A stretch of DNA of 39,620 nt from a virus: positions 1 through 39,620 of IMG/VR virus record IMGVR_UViG_3300036909_000234; one strand, written 5' to 3'. The notes beneath the pieces are model-generated. The model searched no databases. It had not been told where the DNA came from and saw only the letters and a program-made list of their open reading frames with translations. Positions 1 to 39,620 of the stretch are shown piece after piece. The translations under genes and the position numbers were made by a program. Numbering within the stretch: position 1 is the stretch's first letter; every line of letters starts with the position of its first letter.

Positions 1-56
1 TTTCGGCGTGAAATCAGAAGTTGTCCGGAATGCTGTGAATCCTGCGAGTGTACTTG

Positions 57-212
57 TTATGATCTGCCAATTGAGCAGCAATCTCTGTCAGTAGATCGAT
101 AGCAACAGCGATACCAATCACAGTTGAGCCAGAGTTTCTCACGGACGATCATCTCGATCATGCGACGTTCAGACGCTTCCGCTTCTTGTTCGCGAGCGTA
201 GAGGTCAGCCAT
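57..212 (-). CDS. small unknown protein
   Basis: About 51 residues starting at the ATG at 212, which overlaps the end of the upstream gene (stop at 205-207) by 8 bp, the usual packing here. A longer reading from 272 is possible but would overlap that gene by 68 bp. The N-terminal half is charged and helical (MADLYAREQEAEASERR); the C-terminal half is rich in Trp, Cys and Arg (CDWYRCC, DRDCC), which could bind metal. No family recognised. It is the last visible gene of a minus-strand run; positions 1-56 show no gene I can support. Confidence 0.5.
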   Translation of the reverse strand: MADLYAREQEAEASERRMIEMIVREKLWLNCDWYRCCYRSTDRDCCSIGRS

Positions 213-510
213 AGGGCACCAGTTCTGTAACTTTGTAGACAGTGATAGGTTTCCCACTGTAGTCGTGGGCAACTGTCTCAGTCAACAAGTCAACCACATG
301 TTCAGCCTTGGCTTCATCAGTGAAGTAGGCTCCATCCTCCCAGAGATTGAGGCAACTGACCTGATCAATCTGGTTGTAGTATGCGATGATGAACACACGC
401 AAAGGAGGCGGTGGAGGCTCACGATACTTGTTGTGTGCGGCCTCGGGGCATGACTCCAGATGCGTTCCTCCAGAGTACATGCAGCCAGGGCAGCTTTGAA
501 GTCCGATCAT
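205..510 (-). CDS. unknown 101-aa protein
   Basis: The start ATG at 510 overlaps the stop of the 524-residue upstream gene (507-509) as ATGA, so translation is probably coupled. The N-terminus has CPGC and a later Cys (LESCPEA), then a Pro run (PPPPP). After it comes a small alpha/beta-looking stretch (LRVFIIAYYNQIDQVSCLNLWEDGA begins it) ending in TVYKVTELVPYG. It reads like a small cytoplasmic phage accessory protein. I do not recognise the family and infer no function. Confidence 0.7.
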   Translation of the reverse strand: MIGLQSCPGCMYSGGTHLESCPEAAHNKYREPPPPPLRVFIIAYYNQIDQVSCLNLWEDGAYFTDEAKAEHVVDLLTETVAHDYSGKPITVYKVTELVPYG

Positions 511-2081
511 AGCAACTCGTCGTCGAAGTCCAGAATCAGTTTGCGCCGGGGTGCACCAGGAGTGGTCGTTGGAGTGATTTCTGGTGTAGGAACGGCTGCT
601 GGAGTTGGCTCCAATTGCTTCTTGAGGTCGTCAAGCGAAAGAATTCTGTCCTCTGGCTTGAGTTCCGGCTTCTCGTCAACAACTCTCGGTGGCAACGCTG
701 GGCTGTCAAGCAAGACTTCGGCAACTTCTCCATACTGAGGATCATCCTGTGGTAACGGGTCTGGGTCTGGACCCTTCTGTATCTCTTTGTCCAACTCAGT
801 CACATCCGGAAGAGGCTCGGCATCTCCAGCTTCCATAGCCAGGATCATCTCCATCCGATCACGGGCTGTCTTGTCCACGTTCACGACAACTGGGTCTGGA
901 CCCTGTTCTCCCTGTTGAGCATCTACGCTGTCTACGAAGTTGTCAACCTGCTTCTGGAAGGATCCGTCTTCAGCCTCGTATTCGTCATCAGGGAGGAACG
1001 GTGTCGTCCCTCTCACAACATCCTTGGGCTCATTCAGAATTTCAACAGGCTGAGGGGAGCCGAACTTGACGAAGGTGCCCTTGAGTTCAGGATTCACATC
1101 ATCCGGAAGGGTGAAGACGATGGTGTTCACCGGAGGAGTGAATATGCTCGGATGAGTTGATGTCACTGTGGTTGTGTCGGCAACGAATGATCTTGATTCG
1201 ACCGTCGAGGAGACAATCGTCCCAGATTGATCCGTCACGGCTGTTCCATGCTTCTCAGTTTGGACAGTTCCGTGATTCTCAGTCTGAACAATGAACGGTT
1301 TCTCTGGTGGAGTGTAGGGAGGGATCGCCGGTGGTTGAGGCGGAGGATTCAGTATGGGCCTCTGGCTAACGAAATTGGGCGGACCATCTTCCTTGTCCTC
1401 TTCCTGATGATGCATGCCCTTTCTAACCAGGGCCTGGGCTGCAGGATCAGAGGTTACGCCATATTCAGGTAGTCTTCCAACCCAACTGGCATTGGCCTGA
1501 TCCTGGCCCATCTTGTACTTTTCCTGCTGAGACTTCTTGTGTTCCTTGATCTGCTCCATCTGAACATTGAGAGCGGTAACCAGGGACTCCACTTCCATGT
1601 TCAAACCGCTGAACAGACGCGAGAACTCGCTATCCGCCAGGGCCTTGACCGCTGATGTGGGCAACTTGGCCTTGGTCTCTTCGAGAACTTCGTTGGCTGC
1701 TAGCGTGTACCAGGCGACGAAGGAGGCTGACAGAGTCTTGCTCTTGACCAGAGCGTTGTTCAGCAGAGCTCTGAAGTGGAGGATGTGCTGGGTCAACTTG
1801 GAACAGTCGGTGTTCACCCGCTCCATGGCGACGCTCAGCTGGATCTGATACTGAGACTCGGTCCCTGGCACCACGTCGTTCCTGAGTTCGATACGAGACA
1901 CTTCGTCGAGTTCCTTTTCGAGACGATTGTAGTAATCGTCGTACGAAATGGATCCACCCTCGGTGTTGTACTTCAGTGAATCACTCAGCAACTGAATTTG
2001 CGTCAGCACATAAGAGCCGGACAAGAGATTCTCGGCCATCAGGCTGTTTAGCAAAGAGGAAGTTGAACCAGCATTACTCAT
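507..2081 (-). CDS. large unknown protein: helical N-terminus, disordered Pro/acidic C-terminus
   Basis: 524 residues. Residues 1-200 look largely helical with coiled-coil character (for example MEQIKEHKKSQQEKYKMGQ near 185-200). Beyond about 225 it turns low-complexity: a Pro-rich run (NPPPQPPAIPPYTPPEKP), a short imperfect repeat (VQTENHGT, VQTEKHGT, VTDQSGT), then a Glu/Asp/Pro-rich tail ending in KLILDFDDELL. The start overlaps the previous gene's stop as ATGA. The architecture would suit a scaffolding or structural accessory protein, but that is inference; no domain is recognised. Confidence 0.8.
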   Translation of the reverse strand: MSNAGSTSSLLNSLMAENLLSGSYVLTQIQLLSDSLKYNTEGGSISYDDYYNRLEKELDEVSRIELRNDVVPGTESQYQIQLSVAMERVNTDCSKLTQHILHFRALLNNALVKSKTLSASFVAWYTLAANEVLEETKAKLPTSAVKALADSEFSRLFSGLNMEVESLVTALNVQMEQIKEHKKSQQEKYKMGQDQANASWVGRLPEYGVTSDPAAQALVRKGMHHQEEDKEDGPPNFVSQRPILNPPPQPPAIPPYTPPEKPFIVQTENHGTVQTEKHGTAVTDQSGTIVSSTVESRSFVADTTTVTSTHPSIFTPPVNTIVFTLPDDVNPELKGTFVKFGSPQPVEILNEPKDVVRGTTPFLPDDEYEAEDGSFQKQVDNFVDSVDAQQGEQGPDPVVVNVDKTARDRMEMILAMEAGDAEPLPDVTELDKEIQKGPDPDPLPQDDPQYGEVAEVLLDSPALPPRVVDEKPELKPEDRILSLDDLKKQLEPTPAAVPTPEITPTTTPGAPRRKLILDFDDELL

Positions 2082-2287
2082 CAGGCTTTCTCCACAGGTA
2101 CAAATCTGAATTCGACACCTTGTTGAATGAATGGTGCAGCTGCTGCTACGGCATAGAAGAATTCGGCTTCTTCACGAGACTTGGGAGGTTCCAATCTCCT
2201 CCACTCAGTCTCACCCGGTCCCTTTCCCTCGAGGTACACCAGTTCCTTCGGGTCAAGGTCGTCGACAATGCCGTTAAGATGCTGCAT
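2081..2287 (-). CDS. small unknown protein
   Basis: 68 residues, acidic in the first half (VDDLDPKELVYLEGKGPGETEW) and more hydrophobic later (FFYAVAAAAPF), ending in EFRFVPVEKA. Its stop overlaps the start of the 524-residue gene as ATGA, and its own start lies 14 bp inside the end of the 111-residue gene upstream. The coupling on both sides supports a real gene. Family unknown. Confidence 0.65.
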   Translation of the reverse strand: MQHLNGIVDDLDPKELVYLEGKGPGETEWRRLEPPKSREEAEFFYAVAAAAPFIQQGVEFRFVPVEKA

Positions 2288-2609
2288 CAGGAGTTTTCTC
2301 CTCAGGAACGGACTGAGCTACCAGGAACTTGTGCATCTTGGCAAAGCGAGTCTCAGACATCTCCCACAGTTCCTTGAATTCCCTGGCGCCAAGGTTGCCG
2401 GTGGCAAATCGACTGGTGAGGATCGTCTGGAAGGTGGTGAGGAACATCTTCAGCCCTTCATCAACCACCTGTTCAATTTTCTCAAGAGGGATTGGATCAG
2501 CGTCAGGTGCTTTTGAAGTGAGATTGCAGAAATAGTCGCTGCCTTTTCCGTAGTCTTTGTCAGACACGGAGATGGAAACTGTCATGGATGTGATACCAAG
2601 TTGAGCCAT
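2274..2609 (-). CDS. unknown 111-aa protein
   Basis: Starts at ATG 2609 behind a good ribosome binding site (AGAGGAAAGCA). The first 35 residues look beta-rich (ITSMTVSISVSDKDYGKGSDYF); the remainder is amphipathic helix (LEKIEQVVDEGLKMFLTTFQ, then FKELWEMSETRFAKMHKFL). It may be a small DNA- or RNA-associated helper, but nothing identifies it. It overlaps its neighbours on both sides. Confidence 0.7.
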   Translation of the reverse strand: MAQLGITSMTVSISVSDKDYGKGSDYFCNLTSKAPDADPIPLEKIEQVVDEGLKMFLTTFQTILTSRFATGNLGAREFKELWEMSETRFAKMHKFLVAQSVPEEKTPDAAS

Positions 2610-2815
2610 TGCTTTCCTCTATGAACCGATACTGGTGTTATGGAGAGACAGTGAAATTGACACTCACATACTTCACCAAAAGGACATCCAGCATCGATCA
2701 TGAGTTGAATCCCTGCAACGAGGTTGGACATCTGATGAGACGAAGCGAAGAATTCGCCGCCATTGTCAGATTCCAGACTCTCAATGCATTTGTTTGCAAT
2801 CTCCGATGCTGTCAT
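2582..2815 (-). CDS. small unknown Cys-containing protein
   Basis: 77 residues if it starts at ATG 2815, which forms an ATGA overlap with the helicase stop at 2812-2814; an upstream in-frame start at 2836 is less likely. The N-terminus is helical (MTASEIANKCIESLES). The middle carries AGIQLMIDAGCPFGEVCECQ, with three closely spaced Cys. The 3' end overlaps the next gene by 28 bp. Function unknown. Confidence 0.55.
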   Translation of the reverse strand: MTASEIANKCIESLESDNGGEFFASSHQMSNLVAGIQLMIDAGCPFGEVCECQFHCLSITPVSVHRGKQWLNLVSHP

Positions 2816-5800
2816 TCTGCCTCCGGAAAATCCCACTTGCCTTGGTACTTGTCTTGCATTTGAGCGAACTTCCCGCCGCCGCGCCTGGGCTTCTTGCCAC
2901 CATCTTCAAAGATCATCTTGTAGTCGCTATCGGTGCTCGCCCTGAACAAGAGCTTCCCATCCGTGAAGCTCTTCATGCTCACACTCTTCACGTGGGCTGT
3001 GAGCATCCTTCTGAATTCTTCATCGGTACCAGCCTGATCCATACCAGAATCCAGGTTGATCTCGAGGTTATTGTCTAGAATACCGGCGGAATGAGACTCG
3101 CCCAGAATTGTCTCGAAGATTCCCTTCTTTCCTTTGAGAACCTCGATGGTGTACTCATCCATGGTTCCTTTGGCAGCCATGATGTGGAGTGTGCAGGCAG
3201 AGTGTGGCGATGCCATACGGACCATCCGGCCCACCAGCTGGATGAGATCTCCCCAGGACCAGGGACAATCTAGCAAGATCATGTGAGCCGCAGACTGGAG
3301 ATTGATTCCCTCCATCCCAGCATTGTTGATGACGATGAGATCATGCTCGGCAGTGGACTGGAACAACCGCTTGTTGATATCTCTAGTCTTCTCGCTCTCA
3401 GCTCCAGTGATGCGCAGGAACTTCCGCCTGGTGAACTGGCCAGCGTTGGTGAGGGCGTCGAGACGATCGATCCAGGTTCGGTACTTTGTGTTATGTGTAA
3501 CAATGTAATCATCAGTGATATACAAAGATCGTTTGGAGGATACTCGGATGCACTGGCACTCTTTTTCTCCCACGTACTCAATTGATTTTATGGGATTGAG
3601 AACCGATTTTGCAGGGTGCCAAAGTTCTGTTTTCCTTTCAAGATGGAAGGGATTGAATGAAACCTGAATGGTTAGACTCCAGCCAGTTGCTCCTTCTTTC
3701 CTACCTCCGTTATGAGTGTAAAATGTCCTTTCAGGTCCGCTAAAATATGCAAGTCCTCCCAAGGAACGAACTAATTCAGCAGCGTCCAAGATCAGTTGTT
3801 TTGAAGCTGATCCTACAGTGACTTGTCCTTCGCCACAGCAGCCATCGGTGTCTAAATATCCACGGAGTAACTCAATTCTGTCTTCAATGGAGGAATGAAG
3901 GTACTTTTCCGGAATGAATTTTGTATAAGAATCACAGCATAGGTTCATTTCCTTAATAGAGTTGAGATACCTGTTGTTACCTCCAATGTTGTACCCTTGT
4001 TCGTCCTTTTCAGTAGGAGTAGTACTCACCAATGAGTACCCTGGATGAATATTTCCACTGGGATGTTTGTAGTACAGCTTACGATCGTGAACAGTCATCC
4101 CAATAGGACATTCTTGTTTCACTCTCTCAGCGATTTCAGAGTCGTCAACGCTAAACTCAATTCCTTTTCCGCTTGAAATATCTCCATCGCCTAATAGTAC
4201 TCCCAAGGTGTAAGGAGGGATAGGGAGATCTCCATTTTGTGAGAATCGGGTTTCTTTAGCTATAGGAAGAAAGGCTTTGTTATATCGATTGACATTGCTT
4301 TCTCTGGGATCTTTCCTTTGTAATCCTCTGTCTATGATCTGTCTGGTATTTCTAACCCTCCAGGTTTTCTTGTGACTTTGTACCAACCAAAGATGATCTT
4401 CTGTAGCTTCAGTTACTGCTCCACTCTTTGTGGTTACTCGATAGATTGGTTTCACTCCTTGAGGGTAAACTCCTATAACCTCCGCTTTCTCACCAGTGTC
4501 AGGATCCACCACTTCTGTTCCAATGTTCATTTCTCCCATTGTCTTCCAGCCAGAGGGAGTGAGGATTTTTGAATCCAAAGGTTGAGCATAGCAGATAACC
4601 TTCTCGCCAACGAGATCTCCTCCGTCTAGCAAATAGAGTAGTTCCTCCTCTTTGGGAGAGAGCTTGGGTGTGAGGAACTTTTCCTTGTCGGATGGATCCA
4701 GCAAAGCCGGGTGGTTGGCCACCAGCTGGTAGACCGACATCATGGTCATCAGGTTGTCAGGGTTGCGATCCTTGATGATGATCTCGCCGGCAACCTTTGT
4801 TACAGAGGGAGGCAGCTGATAGGTTCCTTCAGGAATGTCATGCAGAAGGAGTTTGACCTGCTCAGCACTGAGGTCGATAGGAATGTAGCTGGTGCTCAGC
4901 TTGGGAAGAGGTTCCTTGACCTGAGCCTGGGATCGTCCAAGGAAGAACGGACGCATTCCCTCTCGAAAGTCCTTGAGGTTGTGATACCCACGCAGGACAT
5001 CCTCAAAGATCCCGTTACCTCGATGCTGCTTCTCGAAGATGCAGAACTTCTCATTGAAGTCGTCGAGGTATCCAAAGGGACGGATGTTGAGGGCGGAGGA
5101 GATCGAGTAGAACTCTGCGAGGTCATTCTTCACGACGGTGGCGGTCAGAGCCCAGACATGGTCAGTTCTGTTGCAAAGGTTGGCGATCAGTTGACGAATG
5201 GCATTGCCCACTCCCTTGAACTTTTGGCATTCATCGAGGATGATCCAAAGGTCTTCACGATTGGCCATACAAATTCGGCAGAACTCCTTGATCTCCTCTG
5301 ATATGACCTCGGTGCCATTGTTGGTTGGGTTGCCATCAACATCAAACTGTCCCACTCCCTTCTTCCGCTTTCCAATGACAGACGTGTACTTACAGACCAT
5401 CACGTCCTTCTTGGCGCCAGCAAGGAAGTCGCGAAGCTGTTGCAACCGGGCCTTGTAGGAGGACTGTCCCTTGTATTCATCCACCATGACAAACGGTCGC
5501 AGATCAGAGAATTTGGAGAATTCTGATCCCCACTGCCAGGTGGTGGACTTGGTCGTCAGAACCAGAAACTTGGCATTGGGATGACGTTCCTTGACCCAGC
5601 AGGCAGAGGCGATGACATCGATGGTGTTGTGAGTAACAATGTGATCATCAGTGATATAGAGGTTTCGTTTAGTTGATACACGTATACACTGAGCTTCTTT
5701 TTCTCCAACAGGCTCAATGCTAACGATAGCTCTAGCAAAAAGAGGCAGTTTCCATCGTTCTGCTTTTCTCTTGAGATGAAACGGATTGAAATGAGTCTTG

Positions 5801-6942
5801 ATGGTTAGATTGTATCCTGGTAAACCTTGTCTTCTCTCTCCTTTGTATTCATAGAATTTTCCTTTGTTTGGTCCTCGAAGTGTCGCCATTCCTCCGAGAG
5901 ATCTAACTAGAAAAGCAGTATCCTCAGCCAACGACTTTGACGAAGTTCCAAGATAGACCAAACCATTTTTTGAACACTCTCCATCGGTATCTAATAGTCC
6001 TCTCAAAAGTTCTTTACGGACTGCTGCTGAGGCAGTTAGATACTGCTTAGGAATGTGCTTATCTGGAGATTTCTTACCCCATAGTCCCAGTTTCACTAAT
6101 GCTCTTATGTAAGGATTTGGTTTCTTCAATCCGGTTGTTATGGAATAGTCACAACCGTCAGGAATAATTCTCCGTAAGAATAACTCAAGAGGAAGTTCCG
6201 CTCTAACTCTGGAGAGTATTTCCTCGTCAACATTGGAAATTGAAACTCCAGGTTCTCTGAATCCTCCATCACCAAGTAAAGCTCCCATAGAGTATGGTTT
6301 AATGAGAAGCAATCCTTCACTTCTAAGTCCTTTGCTGACAGCAGCTATAGGGAGGAAAAAATTGCTAGTTTTCCTACGATCTTGCAATCCGATGTCTAGG
6401 AGTTGTTTGGTAGATAGAGTGCGAAACTTCTTGTTTTCACGATCGTGACTTGTCTGTACAGTCCACAAATGTTCTTCACAACATTCAGTGGATCCCCCAT
6501 CATTAGTGATAAACTTGAAAATGGACTTGATGCCCTGAGGGAAAATTGCCTCAACTTTACCTGTTCCACCATCTGGATCGGTAATAGCATCTCCAACTTT
6601 CAGATCTCCCATTGACTTCCATCCGTAAGGAGTTAGAACTTTGGCAGTAAGAGGTTGAGCCTTCCCCAGGCCGACGCCGTCTCCATTAATATGTCTAGGC
6701 AACCTCGTATGGTGGAAAATCTGCTGTTTTTGATACTCCCTCAGTACAAGAGGATGAAGCTCCCCATCCTGAATGAACTCTTTCTTGAGGAGAGTGGGCC
6801 AGCGGAAGGGAATCGGATTGACTCGACCTTCTTTGACCCCATCTATGTCCCAGGTACGAATTTCCCAGAGTTTCTCTAGCAGGGATGGAGGTATTCCGAG
6901 AGTATCAGTGTAGGTCGTGACGATGGGACATAGATCACCCAT
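2812..6942 (-). CDS. SNF2/DEAD-like DNA helicase interrupted by two inteins
   Basis: A 1376-residue precursor; removing two inteins (residues 95-439 and 786-1151) leaves a helicase of about 665 residues. Superfamily 2 motifs: Walker A GDGVGLGK plus T440 across intein 1; motif II DECQ at 570-573 (variant of DEAH); motif III ALTAT at 598-602; motif IV KVICY plus TKYRTWIDRL across intein 2; motif V near GINLQ (1213); motif VI QLVGRMVR at 1235-1242. It would move along or remodel double-stranded DNA (the SNF2 role) or act like T4 UvsW (inference). The start overlaps the TnpB gene by 8 bp, behind GAAGAAG. Function depends on correct splicing, because both inteins sit in ATPase or helicase motifs. 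Confidence 0.93.
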   Translation of the reverse strand: MGDLCPIVTTYTDTLGIPPSLLEKLWEIRTWDIDGVKEGRVNPIPFRWPTLLKKEFIQDGELHPLVLREYQKQQIFHHTRLPRHINGDGVGLGKAQPLTAKVLTPYGWKSMGDLKVGDAITDPDGGTGKVEAIFPQGIKSIFKFITNDGGSTECCEEHLWTVQTSHDRENKKFRTLSTKQLLDIGLQDRRKTSNFFLPIAAVSKGLRSEGLLLIKPYSMGALLGDGGFREPGVSISNVDEEILSRVRAELPLELFLRRIIPDGCDYSITTGLKKPNPYIRALVKLGLWGKKSPDKHIPKQYLTASAAVRKELLRGLLDTDGECSKNGLVYLGTSSKSLAEDTAFLVRSLGGMATLRGPNKGKFYEYKGERRQGLPGYNLTIKTHFNPFHLKRKAERWKLPLFARAIVSIEPVGEKEAQCIRVSTKRNLYITDDHIVTHNTIDVIASACWVKERHPNAKFLVLTTKSTTWQWGSEFSKFSDLRPFVMVDEYKGQSSYKARLQQLRDFLAGAKKDVMVCKYTSVIGKRKKGVGQFDVDGNPTNNGTEVISEEIKEFCRICMANREDLWIILDECQKFKGVGNAIRQLIANLCNRTDHVWALTATVVKNDLAEFYSISSALNIRPFGYLDDFNEKFCIFEKQHRGNGIFEDVLRGYHNLKDFREGMRPFFLGRSQAQVKEPLPKLSTSYIPIDLSAEQVKLLLHDIPEGTYQLPPSVTKVAGEIIIKDRNPDNLMTMMSVYQLVANHPALLDPSDKEKFLTPKLSPKEEELLYLLDGGDLVGEKVICYAQPLDSKILTPSGWKTMGEMNIGTEVVDPDTGEKAEVIGVYPQGVKPIYRVTTKSGAVTEATEDHLWLVQSHKKTWRVRNTRQIIDRGLQRKDPRESNVNRYNKAFLPIAKETRFSQNGDLPIPPYTLGVLLGDGDISSGKGIEFSVDDSEIAERVKQECPIGMTVHDRKLYYKHPSGNIHPGYSLVSTTPTEKDEQGYNIGGNNRYLNSIKEMNLCCDSYTKFIPEKYLHSSIEDRIELLRGYLDTDGCCGEGQVTVGSASKQLILDAAELVRSLGGLAYFSGPERTFYTHNGGRKEGATGWSLTIQVSFNPFHLERKTELWHPAKSVLNPIKSIEYVGEKECQCIRVSSKRSLYITDDYIVTHNTKYRTWIDRLDALTNAGQFTRRKFLRITGAESEKTRDINKRLFQSTAEHDLIVINNAGMEGINLQSAAHMILLDCPWSWGDLIQLVGRMVRMASPHSACTLHIMAAKGTMDEYTIEVLKGKKGIFETILGESHSAGILDNNLEINLDSGMDQAGTDEEFRRMLTAHVKSVSMKSFTDGKLLFRASTDSDYKMIFEDGGKKPRRGGGKFAQMQDKYQGKWDFPEAE
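3490..4587 (-). mobile_element. intein 2 (LAGLIDADG type) in motif IV of the helicase
   Basis: 366 residues, precursor positions 786-1151. It begins AQPLDSKILTPSGWKTMGEM and ends LYITDDYIVTHN, again Ala at the first position and Thr at +1, so it is a paralogue of intein 1. Endonuclease motifs: LGVLLGDGD (913-921) and LLRGYLDTDGCC (1025-1036). The extein joins as KVICY-TKYRTWIDRL, the normal SNF2 motif IV. Composition is AT-richer than the extein. Confidence 0.93.
5626..6660 (-). mobile_element. intein 1 (LAGLIDADG type) in Walker A of the helicase
   Basis: 345 residues, precursor positions 95-439. It begins with Ala rather than Cys or Ser (AQPLTAKVLTPYGWKSMGDL, a clear intein block A) and ends LYITDDHIVTHN before a Thr at +1. 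Endonuclease motifs are intact: MGALLGDGGF (219-228) and LLRGLLDTDGE (312-322), both with their acidic residues. The insertion lies between Lys and Thr of the P-loop, a favoured intein site because the host gene cannot tolerate imprecise loss. The DNA looks more AT-rich than the extein. Ala1 inteins are known but uncommon. Confidence 0.93.
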
Positions 6943-8077
6943 AGTACACTTCTTCGTAATAGTTATCAGGTCTGATTTTTTGGGTCTCAGAGACTATAGG
7001 CTTCTGAGCTGAACTTAACCAGTAAAACCCAGTCAAGTTCAGTTGGCCTCTAGATACACTAGAAAGACCAAGTCCGATATTGACGGCAGCATTTAAGTCG
7101 GCATCTGTGATGAAATCACATTTGCTACACCTAAATACCTCTCCGTTTCTATTGGACTTCTTTACCCAGCCACATACTGAGCATCTTTGGCTTGTATAAG
7201 CGGAAGGTACTGTAGTCACACGGACACCGTGCTCCGTACAGTATCTGTCCAGCTTTACAAAGATATCAGCATACGTCCAGTGGCTCAACTTTCTTGAGGA
7301 TGATTTTCCTTTCCTCAATTTAGATATATCTTCTCGACAAATTTGTTTAACACCTTGTAGTTCTAGCTGGTTTACTGACCAGTTGATAAAATTCTTTCGA
7401 TGAGTTTGAGCTTTTCTAAACCCTTGAGAACCCCTATTTCGTCTAGAAAGTTTTTCAGCAATCTTTGGAAAAGTCCAACCATGATGATCAGGGCAAGTTT
7501 GAAATCCATTGGAAACGGAAATAGTCTTACTCAGACCCACGTCTACTCCCAAAGTTACTCCAACTTTAACCAGCCTAGTATCTGGTATCTCAAAACTAAA
7601 TGTGATGGTACTAGCGGATAGTCTAATAGAGTTCAAAATCTTCCCATTGTGAAACATTTTAGCTAAATGCTTGTGTGATTTGAAGGGTAGTACCAGCCTC
7701 AACTTGTTTCCCAGAGAAGTTATCCTCACCCATCCATCAAAACTGGTTGAGTTTCTGAAGTCTAAGTCGATAAATCTTTGATCTAAACAAGGTTGCAAGT
7801 GTTTCGTACTAGGTTTACTCGCCTTGGCTTGTTTCTTTTTAGTTCCTCTAACCATACCTGACGCTTGTTTGCTAGCTGCCTGTTTAGCTCTGGCTGAGAG
7901 CCAGGTGGTGACTTGAGAAGTTGTGTATTTATCTGGTAGAGTTTGAACTTCGTTCATTTCCCACATGATGTTCACAAATTCAGAAACTACACGAGTGTAC
8001 TCAGAAATAAACTCTCCAAGTGCTTTTCGCTTTCCTGAATTGGCAAACTTCAATGCTACCGATGAACTTCTAACCAT
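6935..8077 (-). CDS. tnpB: TnpB-family RNA-guided nuclease (IS200/IS605 OrfB-like)
   Basis: 380 residues, close to typical TnpB length. The RuvC catalytic residues are all visible: Asp179 (GVDVG), Glu249 (REDISKL) and Asp327 (DADLNAAVN). A zinc ribbon (Cys299, Cys302, Cys317, Cys320) sits between the last two. In characterised families TnpB is a DNA nuclease guided by an RNA from the 3' end of its element. There is no tnpA beside it, and flanking non-coding DNA is tiny: 15 bp upstream, and an 8-bp overlap with the helicase start downstream. A full insertion sequence is therefore not evident. Any guide RNA would have to overlap the 3' end of tnpB or the helicase gene. Codon use is AT-richer than the neighbours. 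Confidence 0.9.
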   Translation of the reverse strand: MVRSSSVALKFANSGKRKALGEFISEYTRVVSEFVNIMWEMNEVQTLPDKYTTSQVTTWLSARAKQAASKQASGMVRGTKKKQAKASKPSTKHLQPCLDQRFIDLDFRNSTSFDGWVRITSLGNKLRLVLPFKSHKHLAKMFHNGKILNSIRLSASTITFSFEIPDTRLVKVGVTLGVDVGLSKTISVSNGFQTCPDHHGWTFPKIAEKLSRRNRGSQGFRKAQTHRKNFINWSVNQLELQGVKQICREDISKLRKGKSSSRKLSHWTYADIFVKLDRYCTEHGVRVTTVPSAYTSQRCSVCGWVKKSNRNGEVFRCSKCDFITDADLNAAVNIGLGLSSVSRGQLNLTGFYWLSSAQKPIVSETQKIRPDNYYEEVYYG

Positions 8078-8078
8078 G

Positions 8079-8090
8079 GTATTATAATAC
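8079..8090. repeat. 12-bp perfect palindrome before tnpB
   Basis: GTATTATAATAC occupies most of the 15-bp gap between the acidic-protein stop and the tnpB start codon (8075-8077). It could serve as a promoter -10 region, an operator, or a trace of the insertion boundary; the sequence alone does not decide. Confidence 0.4.
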
Positions 8091-8092
8091 TG

Positions 8093-8299
8093 TTATTCTT
8101 CCTCATCTTCGAGTTTCTCCTCTTCAACAAATAGAGGTTCCTCCTCGTAATACCCCTCCCCGTCAGCATCCTCGTCAAACTCGTCTTCCTCCTCCGGGTC
8201 AAGGACATCGTTGTCTTCAAAGTCTTCGTCAGCATCGTTGATTGTTATAATGCCTTCTGCTGTTACTACTTTTCTTGGCACGGAAACCTCCGGAGGCAT
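8093..8299 (-). CDS. small highly acidic protein
   Basis: 68 residues. After a short neutral N-terminus (MPPEVSVPRKVVTAEGIIT) nearly every residue is Asp or Glu, ending KLEDEEE. Such proteins can mimic DNA or bind basic proteins, as several phage anti-restriction or nucleoid-binding proteins do, but that is inference from charge only. It sits directly upstream of tnpB, and an insertion may have trimmed its 3' end. Confidence 0.65.
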   Translation of the reverse strand: MPPEVSVPRKVVTAEGIITINDADEDFEDNDVLDPEEEDEFDEDADGEGYYEEEPLFVEEEKLEDEEE

Positions 8300-8330
8300 A
8301 ATACCGCACTCATAGAGGGTTTCTGTATAC

Positions 8331-8657
8331 TTATTTTGATCTCGATTTCACCTTTGCGAGTTGACGGACATTAAATCTGGTGAGCATCGCGATGGCGTCT
8401 TCAACTGAAATCTGGCGCCAACCTGCCTTGATCAACCAACTCTTGTCCTCCAATGAAAGCGACTTTGACCGATATTCAAGTATGAAACTAGGATATCCTT
8501 CCACCGGGTTATCGTCTACAGTGATTTCTCCCAACATCGGATCTACAACCACCAACGACTCTTTCTGCGTCGGCCATCCTTCCTTGAGTTTATTCCGGCG
8601 GATGATCAGCGAAGAGACGGGAACACCGTTTAGTCTGAAATTCCAATCGCAGGTCAT
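8331..8657 (-). CDS. unknown 108-aa protein
   Basis: Starts MTCDWNFRLNGVPVSSLIIR. A beta-rich first half with a Val/Asp stretch (LVVVDPMLGEITVDD) is followed by a helical basic tail (DAIAMLTRFNVRQLAKVKSRSK). The start overlaps the stop of the upstream 76-residue gene by 4 bp. No family recognised. Confidence 0.7.
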   Translation of the reverse strand: MTCDWNFRLNGVPVSSLIIRRNKLKEGWPTQKESLVVVDPMLGEITVDDNPVEGYPSFILEYRSKSLSLEDKSWLIKAGWRQISVEDAIAMLTRFNVRQLAKVKSRSK

Positions 8658-8884
8658 GGTGACTGTACCTCCTTGTTTTGGGGAACCACGATGAGAGAAC
8701 TATCCCTCAACTTATACACCCGACATTTCCAATCGAGCGCGACGGCCTCGCGAAGTGTGCTTGCTACTTTGGACTGAGGTCCCATGACAAAGGCAGACTT
8801 TTCGAGTATCTCTCGTGAGAACTCAGCTACAATGTCTCGTGCTATAGAAGTCGGCACTTCGTTTGGTATTCCGAATGGTCCCAT
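8654..8884 (-). CDS. small unknown protein
   Basis: 76 residues. Helical first half (TSIARDIVAEFSREILEKSAF), then a short beta-like stretch (CRVYKLRDSSLIVVPQNKE). The stop overlaps the next start by 4 bp. Function unknown. The 43-bp gap upstream (8885-8927) shows nothing clear beyond a possible ribosome binding site (AGAGAGCAGGTAAC). Confidence 0.65.
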   Translation of the reverse strand: MGPFGIPNEVPTSIARDIVAEFSREILEKSAFVMGPQSKVASTLREAVALDWKCRVYKLRDSSLIVVPQNKEVQSP

Positions 8885-8927
8885 CAGTTACCTGCTCTCT
8901 ATAAGAGACTGTTGTAGTTCTCAATAC

Positions 8928-9314
8928 TCAGTATGACACTCGTTTCGGGTCGCCCATGTTGTGAGTCCAAGTAGCATCCTTGCTCATAGGAAGCGGACTT
9001 TGAATGAATCCCGAACCCATGCAGTCTTCACAGGTAGGAGATGGTCTTCCTAACCTTTTCACACAAAATGGGCAGGGTTTCTGTTCTCCACGAGGAAAGC
9101 TGTACTGATTGAGTGTGAGTGCGCGGACAATAGCATCGCGCTGGTTGTTTGTCAAAGTGATAGTCTCAACAAAAGGACTTTCGAGCTTTGTGGTGAAGAA
9201 ATTGGCGCGTAGCTGGAAGGTGAACCCATGGAGTCTCCACCCCAGAGGTCCTTCAAGCACGCGCCAGTAGTCTTCATCAGCCTTCATTTGAACAATTTGA
9301 GCTTTATTTGCCAA
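8928..9314 (-). CDS. unknown protein with DnaJ-like zinc knuckle
   Basis: 128 residues. Residues 82-103 carry CPFCVKRLGRPSPTCEDCMGSGF, four Cys in two CxxC pairs, the second followed by GSGF as in the CxxCxGxG repeats of DnaJ-type zinc domains. The N-terminal 70 residues look beta-rich (WRLHGFTFQLRANFFTT). A small zinc-binding partner of nucleic acid or protein is plausible (inference). It ends 2 bp past the CCA-enzyme stop, within the same co-directional run. Confidence 0.7.
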   Translation of the reverse strand: MANKAQIVQMKADEDYWRVLEGPLGWRLHGFTFQLRANFFTTKLESPFVETITLTNNQRDAIVRALTLNQYSFPRGEQKPCPFCVKRLGRPSPTCEDCMGSGFIQSPLPMSKDATWTHNMGDPKRVSY

Positions 9315-9316
9315 CC

Positions 9317-10657
9317 TTACAGGCCTCCTTCAACCTGGCATTCCTTCATCGTTTCCAAGGTGTCAACAACGAAAGCCAACGCCTCTTCCTTGGTCGTTAC
9401 TTCCCCGGCCAACTGAGCATTGCCGACTTCGAACAGCAAAGTCTTGAACAGCGGTCCCGGCTTCATGCCCATCTCTATCAGGTCGCGGCCTGTCACCAGG
9501 AGAACCGGATGGAGCTTCTCTTCCGGTGTTTCAGCCAGCAGCTTCTCTACGAACTCAGCATGAACCAGGTTCACCCGACCGGCTGTGGCATCCAGCTTAT
9601 GCAATGCCAACAGTTCGGCGAAGTTCGGCTGGGCCAAGAAGCGCATGACCTTGGCCTTGCGCATTTCCTGAACCAAACGGAAGTCCATGTGCTGAGCCAC
9701 GTGGCTGACCACTGTGTCTACGACGTCAGTGGAGAACCGCAGCCGATTCAGTATGTCGCGAGTCATCTTGGCTCCGACTTCTTCATGACCGTAGAAAGTC
9801 GGCTGGCCATTCTTCTCGCCATTCGTGACCGGCTTCGCCACATCGTGCAGCAAAGCAGCCAAGGCCAGGGTCACACTGCAACCCTTTTCCAGCTGAGCCA
9901 GCAGCAGCTTTGTGTGAACCCAGACATCACCCTCGGGATGATGCAAGTCGTTCTGCTCCACCCCAACCATTGCCTGAACTTCTGGCAGTACGAATCCCAA
10001 CAGGCGAGTCTGGAGCAACAGTTCCATACCCACGTCGGCACGACCAGAGGTCAGTATGTCAACCAGTTCCTGTGCGACGCGCTCGGCGCTGACGAAAACT
10101 ATCCGATGAGCGTTTTCCTGCATCCCCTTGAGGGTGTTTGGCTCTATCGTGAATCCCAGCTTGCAAGCGAAGCGGACTGCGCGGAGCAACCGCAGGGCGT
10201 CCTGTTCGAACCGATCAGCAGGAACTCCAACTGCCCGCAGAACCTTGTTCTTCAAGTCTTCCAGGCCGCCATTACCCAAGTCATGGACGTTTCCATTGAG
10301 GTCCATCACCATCGCGTTGACGGTCAGATCACGACGCTGCATGTCTTCGTAGACGTCAGTGGTGAACGAAACGTCAACCGGGTGGCGACCATCTACATAG
10401 ACGCCATCCTTCCGGAATGTGGCGACTTCAACTGCTTCGCCTTCGAACATCACCAGAGCCACACCGAAGTGTGCTCCAACGACTTCCGTTCCCGGGAAGA
10501 CCTCAGCAACCTGCTCCGGTGTGGCAGCTGTCGCGATGTCCATATCCTTGGCATCAACACCCAGGACGTAATCGCGAACTGCTCCACCGACAAAGTAGGA
10601 TTCATATCCTGCTTCGGTCAGCTTGGTGAGGATCGGCTTGTAATGATCAAATCTCAT
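9317..10657 (-). CDS. cca: CCA tRNA nucleotidyltransferase with HD domain
   Basis: 446 residues from ATG 10657, chosen because AGAGAGAAG sits just upstream; an in-frame start at 10702 has no such signal. Class II nucleotidyltransferase motifs appear in order: FVGGAVRDYVLG, the metal-binding DMDIAT, RRDLTVNAM, and the base-recognition block DRFEQDALRLLRAVRFA. A C-terminal HD domain follows (LHDVAKP), as in bacterial Cca with phosphohydrolase activity. It would add or repair CCA at tRNA 3' ends, useful to a phage whose host or own tRNAs are damaged. A poly(A) polymerase is the alternative within the family, but the HD domain favours Cca. Confidence 0.92.
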   Translation of the reverse strand: MRFDHYKPILTKLTEAGYESYFVGGAVRDYVLGVDAKDMDIATAATPEQVAEVFPGTEVVGAHFGVALVMFEGEAVEVATFRKDGVYVDGRHPVDVSFTTDVYEDMQRRDLTVNAMVMDLNGNVHDLGNGGLEDLKNKVLRAVGVPADRFEQDALRLLRAVRFACKLGFTIEPNTLKGMQENAHRIVFVSAERVAQELVDILTSGRADVGMELLLQTRLLGFVLPEVQAMVGVEQNDLHHPEGDVWVHTKLLLAQLEKGCSVTLALAALLHDVAKPVTNGEKNGQPTFYGHEEVGAKMTRDILNRLRFSTDVVDTVVSHVAQHMDFRLVQEMRKAKVMRFLAQPNFAELLALHKLDATAGRVNLVHAEFVEKLLAETPEEKLHPVLLVTGRDLIEMGMKPGPLFKTLLFEVGNAQLAGEVTTKEEALAFVVDTLETMKECQVEGGL

Positions 10658-10721
10658 ACTTCTCTCTACGTGCGAACTCACAGGAAAGGTTACGATTTCC
10701 ACACTCTAACTAGAGGGTTCA

Positions 10722-11324
10722 ATGATCAAGTGCTTCTTAGTAACACCCACCGGAGATGGAGTGATGTATCTCCGTCGGTACTCAGCTGGACCGGAAGTAA
10801 TTTGCACTGGACCTATGCGTTATCACGATGCAATGAACTTGGCCTTCGAAGTACCCATCACCACTGACAAGGATGGATATTGGTCACACCTACAAGATTA
10901 TAAGATCTCACATGAGGATCCTCGCTGGCCTCAATCCTGCACCTGCGGGTATGTCTTCAAAGAAACTGACACCTGGCAGTACTTCCATGATCGCATCGAA
11001 ACTGACGGAATCACTCGCTGGCCTCATCGTCAACTTCCAGTAGGAGCCATGTGGTGGGCTTCCTGGATGCCTAAGAACATGTACTGGGACAACAAGGAAG
11101 ATGATAACTTGATGGTGATCACTCCGGGAGGAGAATGGTGCATTGACTCCCGCGCCTCTAACTGCACTATGAAGGAAGATCGTCTACATCGTTGCTGGGT
11201 CAGACATGGAACTCCTCCCGATATTCATGTCGACAAAGGTGGTCAAACGTGTGCTGCCGGAGCAGGGTCAATTCAGTGTGGGGATTATCACGGATTTCTG
11301 CACCATGGTAGTCTTACTACCTAG
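10722..11324 (+). CDS. unknown 200-aa protein, lone plus-strand gene
   Basis: The only plus-strand gene in the left half, divergent from the CCA enzyme with 64 bp between starts, and convergent with the HAD nucleotidase (4-bp overlap of ends). Starts MIKCFLVTPTGDGVMYLRRY behind AGAGGGTT. It is rich in aromatic and His residues (PRWPQSCTCGYVF, MWWASWMPKNMYWDN) with a CxC, which may bind metal. No recognised family. Its lone orientation suggests separate acquisition and its own promoter, but I see no copy of the window's two-block promoter motif in front of it. Confidence 0.8.
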   Translation: MIKCFLVTPTGDGVMYLRRYSAGPEVICTGPMRYHDAMNLAFEVPITTDKDGYWSHLQDYKISHEDPRWPQSCTCGYVFKETDTWQYFHDRIETDGITRWPHRQLPVGAMWWASWMPKNMYWDNKEDDNLMVITPGGEWCIDSRASNCTMKEDRLHRCWVRHGTPPDIHVDKGGQTCAAGAGSIQCGDYHGFLHHGSLTT

Positions 11325-11794
11325 ACCCACACCTTCCACAATTCCTCGAGTGCCTGCTGGTTGTTCTGGTAGAGGATGAAGATTCCACCCTTCTCTTCCC
11401 AGGCAGTCTTGTACTTGATGTAATCATCGATGATGACATCACCAGGCTCCATGTAATGCGACTTGTCACGAGAAGGACAGATGATGATTGGCGTCCCGGG
11501 GAATTTACGTTCCACCCACTCAGCTTTCTGAGCATAGGCACCCACTCCGGCCTTTTCCTCATTGCAGCCAGTGAGGATTGTGGGACCCAGATGCTTGACA
11601 GCATCGAATAGTTCCCGGGCACCAGGCATCAGGTCAAGGTCATGGTAGAAGAACTCGTACTCCCGAATCTCGGTCCAGAACTTCCCTGATCCTTCTCGAT
11701 CTTCGAATTGTCGAGCTGGCTCTCCCAGAATTGCAAATGCCAGCCGGTCAAAGTCAGCCAAGACTCCATCCAAATCCAGAAACAGCTTTCTCAT
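11321..11794 (-). CDS. HAD-superfamily 5'(3')-deoxyribonucleotidase-like phosphatase
   Basis: 157 residues. The HAD nucleophile motif DLDGVLADFD is at residues 7-16; motif II is near TILTGCNEE and motif IV is DVIIDDYIKYK. The small size and order fit the NT5C-like nucleotidases common in phages, which dephosphorylate (d)NMPs during nucleotide-pool remodelling. The exact substrate cannot be read from sequence. It is coupled to the GGDEF gene upstream by a 4-bp overlap. Confidence 0.85.
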   Translation of the reverse strand: MRKLFLDLDGVLADFDRLAFAILGEPARQFEDREGSGKFWTEIREYEFFYHDLDLMPGARELFDAVKHLGPTILTGCNEEKAGVGAYAQKAEWVERKFPGTPIIICPSRDKSHYMEPGDVIIDDYIKYKTAWEEKGGIFILYQNNQQALEELWKVWV

Positions 11795-12372
11795 GCTAGA
11801 GCCTCCACCATCTGTATGCTTCCGAATTGGCCGCGCTCGCGCTCTCCAGCGGCAGTCCTTATAGCCTTGGCTAGATTCTGACCATCCTTGGCTTCATCCA
11901 AATCCCTGCCAATGCCGAAGCTGAAATCAGCACCCTTGTAGACGTGAGTTCGTCCGGTCAGCTTGTCCTTCACTTCGATCCGGGTGCTGCGCAGTATCTC
12001 TCTTGCGCTCTCCAGCTTTTCGTACAATTCGTCAGGACTATCTGCTCGGTAAACGAACTCGTCTCCCTTGTCGTGATAGGCTTCCAAACCAACTGCTTGC
12101 AGCGCGTCAGCTTTGGCTCTCAGAAGAGTGTCACCAGCTGCATATCCGTATCTGTCATTGAATGCCTTCAAACCGTCGACATCGCTCATGCCGACGGCTG
12201 GCGCTGGACTTCCTCCCAATGCAGGATCGTTGTGCTCCTCGAAGTCCTGGATGTTCGGAAGTCCAGTCTTGCGACTTACAAGCAGAGCAATGTTCTTCTC
12301 CTCATCGGTCATCTGATCAATGCGTTTGCGGAGGTTGGCTGTTTCTGGCTTGCGCTGCTCTTGGTAGCTCAT
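11791..12372 (-). CDS. stand-alone GGDEF-domain protein (diguanylate-cyclase-like)
   Basis: 193 residues, essentially one GGDEF domain with a short helical lead and no sensor domain or membrane segment. Features: TGLPN (36-40); SDVDGLKAFNDRYGYAAGD (63-81), with metal-binding Asp64 and the Asn-Asp of the substrate pocket; signature KGDEF (102-106) in place of GGDEF; FSFGIG (150-155); and a terminal helix like the KxxGxN region. No RxxD inhibitory site is obvious. The Lys for the first Gly may lower or change activity. It could make c-di-GMP or another dinucleotide, or just bind GTP. It overlaps genes on both sides by 4 bp. Confidence 0.85.
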   Translation of the reverse strand: MSYQEQRKPETANLRKRIDQMTDEEKNIALLVSRKTGLPNIQDFEEHNDPALGGSPAPAVGMSDVDGLKAFNDRYGYAAGDTLLRAKADALQAVGLEAYHDKGDEFVYRADSPDELYEKLESAREILRSTRIEVKDKLTGRTHVYKGADFSFGIGRDLDEAKDGQNLAKAIRTAAGERERGQFGSIQMVEALA

Positions 12373-12923
12373 GGCTCGATCACGACCGTCCTGTGTTCAT
12401 TACTGCAGTACTCGGGGCCTCGATCGCTGACGCCGTACCAGCAAAGAAGCCATCCGGCATCCTTCTCTGTCATGAAGCGTCTCTTCCACATCTTTCCTGG
12501 ATACACTCCAGTCGGGTAGGAACTCAACTTGTTGAGGGTCTCCTGCTTCATGTAGGCAGTGTCGCCATCGATGCGGATGTCTTCCCTTGAAGGTTGATCG
12601 CACACATCGGCTTGTTCGTAGGGGACAGCGGGGATCAGGTGGATGTCCAGGATTGTACTCGTCTTACGAACTGACTCGATTTCTTCCGTATCGACGACGC
12701 TGATGGCTCCCCAACTGGTGAGCACTGATTTCAGCCGGGGAGGTAACTTGACCGAATGAATCTCCACCGTGTGATCTGCTGTGTCCAGATACAGGGCCAC
12801 AATTCCGTTCTTCTCCATCCATTGAGTGAGTTCCTGGCGAATGCGTTCTCCCTCAGGTTCAAACTCTACGTTCTTTCTGATAGCATCCTCGGGAGGAGCT
12901 ACATGACAATCGACTCTGCTCAT
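12369..12923 (-). CDS. unknown 184-aa protein
   Basis: Starts at ATG 12923 behind AAAGGAACAG. Mixed alpha/beta: charged helix (GERIRQELTQWMEKNG), then strands (IVALYLDTADHTVEIHSVKL; STILDIHLIPAVPYE), then a Trp/Cys-rich C-terminal part (WKRRFMTEKDAGWLLCWYG). No recognised motif. The 4-bp overlap with the GGDEF gene suggests shared expression and possibly a shared role (inference). Confidence 0.75.
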   Translation of the reverse strand: MSRVDCHVAPPEDAIRKNVEFEPEGERIRQELTQWMEKNGIVALYLDTADHTVEIHSVKLPPRLKSVLTSWGAISVVDTEEIESVRKTSTILDIHLIPAVPYEQADVCDQPSREDIRIDGDTAYMKQETLNKLSSYPTGVYPGKMWKRRFMTEKDAGWLLCWYGVSDRGPEYCSNEHRTVVIEP

Positions 12924-12932
12924 CTGTTCCTT

Positions 12933-13070
12933 TCAGTATGGTTGCAATGTGAAGAAAAGCCAGATCTTCATCCACCACTTCGGTCTAGCAGCGCATGGAC
13001 CGTGATGCCCTCTTGTACGACTGCATTTCCAGCCAAAGGGAGGCAAGATGCATTTGGCAAATTGGCTCAT
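12933..13070 (-). CDS. 45-aa Cys/His-rich small phage protein
   Basis: Starts at ATG 13070, overlapping the stop of the upstream gene (13067-13069) as ATGA, and ends with TGA at 12933-12935. The peptide has CILPPFGWKCSRTRGHHGPC followed by AARPKWW, so three Cys and two adjacent His in a pattern (GWxCSR..GHxGPCAA) that I associate with tiny metal-binding phage proteins. It is easily missed because of its length. Function unknown. Confidence 0.65.
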   Translation of the reverse strand: MSQFAKCILPPFGWKCSRTRGHHGPCAARPKWWMKIWLFFTLQPY

Positions 13071-13468
13071 CCGATCGCCAAGCAACACACCTGCTTGAAC
13101 TCATCAGGAGATTCAATCTGTTCCACGGCTGGATCGACGAGAGTGTTTTCTGGGATGATCTCGGGATAGGTGGCCTTGTACCACCAGGTCATTTCTTCAA
13201 CCGCAAGGACACCTTCGGGGAATGCTGAAATCACAGCGAGGTTGTAATACCCCATCTCAAAGATGTCAGTGTGATTTTCGAGCACGGCCTTCTCGGCATC
13301 CTTGAATTTCAGATACCATCCCCAGGTCCGCTTGCGCTTCTGCTTGTCGTGGAGTACTGTTACGAAGAAAATAATTGGGCCGGGAGAGGGCGAACCAATG
13401 TTGATGTTCGCCCCATCTTCAGCCTCCGCCGTTTTGCGAAGCCATTCCTCGCTTGCGTTGAATTCCAT
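13067..13468 (-). CDS. unknown 133-aa protein
   Basis: Starts MEFNASEEWLRKTAEAEDG. A core alpha/beta region (GPIIFFVTVLHDKQKRKRTW) is followed by YYNLAVISAFPEGVLAVEEMTWWYKA and a CC near the C-terminus. The leader is 30 nt and carries CTAGGAGAGG before the ATG. A copy of the two-block promoter motif lies directly upstream (13499-13528). It leads a run with the 45-aa gene, the 184-aa gene, the GGDEF gene and the nucleotidase. Family not recognised. Confidence 0.75.
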   Translation of the reverse strand: MEFNASEEWLRKTAEAEDGANINIGSPSPGPIIFFVTVLHDKQKRKRTWGWYLKFKDAEKAVLENHTDIFEMGYYNLAVISAFPEGVLAVEEMTWWYKATYPEIIPENTLVDPAVEQIESPDEFKQVCCLAIG

Positions 13469-13498
13469 AGTCCTCTCCTAGCAGAACTCTTACGATAG

Positions 13499-13528
13499 TT
13501 CTACCAAGCAGGACTAGAAATCGGTTAA
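13499..13528 (-). promoter_or_regulatory. phage promoter motif copy (TTAACCGATT, then GTAGAA)
   Basis: On the minus strand TTAACCGATT starts at 13528 and GTAGAA at 13504, 24 nt start to start, as in the other copies. It ends 30 nt before the start of the 133-aa gene and overlaps the stop codon of the papain-like gene. The constant spacing is what supports it. Confidence 0.65.
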
Positions 13529-14280
13529 GAGGATACGATTCGCAAATCGGCTTCCAGTTGTGCCAGGTTCAACCCACTTGGAGAACCCTTGCTGGTCAGC
13601 CAGTCAGCACTGAGCAAGCAGTGAGCTTCGTCCACGTATGTCTTCCAGAAGTCCCACGTCATCTTCAGTGTAGCACCCCAGGTGATGCAAGTCAAACCTT
13701 CTTCGTCGTATGCAGCGACGAAGACGCAGTGACCACCCCATGAACCAGGAACTGTGCTGCCGGTGCCATTGTCAGGGACCACAGTCCAGATCGGCTGATT
13801 CTGTGCAGACAAGGGGAGTTGGACACCGATGTATACGCCACCAAACAGCTGGATGGACCTTTTGATTTCTGTGAAGTTCAACACGTTCGGGTCGACATAC
13901 GACTTCAGCGCGACTCCGCCAGCGCCATACTTCTTCCAGAGATTCAGAACACGCAGTTCTTCACCACCCTGATCGGTGGAAGGATCCGCTGGGTTGTACC
14001 CGTCCCACTTTTCGTAGAGGAAGAGGACTCTGGCGTCCGTGATGGTTCTTTCGATGCCAGTGTTGAGACTCCAGACCTGGATGGCATGAGCAACGCCAGC
14101 GATCGTACAGTCTCCAAGGGTGTCATTGAGCATCATGCCAAAGGAGGTCTTCCCCTTGAACCAATCGACAGAGACTGGCGGAGCAGGCAGGTTAGGAGCC
14201 AGATACTTCCCCAAGCGAAGAGTCCGACTGTCAATTTTTGCTGGGTGCTTTCCGAGTTTCATCTTGGCAGTGTATGGCAT
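13525..14280 (-). CDS. papain-like (C1-type) cysteine peptidase
   Basis: 251 residues. The likely nucleophile is in LGDCTIAGVAH (about residues 55-65), with a catalytic His in GSWGGHCVFVAAYDEEG (about 179-195) followed by TWGATLKMTWDFW, the Cys-His order of papain-fold enzymes. No signal peptide is seen, so action in the cytoplasm or in a virion is more likely than export. It starts behind AGGGAGAATCTC. It could process phage proteins or attack a host protein. Loss of activity cannot be ruled out from sequence. Confidence 0.75.
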   Translation of the reverse strand: MPYTAKMKLGKHPAKIDSRTLRLGKYLAPNLPAPPVSVDWFKGKTSFGMMLNDTLGDCTIAGVAHAIQVWSLNTGIERTITDARVLFLYEKWDGYNPADPSTDQGGEELRVLNLWKKYGAGGVALKSYVDPNVLNFTEIKRSIQLFGGVYIGVQLPLSAQNQPIWTVVPDNGTGSTVPGSWGGHCVFVAAYDEEGLTCITWGATLKMTWDFWKTYVDEAHCLLSADWLTSKGSPSGLNLAQLEADLRIVSS

Positions 14281-14319
14281 GAGATTCTCCCTCTAACCTA
14301 GGAATCCCATAGCCGATTT

Positions 14320-15243
14320 TTATGAAGACACATCAGTTGCCGGCGGAATGTGTTTCCTCTGGGGAGATGGAATATTGTCTTTGAATTCGTTGATCAGTTG
14401 TCTCATCCTATCAGGATGACCATTGCTCCAGTAATATCTGCCAGACAGAGAGTCATTGGTTTCTCCTGAAATCTGATTGGCCCAAAGCCGCTTCTTCTGC
14501 TTGGTGTCATCAGCAACCTTGGGGATGAAAACTGGATGCCATAGATGAAACACCGGGCCTGGAAGAGTCTTGTGTGGGCCGAACAAGGTGTCTGCAGCGA
14601 CCATAGCGGCATGATCCTCTCCACCCCATCCTCTGAATCTCGGGTCCCATCCTCCCACCTCTTCAAACCCCTTTCGAGGAATGATCTGAATCATTGCCCC
14701 ATACCAGTGTCCGATGGCTGATATTGGTTCTCCTTCATACTTGTCCTTGTTGGTGTAATCGTTTTCATCTGGGACATGAGCTAGGATCAGCTGCTTCGGA
14801 TCAGTGTTGATGATCTTCCTTGAAGCCTCCTCTGTGAGCCTGAACAGATTGCGATAAGGAACAAACCAGAGACGCCAACCATTCTTGGAGGCGTGACGAA
14901 TCTCTTCAGCACATAGAAGAATTGCTTCTGCTGAGATGCAAGTATCAGCGTCCACAATCGCGAAGATGTCTCCATGAGCCTTGCTCACCGCGTCGTTTAC
15001 TGCTACTGATTTTGAGAACGGAGCACGATGTTGAACCGCATCGATGTCTTCTCCAAGGATGATCTCTGAGCCGGGTAGTGCCTTCCTCCAGTAGCTGTTC
15101 AACCAATGCCAACTATCTGCTCTGTGACCAGTTGGCTCCGATAGGTGCAGAGGGACAAGGATGCTGATCCCATACCCCTTCACCCTCAGTATCCTGAAAA
15201 GGAAGAAGACGAAGATTCTCCACAGATTCTTAAGTTTTTCCAT
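14320..15243 (-). CDS. GT-A family glycosyltransferase
   Basis: 307 residues. The metal/nucleotide-sugar motif is DAD in FAIVDADTC (near 95). The acceptor and catalytic region FEEVGGWDPRFRGWGGED (near 195-212) matches the C-terminal block of galactosyltransferase-like GT2/GT7 enzymes, and VFHLWHP follows. A hydrophobic N-terminal segment (IFVFFLFRIL) could anchor it at the inner face of the membrane. It overlaps the pyruvyl transferase by 14 bp. The pair probably modify a polysaccharide, host or virion (inference). Confidence 0.85.
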   Translation of the reverse strand: MEKLKNLWRIFVFFLFRILRVKGYGISILVPLHLSEPTGHRADSWHWLNSYWRKALPGSEIILGEDIDAVQHRAPFSKSVAVNDAVSKAHGDIFAIVDADTCISAEAILLCAEEIRHASKNGWRLWFVPYRNLFRLTEEASRKIINTDPKQLILAHVPDENDYTNKDKYEGEPISAIGHWYGAMIQIIPRKGFEEVGGWDPRFRGWGGEDHAAMVAADTLFGPHKTLPGPVFHLWHPVFIPKVADDTKQKKRLWANQISGETNDSLSGRYYWSNGHPDRMRQLINEFKDNIPSPQRKHIPPATDVSS

Positions 15244-15985
15244 ATACTCTGCTCAGTTCTCGGAATGCATCGAAGACCTCGAACTTTGCATCGTCTACGC
15301 GATTCCGCTTTGGCTCGATCATTTTCCCAATCTCGAAAGGCGTCTTGATTGAGGCACTATAATCCTGATACTTAAAAAGACCGCCATCTTTTGCCAAGGC
15401 ATCACAGGATTCCACACGCCTGGGGATTCCCCCGATGGCGTCAGCAACAACCATTCCGTGCAGTGAAGAAGTCACTATTCTTCTGCAGGCAGAGATTTCT
15501 CGTATGACGGTTAGTGGATCGTCAAGAGGACTAATGACCTTGCGTGTGAACTGAGAGGGTACGAGTTTTTGGAATCGATCAGCAAGAGTTGAGTCCTGCC
15601 AGTGAGGTAAAATTCCCAAGTCCCAGGTCTTCTTTTGAGGCTCCACGAGCTCATTCGCCAAGAGGGCAGGATCACCCAAAGCAAACTGGCCAGTGAAAGC
15701 TCGAGCCGTCAGAGGACCTCTGAGAGCTAGGACGTGAGCATCTCGTGGATTGAATTTCAGTTTGGATGTTTCTCTCAGAAGACCAGAACCGACGATGAAT
15801 CCCCTCCACCCAGGAGGGATGTGTTCTAGGATAGATCCAACTGAGACTATGTCGGCCTCAGCAATAGGTTTCCATACAATTTTGTTGAGGTCGGAGAATC
15901 TCGCAAGAAGAAGAGGGGATAATACGTCTCCGAAATTCTCTACCCGTCGCCACCAGTAAACACTTTGCACCTTCCCGAACATCAT
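15230..15985 (-). CDS. polysaccharide pyruvyl transferase-like protein
   Basis: 251 residues. Family hallmarks: WWRRVENFGDVLSPLL (11-26), VGSILEHIPPGW, LALRGPLTARAF, ALGDPALLANEL, and SSLHGMVVADAIGGIPRR near the C-terminus. Members transfer pyruvate from phosphoenolpyruvate to sugars as a ketal, adding negative charge to capsule or exopolysaccharide. A phage copy next to a glycosyltransferase suggests remodelling of the host surface. The start is ATG 15985 or the adjacent ATG at 15982, behind AAAGGACC. Confidence 0.85.
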   Translation of the reverse strand: MMFGKVQSVYWWRRVENFGDVLSPLLLARFSDLNKIVWKPIAEADIVSVGSILEHIPPGWRGFIVGSGLLRETSKLKFNPRDAHVLALRGPLTARAFTGQFALGDPALLANELVEPQKKTWDLGILPHWQDSTLADRFQKLVPSQFTRKVISPLDDPLTVIREISACRRIVTSSLHGMVVADAIGGIPRRVESCDALAKDGGLFKYQDYSASIKTPFEIGKMIEPKRNRVDDAKFEVFDAFRELSRVYGKT

Positions 15986-16016
15986 TTTTGTGGTCCTTTG
16001 ATAGAGGAAGAGAGAG

Positions 16017-16259
16017 TCAGTTCATTGGTCCTTTAATACTCTCTACGATCATTTTTCTGAACTGACCCTCTGTAATGGACCATCTGTTCTCGGTGCTGTC
16101 TTTAACAATATCTAGATTTGCCTTCGCCAAGGCATAAACCTGCGACGCAGAGTCGTTTGTGCATCCGACATTGGCAACATGAGTGTAGAAACTACCTTCG
16201 ATTTCATGTCCTATGAGGGAAATGAGGGCACCCCGAGAAATGTCAACTTCTTCTCCCAT
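16017..16259 (-). CDS. small unknown protein
   Basis: 80 residues from ATG 16259 (GGAG just upstream); a TTG nine bases earlier is weaker. Starts MGEEVDISRGALISLIGHE, then a helix (ASQVYALAKANLDIVKDS) and a C-terminal ITEGQFRKMIVESIKGPMN. It overlaps the 55-aa gene by 17 bp. No family recognised. Confidence 0.6.
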   Translation of the reverse strand: MGEEVDISRGALISLIGHEIEGSFYTHVANVGCTNDSASQVYALAKANLDIVKDSTENRWSITEGQFRKMIVESIKGPMN

Positions 16260-16410
16260 CGTCTCCAATTCTCGGAATATCGGTGAGATCCATCTTCACC
16301 GAGAACGGTTGCTTCTCTCTTCGCGCAACTTCGTGCAAATTTGAGAAAAGGACCTCATTCCCGTCACTTTCTGCAACGATGTAGATGCCGTCAAAGTTCC
16401 ATTTGCTCAT
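16243..16410 (-). CDS. small unknown protein, 55 aa
   Basis: Starts at ATG 16410 in an ATGA overlap with the upstream stop (16407-16409) and ends with TGA at 16243-16245. The peptide begins MSKWNFDGIYIVAESDGNE and ends DIPRIGDDGRRS. It fills what would otherwise be a 140-bp gap in a tightly packed run, which supports it. Function unknown. Confidence 0.6.
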   Translation of the reverse strand: MSKWNFDGIYIVAESDGNEVLFSNLHEVARREKQPFSVKMDLTDIPRIGDDGRRS

Positions 16411-16757
16411 TTGAGTTTTCCTTCGTACACGTGGACAGACTCTGGCTGAGTCTCAAAATCGATTGATGGAATTGCCTCTTCAGTCCGGACAGAAGGAGGA
16501 GTTCCCGCACTTGCCTTCTCTACGACGGCACTTGTGGTCTTCTCCATTTCAAGAGTTCCGGAGGCCATCCAGCGAGCGTGAAACTTGCCATTGCAACCGG
16601 CGCTGCACGCATGTTTGACACCAGGATTGTGCATGTTCTCTTCACTCAAGCGAGCAGAATGAAATATACCATCCTCGGTGACCCAGGTCGTCCACCAGTG
16701 ATTCTGTAGCTTTTTGTCTTCGTTACATACATCGCAAGACGGAATTGTCTTTATCAT
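16407..16757 (-). CDS. unknown protein with N-terminal Cys/His zinc site
   Basis: 116 residues. CDVC at 8-11 and HACSAGC near 49-55, with nearby His, form a likely zinc site. The rest is low-complexity (TTSAVVEKASAGTPPSVRTE). Overlaps of 4 bp on both sides couple it to the RNA ligase upstream and the 55-aa gene downstream. Zinc binding is an inference from Cys spacing; the role is unknown. Confidence 0.7.
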   Translation of the reverse strand: MIKTIPSCDVCNEDKKLQNHWWTTWVTEDGIFHSARLSEENMHNPGVKHACSAGCNGKFHARWMASGTLEMEKTTSAVVEKASAGTPPSVRTEEAIPSIDFETQPESVHVYEGKLK

Positions 16758-17395
16758 CTTGTCCTCATTTCGTTTTTGATCACCATCTGGGCCATCCAGT
16801 GATGTCCTGTACCAACATGTTCAGCACGAACATACTTGGCAACTGACTTCCTGAATGCGCCATAGGGAAATGAGTCAGCAAGACGAACCACATAGCCTTC
16901 TTGTCTCTTCATATCGAGCCGTCCTGCGATTCCCAGGACAAGTTCTTCATCCCAGATCCCATCGTACAGGACAGGAACCGTCTCGATGTCTAAGATTCCG
17001 GCATATTCAATCGTTTCATCCCAGTTCAGACAGGTATTCGAGTCATTCCAGATACCAAACAACATGAAGTAGGAAGGCAACTCCCAGTACTTCAAGGTGT
17101 GCTTGGCATACAAGTTCTCACCACAGAATCGCCACCCTTGAGGAATGTTATAGGCGAACTGAGCGTGATAGTTCTTGACCCACTGCCGACTTTCGTGACC
17201 ACCACTGTCTATGCTTCGAGCGTGAATGTAGTCAGAGTACATGGTGGTGTTTTCACCATCCATCTTCTCGGTTACAATCACCCTTCGTCCCTTGAATATA
17301 GATGTGTCTTTCATCACTCGGTCATCAGCCGAAATACCGGGACTCCACGGCAGGTGGGGAGTCCTTGGATATTTGACACGTCGAGTGATGACCAT
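16754..17395 (-). CDS. RNA ligase (nucleotidyltransferase superfamily)
   Basis: 213 residues from ATG 17395; a longer reading from 17506 has an unlike N-terminus and would overlap the GIY-YIG gene. Motif I with the AMP-accepting lysine: VTEKMDGENT, Lys44. Motif III: FCGENLYAKHTLKYWELP; IIIa: FMLFGIW; motif IV: QEGYVVRL with Glu166; motif V: SVAKYVR. The GENLYAKH block is typical of RNA rather than DNA ligases (Rnl2/RNA_ligase family). It would seal nicked or cleaved RNA, for example tRNAs cut by host anticodon nucleases (inference). Confidence 0.88.
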   Translation of the reverse strand: MVITRRVKYPRTPHLPWSPGISADDRVMKDTSIFKGRRVIVTEKMDGENTTMYSDYIHARSIDSGGHESRQWVKNYHAQFAYNIPQGWRFCGENLYAKHTLKYWELPSYFMLFGIWNDSNTCLNWDETIEYAGILDIETVPVLYDGIWDEELVLGIAGRLDMKRQEGYVVRLADSFPYGAFRKSVAKYVRAEHVGTGHHWMAQMVIKNEMRTR

Positions 17396-17427
17396 GCTTC
17401 GTTCTACGTTCGGTTCCGTCAAAGGAG

Positions 17428-18162
17428 CTAATGCTTGGGACGGCCTATCCTCGGTTTGGACAGCGGATGAGATTGTTCTTCTCCTTCGTATGTCACATAG
17501 TACCACGTTCCGAGTTGCTTACCGATGGCTCGCTTGAATCTTCTAGCATTTTTGACGTTACCCACACTCATAGTCTTGTTAAGCAAATGTGAGAAATGCT
17601 CAGCCACTTCACGCGCATTTTTGAACTGAGCAACCACCTGACGATTCTCGTCCAGGATTAGCCAAGAATGAATGCTCTGTACCTCGGATATTCTAGCTCG
17701 AAAACCGGCTGACGATCTAGATCTCTTCAGTTTGTCAGAGTTTCGAAGGCCTGTACTGATGTTATGACACCATTCATCAGAAAACTGTGGATGCTTTCCC
17801 CAACTTGGATTCTTCTCTCCTTGCTTGGAAGCTGAAATCACTGCCTTCACTTCATCGGTGTAAGTGTACCCAGCTGTCCCTCCGGTGGCCGCATTGGTGA
17901 GGTTTGAAAGATGGAGTATCCAAAATCTTTCCTTCTCGTCCAGTTCCTCATTTGGCACACTATCAAGAACAACTACAGTCACCGGAGTTTCTTTTGTGTG
18001 AACTTTCCGTATCCAGTACTCCTTGTGAGTGTAGCGAGGTAGATCGTAGAAAGAACTCCTGATGTGATCTTGAAGACGATCTACTGCCGTCTCGGAGATG
18101 GTTTGACCCACATAACGAATTTCTCCCGTCAACGGACACACCAACCCATATATGATACCCAA
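17428..18162 (-). CDS. GIY-YIG homing endonuclease with NUMOD-type DNA-binding tail
   Basis: 244 residues. GIY-YIG signature: GIIYG (2-6) and YVGQT (17-21); likely catalytic Arg29 and Glu78 (EKERFW). The C-terminal DNA-binding part holds a NUMOD3-like GEKNPSWGK (115-123) and a NUMOD1-like helix region (LILDENRQVVAQFKNAREVAEHF spans it). It starts with TTG at 18162; AGGAGG is 8 nt upstream but inside a hairpin (18161-18198). It is a free-standing intruder between the RNA ligase and a Cys-rich gene, and AT-richer than both. Confidence 0.9.
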   Translation of the reverse strand: MGIIYGLVCPLTGEIRYVGQTISETAVDRLQDHIRSSFYDLPRYTHKEYWIRKVHTKETPVTVVVLDSVPNEELDEKERFWILHLSNLTNAATGGTAGYTYTDEVKAVISASKQGEKNPSWGKHPQFSDEWCHNISTGLRNSDKLKRSRSSAGFRARISEVQSIHSWLILDENRQVVAQFKNAREVAEHFSHLLNKTMSVGNVKNARRFKRAIGKQLGTWYYVTYEGEEQSHPLSKPRIGRPKH

Positions 18163-18198
18163 AGAAATACCCTCCTACTTAGGGAGGGATATTTCTTT
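18161..18198 (-). terminator. hairpin covering the ribosome binding site of the GIY-YIG gene
   Basis: A 15-bp inverted repeat, AAAGAAATACCCTCC with its complement, one bulged base and a 7-nt loop, with A/T tracts so it could terminate in either direction. It begins right after the stop of the Cys-rich gene at 18200. It contains AGGAGG (18171-18176, minus) and the TTG start (18160-18162) of the endonuclease. It therefore can both end transcription and hide the start site. Confidence 0.75.
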
Positions 18199-18199
18199 T

Positions 18200-18556
18200 C
18201 TAGGCATATGTCTCCGCCTCCAACCGTTCGATCTTTTCTCGCAATTTGAAATAGCTCTTGGTCCACTTCGGATCGCCACGCTTGAATCCCATGCTGTTGA
18301 TTTCGCAGGTGTGCATTGTGCAATGCGGACGCAGATGAGGAGCGACCGTACAGCCTTTGTCATCCAGGTAAAATGCTCCACGAAGATTCGGAGGATATTC
18401 CTTGAGCGTGACGCCGTATCTTTCTTTGGCGATCTCTCTTGTCATTTGACAAGCGAACTCATCACAGCAGGTGTGTGGACACTTGCAGGTGTTCGCGCAT
18501 TCAGGAGCCGTCATGTCCGCCATCTGTTGGTATAGAAGGACAACCAGGTCAGCCAT
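18200..18556 (-). CDS. Cys-rich unknown protein
   Basis: 118 residues. A dense Cys cluster (CANTCKCPHTCCDEFAC, about 20-36) and three more Cys (DDKGC, HCTMHTC) suggest metal or Fe-S binding. The C-terminus is a helix (YFKLREKIERLEAETYA). The start overlaps the stop of the 74-aa gene by 1 base (ATGA form). The family is not recognised; a metal-binding role is inferred. Confidence 0.7.
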   Translation of the reverse strand: MADLVVLLYQQMADMTAPECANTCKCPHTCCDEFACQMTREIAKERYGVTLKEYPPNLRGAFYLDDKGCTVAPHLRPHCTMHTCEINSMGFKRGDPKWTKSYFKLREKIERLEAETYA

Positions 18557-18780
18557 CAGACCACCTTCTGTCTTTCTATTTCAACTTGGTCTAAAGCCTT
18601 AGCAGTCGCCTCAGCATCCAAGTAGGCATCCCGATGTTCCTGCGTGGTGAGATCAGAGTAAGGAATGAGAGCCCAGATAGAACCAGTCTGGTCGATGACC
18701 TGTAGCCACTCCTGTTTACCTCCTAGACGAGTGCGAATCCCGGAGACATAGTGAGGCAGCTTGCGTAGTTTTGTCGCCAT
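18556..18780 (-). CDS. small unknown protein
   Basis: 74 residues, starting MATKLRKLPHYVSGIRTRLG, then EWLQVIDQTGSIWALIPYSD and a helical C-terminus (DAYLDAEATAKALDQVEIER). Coupled by 1-base overlaps to genes on both sides. No family recognised. Confidence 0.65.
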   Translation of the reverse strand: MATKLRKLPHYVSGIRTRLGGKQEWLQVIDQTGSIWALIPYSDLTTQEHRDAYLDAEATAKALDQVEIERQKVV

Positions 18781-19193
18781 CAGGCCACCATCTCTCGTTC
18801 TTCCATCATGGAAGTATACTCGGTGTCTTCGAGTTGATAGGCGATCGAGCCATAGAACGGGCGATCTTCAAACCACTCGTCGACCGAAGGAGCGATCCCG
18901 AAGAGGAAGGCATTCATAGCCTGAGCCTCGGAATCATATCCGAAATAGGTGCGGGTGTATCCGAAGGGATTGACAGCGCGGAGGAAGTACACCGTGCCAT
19001 AGACTTCGCCGCGAGGGTTGTCCATGTCGGCATATTCGGGATCGGTGCGGACGACGCGAACCTCGTCGCGAACTTCAATGGTGTAAGTCTTGAACGAATC
19101 ACGCTCATCAGCAGCAGCCATTTCTGCCATAAGCTGTTTCACATTGAAGTTTGCTTCGGCGGCGAGATACTGGCGTTCTGCTTCATAGCTCAT
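18780..19193 (-). CDS. unknown 137-aa protein
   Basis: Start set at ATG 19193 (MSYEAERQYLAAEANFNVKQ). The longer reading from 19211 would run into the promoter motif at 19200-19229. A helical N-terminus is followed by a beta-rich part (TYTIEVRDEVRVVRTDPE; EVYGTVYFLRAVNPFGYTR). The second promoter block ends only 6 nt before the ATG, so the message may lack a leader. It heads the run that includes the two small genes, the RNA ligase and downstream genes. Confidence 0.7.
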   Translation of the reverse strand: MSYEAERQYLAAEANFNVKQLMAEMAAADERDSFKTYTIEVRDEVRVVRTDPEYADMDNPRGEVYGTVYFLRAVNPFGYTRTYFGYDSEAQAMNAFLFGIAPSVDEWFEDRPFYGSIAYQLEDTEYTSMMEEREMVA

Positions 19194-19199
19194 GAGGTT

Positions 19200-19229
19200 C
19201 TCTACCATCATGCAGCTAGGATCGGGTAC
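19200..19229 (-). promoter_or_regulatory. phage promoter motif copy (GTACCCGATC, then GTAGAG)
   Basis: The minus strand reads GTACCCGATC starting at 19229 and GTAGAG starting at 19205, exactly 24 nt apart, in the short gap between the polyvalent gene and the 137-aa gene. The block ends 6 nt before ATG 19193, the same distance as at the DNA ligase gene. Confidence 0.65.
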
Positions 19230-19239
19230 ACTCTGACAG

Positions 19240-22200
19240 CTAGTGACGACGATTTATCAGGCGCGAGGCAAACTTGCTTTCACCCAACTCCACCCATACC
19301 GATTTGTCCTCAGAGTCACGAATTTCGATCCTGCGAAGGGTGAAAGTCTCAGGACTGCGGACTCTTTGACCTACATACTTCTCTGCCGCCTCTGGCTTGA
19401 CGAAAGCCACCATGATGTGAGGAGCATACTCGAAGTCACTCTGCTTCCACACTCCGATGGTGCCCAGCTTATCATAGATCGGCTTCAGACCCTTAAGACC
19501 ACAGGGCATAACGATGGGTGCCGCTCCCTTGGAGGATTTGCTTGGATCGAAGGAGATCGTCGCTCCGCATCCAACTTCAATCGGAGCTAGAGTCTCAAGA
19601 TACTCCTTGATCCTTGAATCATTTCCGATCATGCCATAGCGGAGAGTGATGTGATTGTGACCCACGTTCTTACCATCACCAATCAGATCTTCATCGAGGA
19701 TCGAATCGCGAAGCTGGTTGGCGAAAGCCGCCGCGCTGGAGTCTTCTGGGACGTCAGCCATGATACAACCGTATTCATGATTCTCGCTGGCTGTCTTTGA
19801 GGTTTTCAATTCCTTGGGAAACTCCCTCTTCCATTGACTGAGCGGAATAATCGTGATGATAGGTGCACTTGGATCGAACTGCCGGCGAGTGAGATCGACA
19901 ACCCAGCTGCCGGCCTGAACAGCGAAGTGAAAGGAGGGTGAATCAGTAGTGGAATCAGCCATCTCTCCAGAGATCACCTTGAATGTTCCAGCTGAGGGAT
20001 AGTTGCTCTTGGCCCAGCGAGCGAAGTCCTCTGATACTGTGTGACACTGACCCTTGCTGAAATCATGAGACTTGAGGATGTTCAGCAGCTTGTCGCCATG
20101 ACCGATGTCTCGCTTGGAAGCATAGTTGTTGACATAGAACTCTGTTGCCTCAGACAGAATGGGAGGGATGGCCGCCGTGGCCGTCTTGGACAGAAAATCC
20201 TCAGGCTCTATCTTCCCTGAAAACAGATTCCGATTCGTGTAGCTGAGGATCCCATACACTCCAGTCTTTGATGCGGTCTCCATGACATACTCTGAGGAGA
20301 ACGGAACTCCGAAGTATCCCTGTGGCCGTACAGTCTGGGTTTCCACCGGCGGAGGAAGGGTGGGATCGATCACGATCCCTGCTTTGGTGACGCACCAAGC
20401 ATGCTCGACTGACATGGGTCCGATGTCGACGTGACCCTCGACATAGGTTAGGTTGGGATTGTCCATCATCAGCTTGTAGGCATTCATGTAGCACTGCTTC
20501 TGTACTCCACGCTTGCCCTTGAACGAGTTCTTGTCGGTGTAGTAATGCTTTCCGAACTCCAGGATGAAGCTCTCGAGGGAGTACTTGATGTGCTTCGGAA
20601 GCTCTCCACGAATTCCCTTGATCGCTTCCAGCTGCTGCTTGATCCTTCCAACCGACTCGTCCTCTGACTTGGCATCAGCGGTCTTGCTCATGACCCAGCG
20701 GTTGCCCAGATCCTCATCGACCTGAAATCCTTTGCGCTCAAGGATCTTCTTCATGCTGGGATTGATGACATCCAGGCTGTAGCTGTAATCGTCAAAAGCC
20801 TCCTTGCGCTGCTCATATTCCTGAATCCCCATGTCGATCAGCTTCGTTCCGATTCCCTTGTTCCTGAACTTGGGATCCACAGCGATGTCGAAGCTGAACT
20901 TCTGGTTGCTGTCAGTGACGAACAGGCAGCCCACAACCCGCTCACCATCCAAGGCATAACAGGCCGGATCCTTGTCACGAAGGATGTTCAGTCCTGAGTC
21001 CTTGGCGAGAGTATAAGCCTGGGTGTAGAACGAGCAAGTGTCGCCGGTGTCTTCCTCATCATCTTCAGAGTCTGGCCAGAAGTATCGAACAGCAGAAGCG
21101 GTCTTATGGAAGTCCATCAGCGTGATATGAACACCGTCAATCGTGTCCATGTGCTTGCGGCCAAAGTTGATCCAGGGTTGCAGGTTGTTCAACTCTTCGA
21201 AGTGCTGACCCCAGATATAGTCTGCTCCAAGGTGAAGCGGAAGATCTCTGAGAGCATGACCTGTCCCCTTGCCTCTGTACTCAGGGAGTACGAACAGGGC
21301 GACTCCTTCGATCCCCTTCTTTCCCTGGTACTGCTCTGCTCCCTTGACATCCGCCGGCAAGGGGTTGTTGGCCAGGAAATACCCTCCGACGATCTTCCCC
21401 TCATCCTTCGTGACATAGCTCATGTCGAAGTTGTTGCCCAAGGCTTCCCGGACGATTGGCTCAACCACATCCACAAATTGAGGGAAGCAGACTGCTGCGA
21501 CCTCGAGAGCTTCCGGGACATCCTTGGTGGAGATCTTCTCAGGCTTCGAAACGGCTGCGGTCTTCGGGACATCAGTGCCCTTCACTTTTTGAACGTATGC
21601 CAGAGCTCTGGCCTCGCTGGGCATGTTGTCCTTCTTGAACTTCTCGACCTCCTTTGGATCGTGAAGCCACTCGCAGTCAGGTCTATCCCAATTATCCATC
21701 AGGTAGCGAGCCTCATCCATCCAAGGCTCATGAATCGCCAGGATCTGGTCCACCGGGACATCCCCATTCATGATCACATGGCGATAGCCTTGCGCCCACT
21801 CATCGAGCATCTCCTGGTCGATCTCTGACTTCTTCTCGTACTCTTTGGTTGACTTGTTCAGCTTCCAGCTGTCGGGATAATTGGCATTGTGAGAGATCTG
21901 CTCTGGCTTTGCCCAGAACTCAATGTATGGACGACTCCGGAGATCAGAAGTTGATGGGACATTGCTGCTGGCCCACACTCCAGCAGAGGGACCGCCGCCG
22001 CTCAGGTCATCTCCTCTTCCCTTGGATCTCAGCAAACCCTGTTGACGGATGGCATCGAGGTTCTCTTCACGAGTGTAGTGCCAGAGTCGAACAGTCCTGG
22101 GAGGGATAGGCTTGGATCCAGGAGCCGGTGCCGCCTGATCCTTGGCTTGGGGTGTAGCAATCTTGCCCATGTCCAGCCAGTCAGCAACCTCCATTTCAAC

Positions 22201-23532
22201 ATGGTCATGGCCTTCCAGCATTCGAGCCACCGTCTTGTGATGGCCGTCCCACATGTAGTACAAGCCATCTCTCTTGATCACAGACGGGAGTTCACCATTC
22301 TCCTTCAGATGCTTCTTCACCTCGGAGGTGAATATCCATCTCTGTCCTGGGACTACCTTGGATACATCGACGTTCTGAACTTCAACATCTCCATGATCAT
22401 TGAAAGCATCGCGGATCCATCTAGAACTGGTGTACGGATGATAGAAGATCTCCTCAACAGGGATCCGCTGCTTCAAGTTGAGCAAATTTCTGAGCTTGGC
22501 AACATCGACACTAGCAGTGTGAAGGAAACAGTCTCCACACTCACAAGCGACACAAGTGATGGCCGCCGCTTTGGCCTTGGACCATGGTTGGTCGAGGTCG
22601 ATCACATATCTCCTACGAGGAGTGTCCATCCACTTGGTGTAGGCTTGTCGAACCGGATATCTTGTCTTCAGCTTGCTCCATGCAGACTCTGCGGAAGCTG
22701 ACCGGGTCTTGTCCGACCAGAACCTGTCATATCCTTCCTTCTTGGCTTCGGCAATCGCTCGATCATATAGCATCTGACCCAAGCCGGTGCCGAACCACGG
22801 ATCCTGGATATTGACAGAGTCGATGGCGATATTCTTCTCAGGAGACTTGTCACTTGGATCATTGGGGAAGAACTCGAAGCAGAACATTTGCCCAACAACA
22901 TTGTCGAACGATCCTCCCTTCTCTGGTCCAGGAATGGAGGGATCGTGAACGTACATCTCGAATCCACCGTGGTAGCTGTTGGGGATAACCTCCCAGGTCA
23001 GCTTGGCGATGTCCTTATCCCTGTCATTGTACTGACTATAGCCGAAATCCGGAGAAGCGGTCTTGGCAACAACAAAATCCTTGTCTGACTCTTCTGTGAC
23101 GAAGTCCTCTCCGTACTTGGCATTGAACCGGGCAGCGATTTTCTTCCACTCTGTGCCATGAGTGTCTGTTTCCTTCTGCTGCTCATATTTCTCAAATCCC
23201 AGCTTCGAGAGCTTGCCGGCCTCGATGACCAAGAACTCCTCGTGATGACAGAGCTCGTGGGCAACGATGCGACGGAGAGTTCGATCGTCGACCAGGGCCT
23301 TCTTCTGAATTGAGATGGCTGTGGTGGGATCAGCGAAGGTCGTTCCGTTCTGAATTCCATAATTCCAGTCGGTGTGTCCAACCCATTCGAGCTTCTCATC
23401 ATTGACGATCTTGAGTTCAGGCTCGGGCAGACCGGACTTGAGAACTCCCATCATTTCGACGACGATCTCGCGAACCTTCCCCATCGTGGAAGAGAAGCAA
23501 CGCTTCCTCATCATGAAACTTGTAGCAGTCAT
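19240..23532 (-). CDS. polyvalent multidomain effector protein
   Basis: 1430 residues, read as a chain of separate domains. 1-150: SprT/WLM-like metallopeptidase (HELCH at 92-96, later His125). 161-300: GNAT (GTGLG 248-252). 343-453: ParB/sulfiredoxin-like (DGHHKTVAR). 480-640: ART-like (WHYTREENLDAIRQQGL, GVWASS). 665-805: GNAT (RGKGTG 753-758). 830-948: GNAT (RNKGIG 890-895). 960-1090: transglutaminase-like (Cys1014, His1044, Asp1056). 1125-1240: papain-like (Cys1163, His1202, Asp1213). 1250-1425: 2H phosphoesterase (HIT at 1294; second site HIM at 1372). Short KTA-containing linkers separate most domains. Such proteins are known in phages as polyvalent proteins thought to be injected with DNA. 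Individual activities are inferred, and the start is uncertain. Confidence 0.88.
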   Translation of the reverse strand: MTATSFMMRKRCFSSTMGKVREIVVEMMGVLKSGLPEPELKIVNDEKLEWVGHTDWNYGIQNGTTFADPTTAISIQKKALVDDRTLRRIVAHELCHHEEFLVIEAGKLSKLGFEKYEQQKETDTHGTEWKKIAARFNAKYGEDFVTEESDKDFVVAKTASPDFGYSQYNDRDKDIAKLTWEVIPNSYHGGFEMYVHDPSIPGPEKGGSFDNVVGQMFCFEFFPNDPSDKSPEKNIAIDSVNIQDPWFGTGLGQMLYDRAIAEAKKEGYDRFWSDKTRSASAESAWSKLKTRYPVRQAYTKWMDTPRRRYVIDLDQPWSKAKAAAITCVACECGDCFLHTASVDVAKLRNLLNLKQRIPVEEIFYHPYTSSRWIRDAFNDHGDVEVQNVDVSKVVPGQRWIFTSEVKKHLKENGELPSVIKRDGLYYMWDGHHKTVARMLEGHDHVEMEVADWLDMGKIATPQAKDQAAPAPGSKPIPPRTVRLWHYTREENLDAIRQQGLLRSKGRGDDLSGGGPSAGVWASSNVPSTSDLRSRPYIEFWAKPEQISHNANYPDSWKLNKSTKEYEKKSEIDQEMLDEWAQGYRHVIMNGDVPVDQILAIHEPWMDEARYLMDNWDRPDCEWLHDPKEVEKFKKDNMPSEARALAYVQKVKGTDVPKTAAVSKPEKISTKDVPEALEVAAVCFPQFVDVVEPIVREALGNNFDMSYVTKDEGKIVGGYFLANNPLPADVKGAEQYQGKKGIEGVALFVLPEYRGKGTGHALRDLPLHLGADYIWGQHFEELNNLQPWINFGRKHMDTIDGVHITLMDFHKTASAVRYFWPDSEDDEEDTGDTCSFYTQAYTLAKDSGLNILRDKDPACYALDGERVVGCLFVTDSNQKFSFDIAVDPKFRNKGIGTKLIDMGIQEYEQRKEAFDDYSYSLDVINPSMKKILERKGFQVDEDLGNRWVMSKTADAKSEDESVGRIKQQLEAIKGIRGELPKHIKYSLESFILEFGKHYYTDKNSFKGKRGVQKQCYMNAYKLMMDNPNLTYVEGHVDIGPMSVEHAWCVTKAGIVIDPTLPPPVETQTVRPQGYFGVPFSSEYVMETASKTGVYGILSYTNRNLFSGKIEPEDFLSKTATAAIPPILSEATEFYVNNYASKRDIGHGDKLLNILKSHDFSKGQCHTVSEDFARWAKSNYPSAGTFKVISGEMADSTTDSPSFHFAVQAGSWVVDLTRRQFDPSAPIITIIPLSQWKREFPKELKTSKTASENHEYGCIMADVPEDSSAAAFANQLRDSILDEDLIGDGKNVGHNHITLRYGMIGNDSRIKEYLETLAPIEVGCGATISFDPSKSSKGAAPIVMPCGLKGLKPIYDKLGTIGVWKQSDFEYAPHIMVAFVKPEAAEKYVGQRVRSPETFTLRRIEIRDSEDKSVWVELGESKFASRLINRRH

Positions 23533-23548
23533 ACAATCAGAATTGTAT
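23531..23548. repeat. 7-bp inverted repeat at the polyvalent gene start
   Basis: ATACAAT, a 4-nt loop, then ATTGTAT. On the minus strand the last two bases of the 3' arm are the A and T of the start codon at 23530-23532. A possible Shine-Dalgarno (AAGGA) lies just 5' of the hairpin, too far away unless the stem folds. It could control translation or bind a repressor. Confidence 0.4.
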
Positions 23549-23558
23549 AGTCAGTCCT

Positions 23559-23666
23559 TCATTTTAAGGGAAACTTGCCTTGGAGGAATAGCTGTCGAGC
23601 CTTTCTCCTCTTCATTGAAAACTCTCTAGATTTCTCATTTCTGCACTCTATGCAGATGCGAGCCAT
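23559..23666 (-). CDS. 35-aa basic peptide with CxxC
   Basis: Read from ATG 23666: MARICIECRNEKSREFSMKR and a basic tail ending LFLQGKFPLK. The CIEC and many Lys/Arg suggest nucleic-acid or metal binding. Its start overlaps the end of the 73-aa gene by 19 bp. A longer reading from 23798 lies out of frame under that gene and is not preferred. Modest confidence because of length. Confidence 0.4.
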   Translation of the reverse strand: MARICIECRNEKSREFSMKRRKARQLFLQGKFPLK

Positions 23667-23869
23667 TGTATGAGGATTGTGAGCAGTGTTTTCTGGAGTG
23701 AATTCATGACCAGCTGGGGGTTGAAGATGTTTCTTCGGCCAGCTTCGAAGGTCTTCACTCTGACAACTACAGTCCCCACTCCTCCACAAGCAGTGCAAGG
23801 TTTGCTTATCTTTTCAGGCTCTTGCCTTGTGGTATATCCACATCGTTCACAAAAGCAGTTGACCTTCAT
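23648..23869 (-). CDS. small zinc-ribbon-like protein
   Basis: 73 residues. CFCERC (5-10) and CTACGG (25-30) form two Cys pairs spaced like a zinc ribbon. The C-terminal stretch (SLQKTLLTILIQWLASA) is hydrophobic and helical. ATGA overlap with the upstream gene. Function unknown. Confidence 0.55.
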   Translation of the reverse strand: MKVNCFCERCGYTTRQEPEKISKPCTACGGVGTVVVRVKTFEAGRRNIFNPQLVMNSLQKTLLTILIQWLASA

Positions 23870-24210
23870 TTCTTCTTTTGGAATCCGGGAACTTCTCCAG
23901 CAGCAATCCGGGCCTTCATGGAGGCCTTGCTGGAGATGGACCGCCGCCGCTTGGTGAGAGCATCACGCTGGGAAGCGATGAGACCGGAGACCTTGGGAGG
24001 CAAAGCGAGACGAACAACTCCGTTCTCGTCCAAGCACTCGATGAAGATATAGTCGCCATCCTCATGCCGGCAGGTCTGAATGACAAAAGTCTCAGTCTTG
24101 CCGGTAAGGGATTGAACAGTCTTCACCGTGCTGGGTTTCACGAACAGCGAAACATCCATCAGGCTGCCGTAGAGCCGATCATACTTGCTGATTGTCGTAG
24201 TTTCTTCCAT
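23866..24210 (-). CDS. unknown 114-aa basic protein
   Basis: Starts MEETTTISKYDRLYGSLMDV. Beta-rich centre (ETFVIQTCRHEDGDYIFIECLDENGVV begins it), then a very basic C-terminus (ALTKRRRSISSKASMKARI, ending PGFQKKK) that could contact nucleic acid. It overlaps the upstream gene end by 32 bp, a little more than usual here. No family recognised. Confidence 0.7.
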   Translation of the reverse strand: MEETTTISKYDRLYGSLMDVSLFVKPSTVKTVQSLTGKTETFVIQTCRHEDGDYIFIECLDENGVVRLALPPKVSGLIASQRDALTKRRRSISSKASMKARIAAGEVPGFQKKK

Positions 24211-24394
24211 GGATAGGCTGCTTTCTTGGTGACCACCACTTCGGCCCCAGGTTGCTTACTTCGAGGTTGGGCTGGCACCTTCCTACATGTGGAGGAAAAC
24301 CGCAGCCGCAGAATTTCTTTGGCACAATCCGCTTGACTTCTTTGGCCATGATAGGATCGGCAACACCATCATAATTTCCCCAGGGAAAACTCAT
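24179..24394 (-). CDS. small Cys-containing unknown protein
   Basis: 71 residues. FCGCGFPPHVGRC gives three Cys and one His in 12 residues, a likely metal knuckle. Starts MSFPWGNYDGVADPIMAKEV. A 32-bp overlap with the next gene lowers certainty about the true end or start of one of them. Confidence 0.55.
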   Translation of the reverse strand: MSFPWGNYDGVADPIMAKEVKRIVPKKFCGCGFPPHVGRCQPNLEVSNLGPKWWSPRKQPIHGRNYDNQQV

Positions 24395-24409
24395 TCTTCT
24401 TCTCTCCTT

Positions 24410-24616
24410 CTATCTTTGTAAGTGGGTTTCAACACCATACGGACTCTTCTTGAAGTCCAATGTCTTTTGAGTTGGGTTGGGTCCCAGCGTCGACTTCTGT
24501 GCACGCTCCCAACGAGCCGTGTCACCATGTGGGTCAAGCCATCCCCGACGAAGGAAGAGCCAGTCTTGCAAGGAATAGTCAGCGGGATAGTGATACAGTG
24601 TGATTTCGGTTTCCAT
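24410..24616 (-). CDS. small unknown protein
   Basis: 68 residues from ATG 24616, which shares one base with the upstream TAA (TAATG). Starts METEITLYHYPADYSLQDWL, followed by FLRRGWLDPHGDTARWERAQ. The longer in-frame reading from 24808 lies under the winged-helix gene and is rejected. Function unknown. Confidence 0.6.
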   Translation of the reverse strand: METEITLYHYPADYSLQDWLFLRRGWLDPHGDTARWERAQKSTLGPNPTQKTLDFKKSPYGVETHLQR

Positions 24617-25008
24617 TATCCAGTTATCTCCTTGATCTCTTCTTCGGTTAGTTCCCAGCGGAACTTGTGGCTGGTGAGGTCTACCATTCTCTTTGTCATC
24701 TTGGCGCCATAGAATGGGAAGTTCTTGAATGCATAGCGCCAGAAGTCTGCAGGTGTGTACATGTCCCGGTTGGCGAGGAGGTTGATACCCTCCTGCGTAA
24801 CCTGCCATCTGGCAGTGAACTCCGGACCGGCCTTCTCGATCAGTCCCTCACGACGAACATAGGTAAGAGTCGAGTTGGAGAGCAGCGTTGGGAAGTTGGC
24901 CATGATGTCCCTGTACCGGGCACCGTTCTGGCTGTGAAGGTAGTGGAGAATCCCGTGAACGAGAGTCCCCGACTTGTACTTGTTGCGAAGGAAAACCGGG
25001 AGAGACAT
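24616..25008 (-). CDS. winged-helix-like protein
   Basis: 130 residues from ATG 25008, preceded by GGAAGGTGAC; a longer reading from 25107 has no such site. The middle part (YRDIMANFPTLLSNSTLTYV, then RREGLIEKAGPEF, TARWQVTQEGINLL) follows the helix-turn-helix plus wing pattern of small wHTH proteins such as the PadR/MarR-like group. It may act as a phage transcription regulator (inference). The C-terminus is rich in aromatic residues. Confidence 0.6.
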   Translation of the reverse strand: MSLPVFLRNKYKSGTLVHGILHYLHSQNGARYRDIMANFPTLLSNSTLTYVRREGLIEKAGPEFTARWQVTQEGINLLANRDMYTPADFWRYAFKNFPFYGAKMTKRMVDLTSHKFRWELTEEEIKEITG

Positions 25009-25009
25009 G

Positions 25010-25387
25010 TCACCTTCCGATCTGGGCCGCCACAGCGAGGTTGCGCATGACGAGGACACGGAGGACGACTTCGGCATTGAGACGACGGAGCTCTTCGAAC
25101 ACAGCACGCTCAGCTTCGGAAGTACCCTCTGCTAGAGACTTGTTGTACATGACATCAGCAGGAGCCGTACCTCTCCAATCAGCCGCGCCCATGTTGGCAA
25201 TGCCGTAGGTGGGCATCCTATCCAGGGAGTTCTGAGCGTTGCGAAGATGCTGACCATAGTCCCGCAGCAGATCGCTGTTGACTGCTTGATCTTCCATGCC
25301 TGATGCGACTTCTGGAACCTTGAGGCAACCGTTCTTGTCGAATTCAACTATCAGGTTTGTCTCGAGCATACTCAATGGAATTTTCAC
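25010..25387 (-). CDS. unknown 125-aa protein
   Basis: Starts MKIPLSMLETNLIVEFDKNG. Mostly helical afterwards (SDLLRDYGQHLRNAQNSLDR; SEAERAVFEELRRLNAEVVL). Ends 1 bp past the winged-helix start, so likely co-translated. Family unknown. Confidence 0.7.
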   Translation of the reverse strand: MKIPLSMLETNLIVEFDKNGCLKVPEVASGMEDQAVNSDLLRDYGQHLRNAQNSLDRMPTYGIANMGAADWRGTAPADVMYNKSLAEGTSEAERAVFEELRRLNAEVVLRVLVMRNLAVAAQIGR

Positions 25388-25388
25388 A

Positions 25389-25715
25389 TTATCCTTTCAA
25401 TCGAACATTGACATCGTTGCGGTTGATGTTGAGAATGTGAGGCGACCGCAATCTCAGTTCTGCCTCTGTATCCGGATGCATGTCAAGATGAGTGGGACTG
25501 ATGCCCACGAAGATGGTGTCGAGTTCGCCATGACCATGAGTGACGACAGGAATGCGATCCTCTTGGATGACGATGGTGTGAACGAACCCTGCTCCACGTC
25601 CCGGCGCTGCGGTCAAAGACTTCTCTGCCGCCTCCAGAAGTTGCTGGGCCATTCTCTTGGCTTCTTGGGGTGTCATGTTCAGGAAGTTTCCTGCTGAGTT
25701 CTGGAGCAGTTTCAT
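25389..25715 (-). CDS. unknown 108-aa protein
   Basis: Helical N-terminus (MTPQEAKRMAQQLLEAAEKS), then a beta-rich part with several His (GFVHTIVIQEDRIPVVTHGH; PTHLDMHPDTEAELRLRSPH). The His cluster could bind metal, but no family is recognised. A 4-bp overlap with the 141-aa gene upstream and a 1-bp gap to the next. Confidence 0.7.
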   Translation of the reverse strand: MKLLQNSAGNFLNMTPQEAKRMAQQLLEAAEKSLTAAPGRGAGFVHTIVIQEDRIPVVTHGHGELDTIFVGISPTHLDMHPDTEAELRLRSPHILNINRNDVNVRLKG

Positions 25716-26137
25716 GACCGGCTCCTTTGACCAGTGATCACATTCACCAGTGGAACACCAGGGCCAAAGGCAGCGCGACGTTCGTAACGCTCTTCAGCAG
25801 ATGTACGACGAGGCTGGCGATAGGCTGCAAGAAAGTCATTTGTCTGCATATCGCGAATCACAGAAGTTTTGGTTTGATCGAATTCAGGAATCTTGTTGAT
25901 GAAGTTCTCCTCGATGAAGTCCTGAGGAATAACCCGTCGGTTGGTGAGCCAGGTAGGCACGCCACACACCATATCAAATAGGTGAGTCTGAGTACGATTG
26001 TTCTGTGGATGAGTAGGAATGACCGTCGCCACAGTGAGAGTATAGACTACAATCGTCTCAGTGGGATCAGAACTCTCTATGGTAACAGTGATTTCCTGAG
26101 TACCATATTTTGAATAGGTGGTCTCAAAAACTCTCAT
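25712..26137 (-). CDS. unknown 141-aa protein, first gene of the leftward run
   Basis: Start at ATG 26137 behind GGAGGG (the GTG at 26149 would put the binding site inside the gene). A beta-rich N-terminus (MRVFETTYSKYGTQEITVTI) is followed by a region with several Arg (RQPRRTSAEERYERR). It is driven by the leftward promoter motif at 26154-26183. Function unknown. Confidence 0.7.
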   Translation of the reverse strand: MRVFETTYSKYGTQEITVTIESSDPTETIVVYTLTVATVIPTHPQNNRTQTHLFDMVCGVPTWLTNRRVIPQDFIEENFINKIPEFDQTKTSVIRDMQTNDFLAAYRQPRRTSAEERYERRAAFGPGVPLVNVITGQRSRS

Positions 26138-26153
26138 GCTTCCCTCCACCTCA

Positions 26154-26183
26154 CTCTACTGAGATGGACCCAGGATCGGTTAA
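26154..26183 (-). promoter_or_regulatory. leftward phage promoter motif (TTAACCGATC, then GTAGAG)
   Basis: On the minus strand TTAACCGATC starts at 26183 and GTAGAG at 26159, 24 nt start to start. It ends 16 nt before the start of the 141-aa gene and shares the divergent region with a rightward copy at 26212-26241. Confidence 0.75.
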
Positions 26184-26211
26184 GATAGATACCGCTGTAT
26201 TCTTGTGGTAA

Positions 26212-26241
26212 TTACCCGTTCTAAGGCAGGTTTCCGTAGAG
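26212..26241 (+). promoter_or_regulatory. rightward phage promoter motif (TTACCCGTTC, then GTAGAG)
   Basis: The first block starts at 26212 and the second at 26236, 24 nt apart. It is followed by TATAAAGAA and then the ATG of the Wzz fragment at 26266. It faces away from the leftward copy, so this 130-bp gap is the switch point between the two arms. Confidence 0.75.
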
Positions 26242-26265
26242 TCTCACTATAAAGAACTGACTTTA

Positions 26266-26559
26266 ATGGATCTGTTTGCCATTTTCCATCGGCGCAGGAA
26301 AATCCTAATTGTAACCCTTTTTGGGTTCATCGCTCTCGGTGCGCTTTATTGCGTGTTTTCGACAAGGCGATACGAAGCCAAAGGCACCATTCAGGTTCAA
26401 AAAGAATCGGCTGATGCCATGGGTTTGGATAACCTGATGAACGGAGCCGAAGGTGCGCCGGACGCCTTGGACGCCAACATCAACCTGCAGACGCAGGTGA
26501 ACATTGGAGAACATCCGCCAAGACATCGACGCTCCACGCTGTCACTGTTGTGGTGCTAG
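26266..26559 (+). pseudogene. truncated Wzz/chain-length-determinant N-terminus
   Basis: 97 residues. Residues 1-80 read as the start of a bacterial polysaccharide co-polymerase: a short basic cytoplasmic lead (HRRRK), one membrane helix (ILIVTLFGFIALGALYCVF), then the periplasmic start (TRRYEAKGTIQVQKESADAM, and later DANINLQTQVNI). Where family members continue with ILQSD-like sequence, the match stops near 26505 and the frame runs out in GEHPPRHRRSTLSLLWC. It is a captured host fragment fused to phage DNA behind a phage promoter. It may still make a membrane peptide able to disturb host Wzz assemblies (inference). An assembly chimera is the main alternative. Confidence 0.7.
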
Positions 26560-26791
26560 AGAATCCGGGAAGCATGCAGGCATCTGTTCCGTTGCCGGCT
26601 GGCCAGCCTTCCATGCGACTCCCATGAGCAAGAAAGAGGAAGAGGTTCAGCGATGGGATGAGCGTGAGAAAGGAAAGGAAATGCACAATGCTCTCTTCGA
26701 ACTCTTCCAGGAATACGAGGCAAAGAATATCAGAGATGAGACCATCCATAGAGTGGTAAAAGCCTCCCCTTGGGGACACGCAATCAAGTAA
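26504..26791 (+). CDS. unknown 95-aa protein with CxxCG, N-terminus at capture junction
   Basis: Starts with TTG at 26504, right at the junction with the Wzz fragment, so the original start may have been lost or replaced. It has CHCCGARESGKHAGIC near 13-28, a probable zinc knuckle, then a charged helical part (MSKKEEEVQRWDEREKGKEM; LFELFQEYEAKNIRDETIHR). It overlaps the fragment frame by 56 bp. Function unknown. Confidence 0.5.
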   Translation: MENIRQDIDAPRCHCCGARESGKHAGICSVAGWPAFHATPMSKKEEEVQRWDEREKGKEMHNALFELFQEYEAKNIRDETIHRVVKASPWGHAIK

Positions 26792-26808
26792 ACCCATCCG
26801 AGTTCCAA

Positions 26809-26838
26809 TTACCCGATCCTTGATCCCCAGCAGTAGAG
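26809..26838 (+). promoter_or_regulatory. phage promoter motif before rIIA-like (TTACCCGATC, then GTAGAG)
   Basis: Blocks at 26809 and 26833, 24 nt start to start. The ATG of the rIIA-like gene follows 18 nt after the second block, with a good ribosome binding site between (GGAGGG). Confidence 0.75.
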
Positions 26839-26856
26839 AGGATCGGAGGGAATTGA

Positions 26857-29244
26857 ATGATTATCGAACACAAGGGAACCAAGACAGTGTCCGGTGGAGC
26901 AGTTGGAGTAGCCTCCGACTTTGCGATCAACAACACTGCTATGGCTTTCAAGATTCTGTCCAGCAAGCTCTACACTGACAAGATCTTGGCCCCAATTCGC
27001 GAACTGGCCTGCAATGCGTACGATGCGCATGTAGCTGCCGGCACTCCGGCACTGCCTTTCGAAATCAATCTGCCCACATCCTTTGACCCCATGTTCCGCA
27101 TCAAGGACAGCGGCATCGGCCTGGATGACGAAGGCATCAAGACGCTGTACTGCCGCTATTTCAGCAGCAACAAGTCAGCTTCCAACGAGTTTGTCGGAGC
27201 GATGGGCCTGGGTTCCAAGAGCCCATTTGCCTACACCGAAGGATTCACGGTCATTTCGATCTTCAACAAGACCAAGCGCACTTACGATGCTCACCTTAGC
27301 GAAGAAGGCATTCCGGAAGTTCTGATGCTCTCCGAAGAGACGACCACTGACCATAATGGTCTTGAGGTCAGCTTCCCGGTGCCGCCTCATGATTTCTATG
27401 AGTTCCAGAACAAGGCGCGCATCGCGACTGAGTTCATCGAGCCTCGTCCGATCGTCAACATCAAGCACTTCACCTTCACGGACACCGAGTATGTCATGAA
27501 GACTGACCTGTGGGGCATCCGCAAGGAGCCGAAGACTCACCAGACCAATGGCGTCCGCGCGATTCAGGGCATGGTGGCCTATGCGGTTGGTACCATCGAC
27601 GACAGCAAGACGAGCGATGCTCAGAAGCGCATCATGCAGATGCCGGTCGACCTGTTCTTTCAGATTGGCGACCTGGATGTCGCGGCCTCTCGTGAGACCC
27701 TAGACAACACCAAGCGCACCGTGGCCAACGTCCTGTCACTGGTCGACGAGGTTTATGCCGGCCTGGTGGATGAGCTCAAGGCAAAGTTGAACACCGCGCA
27801 GTCCGCGTGGGAAGCTCGCCTCATGCTCCGCCAGATGCACGATTCACCGCTCAAGGAAGTGGTCAAGGCGGCGGAGAAGGCTGGCGACATCTGGGGCATC
27901 TACGACAACTTCACGCTGGCAAAGAACAAGCCCACCATCAATGAGATGGATTACGAGCATCTCACGATCGCTCGCTTCCAGCAGATGAAGCGTCGCGACA
28001 AGTACGCCAAGTACGCCAAGTATGCGACCAAGAACTTCCTCTTCAAGCAGAAGGGGAGCCAGGTCTACCAGACCGCCGTTCAGAGTATCTCATCTGGTCT
28101 ACAGACTCGCGACATCCTCGACGTTCCTTTTGAAGTTTCTCCGGACATGCTCTTTGTCCTGAACGACATCAAGGGTGGTGGCGAGAAGTATGTCCACTAT
28201 TTGCTCCAGCAGGATCCGGATGTCACCAACAACTATCCTGGCATCGTGGAAGTCTACATGCTGACCACCGGCTCTTCCAAGGACGATCAGGCCGCGATGA
28301 TCACTGACGCGGCTGCGCTTGTCAAGGAAATCGGCAGCCCGAAGGTCATCTCGATGTCCGCTCTCAAGGCTTTGTATGGCCCGTTTGTGGATATCCCGAA
28401 GCCGAAGTATAGCACTGGCTTGCCTCGTGAGCGCAAGAGCGTTCTCTCGCTCAAGTTCAAGGGAAAGTACAGTTCATTCCGTGGAGGCGACACTTACAGC
28501 TTCTACACCAATTGGGTGCGTGCTCAGGAGTCGGAGTTTGGAGCGGTCAACTATTACTTCATCCTGACCGACAACCAGAAGCCGACTTGGGGAAACACCG
28601 GCGATAACACCAATGGTATGTGGTCGACCTGCGAGACGATGGTTGGGTTCTTGAAGAAGGTTCGCGACTGCGGTTTCTACGGTCTGACACCTTCCACTCC
28701 GGTATTCGGTCTCAAGGCCAACAGCAAATTGATTGGTCAGCCGGACTGGGTCAACCTGGGCCAGCACATTGAGGCTCACACGAAGGTCCTGATGAGCGAT
28801 GTCAAACAGCACGAGATGTCTCTCTTCCTGGGTGGCAATCAGGCTAGCAATCAGGACATGTGGCTCAAGGTTTCCAGCCGCAAGCTGATTCCGCTGTGCT
28901 CACCGGCTCGCAAGTTCGCCGACGACTATGCGGTTGTGGTTCGTGGATACGAGGACGAGAAGAACAAGATCCTGATCGACATTCTTTGCTTCCTCATGCA
29001 GCACAATCTCTGGAAGACGACGATCAAGCTGCCGAATTTTGAGAAGCTGGAAAAGGAACTTCACACCATCTATCCTCTTCTCGCTTTCATCCCGGATACC
29101 CGTTGGGAGGAAACTCGTGGTAGAGTACTCCAGAGGGCAGTTGACTACGTCGCTTTGATTGACGAGACCAACGAAGCCAAAGACAACATCTACATCACGT
29201 TCGAAACATTCGAAGAGGAGAATGAGCATGTCAGCATCAGCTAG
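26857..29244 (+). CDS. rIIA: rIIA-like GHKL ATPase
   Basis: 795 residues. ATP-binding motifs of the GHKL fold: N-box IRELACNAYDAH (about 48-59), G1 motif FRIKDSGIGLDDEG (about 85-98), and the glycine lid GAMGLGSKSPFAYTEGF (about 114-130). Length and the following rIIB-like gene match T4 rIIA (725 residues). In T4 the pair acts at the membrane and protects against exclusion by lambda rex. It is expressed from its own promoter copy and overlaps the rIIB-like start by 23 bp. Confidence 0.92.
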   Translation: MIIEHKGTKTVSGGAVGVASDFAINNTAMAFKILSSKLYTDKILAPIRELACNAYDAHVAAGTPALPFEINLPTSFDPMFRIKDSGIGLDDEGIKTLYCRYFSSNKSASNEFVGAMGLGSKSPFAYTEGFTVISIFNKTKRTYDAHLSEEGIPEVLMLSEETTTDHNGLEVSFPVPPHDFYEFQNKARIATEFIEPRPIVNIKHFTFTDTEYVMKTDLWGIRKEPKTHQTNGVRAIQGMVAYAVGTIDDSKTSDAQKRIMQMPVDLFFQIGDLDVAASRETLDNTKRTVANVLSLVDEVYAGLVDELKAKLNTAQSAWEARLMLRQMHDSPLKEVVKAAEKAGDIWGIYDNFTLAKNKPTINEMDYEHLTIARFQQMKRRDKYAKYAKYATKNFLFKQKGSQVYQTAVQSISSGLQTRDILDVPFEVSPDMLFVLNDIKGGGEKYVHYLLQQDPDVTNNYPGIVEVYMLTTGSSKDDQAAMITDAAALVKEIGSPKVISMSALKALYGPFVDIPKPKYSTGLPRERKSVLSLKFKGKYSSFRGGDTYSFYTNWVRAQESEFGAVNYYFILTDNQKPTWGNTGDNTNGMWSTCETMVGFLKKVRDCGFYGLTPSTPVFGLKANSKLIGQPDWVNLGQHIEAHTKVLMSDVKQHEMSLFLGGNQASNQDMWLKVSSRKLIPLCSPARKFADDYAVVVRGYEDEKNKILIDILCFLMQHNLWKTTIKLPNFEKLEKELHTIYPLLAFIPDTRWEETRGRVLQRAVDYVALIDETNEAKDNIYITFETFEEENEHVSIS

Positions 29245-30715
29245 CAAGAAAGCGCGCAAGCCCAGCCCTGAGGCTGCCGCTCTTCGCAATCAGAAGCGTC
29301 GCGATCAGCGTGCAGCTGCCAAGGTCACCCCGAAGGCGACCGTGGTGAAGAAGACCAAGAAGGTCACCAAGAAGGCCAAGAAGGAAAAGGTTCTGGCGAT
29401 CGCCGACTTGCACCGTCCCGTCAAGAAGACCTTTGGCCAGCACATTATCGTTGGTCCCGTGACCGGCAAGACCCTCCCCTTCGTAGTGAAGGAATCTTAT
29501 CTGTCAATCGGTATGCCGGGTCGCCCTTTCCAGATGACCAGTGCTCACCCGATGTTCGAGCAGCTTGCGGACGTTCTCCGCAACGGTCAGTTCGACGAGG
29601 TCCCGAAGCTGGTTCTTACGGCAGAAGGTCTGGCCAACCGCACGGCTGGCAAGGTCACCTTCGAAAAGGGAGTGATCTCGTACGAGGGCACGGAAGTCCA
29701 CAGCACGCTGGCAAGCTACATCTGCAAGCTGGCTGACGAAGGCAAGGATGTGGCCAAGTTCGTCCTGTTCATGGACAACCTGTACAAGAATCCTTCCAAG
29801 GACTCCATCACCGAACTGTTCGACTTCCTGACTCGCGGCCTGACCGGCAATGAGCCGGTGCCGATCACTGACGACGGCTGCTTCCTGGTCTACAAGGCTG
29901 TTCGCGCTGACTTCAAGGATTGCCACACCGGCACCATCAACAACGAGCCGGGACAGGTAGTCATGATGCCGCGCAAGCGCGTCGACGACAACCGTCGTAA
30001 CGAGTGCTCGAACGGTCTTCACGTCTGTCGTCGTTCGTACCTGAACAACTTTGGCAGCGGTGGCAAGGTGATGGAAGTCAAGGTCAACCCGAAGGACGTG
30101 GTCAGCATTCCGCAGGACTACAACAGCGCGAAGATGCGCGTGGCTGAGTACGAGGTTCTTCGCGAACTCACCAAGGACACCGAGCGCAGCGTCATCGAGA
30201 CCGAAGGCCACAAGCGTATGAATCAGTCGATGGTCGAGGTATTCAAGGAGCGCCAGGAACTTCTGGCCGCTGTCTTGGCTCACTCCAACATCAAGCGCAA
30301 TATTCGTGACGGCAAGATCGCCGAGACCACGATCAGGAAGATGACCTTTGGCCGCCTGGAGAAGTTGTACGACTCGCTGCCGAAGAAGGAAGAGAAGAAG
30401 GCTCCTTCCGGTCCCTTCACGACCGCACCGCAGGGTGCACTTCACGGCAATCCGCTTCGTGCATCTCGCGAAGCTGCCGGACTGAGCATCAAGCAGATGG
30501 CTGAGGCACTGGACATCACCGCCAGTTCCGTCTACAAGACGGAGAAGAAGGACACGGTCACTCAGGCCGCGTTCGACTCCTGGATGATCGCGATTCAGGA
30601 ACTGACGGAGACCAAGGCTGCGGTCAGCTTCCCGAAGCCGGTCTACAGCCGCATCACGATGGGCAAGGCTCGTGGCGTGTTCGATGCTCTGAACACCGCT
30701 CCGCTCGCGCTGTAA
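29222..30715 (+). CDS. rIIB: rIIB-like protein with added C-terminal HTH
   Basis: 497 residues from ATG 29222 (GAGGAGA upstream). A Lys/Ala-rich N-terminus (about 1-60) precedes the rIIB core: DDGCFLVYKAVRADFKDCHT, NEPGQVVMMPRKRVDD, CSNGLHVCRRSYL and NPKDVVSIPQDYNSAKMRV. Near the C-terminus is an XRE-type helix-turn-helix (ASREAAGLSIKQMAEALDIT, ASSVYKTEKKD). That domain could let the protein bind DNA or regulate its own operon (inference). T4 rIIB is 312 residues, so both ends are extended here. A terminator follows. Confidence 0.9.
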   Translation: MSMSASASKKARKPSPEAAALRNQKRRDQRAAAKVTPKATVVKKTKKVTKKAKKEKVLAIADLHRPVKKTFGQHIIVGPVTGKTLPFVVKESYLSIGMPGRPFQMTSAHPMFEQLADVLRNGQFDEVPKLVLTAEGLANRTAGKVTFEKGVISYEGTEVHSTLASYICKLADEGKDVAKFVLFMDNLYKNPSKDSITELFDFLTRGLTGNEPVPITDDGCFLVYKAVRADFKDCHTGTINNEPGQVVMMPRKRVDDNRRNECSNGLHVCRRSYLNNFGSGGKVMEVKVNPKDVVSIPQDYNSAKMRVAEYEVLRELTKDTERSVIETEGHKRMNQSMVEVFKERQELLAAVLAHSNIKRNIRDGKIAETTIRKMTFGRLEKLYDSLPKKEEKKAPSGPFTTAPQGALHGNPLRASREAAGLSIKQMAEALDITASSVYKTEKKDTVTQAAFDSWMIAIQELTETKAAVSFPKPVYSRITMGKARGVFDALNTAPLAL

Positions 30716-30726
30716 TCCCAACAAAT

Positions 30727-30756
30727 GAGGGTGCTTCGGCACCCTCCATTTCCTTT
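30727..30756 (+). terminator. intrinsic terminator after rIIB
   Basis: GAGGGTGC, UUCG tetraloop, GCACCCTC, then a T-rich tract. It lies 11 bp after the rIIB stop, a strong factor-independent terminator for the rII pair. Confidence 0.85.
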
Positions 30757-30767
30757 TCGGAGAAGAT

Positions 30768-30857
30768 ATGCCGAGTTTTGTCAAGTTCTGCCTGATGTCC
30801 GCCCGGTGGAGTTTCACCTTCAACTCCGCCGCCGTGTCAAGAAGTTCTGGGAAGTAA
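30768..30857 (+). CDS. possible 29-aa peptide
   Basis: ATG at 30768 has a strong GGAGAAGAT site just before it; the product begins MPSFVKFCLMSARWSFTFNS. A second frame over the same bases reads VEFHLQLRRRVKKFWEVKEAA and ends in an ATGA overlap with the next gene (stop 30869-30871), but lacks an ATG. One of the two may be real, or a one-base change has split a small gene. Confidence 0.3.
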   Translation: MPSFVKFCLMSARWSFTFNSAAVSRSSGK

Positions 30858-30867
30858 AAGAGGCAGC

Positions 30868-31062
30868 ATGATCGGAATAGTTTTGACTGTAGTGTTTGCC
30901 CTGGCTCTGTGTATTTATACGGAACCTCGTCCTCAGGTATGGTTCTACAGCAGGATGAATGGTTGCTGGATCAAGTTGATTCAGAATGGTCGCTATCGAA
31001 ACGAAACAGCCATCAGATTTTTCAAGAAAAGAGGCACTCCGGCTGTAATAGTTTACCGATAG
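30868..31062 (+). CDS. small membrane-anchored unknown protein
   Basis: 64 residues. The N-terminal helix IGIVLTVVFALALCIY is a membrane segment or uncleaved signal; the rest is basic (RMNGCWIKLIQNGRYRNETA, FKKRGTPAVIVYR). Predicted with its tail on one side of the inner membrane. Function unknown. Confidence 0.6.
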   Translation: MIGIVLTVVFALALCIYTEPRPQVWFYSRMNGCWIKLIQNGRYRNETAIRFFKKRGTPAVIVYR

Positions 31063-31092
31063 TTACCCGTTCTGACACTCACATCAGTAGAG
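31063..31092 (+). promoter_or_regulatory. phage promoter motif before ku (TTACCCGTTC, then GTAGAG)
   Basis: Blocks at 31063 and 31087, 24 nt apart, directly after the stop of the 64-aa gene. The second block ends 24 nt before the Ku ATG, the same distance as at the Wzz fragment. AAGGGAG is the ribosome binding site. Confidence 0.75.
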
Positions 31093-31116
31093 AGAACTGT
31101 AAAGGGAGAAACAAAA

Positions 31117-32076
31117 ATGGCTAAGAAAAACGAGACCGCTGTAATCGCGAACGATAGCAAAGAAGCCCAGATCGCCGCACTCACCGCGCAGCTTGCCGGT
31201 GGCGCTGCTGCTACTTCCGCTCCGGTCGCGTCCGGCGACTTCGCCAAGAAGGCTGCCAACCGTGCGACCAACAATCTGATGGTCAGCATGGGATTGCTCA
31301 GCTTCCCAATCAAGGTCTACAAGGCGACCGAGGTTGACACGGTCAGCTTCAACAACCTTCACACCACCTGCCACCACGCTCTCAAGCAGCAGGATTACTA
31401 CTGCCCCGAGTGCTCCACTCCCGAAAAGGTTGCCGTGGTCGCAAAGGACCAGATCGTCAAGGGATACGAGTACGAGAAAGGCAAGTTCGCCATCTTCACT
31501 CCGGAAGAGATCGCTGGTTGCAAGGTTGCCGCCGACGATAGCCTGGAGATCATCAAGTTCGTCGACGAAAGCACGATCGACCCAATCTTCTACGAGTCGT
31601 CCTACTTCGTCGGACCGGACAAGGGTGCGGAAATGCAGTTCGCCCTGCTTCGCGCTGGCATGACCAAGACCGGCAAGGTTGCAATCGGCAAGGTTGCTCT
31701 CAAGGGTCGCGAGCAGACCGTGGTCATTCGCCCCTATGGCGATCGTGGCCTCATCCTGAACTACCTCTACTTCGACTACGAAGTTCGCTCCTTCGCCGGA
31801 TGGGACAAGGTCCCGAACGCGGACGCACTCAGCGAGAAGTTCATGGCCGTCGCCACTCAGCTGGTCGACATGATGACCGAAGACTTCGCTCCCGAGACCA
31901 TGAGCGATTCGTACCTGGTCAACGCTCGCAAACTGATCAGCGCCAAGGCTGCCGGCCTGACCGCTCCCGTCATTGTCAAGGCTGCTGCCAAGGATGCCTC
32001 TGCGGATCTGGAAGCTGCTCTTGAGGCTTCACTGAACGCTGCCAAGATCAAGAAGGCTTCCAAGAAGGCGGCATAA
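31117..32076 (+). CDS. ku: Ku-family DNA end-binding protein
   Basis: 319 residues. The Ku core begins near residue 52: NLMVSMGLLSFPIKVYKATE, VSFNNLHTTC, YYCPECSTPE, and IVKGYEYEKGKFAIFTPEEI, the standard order of bacterial Ku. Cys85, Cys96 and Cys99 could bind zinc. An N-terminal extension of about 50 residues is unusual. The C-terminus is Lys/Ala-rich (KIKKASKKAA), as in bacterial Ku tails that contact DNA. Bacterial Ku forms a homodimer ring on DNA ends and recruits a ligase. A phage ligase gene lies 5.5 kb downstream under the same promoter class. Confidence 0.9.
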   Translation: MAKKNETAVIANDSKEAQIAALTAQLAGGAAATSAPVASGDFAKKAANRATNNLMVSMGLLSFPIKVYKATEVDTVSFNNLHTTCHHALKQQDYYCPECSTPEKVAVVAKDQIVKGYEYEKGKFAIFTPEEIAGCKVAADDSLEIIKFVDESTIDPIFYESSYFVGPDKGAEMQFALLRAGMTKTGKVAIGKVALKGREQTVVIRPYGDRGLILNYLYFDYEVRSFAGWDKVPNADALSEKFMAVATQLVDMMTEDFAPETMSDSYLVNARKLISAKAAGLTAPVIVKAAAKDASADLEAALEASLNAAKIKKASKKAA

Positions 32077-32090
32077 CTCTCTGGGGGAGG

Positions 32091-32140
32091 GTTAGAGCCT
32101 CCTTTTTGGACCCAGGGGAGGCGACTCCCCTGGTGTATTT
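32091..32140 (+). terminator. tandem terminators after ku
   Basis: First a small stem GGAGG/CCTCC followed by five T; then CCAGGGGAG, GCGA loop, CTCCCCTGG (32112-32133) and a T-rich tail. Two in a row should strongly isolate ku from downstream genes. Confidence 0.75.
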
Positions 32141-32159
32141 TCAGTTTATGGAGTGAAAT

Positions 32160-32453
32160 ATGGCTCTTGCAGTAGCAGAACTCAAGAAATGGATCGACAC
32201 CCTTCCGGAGAATGCCGAAGTGGCAATCGAACAGGGATGTCTGATTCAGGACCAAGGCTCTAAGGCTTGTATCATCGGCGGTCACACGTTCAAGGGGAAA
32301 CCGGAAGGTCTGTTCTCGTCCCTGCTCGACTTCATCGTCAACGGTGTCCATCCGACTGACTGGCACGTTCCTTGTGCCCGGTGCCATTTTGAAGGTCGTG
32401 TCCACGATACGATCGAAAGCTGCTGGCGGTACAAGAGGCCACCGGCCAAGTAG
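32160..32453 (+). CDS. unknown 97-aa protein
   Basis: Starts MALAVAELKKWIDTLPENAE, a pattern (helix then a P-E-NAEVAI strand) often seen in small phage proteins. The C-terminal part has CARCHFEGRVHDTIESCW, a possible metal site. Ribosome binding site GGAGTGAAAT. No family recognised. Confidence 0.65.
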   Translation: MALAVAELKKWIDTLPENAEVAIEQGCLIQDQGSKACIIGGHTFKGKPEGLFSSLLDFIVNGVHPTDWHVPCARCHFEGRVHDTIESCWRYKRPPAK

Positions 32454-32458
32454 GCACA

Positions 32459-32965
32459 ATGAAGAATGGTGTGATTTATCTTCTGAAATGCGTTGTCAGT
32501 GGGAAAGTTTATGTAGGCCAAACCACGCAACCTCTTCAGAAGTACCTGAGTTCATGTGTAAAAGAGGCGATGAAAGGCAGTAAGAACAAGCCTCATCTCT
32601 ACGCTGCCATCAGGAAATATGGAGAAGGAGATTTCTTCTGGTTTGTACTGACTGAGGCTTCTTCTCTTCGGCTGAACGATTTGGAAATTGCTTGGATAAG
32701 ATCACTTCAAGCCACTGACCGTCTGATCGGTTATAACATAGCTCTCGGAGGCGGATCTGTTCATGGAGAGTTTTTAACCAAGGAACATCGTAGAAAGATT
32801 GCAGCCAGCTGTACGGGATTGACACGATCACCAGAAACTCGAGAAAAGATGCGTCTCGCAAAGTTGAAGGAATGGCAAGATCAAGCCTTTAGAGACAAAG
32901 TTCTCAAAGGTATTCGTCAACCCCACAAGATTAACCGCATCAGTTTGGATTCAGGTACATCCTGA
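32459..32965 (+). CDS. GIY-YIG homing endonuclease
   Basis: 168 residues. GVIYLLKC (4-11) and VYVGQT (17-22) form the catalytic-core signature, with GYNIALGGGS closing the domain. The C-terminal part (TKEHRRKIAASCTGLTRSPE; TREKMRLAKLKEW) resembles NUMOD3-type DNA-binding helices. AT-rich compared with Ku. The gene ends inside a hairpin (32947-32969). Confidence 0.88.
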   Translation: MKNGVIYLLKCVVSGKVYVGQTTQPLQKYLSSCVKEAMKGSKNKPHLYAAIRKYGEGDFFWFVLTEASSLRLNDLEIAWIRSLQATDRLIGYNIALGGGSVHGEFLTKEHRRKIAASCTGLTRSPETREKMRLAKLKEWQDQAFRDKVLKGIRQPHKINRISLDSGTS

Positions 32966-33022
32966 ATCCCAGGAGCCGGACACACGTCACCTTCCCTCCA
33001 AGTTGTTGACGTCCGGCTCCTG
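32947..33022 (+). terminator. two consecutive hairpins after the second GIY-YIG gene
   Basis: Hairpin A: GGATTCAGG, loop TACAT, CCTGAATCC, overlapping the stop codon. Hairpin B: CAGGAGCCGGAC pairs with GTCCGGCTCCTG across 29 nt, followed by ATTATTTTC. B looks like a terminator; A could protect the 3' end or block ribosomes. Confidence 0.7.
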
Positions 33023-33044
33023 ATTATTTTCAAAGGAGCAGGAA

Positions 33045-33404
33045 ATGTATCTGAAAATGCTTGAAGAGGAAATGCGCACGAGTGATCACTTCACCAAGGA
33101 AAACTTTGGACTGCAGATCGGCGATGGTTACCCGGACTTGGTGCGTGAGATAGTCAAGAGCGACAACCTCACAGGACGTCTCTTGATCGGACTGATCACG
33201 TCTTCTCTTTCTGGAAGAGAATTGGCTCTTTCCATGAAGAAGGGTATGGCTGAAAACCATCTGGACATCGGCAGTGTTATCCTCCAGAACATCAACATCT
33301 TCGATATGCCGCTTTCCATGCTATACTGGGGAATCCAGATCGGACGGAAACTCGAACAGGAGTCGGCAAGGTCGCTTGCAGAACTTGAGAAGCAGGGCAA
33401 ATGA
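33045..33404 (+). CDS. unknown 119-aa protein
   Basis: Starts MYLKMLEEEMRTSDHFTKEN behind AAAGGAGCAGG. Contains a mixed segment (VREIVKSDNLTGRLLIGLIT) and a hydrophobic helix near 85-100 (FDMPLSMLYWGIQIG). A 4-bp overlap with the next gene. Family unknown. Confidence 0.7.
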   Translation: MYLKMLEEEMRTSDHFTKENFGLQIGDGYPDLVREIVKSDNLTGRLLIGLITSSLSGRELALSMKKGMAENHLDIGSVILQNINIFDMPLSMLYWGIQIGRKLEQESARSLAELEKQGK

Positions 33405-33724
33405 ACTTCGACGATCCGCAGTTGAAGGAATACCTGGAGCATTTCGACCAAGAAGTGCTCCCTGAGATGAGGAGTTCGAAGATCTGCTTCGTCCTGCTCA
33501 GCGATCACGTGGATGCCAAGATCTGCTTGGAGGTCGGCGCGGCGGTGCTTCTAGGCAAGCCGATGCTCGTCGCTACCCTTGGCGGTGCTGTCGTGCCAGA
33601 TAACCTGCGCAGGTTCGCATCCGAGATCATCGAATTGAAGGATGGAACTCCAGGAAAATTCAGTATCGAAAGCCAGGTTGCCATGAAGGATGCCCTGGAG
33701 CGTATGATTACGAAAGGTGTGTGA
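33401..33724 (+). CDS. nucleoside deoxyribosyltransferase-like (Rossmann-type) protein
   Basis: 107 residues. The pattern KICFVLLSDHVDAKICLEVG followed by AAVLLGKPMLV matches the conserved block of N-deoxyribosyltransferase/DRHyd-like proteins, where the Glu before Gly-x-Ala is catalytic. Members cleave or swap nucleoside bases; related small proteins occur in phage nucleotide metabolism and in defence conflicts. The N-terminal part is short, so a partial fold is possible. Coupled to both neighbours. Confidence 0.5.
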   Translation: MNFDDPQLKEYLEHFDQEVLPEMRSSKICFVLLSDHVDAKICLEVGAAVLLGKPMLVATLGGAVVPDNLRRFASEIIELKDGTPGKFSIESQVAMKDALERMITKGV

Positions 33725-33725
33725 T

Positions 33726-34101
33726 ATGGGTGGACTGTACAACATGCTGTTCGGAGTGAATCCGGCCTCCCACGTCATCCTCGCCACGCTGGGTCTCAAT
33801 GTTCGCGATGTGGGTCGGTTCCGTGACTGCTATGTCGCCAACGGAGAGATTGCAGTCTACACTCGCAATGGAGGCGGCAACCGCGAGGAGTACCAGGAGA
33901 TCATCGACAAGCTGGCTGAGCATCCCTGCTACCTTCGGGACGCTGACGATGAGTTCGACTGCACCCTACTGCACGATCTACTTCCGGTATCCCGAGGAGT
34001 GGGCTGAGGATCTCAAGAAGATCGAGTCCAGCATTCCCTTTGATCCGGATGCCCGGTGGAAGGCCATGCTGGATGCGATGAAAGCCAAGGAGCCGGTATG
34101 A
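33726..34101 (+). pseudogene. small conserved phage protein with a +1 frameshift
   Basis: Frame 1 from ATG 33726 reads MGGLYNMLFGVNPASHVILA, later VYTRNGGGNREEYQ and DADDEFDCT. The protein sense then moves to the next frame (YCTIYFRYPEEWAEDLKKIE, ending KAKEPV with a stop at 34099-34101). The switch lies in a CCC run (33964-33966): skipping one C restores one frame. The joined protein (about 124 residues) matches the order I associate with a common phage family. Without the shift, frame 1 ends at 34007. A mutation, a sequencing error or programmed shifting are all possible. Confidence 0.6.
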
Positions 34102-34292
34102 GCTCTAAGATTGGCATTATCATCACCAGCTACCATCCCGGAGAGTACAAGATCCACGCATCTCAGGGCCAGGGAGACATCGTTGTGAAGACCAAGAAAA
34201 CCTTGAAGAAGGCTATCAAGTGGATCAAGAAACACGATGGAGAGGCCAGCTTTGGCATTGAACTCCCAAATGGGACCTGGCACAAGTGGTGA
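34098..34292 (+). CDS. small basic unknown protein
   Basis: 64 residues from ATG 34098, which overlaps the previous stop (34099-34101). Starts MSSKIGIIITSYHPGEYKIH, then a Lys-rich helix (KTKKTLKKAIKWIKKHDGE), and ends FGIELPNGTWHKW. Basic charge suggests nucleic-acid contact. Unknown family. Confidence 0.6.
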   Translation: MSSKIGIIITSYHPGEYKIHASQGQGDIVVKTKKTLKKAIKWIKKHDGEASFGIELPNGTWHKW

Positions 34293-34297
34293 AACCC

Positions 34298-34594
34298 ATG
34301 AAGATGACTTGCTTGATGCACCGTGTGGTCTGTGGGTTCGGGTCGATGTGGGCCACCGACAAGATCTGTGTGGATTGTGGTCGGAGATTTGTCATGGGCC
34401 CATGGAATGCCATCATTCTTCCTGACACTCGCAAGAATGTTGTACTTGCCAACTATGCGGAGGGCATGCGCAAGAGACAGTTCCGTGGCGAGAAAGCAAC
34501 GACGTTAGAGGATATGTACAAGTTGTTTGATGTGCAGATGCCTACTGATCCCTGTGAAGCCTTGATGCCAGACTTGAAGCATCCAGGAGAATAA
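34298..34594 (+). CDS. zinc-ribbon-like unknown protein
   Basis: 98 residues from ATG 34298 (in-frame GTG at 34286 also possible). MTCLMHRVVCGFGSM and DKICVDCGRRF give Cys/His pairs like a zinc ribbon. A later helical segment (LANYAEGMRKRQFRGEKATT) is basic. Function unknown. Confidence 0.6.
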   Translation: MKMTCLMHRVVCGFGSMWATDKICVDCGRRFVMGPWNAIILPDTRKNVVLANYAEGMRKRQFRGEKATTLEDMYKLFDVQMPTDPCEALMPDLKHPGE

Positions 34595-34626
34595 CTGGAT
34601 CTGTCGTAACTGCCGTAGAGGAGTGT

Positions 34627-35118
34627 ATGAAGAAGATTTTTGTTGTAGTTGCAGACACGGTCACTGGTGCAAACGGCATCACCGTTGTGCAGCCGCTTGG
34701 CCGCCGTGTGGCCCAGGTTGCTCATGTGGTCAGCAAGGTTCGTGTAGAAATGCTCAAACATGCGCTCACAGGCATCATCAAGGGACTGGGATCCAGAGTT
34801 TCCTCCAAGGTAGGAATTCTTCCCGCCATCATCAAGATGCCGAAGATCATGTTTCAGCACATCACGGCAATCACCCTTGCAATGTTCGAACCCTATGCCA
34901 CCATCATCCTATCCTGCCGTGATTCGAAGGAACTGATCCATGTCCAACAACTTCTGGACAGATCTCTCTTTCACCCTGACCATGAGTCCTTCGAGGATTA
35001 TGATCAGCCGGACTACGGAGATGTGAACCTCCACGTCATGACAGCAATTGCCACTTGGCCGGTGGAGCCTGATCAGGTTCTGGGCATCACCGACTACCTG
35101 CCTCTGCTGTACAAATAG
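34627..35118 (+). CDS. peptidyl-tRNA hydrolase 2 (PTH2)-like protein
   Basis: 163 residues. GRRVAQVAHVVSK (25-37) resembles the catalytic helix of PTH2, where members have GKxAAQxaHA. The later FEPYATIILSCRDSKELIHV and the C-terminal TAIATWPVEPDQVLGITDYL fit its closing beta strand and helix. PTH2 releases tRNA from stalled peptidyl-tRNA. The middle (MLKHALTGIIKGLGSRVSSK) is longer than usual and the key residues are not all certain. A weak promoter-like site lies just upstream. Confidence 0.5.
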   Translation: MKKIFVVVADTVTGANGITVVQPLGRRVAQVAHVVSKVRVEMLKHALTGIIKGLGSRVSSKVGILPAIIKMPKIMFQHITAITLAMFEPYATIILSCRDSKELIHVQQLLDRSLFHPDHESFEDYDQPDYGDVNLHVMTAIATWPVEPDQVLGITDYLPLLYK

Positions 35119-35124
35119 GAGACT

Positions 35125-35463
35125 ATGAAGAAAGCTCTGGTTTTGTTGGGTTGTTTGATCGCTTCACATACAGTTATGGCAGAAACTGGAATTGCCAGTT
35201 TCTACGGTCGTGCTCATCAAGGCAAACTCATGGCCAACGGAAAGGTATTCAATGAGCACAAGATGACCGCAGCCAGCCGGACACTTCCGCTGGGTTCTCA
35301 TGTGAAGGTTACTTCGTTGAAGAGCATGAAGTCTGTGATTGTCACCATCACTGATCGTGGTCCTAGACTGAAATCGAGGGTGATTGATCTGAGTTACACA
35401 GCGGCTCAAGTTCTGGGAATGATCGCACAGGGCACTTGTCGTGTAATCATCGAACCCCTGTAG
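35125..35463 (+). CDS. RlpA-like exported double-psi beta-barrel protein
   Basis: 112 residues with a signal peptide (MKKALVLLGCLIASHTVMA, cleavage likely before ETG). The mature part shows the RlpA barrel: GIASFYGRAHQGKLMANGKV, KMTAASRTLPLGSHVKVTSL, and TITDRGPRLKSRVIDLS, with the Asp-Arg-Gly-Pro typical of the active cleft. Family members cut naked glycan strands of peptidoglycan. Export to the periplasm could aid lysis or entry. LLGC in the leader might be a weak lipobox. Confidence 0.85.
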   Translation: MKKALVLLGCLIASHTVMAETGIASFYGRAHQGKLMANGKVFNEHKMTAASRTLPLGSHVKVTSLKSMKSVIVTITDRGPRLKSRVIDLSYTAAQVLGMIAQGTCRVIIEPL

Positions 35464-35471
35464 GAGACGAG

Positions 35472-35684
35472 ATGTACGACGTTTATGAAGAAAACCGTTT
35501 CCTCCGCAAACGGGTGTTCCAACTCCAGCTTCAACTGGATGAGGAGGAGCGCAAGCGCAATGAAACCCTCGATCTGTTGATCAAGGGCGAGTCGATGCGT
35601 AGTCGGATGATGCTGAATGCAATCCTCGACGGTTGCATTCCCAACTGTGGCGATAGATTGTCACTTCCCGTTTCTTCAGAGTAA
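35472..35684 (+). CDS. small coiled-coil protein
   Basis: 70 residues from ATG 35472 (AGGAGACGAG upstream). One long charged helix (EENRFLRKRVFQLQLQLDEE, ERKRNETLDLLIKGE), then MRSRMMLNAILDGCIPNCGD. It follows RlpA by 8 bp; a spanin-like or lysis accessory role cannot be shown because there is no signal or lipobox. Confidence 0.6.
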   Translation: MYDVYEENRFLRKRVFQLQLQLDEEERKRNETLDLLIKGESMRSRMMLNAILDGCIPNCGDRLSLPVSSE

Positions 35685-35716
35685 CTGATATCTCATCCCA
35701 GAACGTAGAGTGAGCC

Positions 35717-35959
35717 ATGGACTGGATACCAATCAACACGCAGCAGCCTGAGATCAAGGTGATCCATGAGGAGTATGGCTTTCGTAACGTGGAGGTCATG
35801 CTTGACGACGACCAGATAGCCAAGGCTGAATTCCAGATTTGGAAGGGAGAGCGTGGTTGGATGGTTGAACTCCCTGATGAAGTAGGATTCTACGCTGAAG
35901 AAAACGGGATGAACAAGTTCAGTCACCCCAAGATCAAGATGTGGAGATATCTAACATGA
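35717..35959 (+). CDS. unknown 80-aa protein
   Basis: Starts MDWIPINTQQPEIKVIHEEY. Alternating strands and acidic turns (VEVMLDDDQIAKAEFQIWKG; WMVELPDEVGFYAEENG). ATGA overlap with the next gene. Family unknown. Confidence 0.65.
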   Translation: MDWIPINTQQPEIKVIHEEYGFRNVEVMLDDDQIAKAEFQIWKGERGWMVELPDEVGFYAEENGMNKFSHPKIKMWRYLT

Positions 35960-36480
35960 GTGACGATTTCGAACAGTCCGTACAGGCAAAAGCCAAGGAG
36001 TTGCTCGATCACTTCGCCGCGCTCAATGAGCGTACGAATGCCACTCGCAAGATCGCCTCTCCTCCTGAGGTCGGAATCATCTTCGTCTACGAAGGTCGCC
36101 TCCTCCTTGACACCACTCCTCTGACCGAGGCTGAAGACTTCAACGACAACAAGAACCTCCACTTCAAGGCTCACGCTCGTGGACACGATGCCTTCTGGAG
36201 CCAGCTGCAGCGTTTCGAATTGGTCCCCAAGGATGTCGAGTACGATGCTGTCCCGCGTGGCCGGGTGGTGTTTGATGTCAAGACCGGGAAGTTCAGCATC
36301 TTCCTCGACAAGTGCATCATGAAGGATCAGCGCATGGTGGACAAGATCGAGAACGAGATGAACCTCCCCTCCAGCAAGACGAATCCTCCAGTGCTTGACT
36401 CTCACTACAAGTGCCCGGGATGCAAGCCCAAGAAGTCCCCGGCTCAACTCAAGCAGGAAGAGGAAGACTGGGATTTCTAG
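35956..36480 (+). CDS. unknown 174-aa protein with C-terminal CPGC
   Basis: Starts at ATG 35956, overlapping the previous stop. Helical N-terminus (SVQAKAKELLDHFAALNERT), a beta-rich body (VGIIFVYEGRLLLDTTPL; RGRVVFDVKTGKFSIFLDKC), and a C-terminal CPGCKPKKSPAQLK with possible metal binding. No family recognised. Confidence 0.7.
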   Translation: MSDDFEQSVQAKAKELLDHFAALNERTNATRKIASPPEVGIIFVYEGRLLLDTTPLTEAEDFNDNKNLHFKAHARGHDAFWSQLQRFELVPKDVEYDAVPRGRVVFDVKTGKFSIFLDKCIMKDQRMVDKIENEMNLPSSKTNPPVLDSHYKCPGCKPKKSPAQLKQEEEDWDF

Positions 36481-36629
36481 TGAAAGACAATCCTTTGGAT
36501 GAGTCTGATTACAACAAATTCATGGAAGAACTGAGAAGTCGTCCACCAAACCCTAACAGTGACGCTGGCATACGCATACTGTGCCAAGATAGAAACAGAA
36601 GGTTCTCACCCATTCTTGAGGGAAAATAA
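36480..36629 (+). CDS. small unknown protein, GTG start
   Basis: 49 residues, starting with GTG at 36480 that shares a base with the preceding TAG. Starts MKDNPLDESDYNKFMEELRS, rich in Asp/Asn and Arg. Translation coupling supports it, but length limits certainty. The 130-bp stretch that follows (36630-36759) holds only very short frames, such as a 22-codon one at 36703. Confidence 0.45.
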   Translation: MKDNPLDESDYNKFMEELRSRPPNPNSDAGIRILCQDRNRRFSPILEGK

Positions 36630-36759
36630 ACCCAGATTTTGAGGGCAGGATGAGCGACACAGACCGTATTGATCTACCAGGCCGGCAATTGTCGAGTCAA
36701 TGATATGATCGGAGCCGTTCTTCCACCTGAGATCCTCCGTATCGCCAAGGAAGCAGTGA

Positions 36760-36960
36760 ATGTTCCCAGATGACCTTCCTCGATTCCGTGACTTCCACCA
36801 GACTCTCAGTGAGCGTGGCGAAGAGCGTGAGCCTCGCACTCCCACAGGCCGCAAGAAGTCCAATCCCAATCTCCAAAACATTCCTATTCCGCGAACTGCT
36901 ATCGGGAATGAGATCCGCCGTATCATGAAGACGTGGACTGGAGTGACCTATGAAAAATGA
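36760..36960 (+). CDS. short protein carrying a DNA polymerase A-type motif
   Basis: 66 residues. RTPTGRKKSNPNLQNIPIPR followed by TAIGNEIRRIMKTWTG closely matches the TGRLSS-xPNLQNIP block before motif A of family A DNA polymerases. Everything else of a polymerase is absent: no palm aspartates, no fingers. It is either a relic of a polA gene or a small protein that mimics this DNA-contact segment. Its end overlaps the start of the 205-aa gene by 11 bp. Confidence 0.5.
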   Translation: MFPDDLPRFRDFHQTLSERGEEREPRTPTGRKKSNPNLQNIPIPRTAIGNEIRRIMKTWTGVTYEK

Positions 36961-37567
36961 AGAAAGCGATCCACTAGGTGTCGGAAAATATGATGAATTC
37001 ACAGGTGGAGTCGTCAGCGATCTAGACGTCGTCCTTGATCCCTCCCTCGTGGAGCCGATCGAAACCAAGACTCTGTCGGAGAGACTTGAGATCGAACTGA
37101 ACAAGCAGGAAGTCAAGGGAGAAGAGGTCATCCGTCAGCCCAAGAAGTGGCCGGTTGCAACTGATGAACAGCGAGACACTGCACATGAGCATGACCCTGC
37201 TCAGTTCGGCCATGTGGAAGAGGGGGAAGACGAGAGCAGCATCGATTTGGACAACTTGTTCAAATCTATTGCTCCGATTGCATCGTTTCCTCGAGAGGAA
37301 CTGCTCCTCGACGCTCTCAAGGGAGTTCTGGACCTCCACAACAACATTGTCAGGGCGACTGTTATGTTCCTCGAGGATGACAAGCCTCATGGAGCCTGGA
37401 AGCATCTGAATCAGTCCAAAGGCGCGATGGAGTGCCAAGTGGTGGACGTCATCCGCGTGTTGTTCAACCACGACAAGGCCACCAGTCTGATTCTGGCTCT
37501 CGACATTGAAGAGCCTTCTGCGGAACAGGTCGTGGCTGAAGTACTGGAAGCACACGATGTAAATTAG
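36950..37567 (+). CDS. unknown 205-aa acidic protein
   Basis: Starts MKNEESDPLGVGKYDEFTGG. The first 110 residues are acidic and probably disordered (HVEEGEDESSIDLDNLFKSI); the C-terminal 90 are helical (ELLLDALKGVLDLHNNIVRA; GAMECQVVDVIRVLFNHDKA). It directly precedes the ligase promoter. No family recognised. Confidence 0.7.
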   Translation: MKNEESDPLGVGKYDEFTGGVVSDLDVVLDPSLVEPIETKTLSERLEIELNKQEVKGEEVIRQPKKWPVATDEQRDTAHEHDPAQFGHVEEGEDESSIDLDNLFKSIAPIASFPREELLLDALKGVLDLHNNIVRATVMFLEDDKPHGAWKHLNQSKGAMECQVVDVIRVLFNHDKATSLILALDIEEPSAEQVVAEVLEAHDVN

Positions 37568-37593
37568 CCGATTTGGCTCATTCTTCGGTAGAA
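37564..37593 (+). promoter_or_regulatory. phage promoter motif before the DNA ligase (TTAGCCGATT, then GTAGAA)
   Basis: Blocks at 37564 and 37588, 24 nt start to start. The ligase ATG (37600) follows just 6 nt after the second block, too close for a usual leader with a ribosome binding site. Confidence 0.65.
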
Positions 37594-37599
37594 TGAAGT

Positions 37600-38415
37600 A
37601 TGAGCCAGATCCGCCTAATGCCAGAGTTGCTTCAAGAAGAGCCGATCTCCTCTATTCAGAAGTACATCAAGGACAGCCGGTATGGCTTCCAAGAGAAGTA
37701 CAACGGCAAACGTCGTGTAATCATCCGCGACGGTGGCTATGTCTATTGCTTGAATAAAGAGAGCGAAGTTCGCGACCTCCCCAGAAGTTTGGCCGCCAAG
37801 CTCCTCAGTCATCCTCTTGACAGATTTGTCCTCGACTGCGAACTCATGCAGGACGAAAGCCTCAAGGTGTTTGATGCGCTCATCCTGGGCAAACACCTGC
37901 TGGGCGGCGAAGAGTACACCACTCGCCTGGACATGATCCGCACGGCATTCGGCAAGTTTGCTTACATCGAAGTTGCTTCGCTTGTAGTCACCGAAAGCGA
38001 GAAGAGGCAATTCGCGCAGCGTCTCGAAGGCGAGAATGCTGAGGGCATCGTAGTTCGCCGCCTGGATGCGACTTACAAGCAGGGTGATTCTCGTCAACAT
38101 TTTAAGATAAAATTTTGGAAGACAGTTGATACTGTTGTTATCTCATTCGAACGTACTGATGCAGCAGGTCATCCTACCAGTGTAAATATCGGATGCTACG
38201 ACAAGAAAGGTCAGCTTCAACGCATTTCAGGTGCCTCTCTGATAGGCAAAGATCCGAGCATTCGTCCTGGATCGGTTTTGGAAGTGAAATTTCTATACTC
38301 TACACCCACTGGTCACATAGTTCAACCGGCTATCTTGGGAGTCCGCGATGATAAGAGTCCGGCTTCCTGTACGATGGATAAAGTTCTCAAATACCGCAAC
38401 AAAAACTGGAAGTAA
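37600..38415 (+). CDS. ATP-dependent DNA ligase
   Basis: 271 residues: adenylation domain plus a small C-terminal OB-like part. Motif I EKYNGKR with nucleophile Lys33 (Asn for the usual Asp of KxDG); motif III near FVLDCEL (77-82); motif IIIa VFDALIL; motif IV EGIVVRR (148-154); motif V FKIKFWK (168-174). It resembles the ligase domain of LigD and other compact phage ligases. With Ku it could form an end-joining pair; nick sealing in replication is an alternative role. From about 38100 the DNA turns AT-richer, next to the GIY-YIG gene. Confidence 0.87.
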   Translation: MSQIRLMPELLQEEPISSIQKYIKDSRYGFQEKYNGKRRVIIRDGGYVYCLNKESEVRDLPRSLAAKLLSHPLDRFVLDCELMQDESLKVFDALILGKHLLGGEEYTTRLDMIRTAFGKFAYIEVASLVVTESEKRQFAQRLEGENAEGIVVRRLDATYKQGDSRQHFKIKFWKTVDTVVISFERTDAAGHPTSVNIGCYDKKGQLQRISGASLIGKDPSIRPGSVLEVKFLYSTPTGHIVQPAILGVRDDKSPASCTMDKVLKYRNKNWK

Positions 38416-38424
38416 CTGGCAGTA

Positions 38425-38453
38425 TTAGCCATTCAACTCACAGAATTGTGGAG
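38425..38453 (+). promoter_or_regulatory. weak promoter-like site before the third GIY-YIG gene
   Basis: TTAGCCATTC at 38425 and GTGGAG at 38448, spacing 23 instead of 24 and one mismatch in the second block; the ATG follows 5 nt later. It resembles the ligase promoter but is below the standard of the seven better copies. Confidence 0.35.
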
Positions 38454-38458
38454 TTTGA

Positions 38459-39082
38459 ATGCTTATCTATGTCGTCACCAATTCCATAAATGACAAAGTT
38501 TACGTTGGACAACATCGTGGCAATAGAGCAGAACATAGATTAAAGCGACATCTATACGAAGCAGCCCATGGTAGTCAAACTCACTTTCATCGAGCCATAA
38601 GGAAGTATGGAGCTTCCAATTTCCGGATACAAGTTCTCTGTAACGATGTTGGATCTTTGAAGGAATTAGACAATCTGGAACGTATCTGGATAATTCTACT
38701 TGATTCTAGAAATACAGGGTACAACCTGGCTCGAGGTGGATCATTTGAAAATCATGTGGGAGCCAAGGGTTACAAGCACACGGAAATCACTCGTAACCAG
38801 ATAAGTGTGGCCACTAAAGGAAGACAACCCTCTATTCCCAAAGGTAGTACCCGGTCTGAAGATTTCAAGAAGAAAATGAGGAAACCGAAATCGAAAGAAC
38901 ACAAGGAGGCTATGAAAGGCCCCAAATCTGCGTCTCACAGAGAGGCTATCAGAGCATCCAAACAGGTCATTTCAGAAGAAACTAGATACCGGCTTCGAAA
39001 ATCGGCTATCGCTAGAGGAATTCGTCAAAGATTAGCCAAAACCGAGCATCTAGCTGTAGAGAACAGTGAGGATACTCCATGA
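38459..39082 (+). CDS. GIY-YIG homing endonuclease
   Basis: 207 residues. LIYVVTNSINDKVYVGQH (2-19) is the GIY-YIG signature; the likely catalytic Glu is in LERIWI, and GYNLARGGS follows. The C-terminus repeats basic NUMOD3-like segments (HTEITRNQISVATKGRQPS; EDFKKKMRKPKSKEHKEAM; SASHREAIRASKQ). It overlaps the next gene by 4 bp, which is unusual for a recent intruder. AT-rich. Confidence 0.88.
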   Translation: MLIYVVTNSINDKVYVGQHRGNRAEHRLKRHLYEAAHGSQTHFHRAIRKYGASNFRIQVLCNDVGSLKELDNLERIWIILLDSRNTGYNLARGGSFENHVGAKGYKHTEITRNQISVATKGRQPSIPKGSTRSEDFKKKMRKPKSKEHKEAMKGPKSASHREAIRASKQVISEETRYRLRKSAIARGIRQRLAKTEHLAVENSEDTP

Positions 39083-39318
39083 GAACTTTTGATGTAATGG
39101 AAGACGGAGAAGAACGATCCAAAGCCACCTACTGCAGTTCCGAAGATGCTCTCAAATTGGAGGAGTGTCTACTACAAGTTCTCAACTTCATGGAAAATCC
39201 AGCGATAGGCACTTGGCCTTATATGGAAGGCACTGGATTTTACGACGACCTTGCCAAGCAGAAGAAGGCGATCCGTAATGTACTGACCGATGTAAGAAAG
39301 ATTGTGTTCAAGGGATGA
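39079..39318 (+). CDS. small unknown protein
   Basis: 79 residues. Starts MRTFDVMEDGEERSKATYCS, helical middle (EDALKLEECLLQVLNFMENP) and ends with a basic helix (KQKKAIRNVLTDVRKIVFKG). Family unknown. Confidence 0.65.
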   Translation: MRTFDVMEDGEERSKATYCSSEDALKLEECLLQVLNFMENPAIGTWPYMEGTGFYDDLAKQKKAIRNVLTDVRKIVFKG

Positions 39319-39321
39319 ATC

Positions 39322-39543
39322 ATGGCCGAATGGAACCAGTGTTTCTATTGTGGACGCACATTGAAGAACCGCAGAGAAATCACCGCAGATCACGTGGAAC
39401 CGAGTTCGATCGGAGGAGAGAAAATGGTGACCTCGTGTCGTGAATGTAACAACGCGAAGGGGTTTGAAACGCTGGATTGGTTTCGCGAGTTTTTAGGGGT
39501 AGAAAGATTCTTCGGAGAAAAGCGTGGATGGAAATCGTGGTAA
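39322..39543 (+). CDS. HNH endonuclease-like protein
   Basis: 73 residues. CFYCGRTL (7-14), then ADHVEPSSIGG (22-32), then SCRECNNAKGF (38-48): the Cys-pair, DH and C..CN..K pattern of small HNH nucleases of the McrA type. The zinc site is formed by the four Cys. It may be a free-standing nuclease or a homing or repair factor. It starts 4 bp after the previous stop. Confidence 0.8.
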   Translation: MAEWNQCFYCGRTLKNRREITADHVEPSSIGGEKMVTSCRECNNAKGFETLDWFREFLGVERFFGEKRGWKSW

Positions 39544-39620
39544 TCAGTTTGACGTTACTCGCCCCTATCCACGATCTGCTCTTCGTAACTTAGCAGATGA
39601 GCTCGAGCGGGAAGTGGGAT
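39524..39620 (+). CDS. partial unknown gene at the window end
   Basis: GTG at 39524, after GGAGAAAAGC, opens a frame that runs off the window: VDGNRGNQFDVTRPYPRSAL then RNLADELEREVG. It overlaps the HNH gene by 20 bp. The protein-like content supports a true start here, but too little is seen to name it. Confidence 0.4.
   Translation, partial: MDGNRGNQFDVTRPYPRSALRNLADELEREVG

Follow-up and report, generated by a model that had tools for sequence, protein, structure and literature searches.

The Locus and the Question

At 26.15-26.24 kb of a 39,620-nt stretch of viral DNA (IMG/VR record IMGVR_UViG_3300036909_000234, positions 1 to 39,620; the whole stretch is called the window below), where gene orientation flips, two copies of a motif made of two short sequence blocks face away from each other, which raises the question of whether this motif is a promoter and, if so, what reads it. 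A sequence-only reading of the window had listed seven such sites and attributed them to a phage-specific promoter class of rigid spacing, unlike a standard -35/-10 pair, that would be served by a modified host polymerase, a phage sigma-like factor or an alternative host sigma.

All seven listed sites are present. The window contains six exact matches to TTANCCGWTY-N14-GTAGAR, where none would be expected, and the remaining listed site, 19200-, carries one mismatch to the pattern (GTACCCGATC); the claimed spacing of 24 nt from block start to block start and the orientation toward a downstream gene hold for every one of them. A matrix scan of the window added five further sites (10664-, 17402-, 34591+, 35681+ and 39032+; Table 1). 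Matrix matches at 13996+, 29096+ and 32931+ are followed by no ORF start and probably arose by chance or are cryptic; the one at 29096+ is doubtful as a working promoter.

Table 1. Putative promoter sites of the two-block class in the window (distances in nt past the GTAGAR block; SD, Shine-Dalgarno; new, absent from the earlier list)
Site	Strand	Type	Blocks	Start codon	Gene	Support
26212..26241	+	putative promoter	TTACCCGTTC-N14-GTAGAG	ATG 26266 at 24 nt	ORF 26266-26559, chimeric	exact pattern; matrix 26.6 bits
26154..26183	-	putative promoter	TTAACCGATC-N14-GTAGAG	GGAGG, then ATG 26137 at 16 nt		exact pattern; matrix
26809..26838	+	putative promoter		ATG 26857 at 18 nt; SD begins 6 nt past GTAGAG	rIIA (PHROG 612, E 3e-104)	exact pattern; matrix
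31063..31092	+	putative promoter		ATG 31117 at 24 nt, with SD	Ku (PF02735, E 3e-42)	exact pattern; matrix
37564..37593	+	leaderless-type		ATG 37600 at 6 nt	ATP-dependent DNA ligase (PF01068)	exact pattern; matrix
13499..13528	-	putative promoter		ATG 13468 at 30 nt, with SD		exact pattern; matrix
19200..19229	-	leaderless-type		ATG 19193 at 6 nt		one mismatch; matrix
10664..10693	-	leaderless-type		ATG 10657 at 6 nt	tRNA nucleotidyltransferase (CCA-adding enzyme; PHROG 2244, E 3e-78)	20.5 bits; new
17402..17431	-	weak, leaderless-type		ATG 17395 at 6 nt	213-aa ORF	11.9 bits; new
34591..34620	+	leaderless-type		ATG 34627 at 6 nt	163-aa ORF	18.4 bits; new
35681..35710	+	leaderless-type		ATG 35717 at 6 nt	80-aa ORF	20.9 bits; new
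39032..39061	+	putative promoter	TTAGCCAAAA-N14-GTAGAG	ATG 39079 at 17 nt		14.4 bits; new
29096..29125	+	weak match		no ORF start within 40 nt	within rIIA, ~100 nt upstream of rIIB start	17.2 bits

Distribution Along the Phage Genome

Two further IMG/VR records overlap the window at ~99% identity: G2 (187,058 bases), which overlaps window positions 1-17717 in reversed orientation, and G1 (143,574 bases), which overlaps it from 18666 on, save for a variable stretch. We infer from these overlaps that the three records, no one of which spans the whole, belong to a single species of jumbo phage with a genome of ~330 kb or more. A megablast search of phage records with 10 kb of the window's sequence gave no match; the nearest isolate is the Tunturiibacter jumbo phage Tunturi_5 (PP885688.1, 308,711 bp), whose host belongs to the Acidobacteriota (PMC11924767) and which shares ~95 orthologues with the window's phage, among them those for terminase, polymerase and capsid (major head protein, 77% over 145 aa).

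Scanning G1 and G2 with a matrix built from the sites, at a cut-off of at least 14 bits, returned 64 sites, against 0.7 expected in shuffled sequence and one to three in the reversed sequence. When genes were called with a purpose-written gene caller, 50 of these 64 sites proved to be intergenic despite the DNA being 83% coding, so that the enrichment before genes expected of promoters is found across the ~330 kb. The spacing is equally strict: with the blocks searched independently, 33 of 35 pairs lie 23 nt apart, from the start of TAMCCGWT to that of GTAGAR (24 nt when the leading T is counted), and with TAMCC alone as the first block there are 46 pairs at 23 nt and at most two at any other distance. 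When spaced 4-mers were sought de novo in the DNA upstream of genes, the TAMCCGWTY/GTAGAR motif likewise came first. What is found is thus a phage-private bipartite consensus with fixed spacing before phage genes, one feature of phage-sigma-dependent promoter classes of the phage 7-11 type. Genome-wide placement, single spacing and the phasing of start codons described below establish, from the DNA itself, a promoter-like class of fixed geometry, and they lend strong support to the phage-specific class that had been proposed.

Pattern matches in nine other IMG/VR contigs (L010, L011, L013, L015-L019, L022) were rejected as chance, having neither a phased ATG nor sibling sites. A search of the window's phage after masking found no second strongly stereotyped class. 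A weaker signal, AGTATTR, is seen in G1 and G2 (L028-L045), with 34 of its 64 copies intergenic and an ATG often 7 nt past it; it is possibly a second promoter class resembling the class II sequence GGGTATTA of Tunturi_5.

The divergent pair itself, 26154- and 26212+, is real, but its arrangement is not fixed: both sites lie in a 2.8-kb segment (window 23687-26504) that is missing from the ~99% identical sibling record G1, where 513 bp (L028, 5347-5859) stand in its place, and the divergent arrangement is therefore a strain feature. At the right end of the segment, ORF 26266-26505 resembles, by eye, the N-terminus of a bacterial polysaccharide chain-length protein, which is joined to phage DNA at 26505; this junction represents either gene capture or chimeric assembly. 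A search of genome contigs for the Wzz-like peptide gave a single distant match and indicated no host.

Predicted Transcription Start and Leaderless mRNAs

The position of start codons relative to the motif is informative about where transcription would begin. An ATG lies exactly 6 nt past GTAGAR in 24 of the 64 sites and 7 nt past it in another five, where about one per position would be expected; each of the 24 ATGs at offset 6 opens an ORF (48-488 aa), and offset 5 in the phased-ATG sites is nearly always a pyrimidine. Of 20 Shine-Dalgarno sequences at leadered sites, 18 begin no earlier than offset 6. Together, the ATG phasing and the Shine-Dalgarno positions strongly suggest that +1 would lie about 7-8 nt past GTAGAR and that many of the mRNAs would be leaderless: at nearly half of the sites, +1 would coincide with the A of the start codon or fall within 1 nt of it, and elsewhere a Shine-Dalgarno sequence would follow +1. 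Within the window, the leaderless type comprises the CCA-adding enzyme, the DNA ligase and four other ORFs, and the leadered type rIIA, Ku and others.

With +1 placed at the phased ATG, TAMCCG would occupy positions -35 to -30 and GTAGAR -12 to -7, with 17 nt between them. The statement that the motif is not a standard -35/-10 pair thus stands for the sequences, which are non-standard, but not for the geometry, which is that of a -35/-10 pair. The -35 block extends over 9-10 positions, longer than a hexamer, and GTAGAR is itself a strongly conserved block.

Genes Preceded by the Promoter Class

Sites precede rIIA, Ku, DNA ligase, the CCA enzyme, tRNA clusters (177-614 nt upstream of them) and small ORFs. 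A site within 150 nt was found for 0 of 32 orthologues of Tunturi_5 structural genes vs 49 of 351 other genes (Fisher p 0.02), which marks the class as non-structural; by timing, it would probably be early or middle.

Several other features of the phage deserve mention. The genome carries 37 tRNA genes in clusters (L033, L038, L039, L043, L045), several with the promoter motif upstream. Two sites in G2, 151024+ and 151211+ (L043 11024 and 11211), are 190 nt apart with neither an ORF nor an Rfam family between them, and the interval is a possible small RNA of a new kind. Ku (31117-32076) and the ATP-dependent DNA ligase (37600-38415) each have their own promoter of the class, and the two proteins possibly form an end-joining pair. 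On the minus strand of the window, at 2812-6942, a large SNF2-type helicase ORF is broken by LAGLIDADG intein-like domains. Proteins of G1 and G2 also include the thymine-hypermodification set (5-hmdU DNA kinase, amino acid:DNA transferase and alpha-glutamyl/putrescinyl thymine pyrophosphorylase) and a PurZ-like adenylosuccinate synthetase, so that the phage DNA is probably modified, which might affect the reading of promoters.

A Candidate Sigma Factor

PF04542 (Sigma70_r2, ECF sigma) has no match in the window or the ~330 kb, no Pfam sigma was found among the scanned G1/G2 proteins of at least 80 aa, and sigma signatures sought by regular expression were not found either; a PF08281 match at G1 119605 was rejected as a sigma, being by eye an HNH-type homing endonuclease. 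In the deposited Tunturi_5 record, gp3 is annotated as an RNA polymerase sigma factor, and the window's phage encodes its orthologue (L030:16564-18012:-, 482 aa; 38% identity over the shared core, E 1e-55), the gene lying in both phages between terminase and primase/polymerase. Gp3-like proteins match none of the Pfam and PHROG sigma profiles. AlphaFold models show helices at 28-130 and a helix-turn-helix domain at 170-233 (pLDDT 61, rising to 72 with a deeper alignment of ten relatives), and sigma factors account for nearly all of their best matches by fold in PDB and BFVD, with region 2 and region 4 in order; these matches are weak (best E 0.008 in PDB, with a low TM-score, and 0.003 in BFVD) and stay below significance for the pLDDT-72 model as well. 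As modeled, the gp3-like protein is likely to be a divergent sigma factor with regions 2 and 4.

The mechanism that we consider probable is that TAMCCGWTY and GTAGAR are the -35 and -10 elements of a phage-specific promoter class, used ~60 times, to which the gp3-like sigma would direct the host core RNA polymerase; the fixed span of its two domains, region 2 and region 4, would account for the single spacing, and the class would serve non-structural (early or middle) genes and tRNA clusters. The gp3-like gene itself has no promoter of the class. If the sigma is made during infection, the very first genes would not be readable by it. An extension that we hold to be a long shot has the gp3-like sigma, encoded beside the terminase, produced late and loaded into virions for injection, so that from the first minute host polymerase would be turned to a phage-private early set of genes, largely leaderless; were this true, sigma and promoters would drift together across a whole group of soil jumbo phages, each of which would have an insulated code.

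Promoters of Related Phages

Related phages offer a view of how sigma and promoter may change together. The set compared consists of eleven gp3-like proteins of viral contigs together with that of Tunturi_5, and of promoters where enough sequence exists; these relatives have a promoter class each of their own. The TAMCCG/GTAGAR motif was not found in Tunturi_5, whose class I promoters carry TCATCTTT as -35 and GTAGGTTG as -10, separated by N15, which again span 23 nt and are followed by ATGs of the leaderless type (9 nt past GTAG). Tunturi_5 has 36 class I sites, whereas Tunturi_1, 3 and 4, which infect its host genus but are unrelated to it, stay at the control level of 0-2; this speaks against recognition of class I by a host sigma. 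Tunturi_5 resembles the window's phage in belonging to the same jumbo phage group and in having a gp3-type candidate sigma in the same gene order; it differs in its box sequences, in a second class (class II, GATAWTC...TGGGTATTAG) and in its ECF-type sigma gp211, which with one G020 protein gives the only PF04542 matches among the relatives compared. Class II (L049-L055) precedes replication genes, structural genes and gp3 itself, and 43 of the 44 exact copies of GGGTATTA in Tunturi_5 are intergenic. The main text of the Tunturi_5 paper mentions neither promoters, transcription and sigma factors nor gp3 (PMC11924767).

When the promoters are aligned on the GTA of their -10 element, the -35 boxes read TAMCCG in the window's phage, TAKCCA in G016, T.G.CR in G020, TGT.CA in G022, TRGRCA in G023 and TCATCT in Tunturi_5 class I; all six start 23 nt before GTA, with T1 and C5 invariant. 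The recognition helix of region 4 changes in parallel, (T/S).(Q/K)EF.. going with TARCC/T.G.CA boxes and EKMFIR with TCATCT; where it reads IDQK.FNRFR (G017, G019/G021), a gp3-like protein is present and there is no T...C box at the 23-nt spacing. This variation in step links gp3 to the promoter class, and, with few phages compared, could also reflect shared descent. G019 (L103-L118) and G021 (L155-L166) have a promoter class of their own, CGTGGTATACTGW.AGTG, composed of an extended -10 and a conserved downstream block, with no -35 box.

Alternative Readings

The same promoters could instead be read by an alternative or the primary host sigma, the phage borrowing the signal of a host regulon. 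The class looks early, when host factors alone are present, and several relatives have near-canonical boxes (TRGRCA / TATACT), so that it may descend from host sigma70-type promoters. Housekeeping sigma70 promoters combine TTGACA and TATAAT and tolerate 16-18 nt between them, whereas TAMCCG and GTAGAR are other sequences held at one rigid spacing; the sequence moreover differs phage by phage, and the absence of the Tunturi_5 class I from three other phages of the same host genus speaks against a shared host factor. We regard a host sigma as an unlikely reader, and find no better prospects for a host sigma70 holoenzyme that would use GTAGAR as a poor -10 box with the help of a phage activator bound at TAMCCGWTY, in the manner of T4 MotA. 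The response-regulator domain and other DNA-binding proteins encoded by the phage, and a -35 block exceeding a hexamer, would suit such an activator, but GTAGAR also departs from TATAAT while being strongly conserved, and both the -35 and the -10 differ among relatives, as a changed sigma predicts.

Recognition of the motif by an RNA polymerase of the phage's own, whether multisubunit or single-subunit, is very unlikely. A -35/-10 layout is, to our knowledge, not that of known phage polymerases; neither beta/beta' homologues of a jumbo-phage multisubunit polymerase nor an Rpb2 domain (PF00562) were found in ~330 kb of a possibly incomplete genome, no called protein contains a D.DGD-type catalytic motif, and no polymerase family is among the families listed in the Pfam scans. 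In favor of this reading, some jumbo phages do encode polymerases of their own (PMC7598289). Hardly credible is a motif that is no promoter at all, acting before genes as a repressor operator or a translation signal: the GTAGAR-N6-ATG spacing does equal that of a Shine-Dalgarno sequence, but other sites have a true Shine-Dalgarno with the ATG 16-30 nt further, some precede tRNA clusters, and the block 17 nt upstream of GTAGAR is always present. Among the three readers originally suggested, the phage sigma-like factor fits best, and a modified polymerase and an alternative host sigma fit less well.

Comparison With Known Systems and Significance

The best experimental precedent for a phage sigma at these sites is Salmonella phage 7-11, whose late promoters, GTAAtg-(16)-aCTA, are read by the sigma SaPh711_gp47 and give transcripts that begin 6-9 bp away from the -10 block (PMC8948821); these promoters had earlier been inferred from sequence (PMC4331800). 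The two systems share a private bipartite consensus of fixed spacing, a divergent phage sigma (here a candidate) with region 4, and use of the host core (here predicted), and the start predicted here from ATG and Shine-Dalgarno phasing, 7-8 nt past GTAGAR, is close to that of 7-11. They differ in that the sequences are unrelated, the consensus here being TAMCCGWTY-N14-GTAGAR, and in that 8 sites before late genes in 7-11 compare with ~60 before non-structural genes and tRNAs; leaderless starts, frequent in the window's phage by ATG phasing, are not mentioned for 7-11 (PMC8948821). Gp36 of phiEco32 is likewise a phage sigma giving a private promoter class, but its promoters consist of a single element (tAATGTAtA) and lack a -35 block (PMC8948821). 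Canonical sigma70 promoters (TTGACA-17-TATAAT) are alike in the positions of the boxes relative to +1, which is predicted for the phage, and in T1 and C5 of the -35 across the phage group; the sequences are otherwise unlike and the phage spacing is invariable. The literature searched, which included only a minority of subscription papers, yielded no account of the TAMCCG/GTAGAR motif or of promoters of the gp3 type.

With this promoter class, a transcription map can be read for a group of jumbo phages of which at least one has its host among the Acidobacteriota, bacteria whose phage biology is almost blank. A prediction that follows is that leaderless mRNAs arise from nearly half of the sites of one promoter class and, since Tunturi_5 is an isolated phage, the prediction is directly testable. 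The group as a whole offers a natural series in which one sigma family is accompanied by at least six matching private promoters, useful for the study of sigma-promoter specificity.
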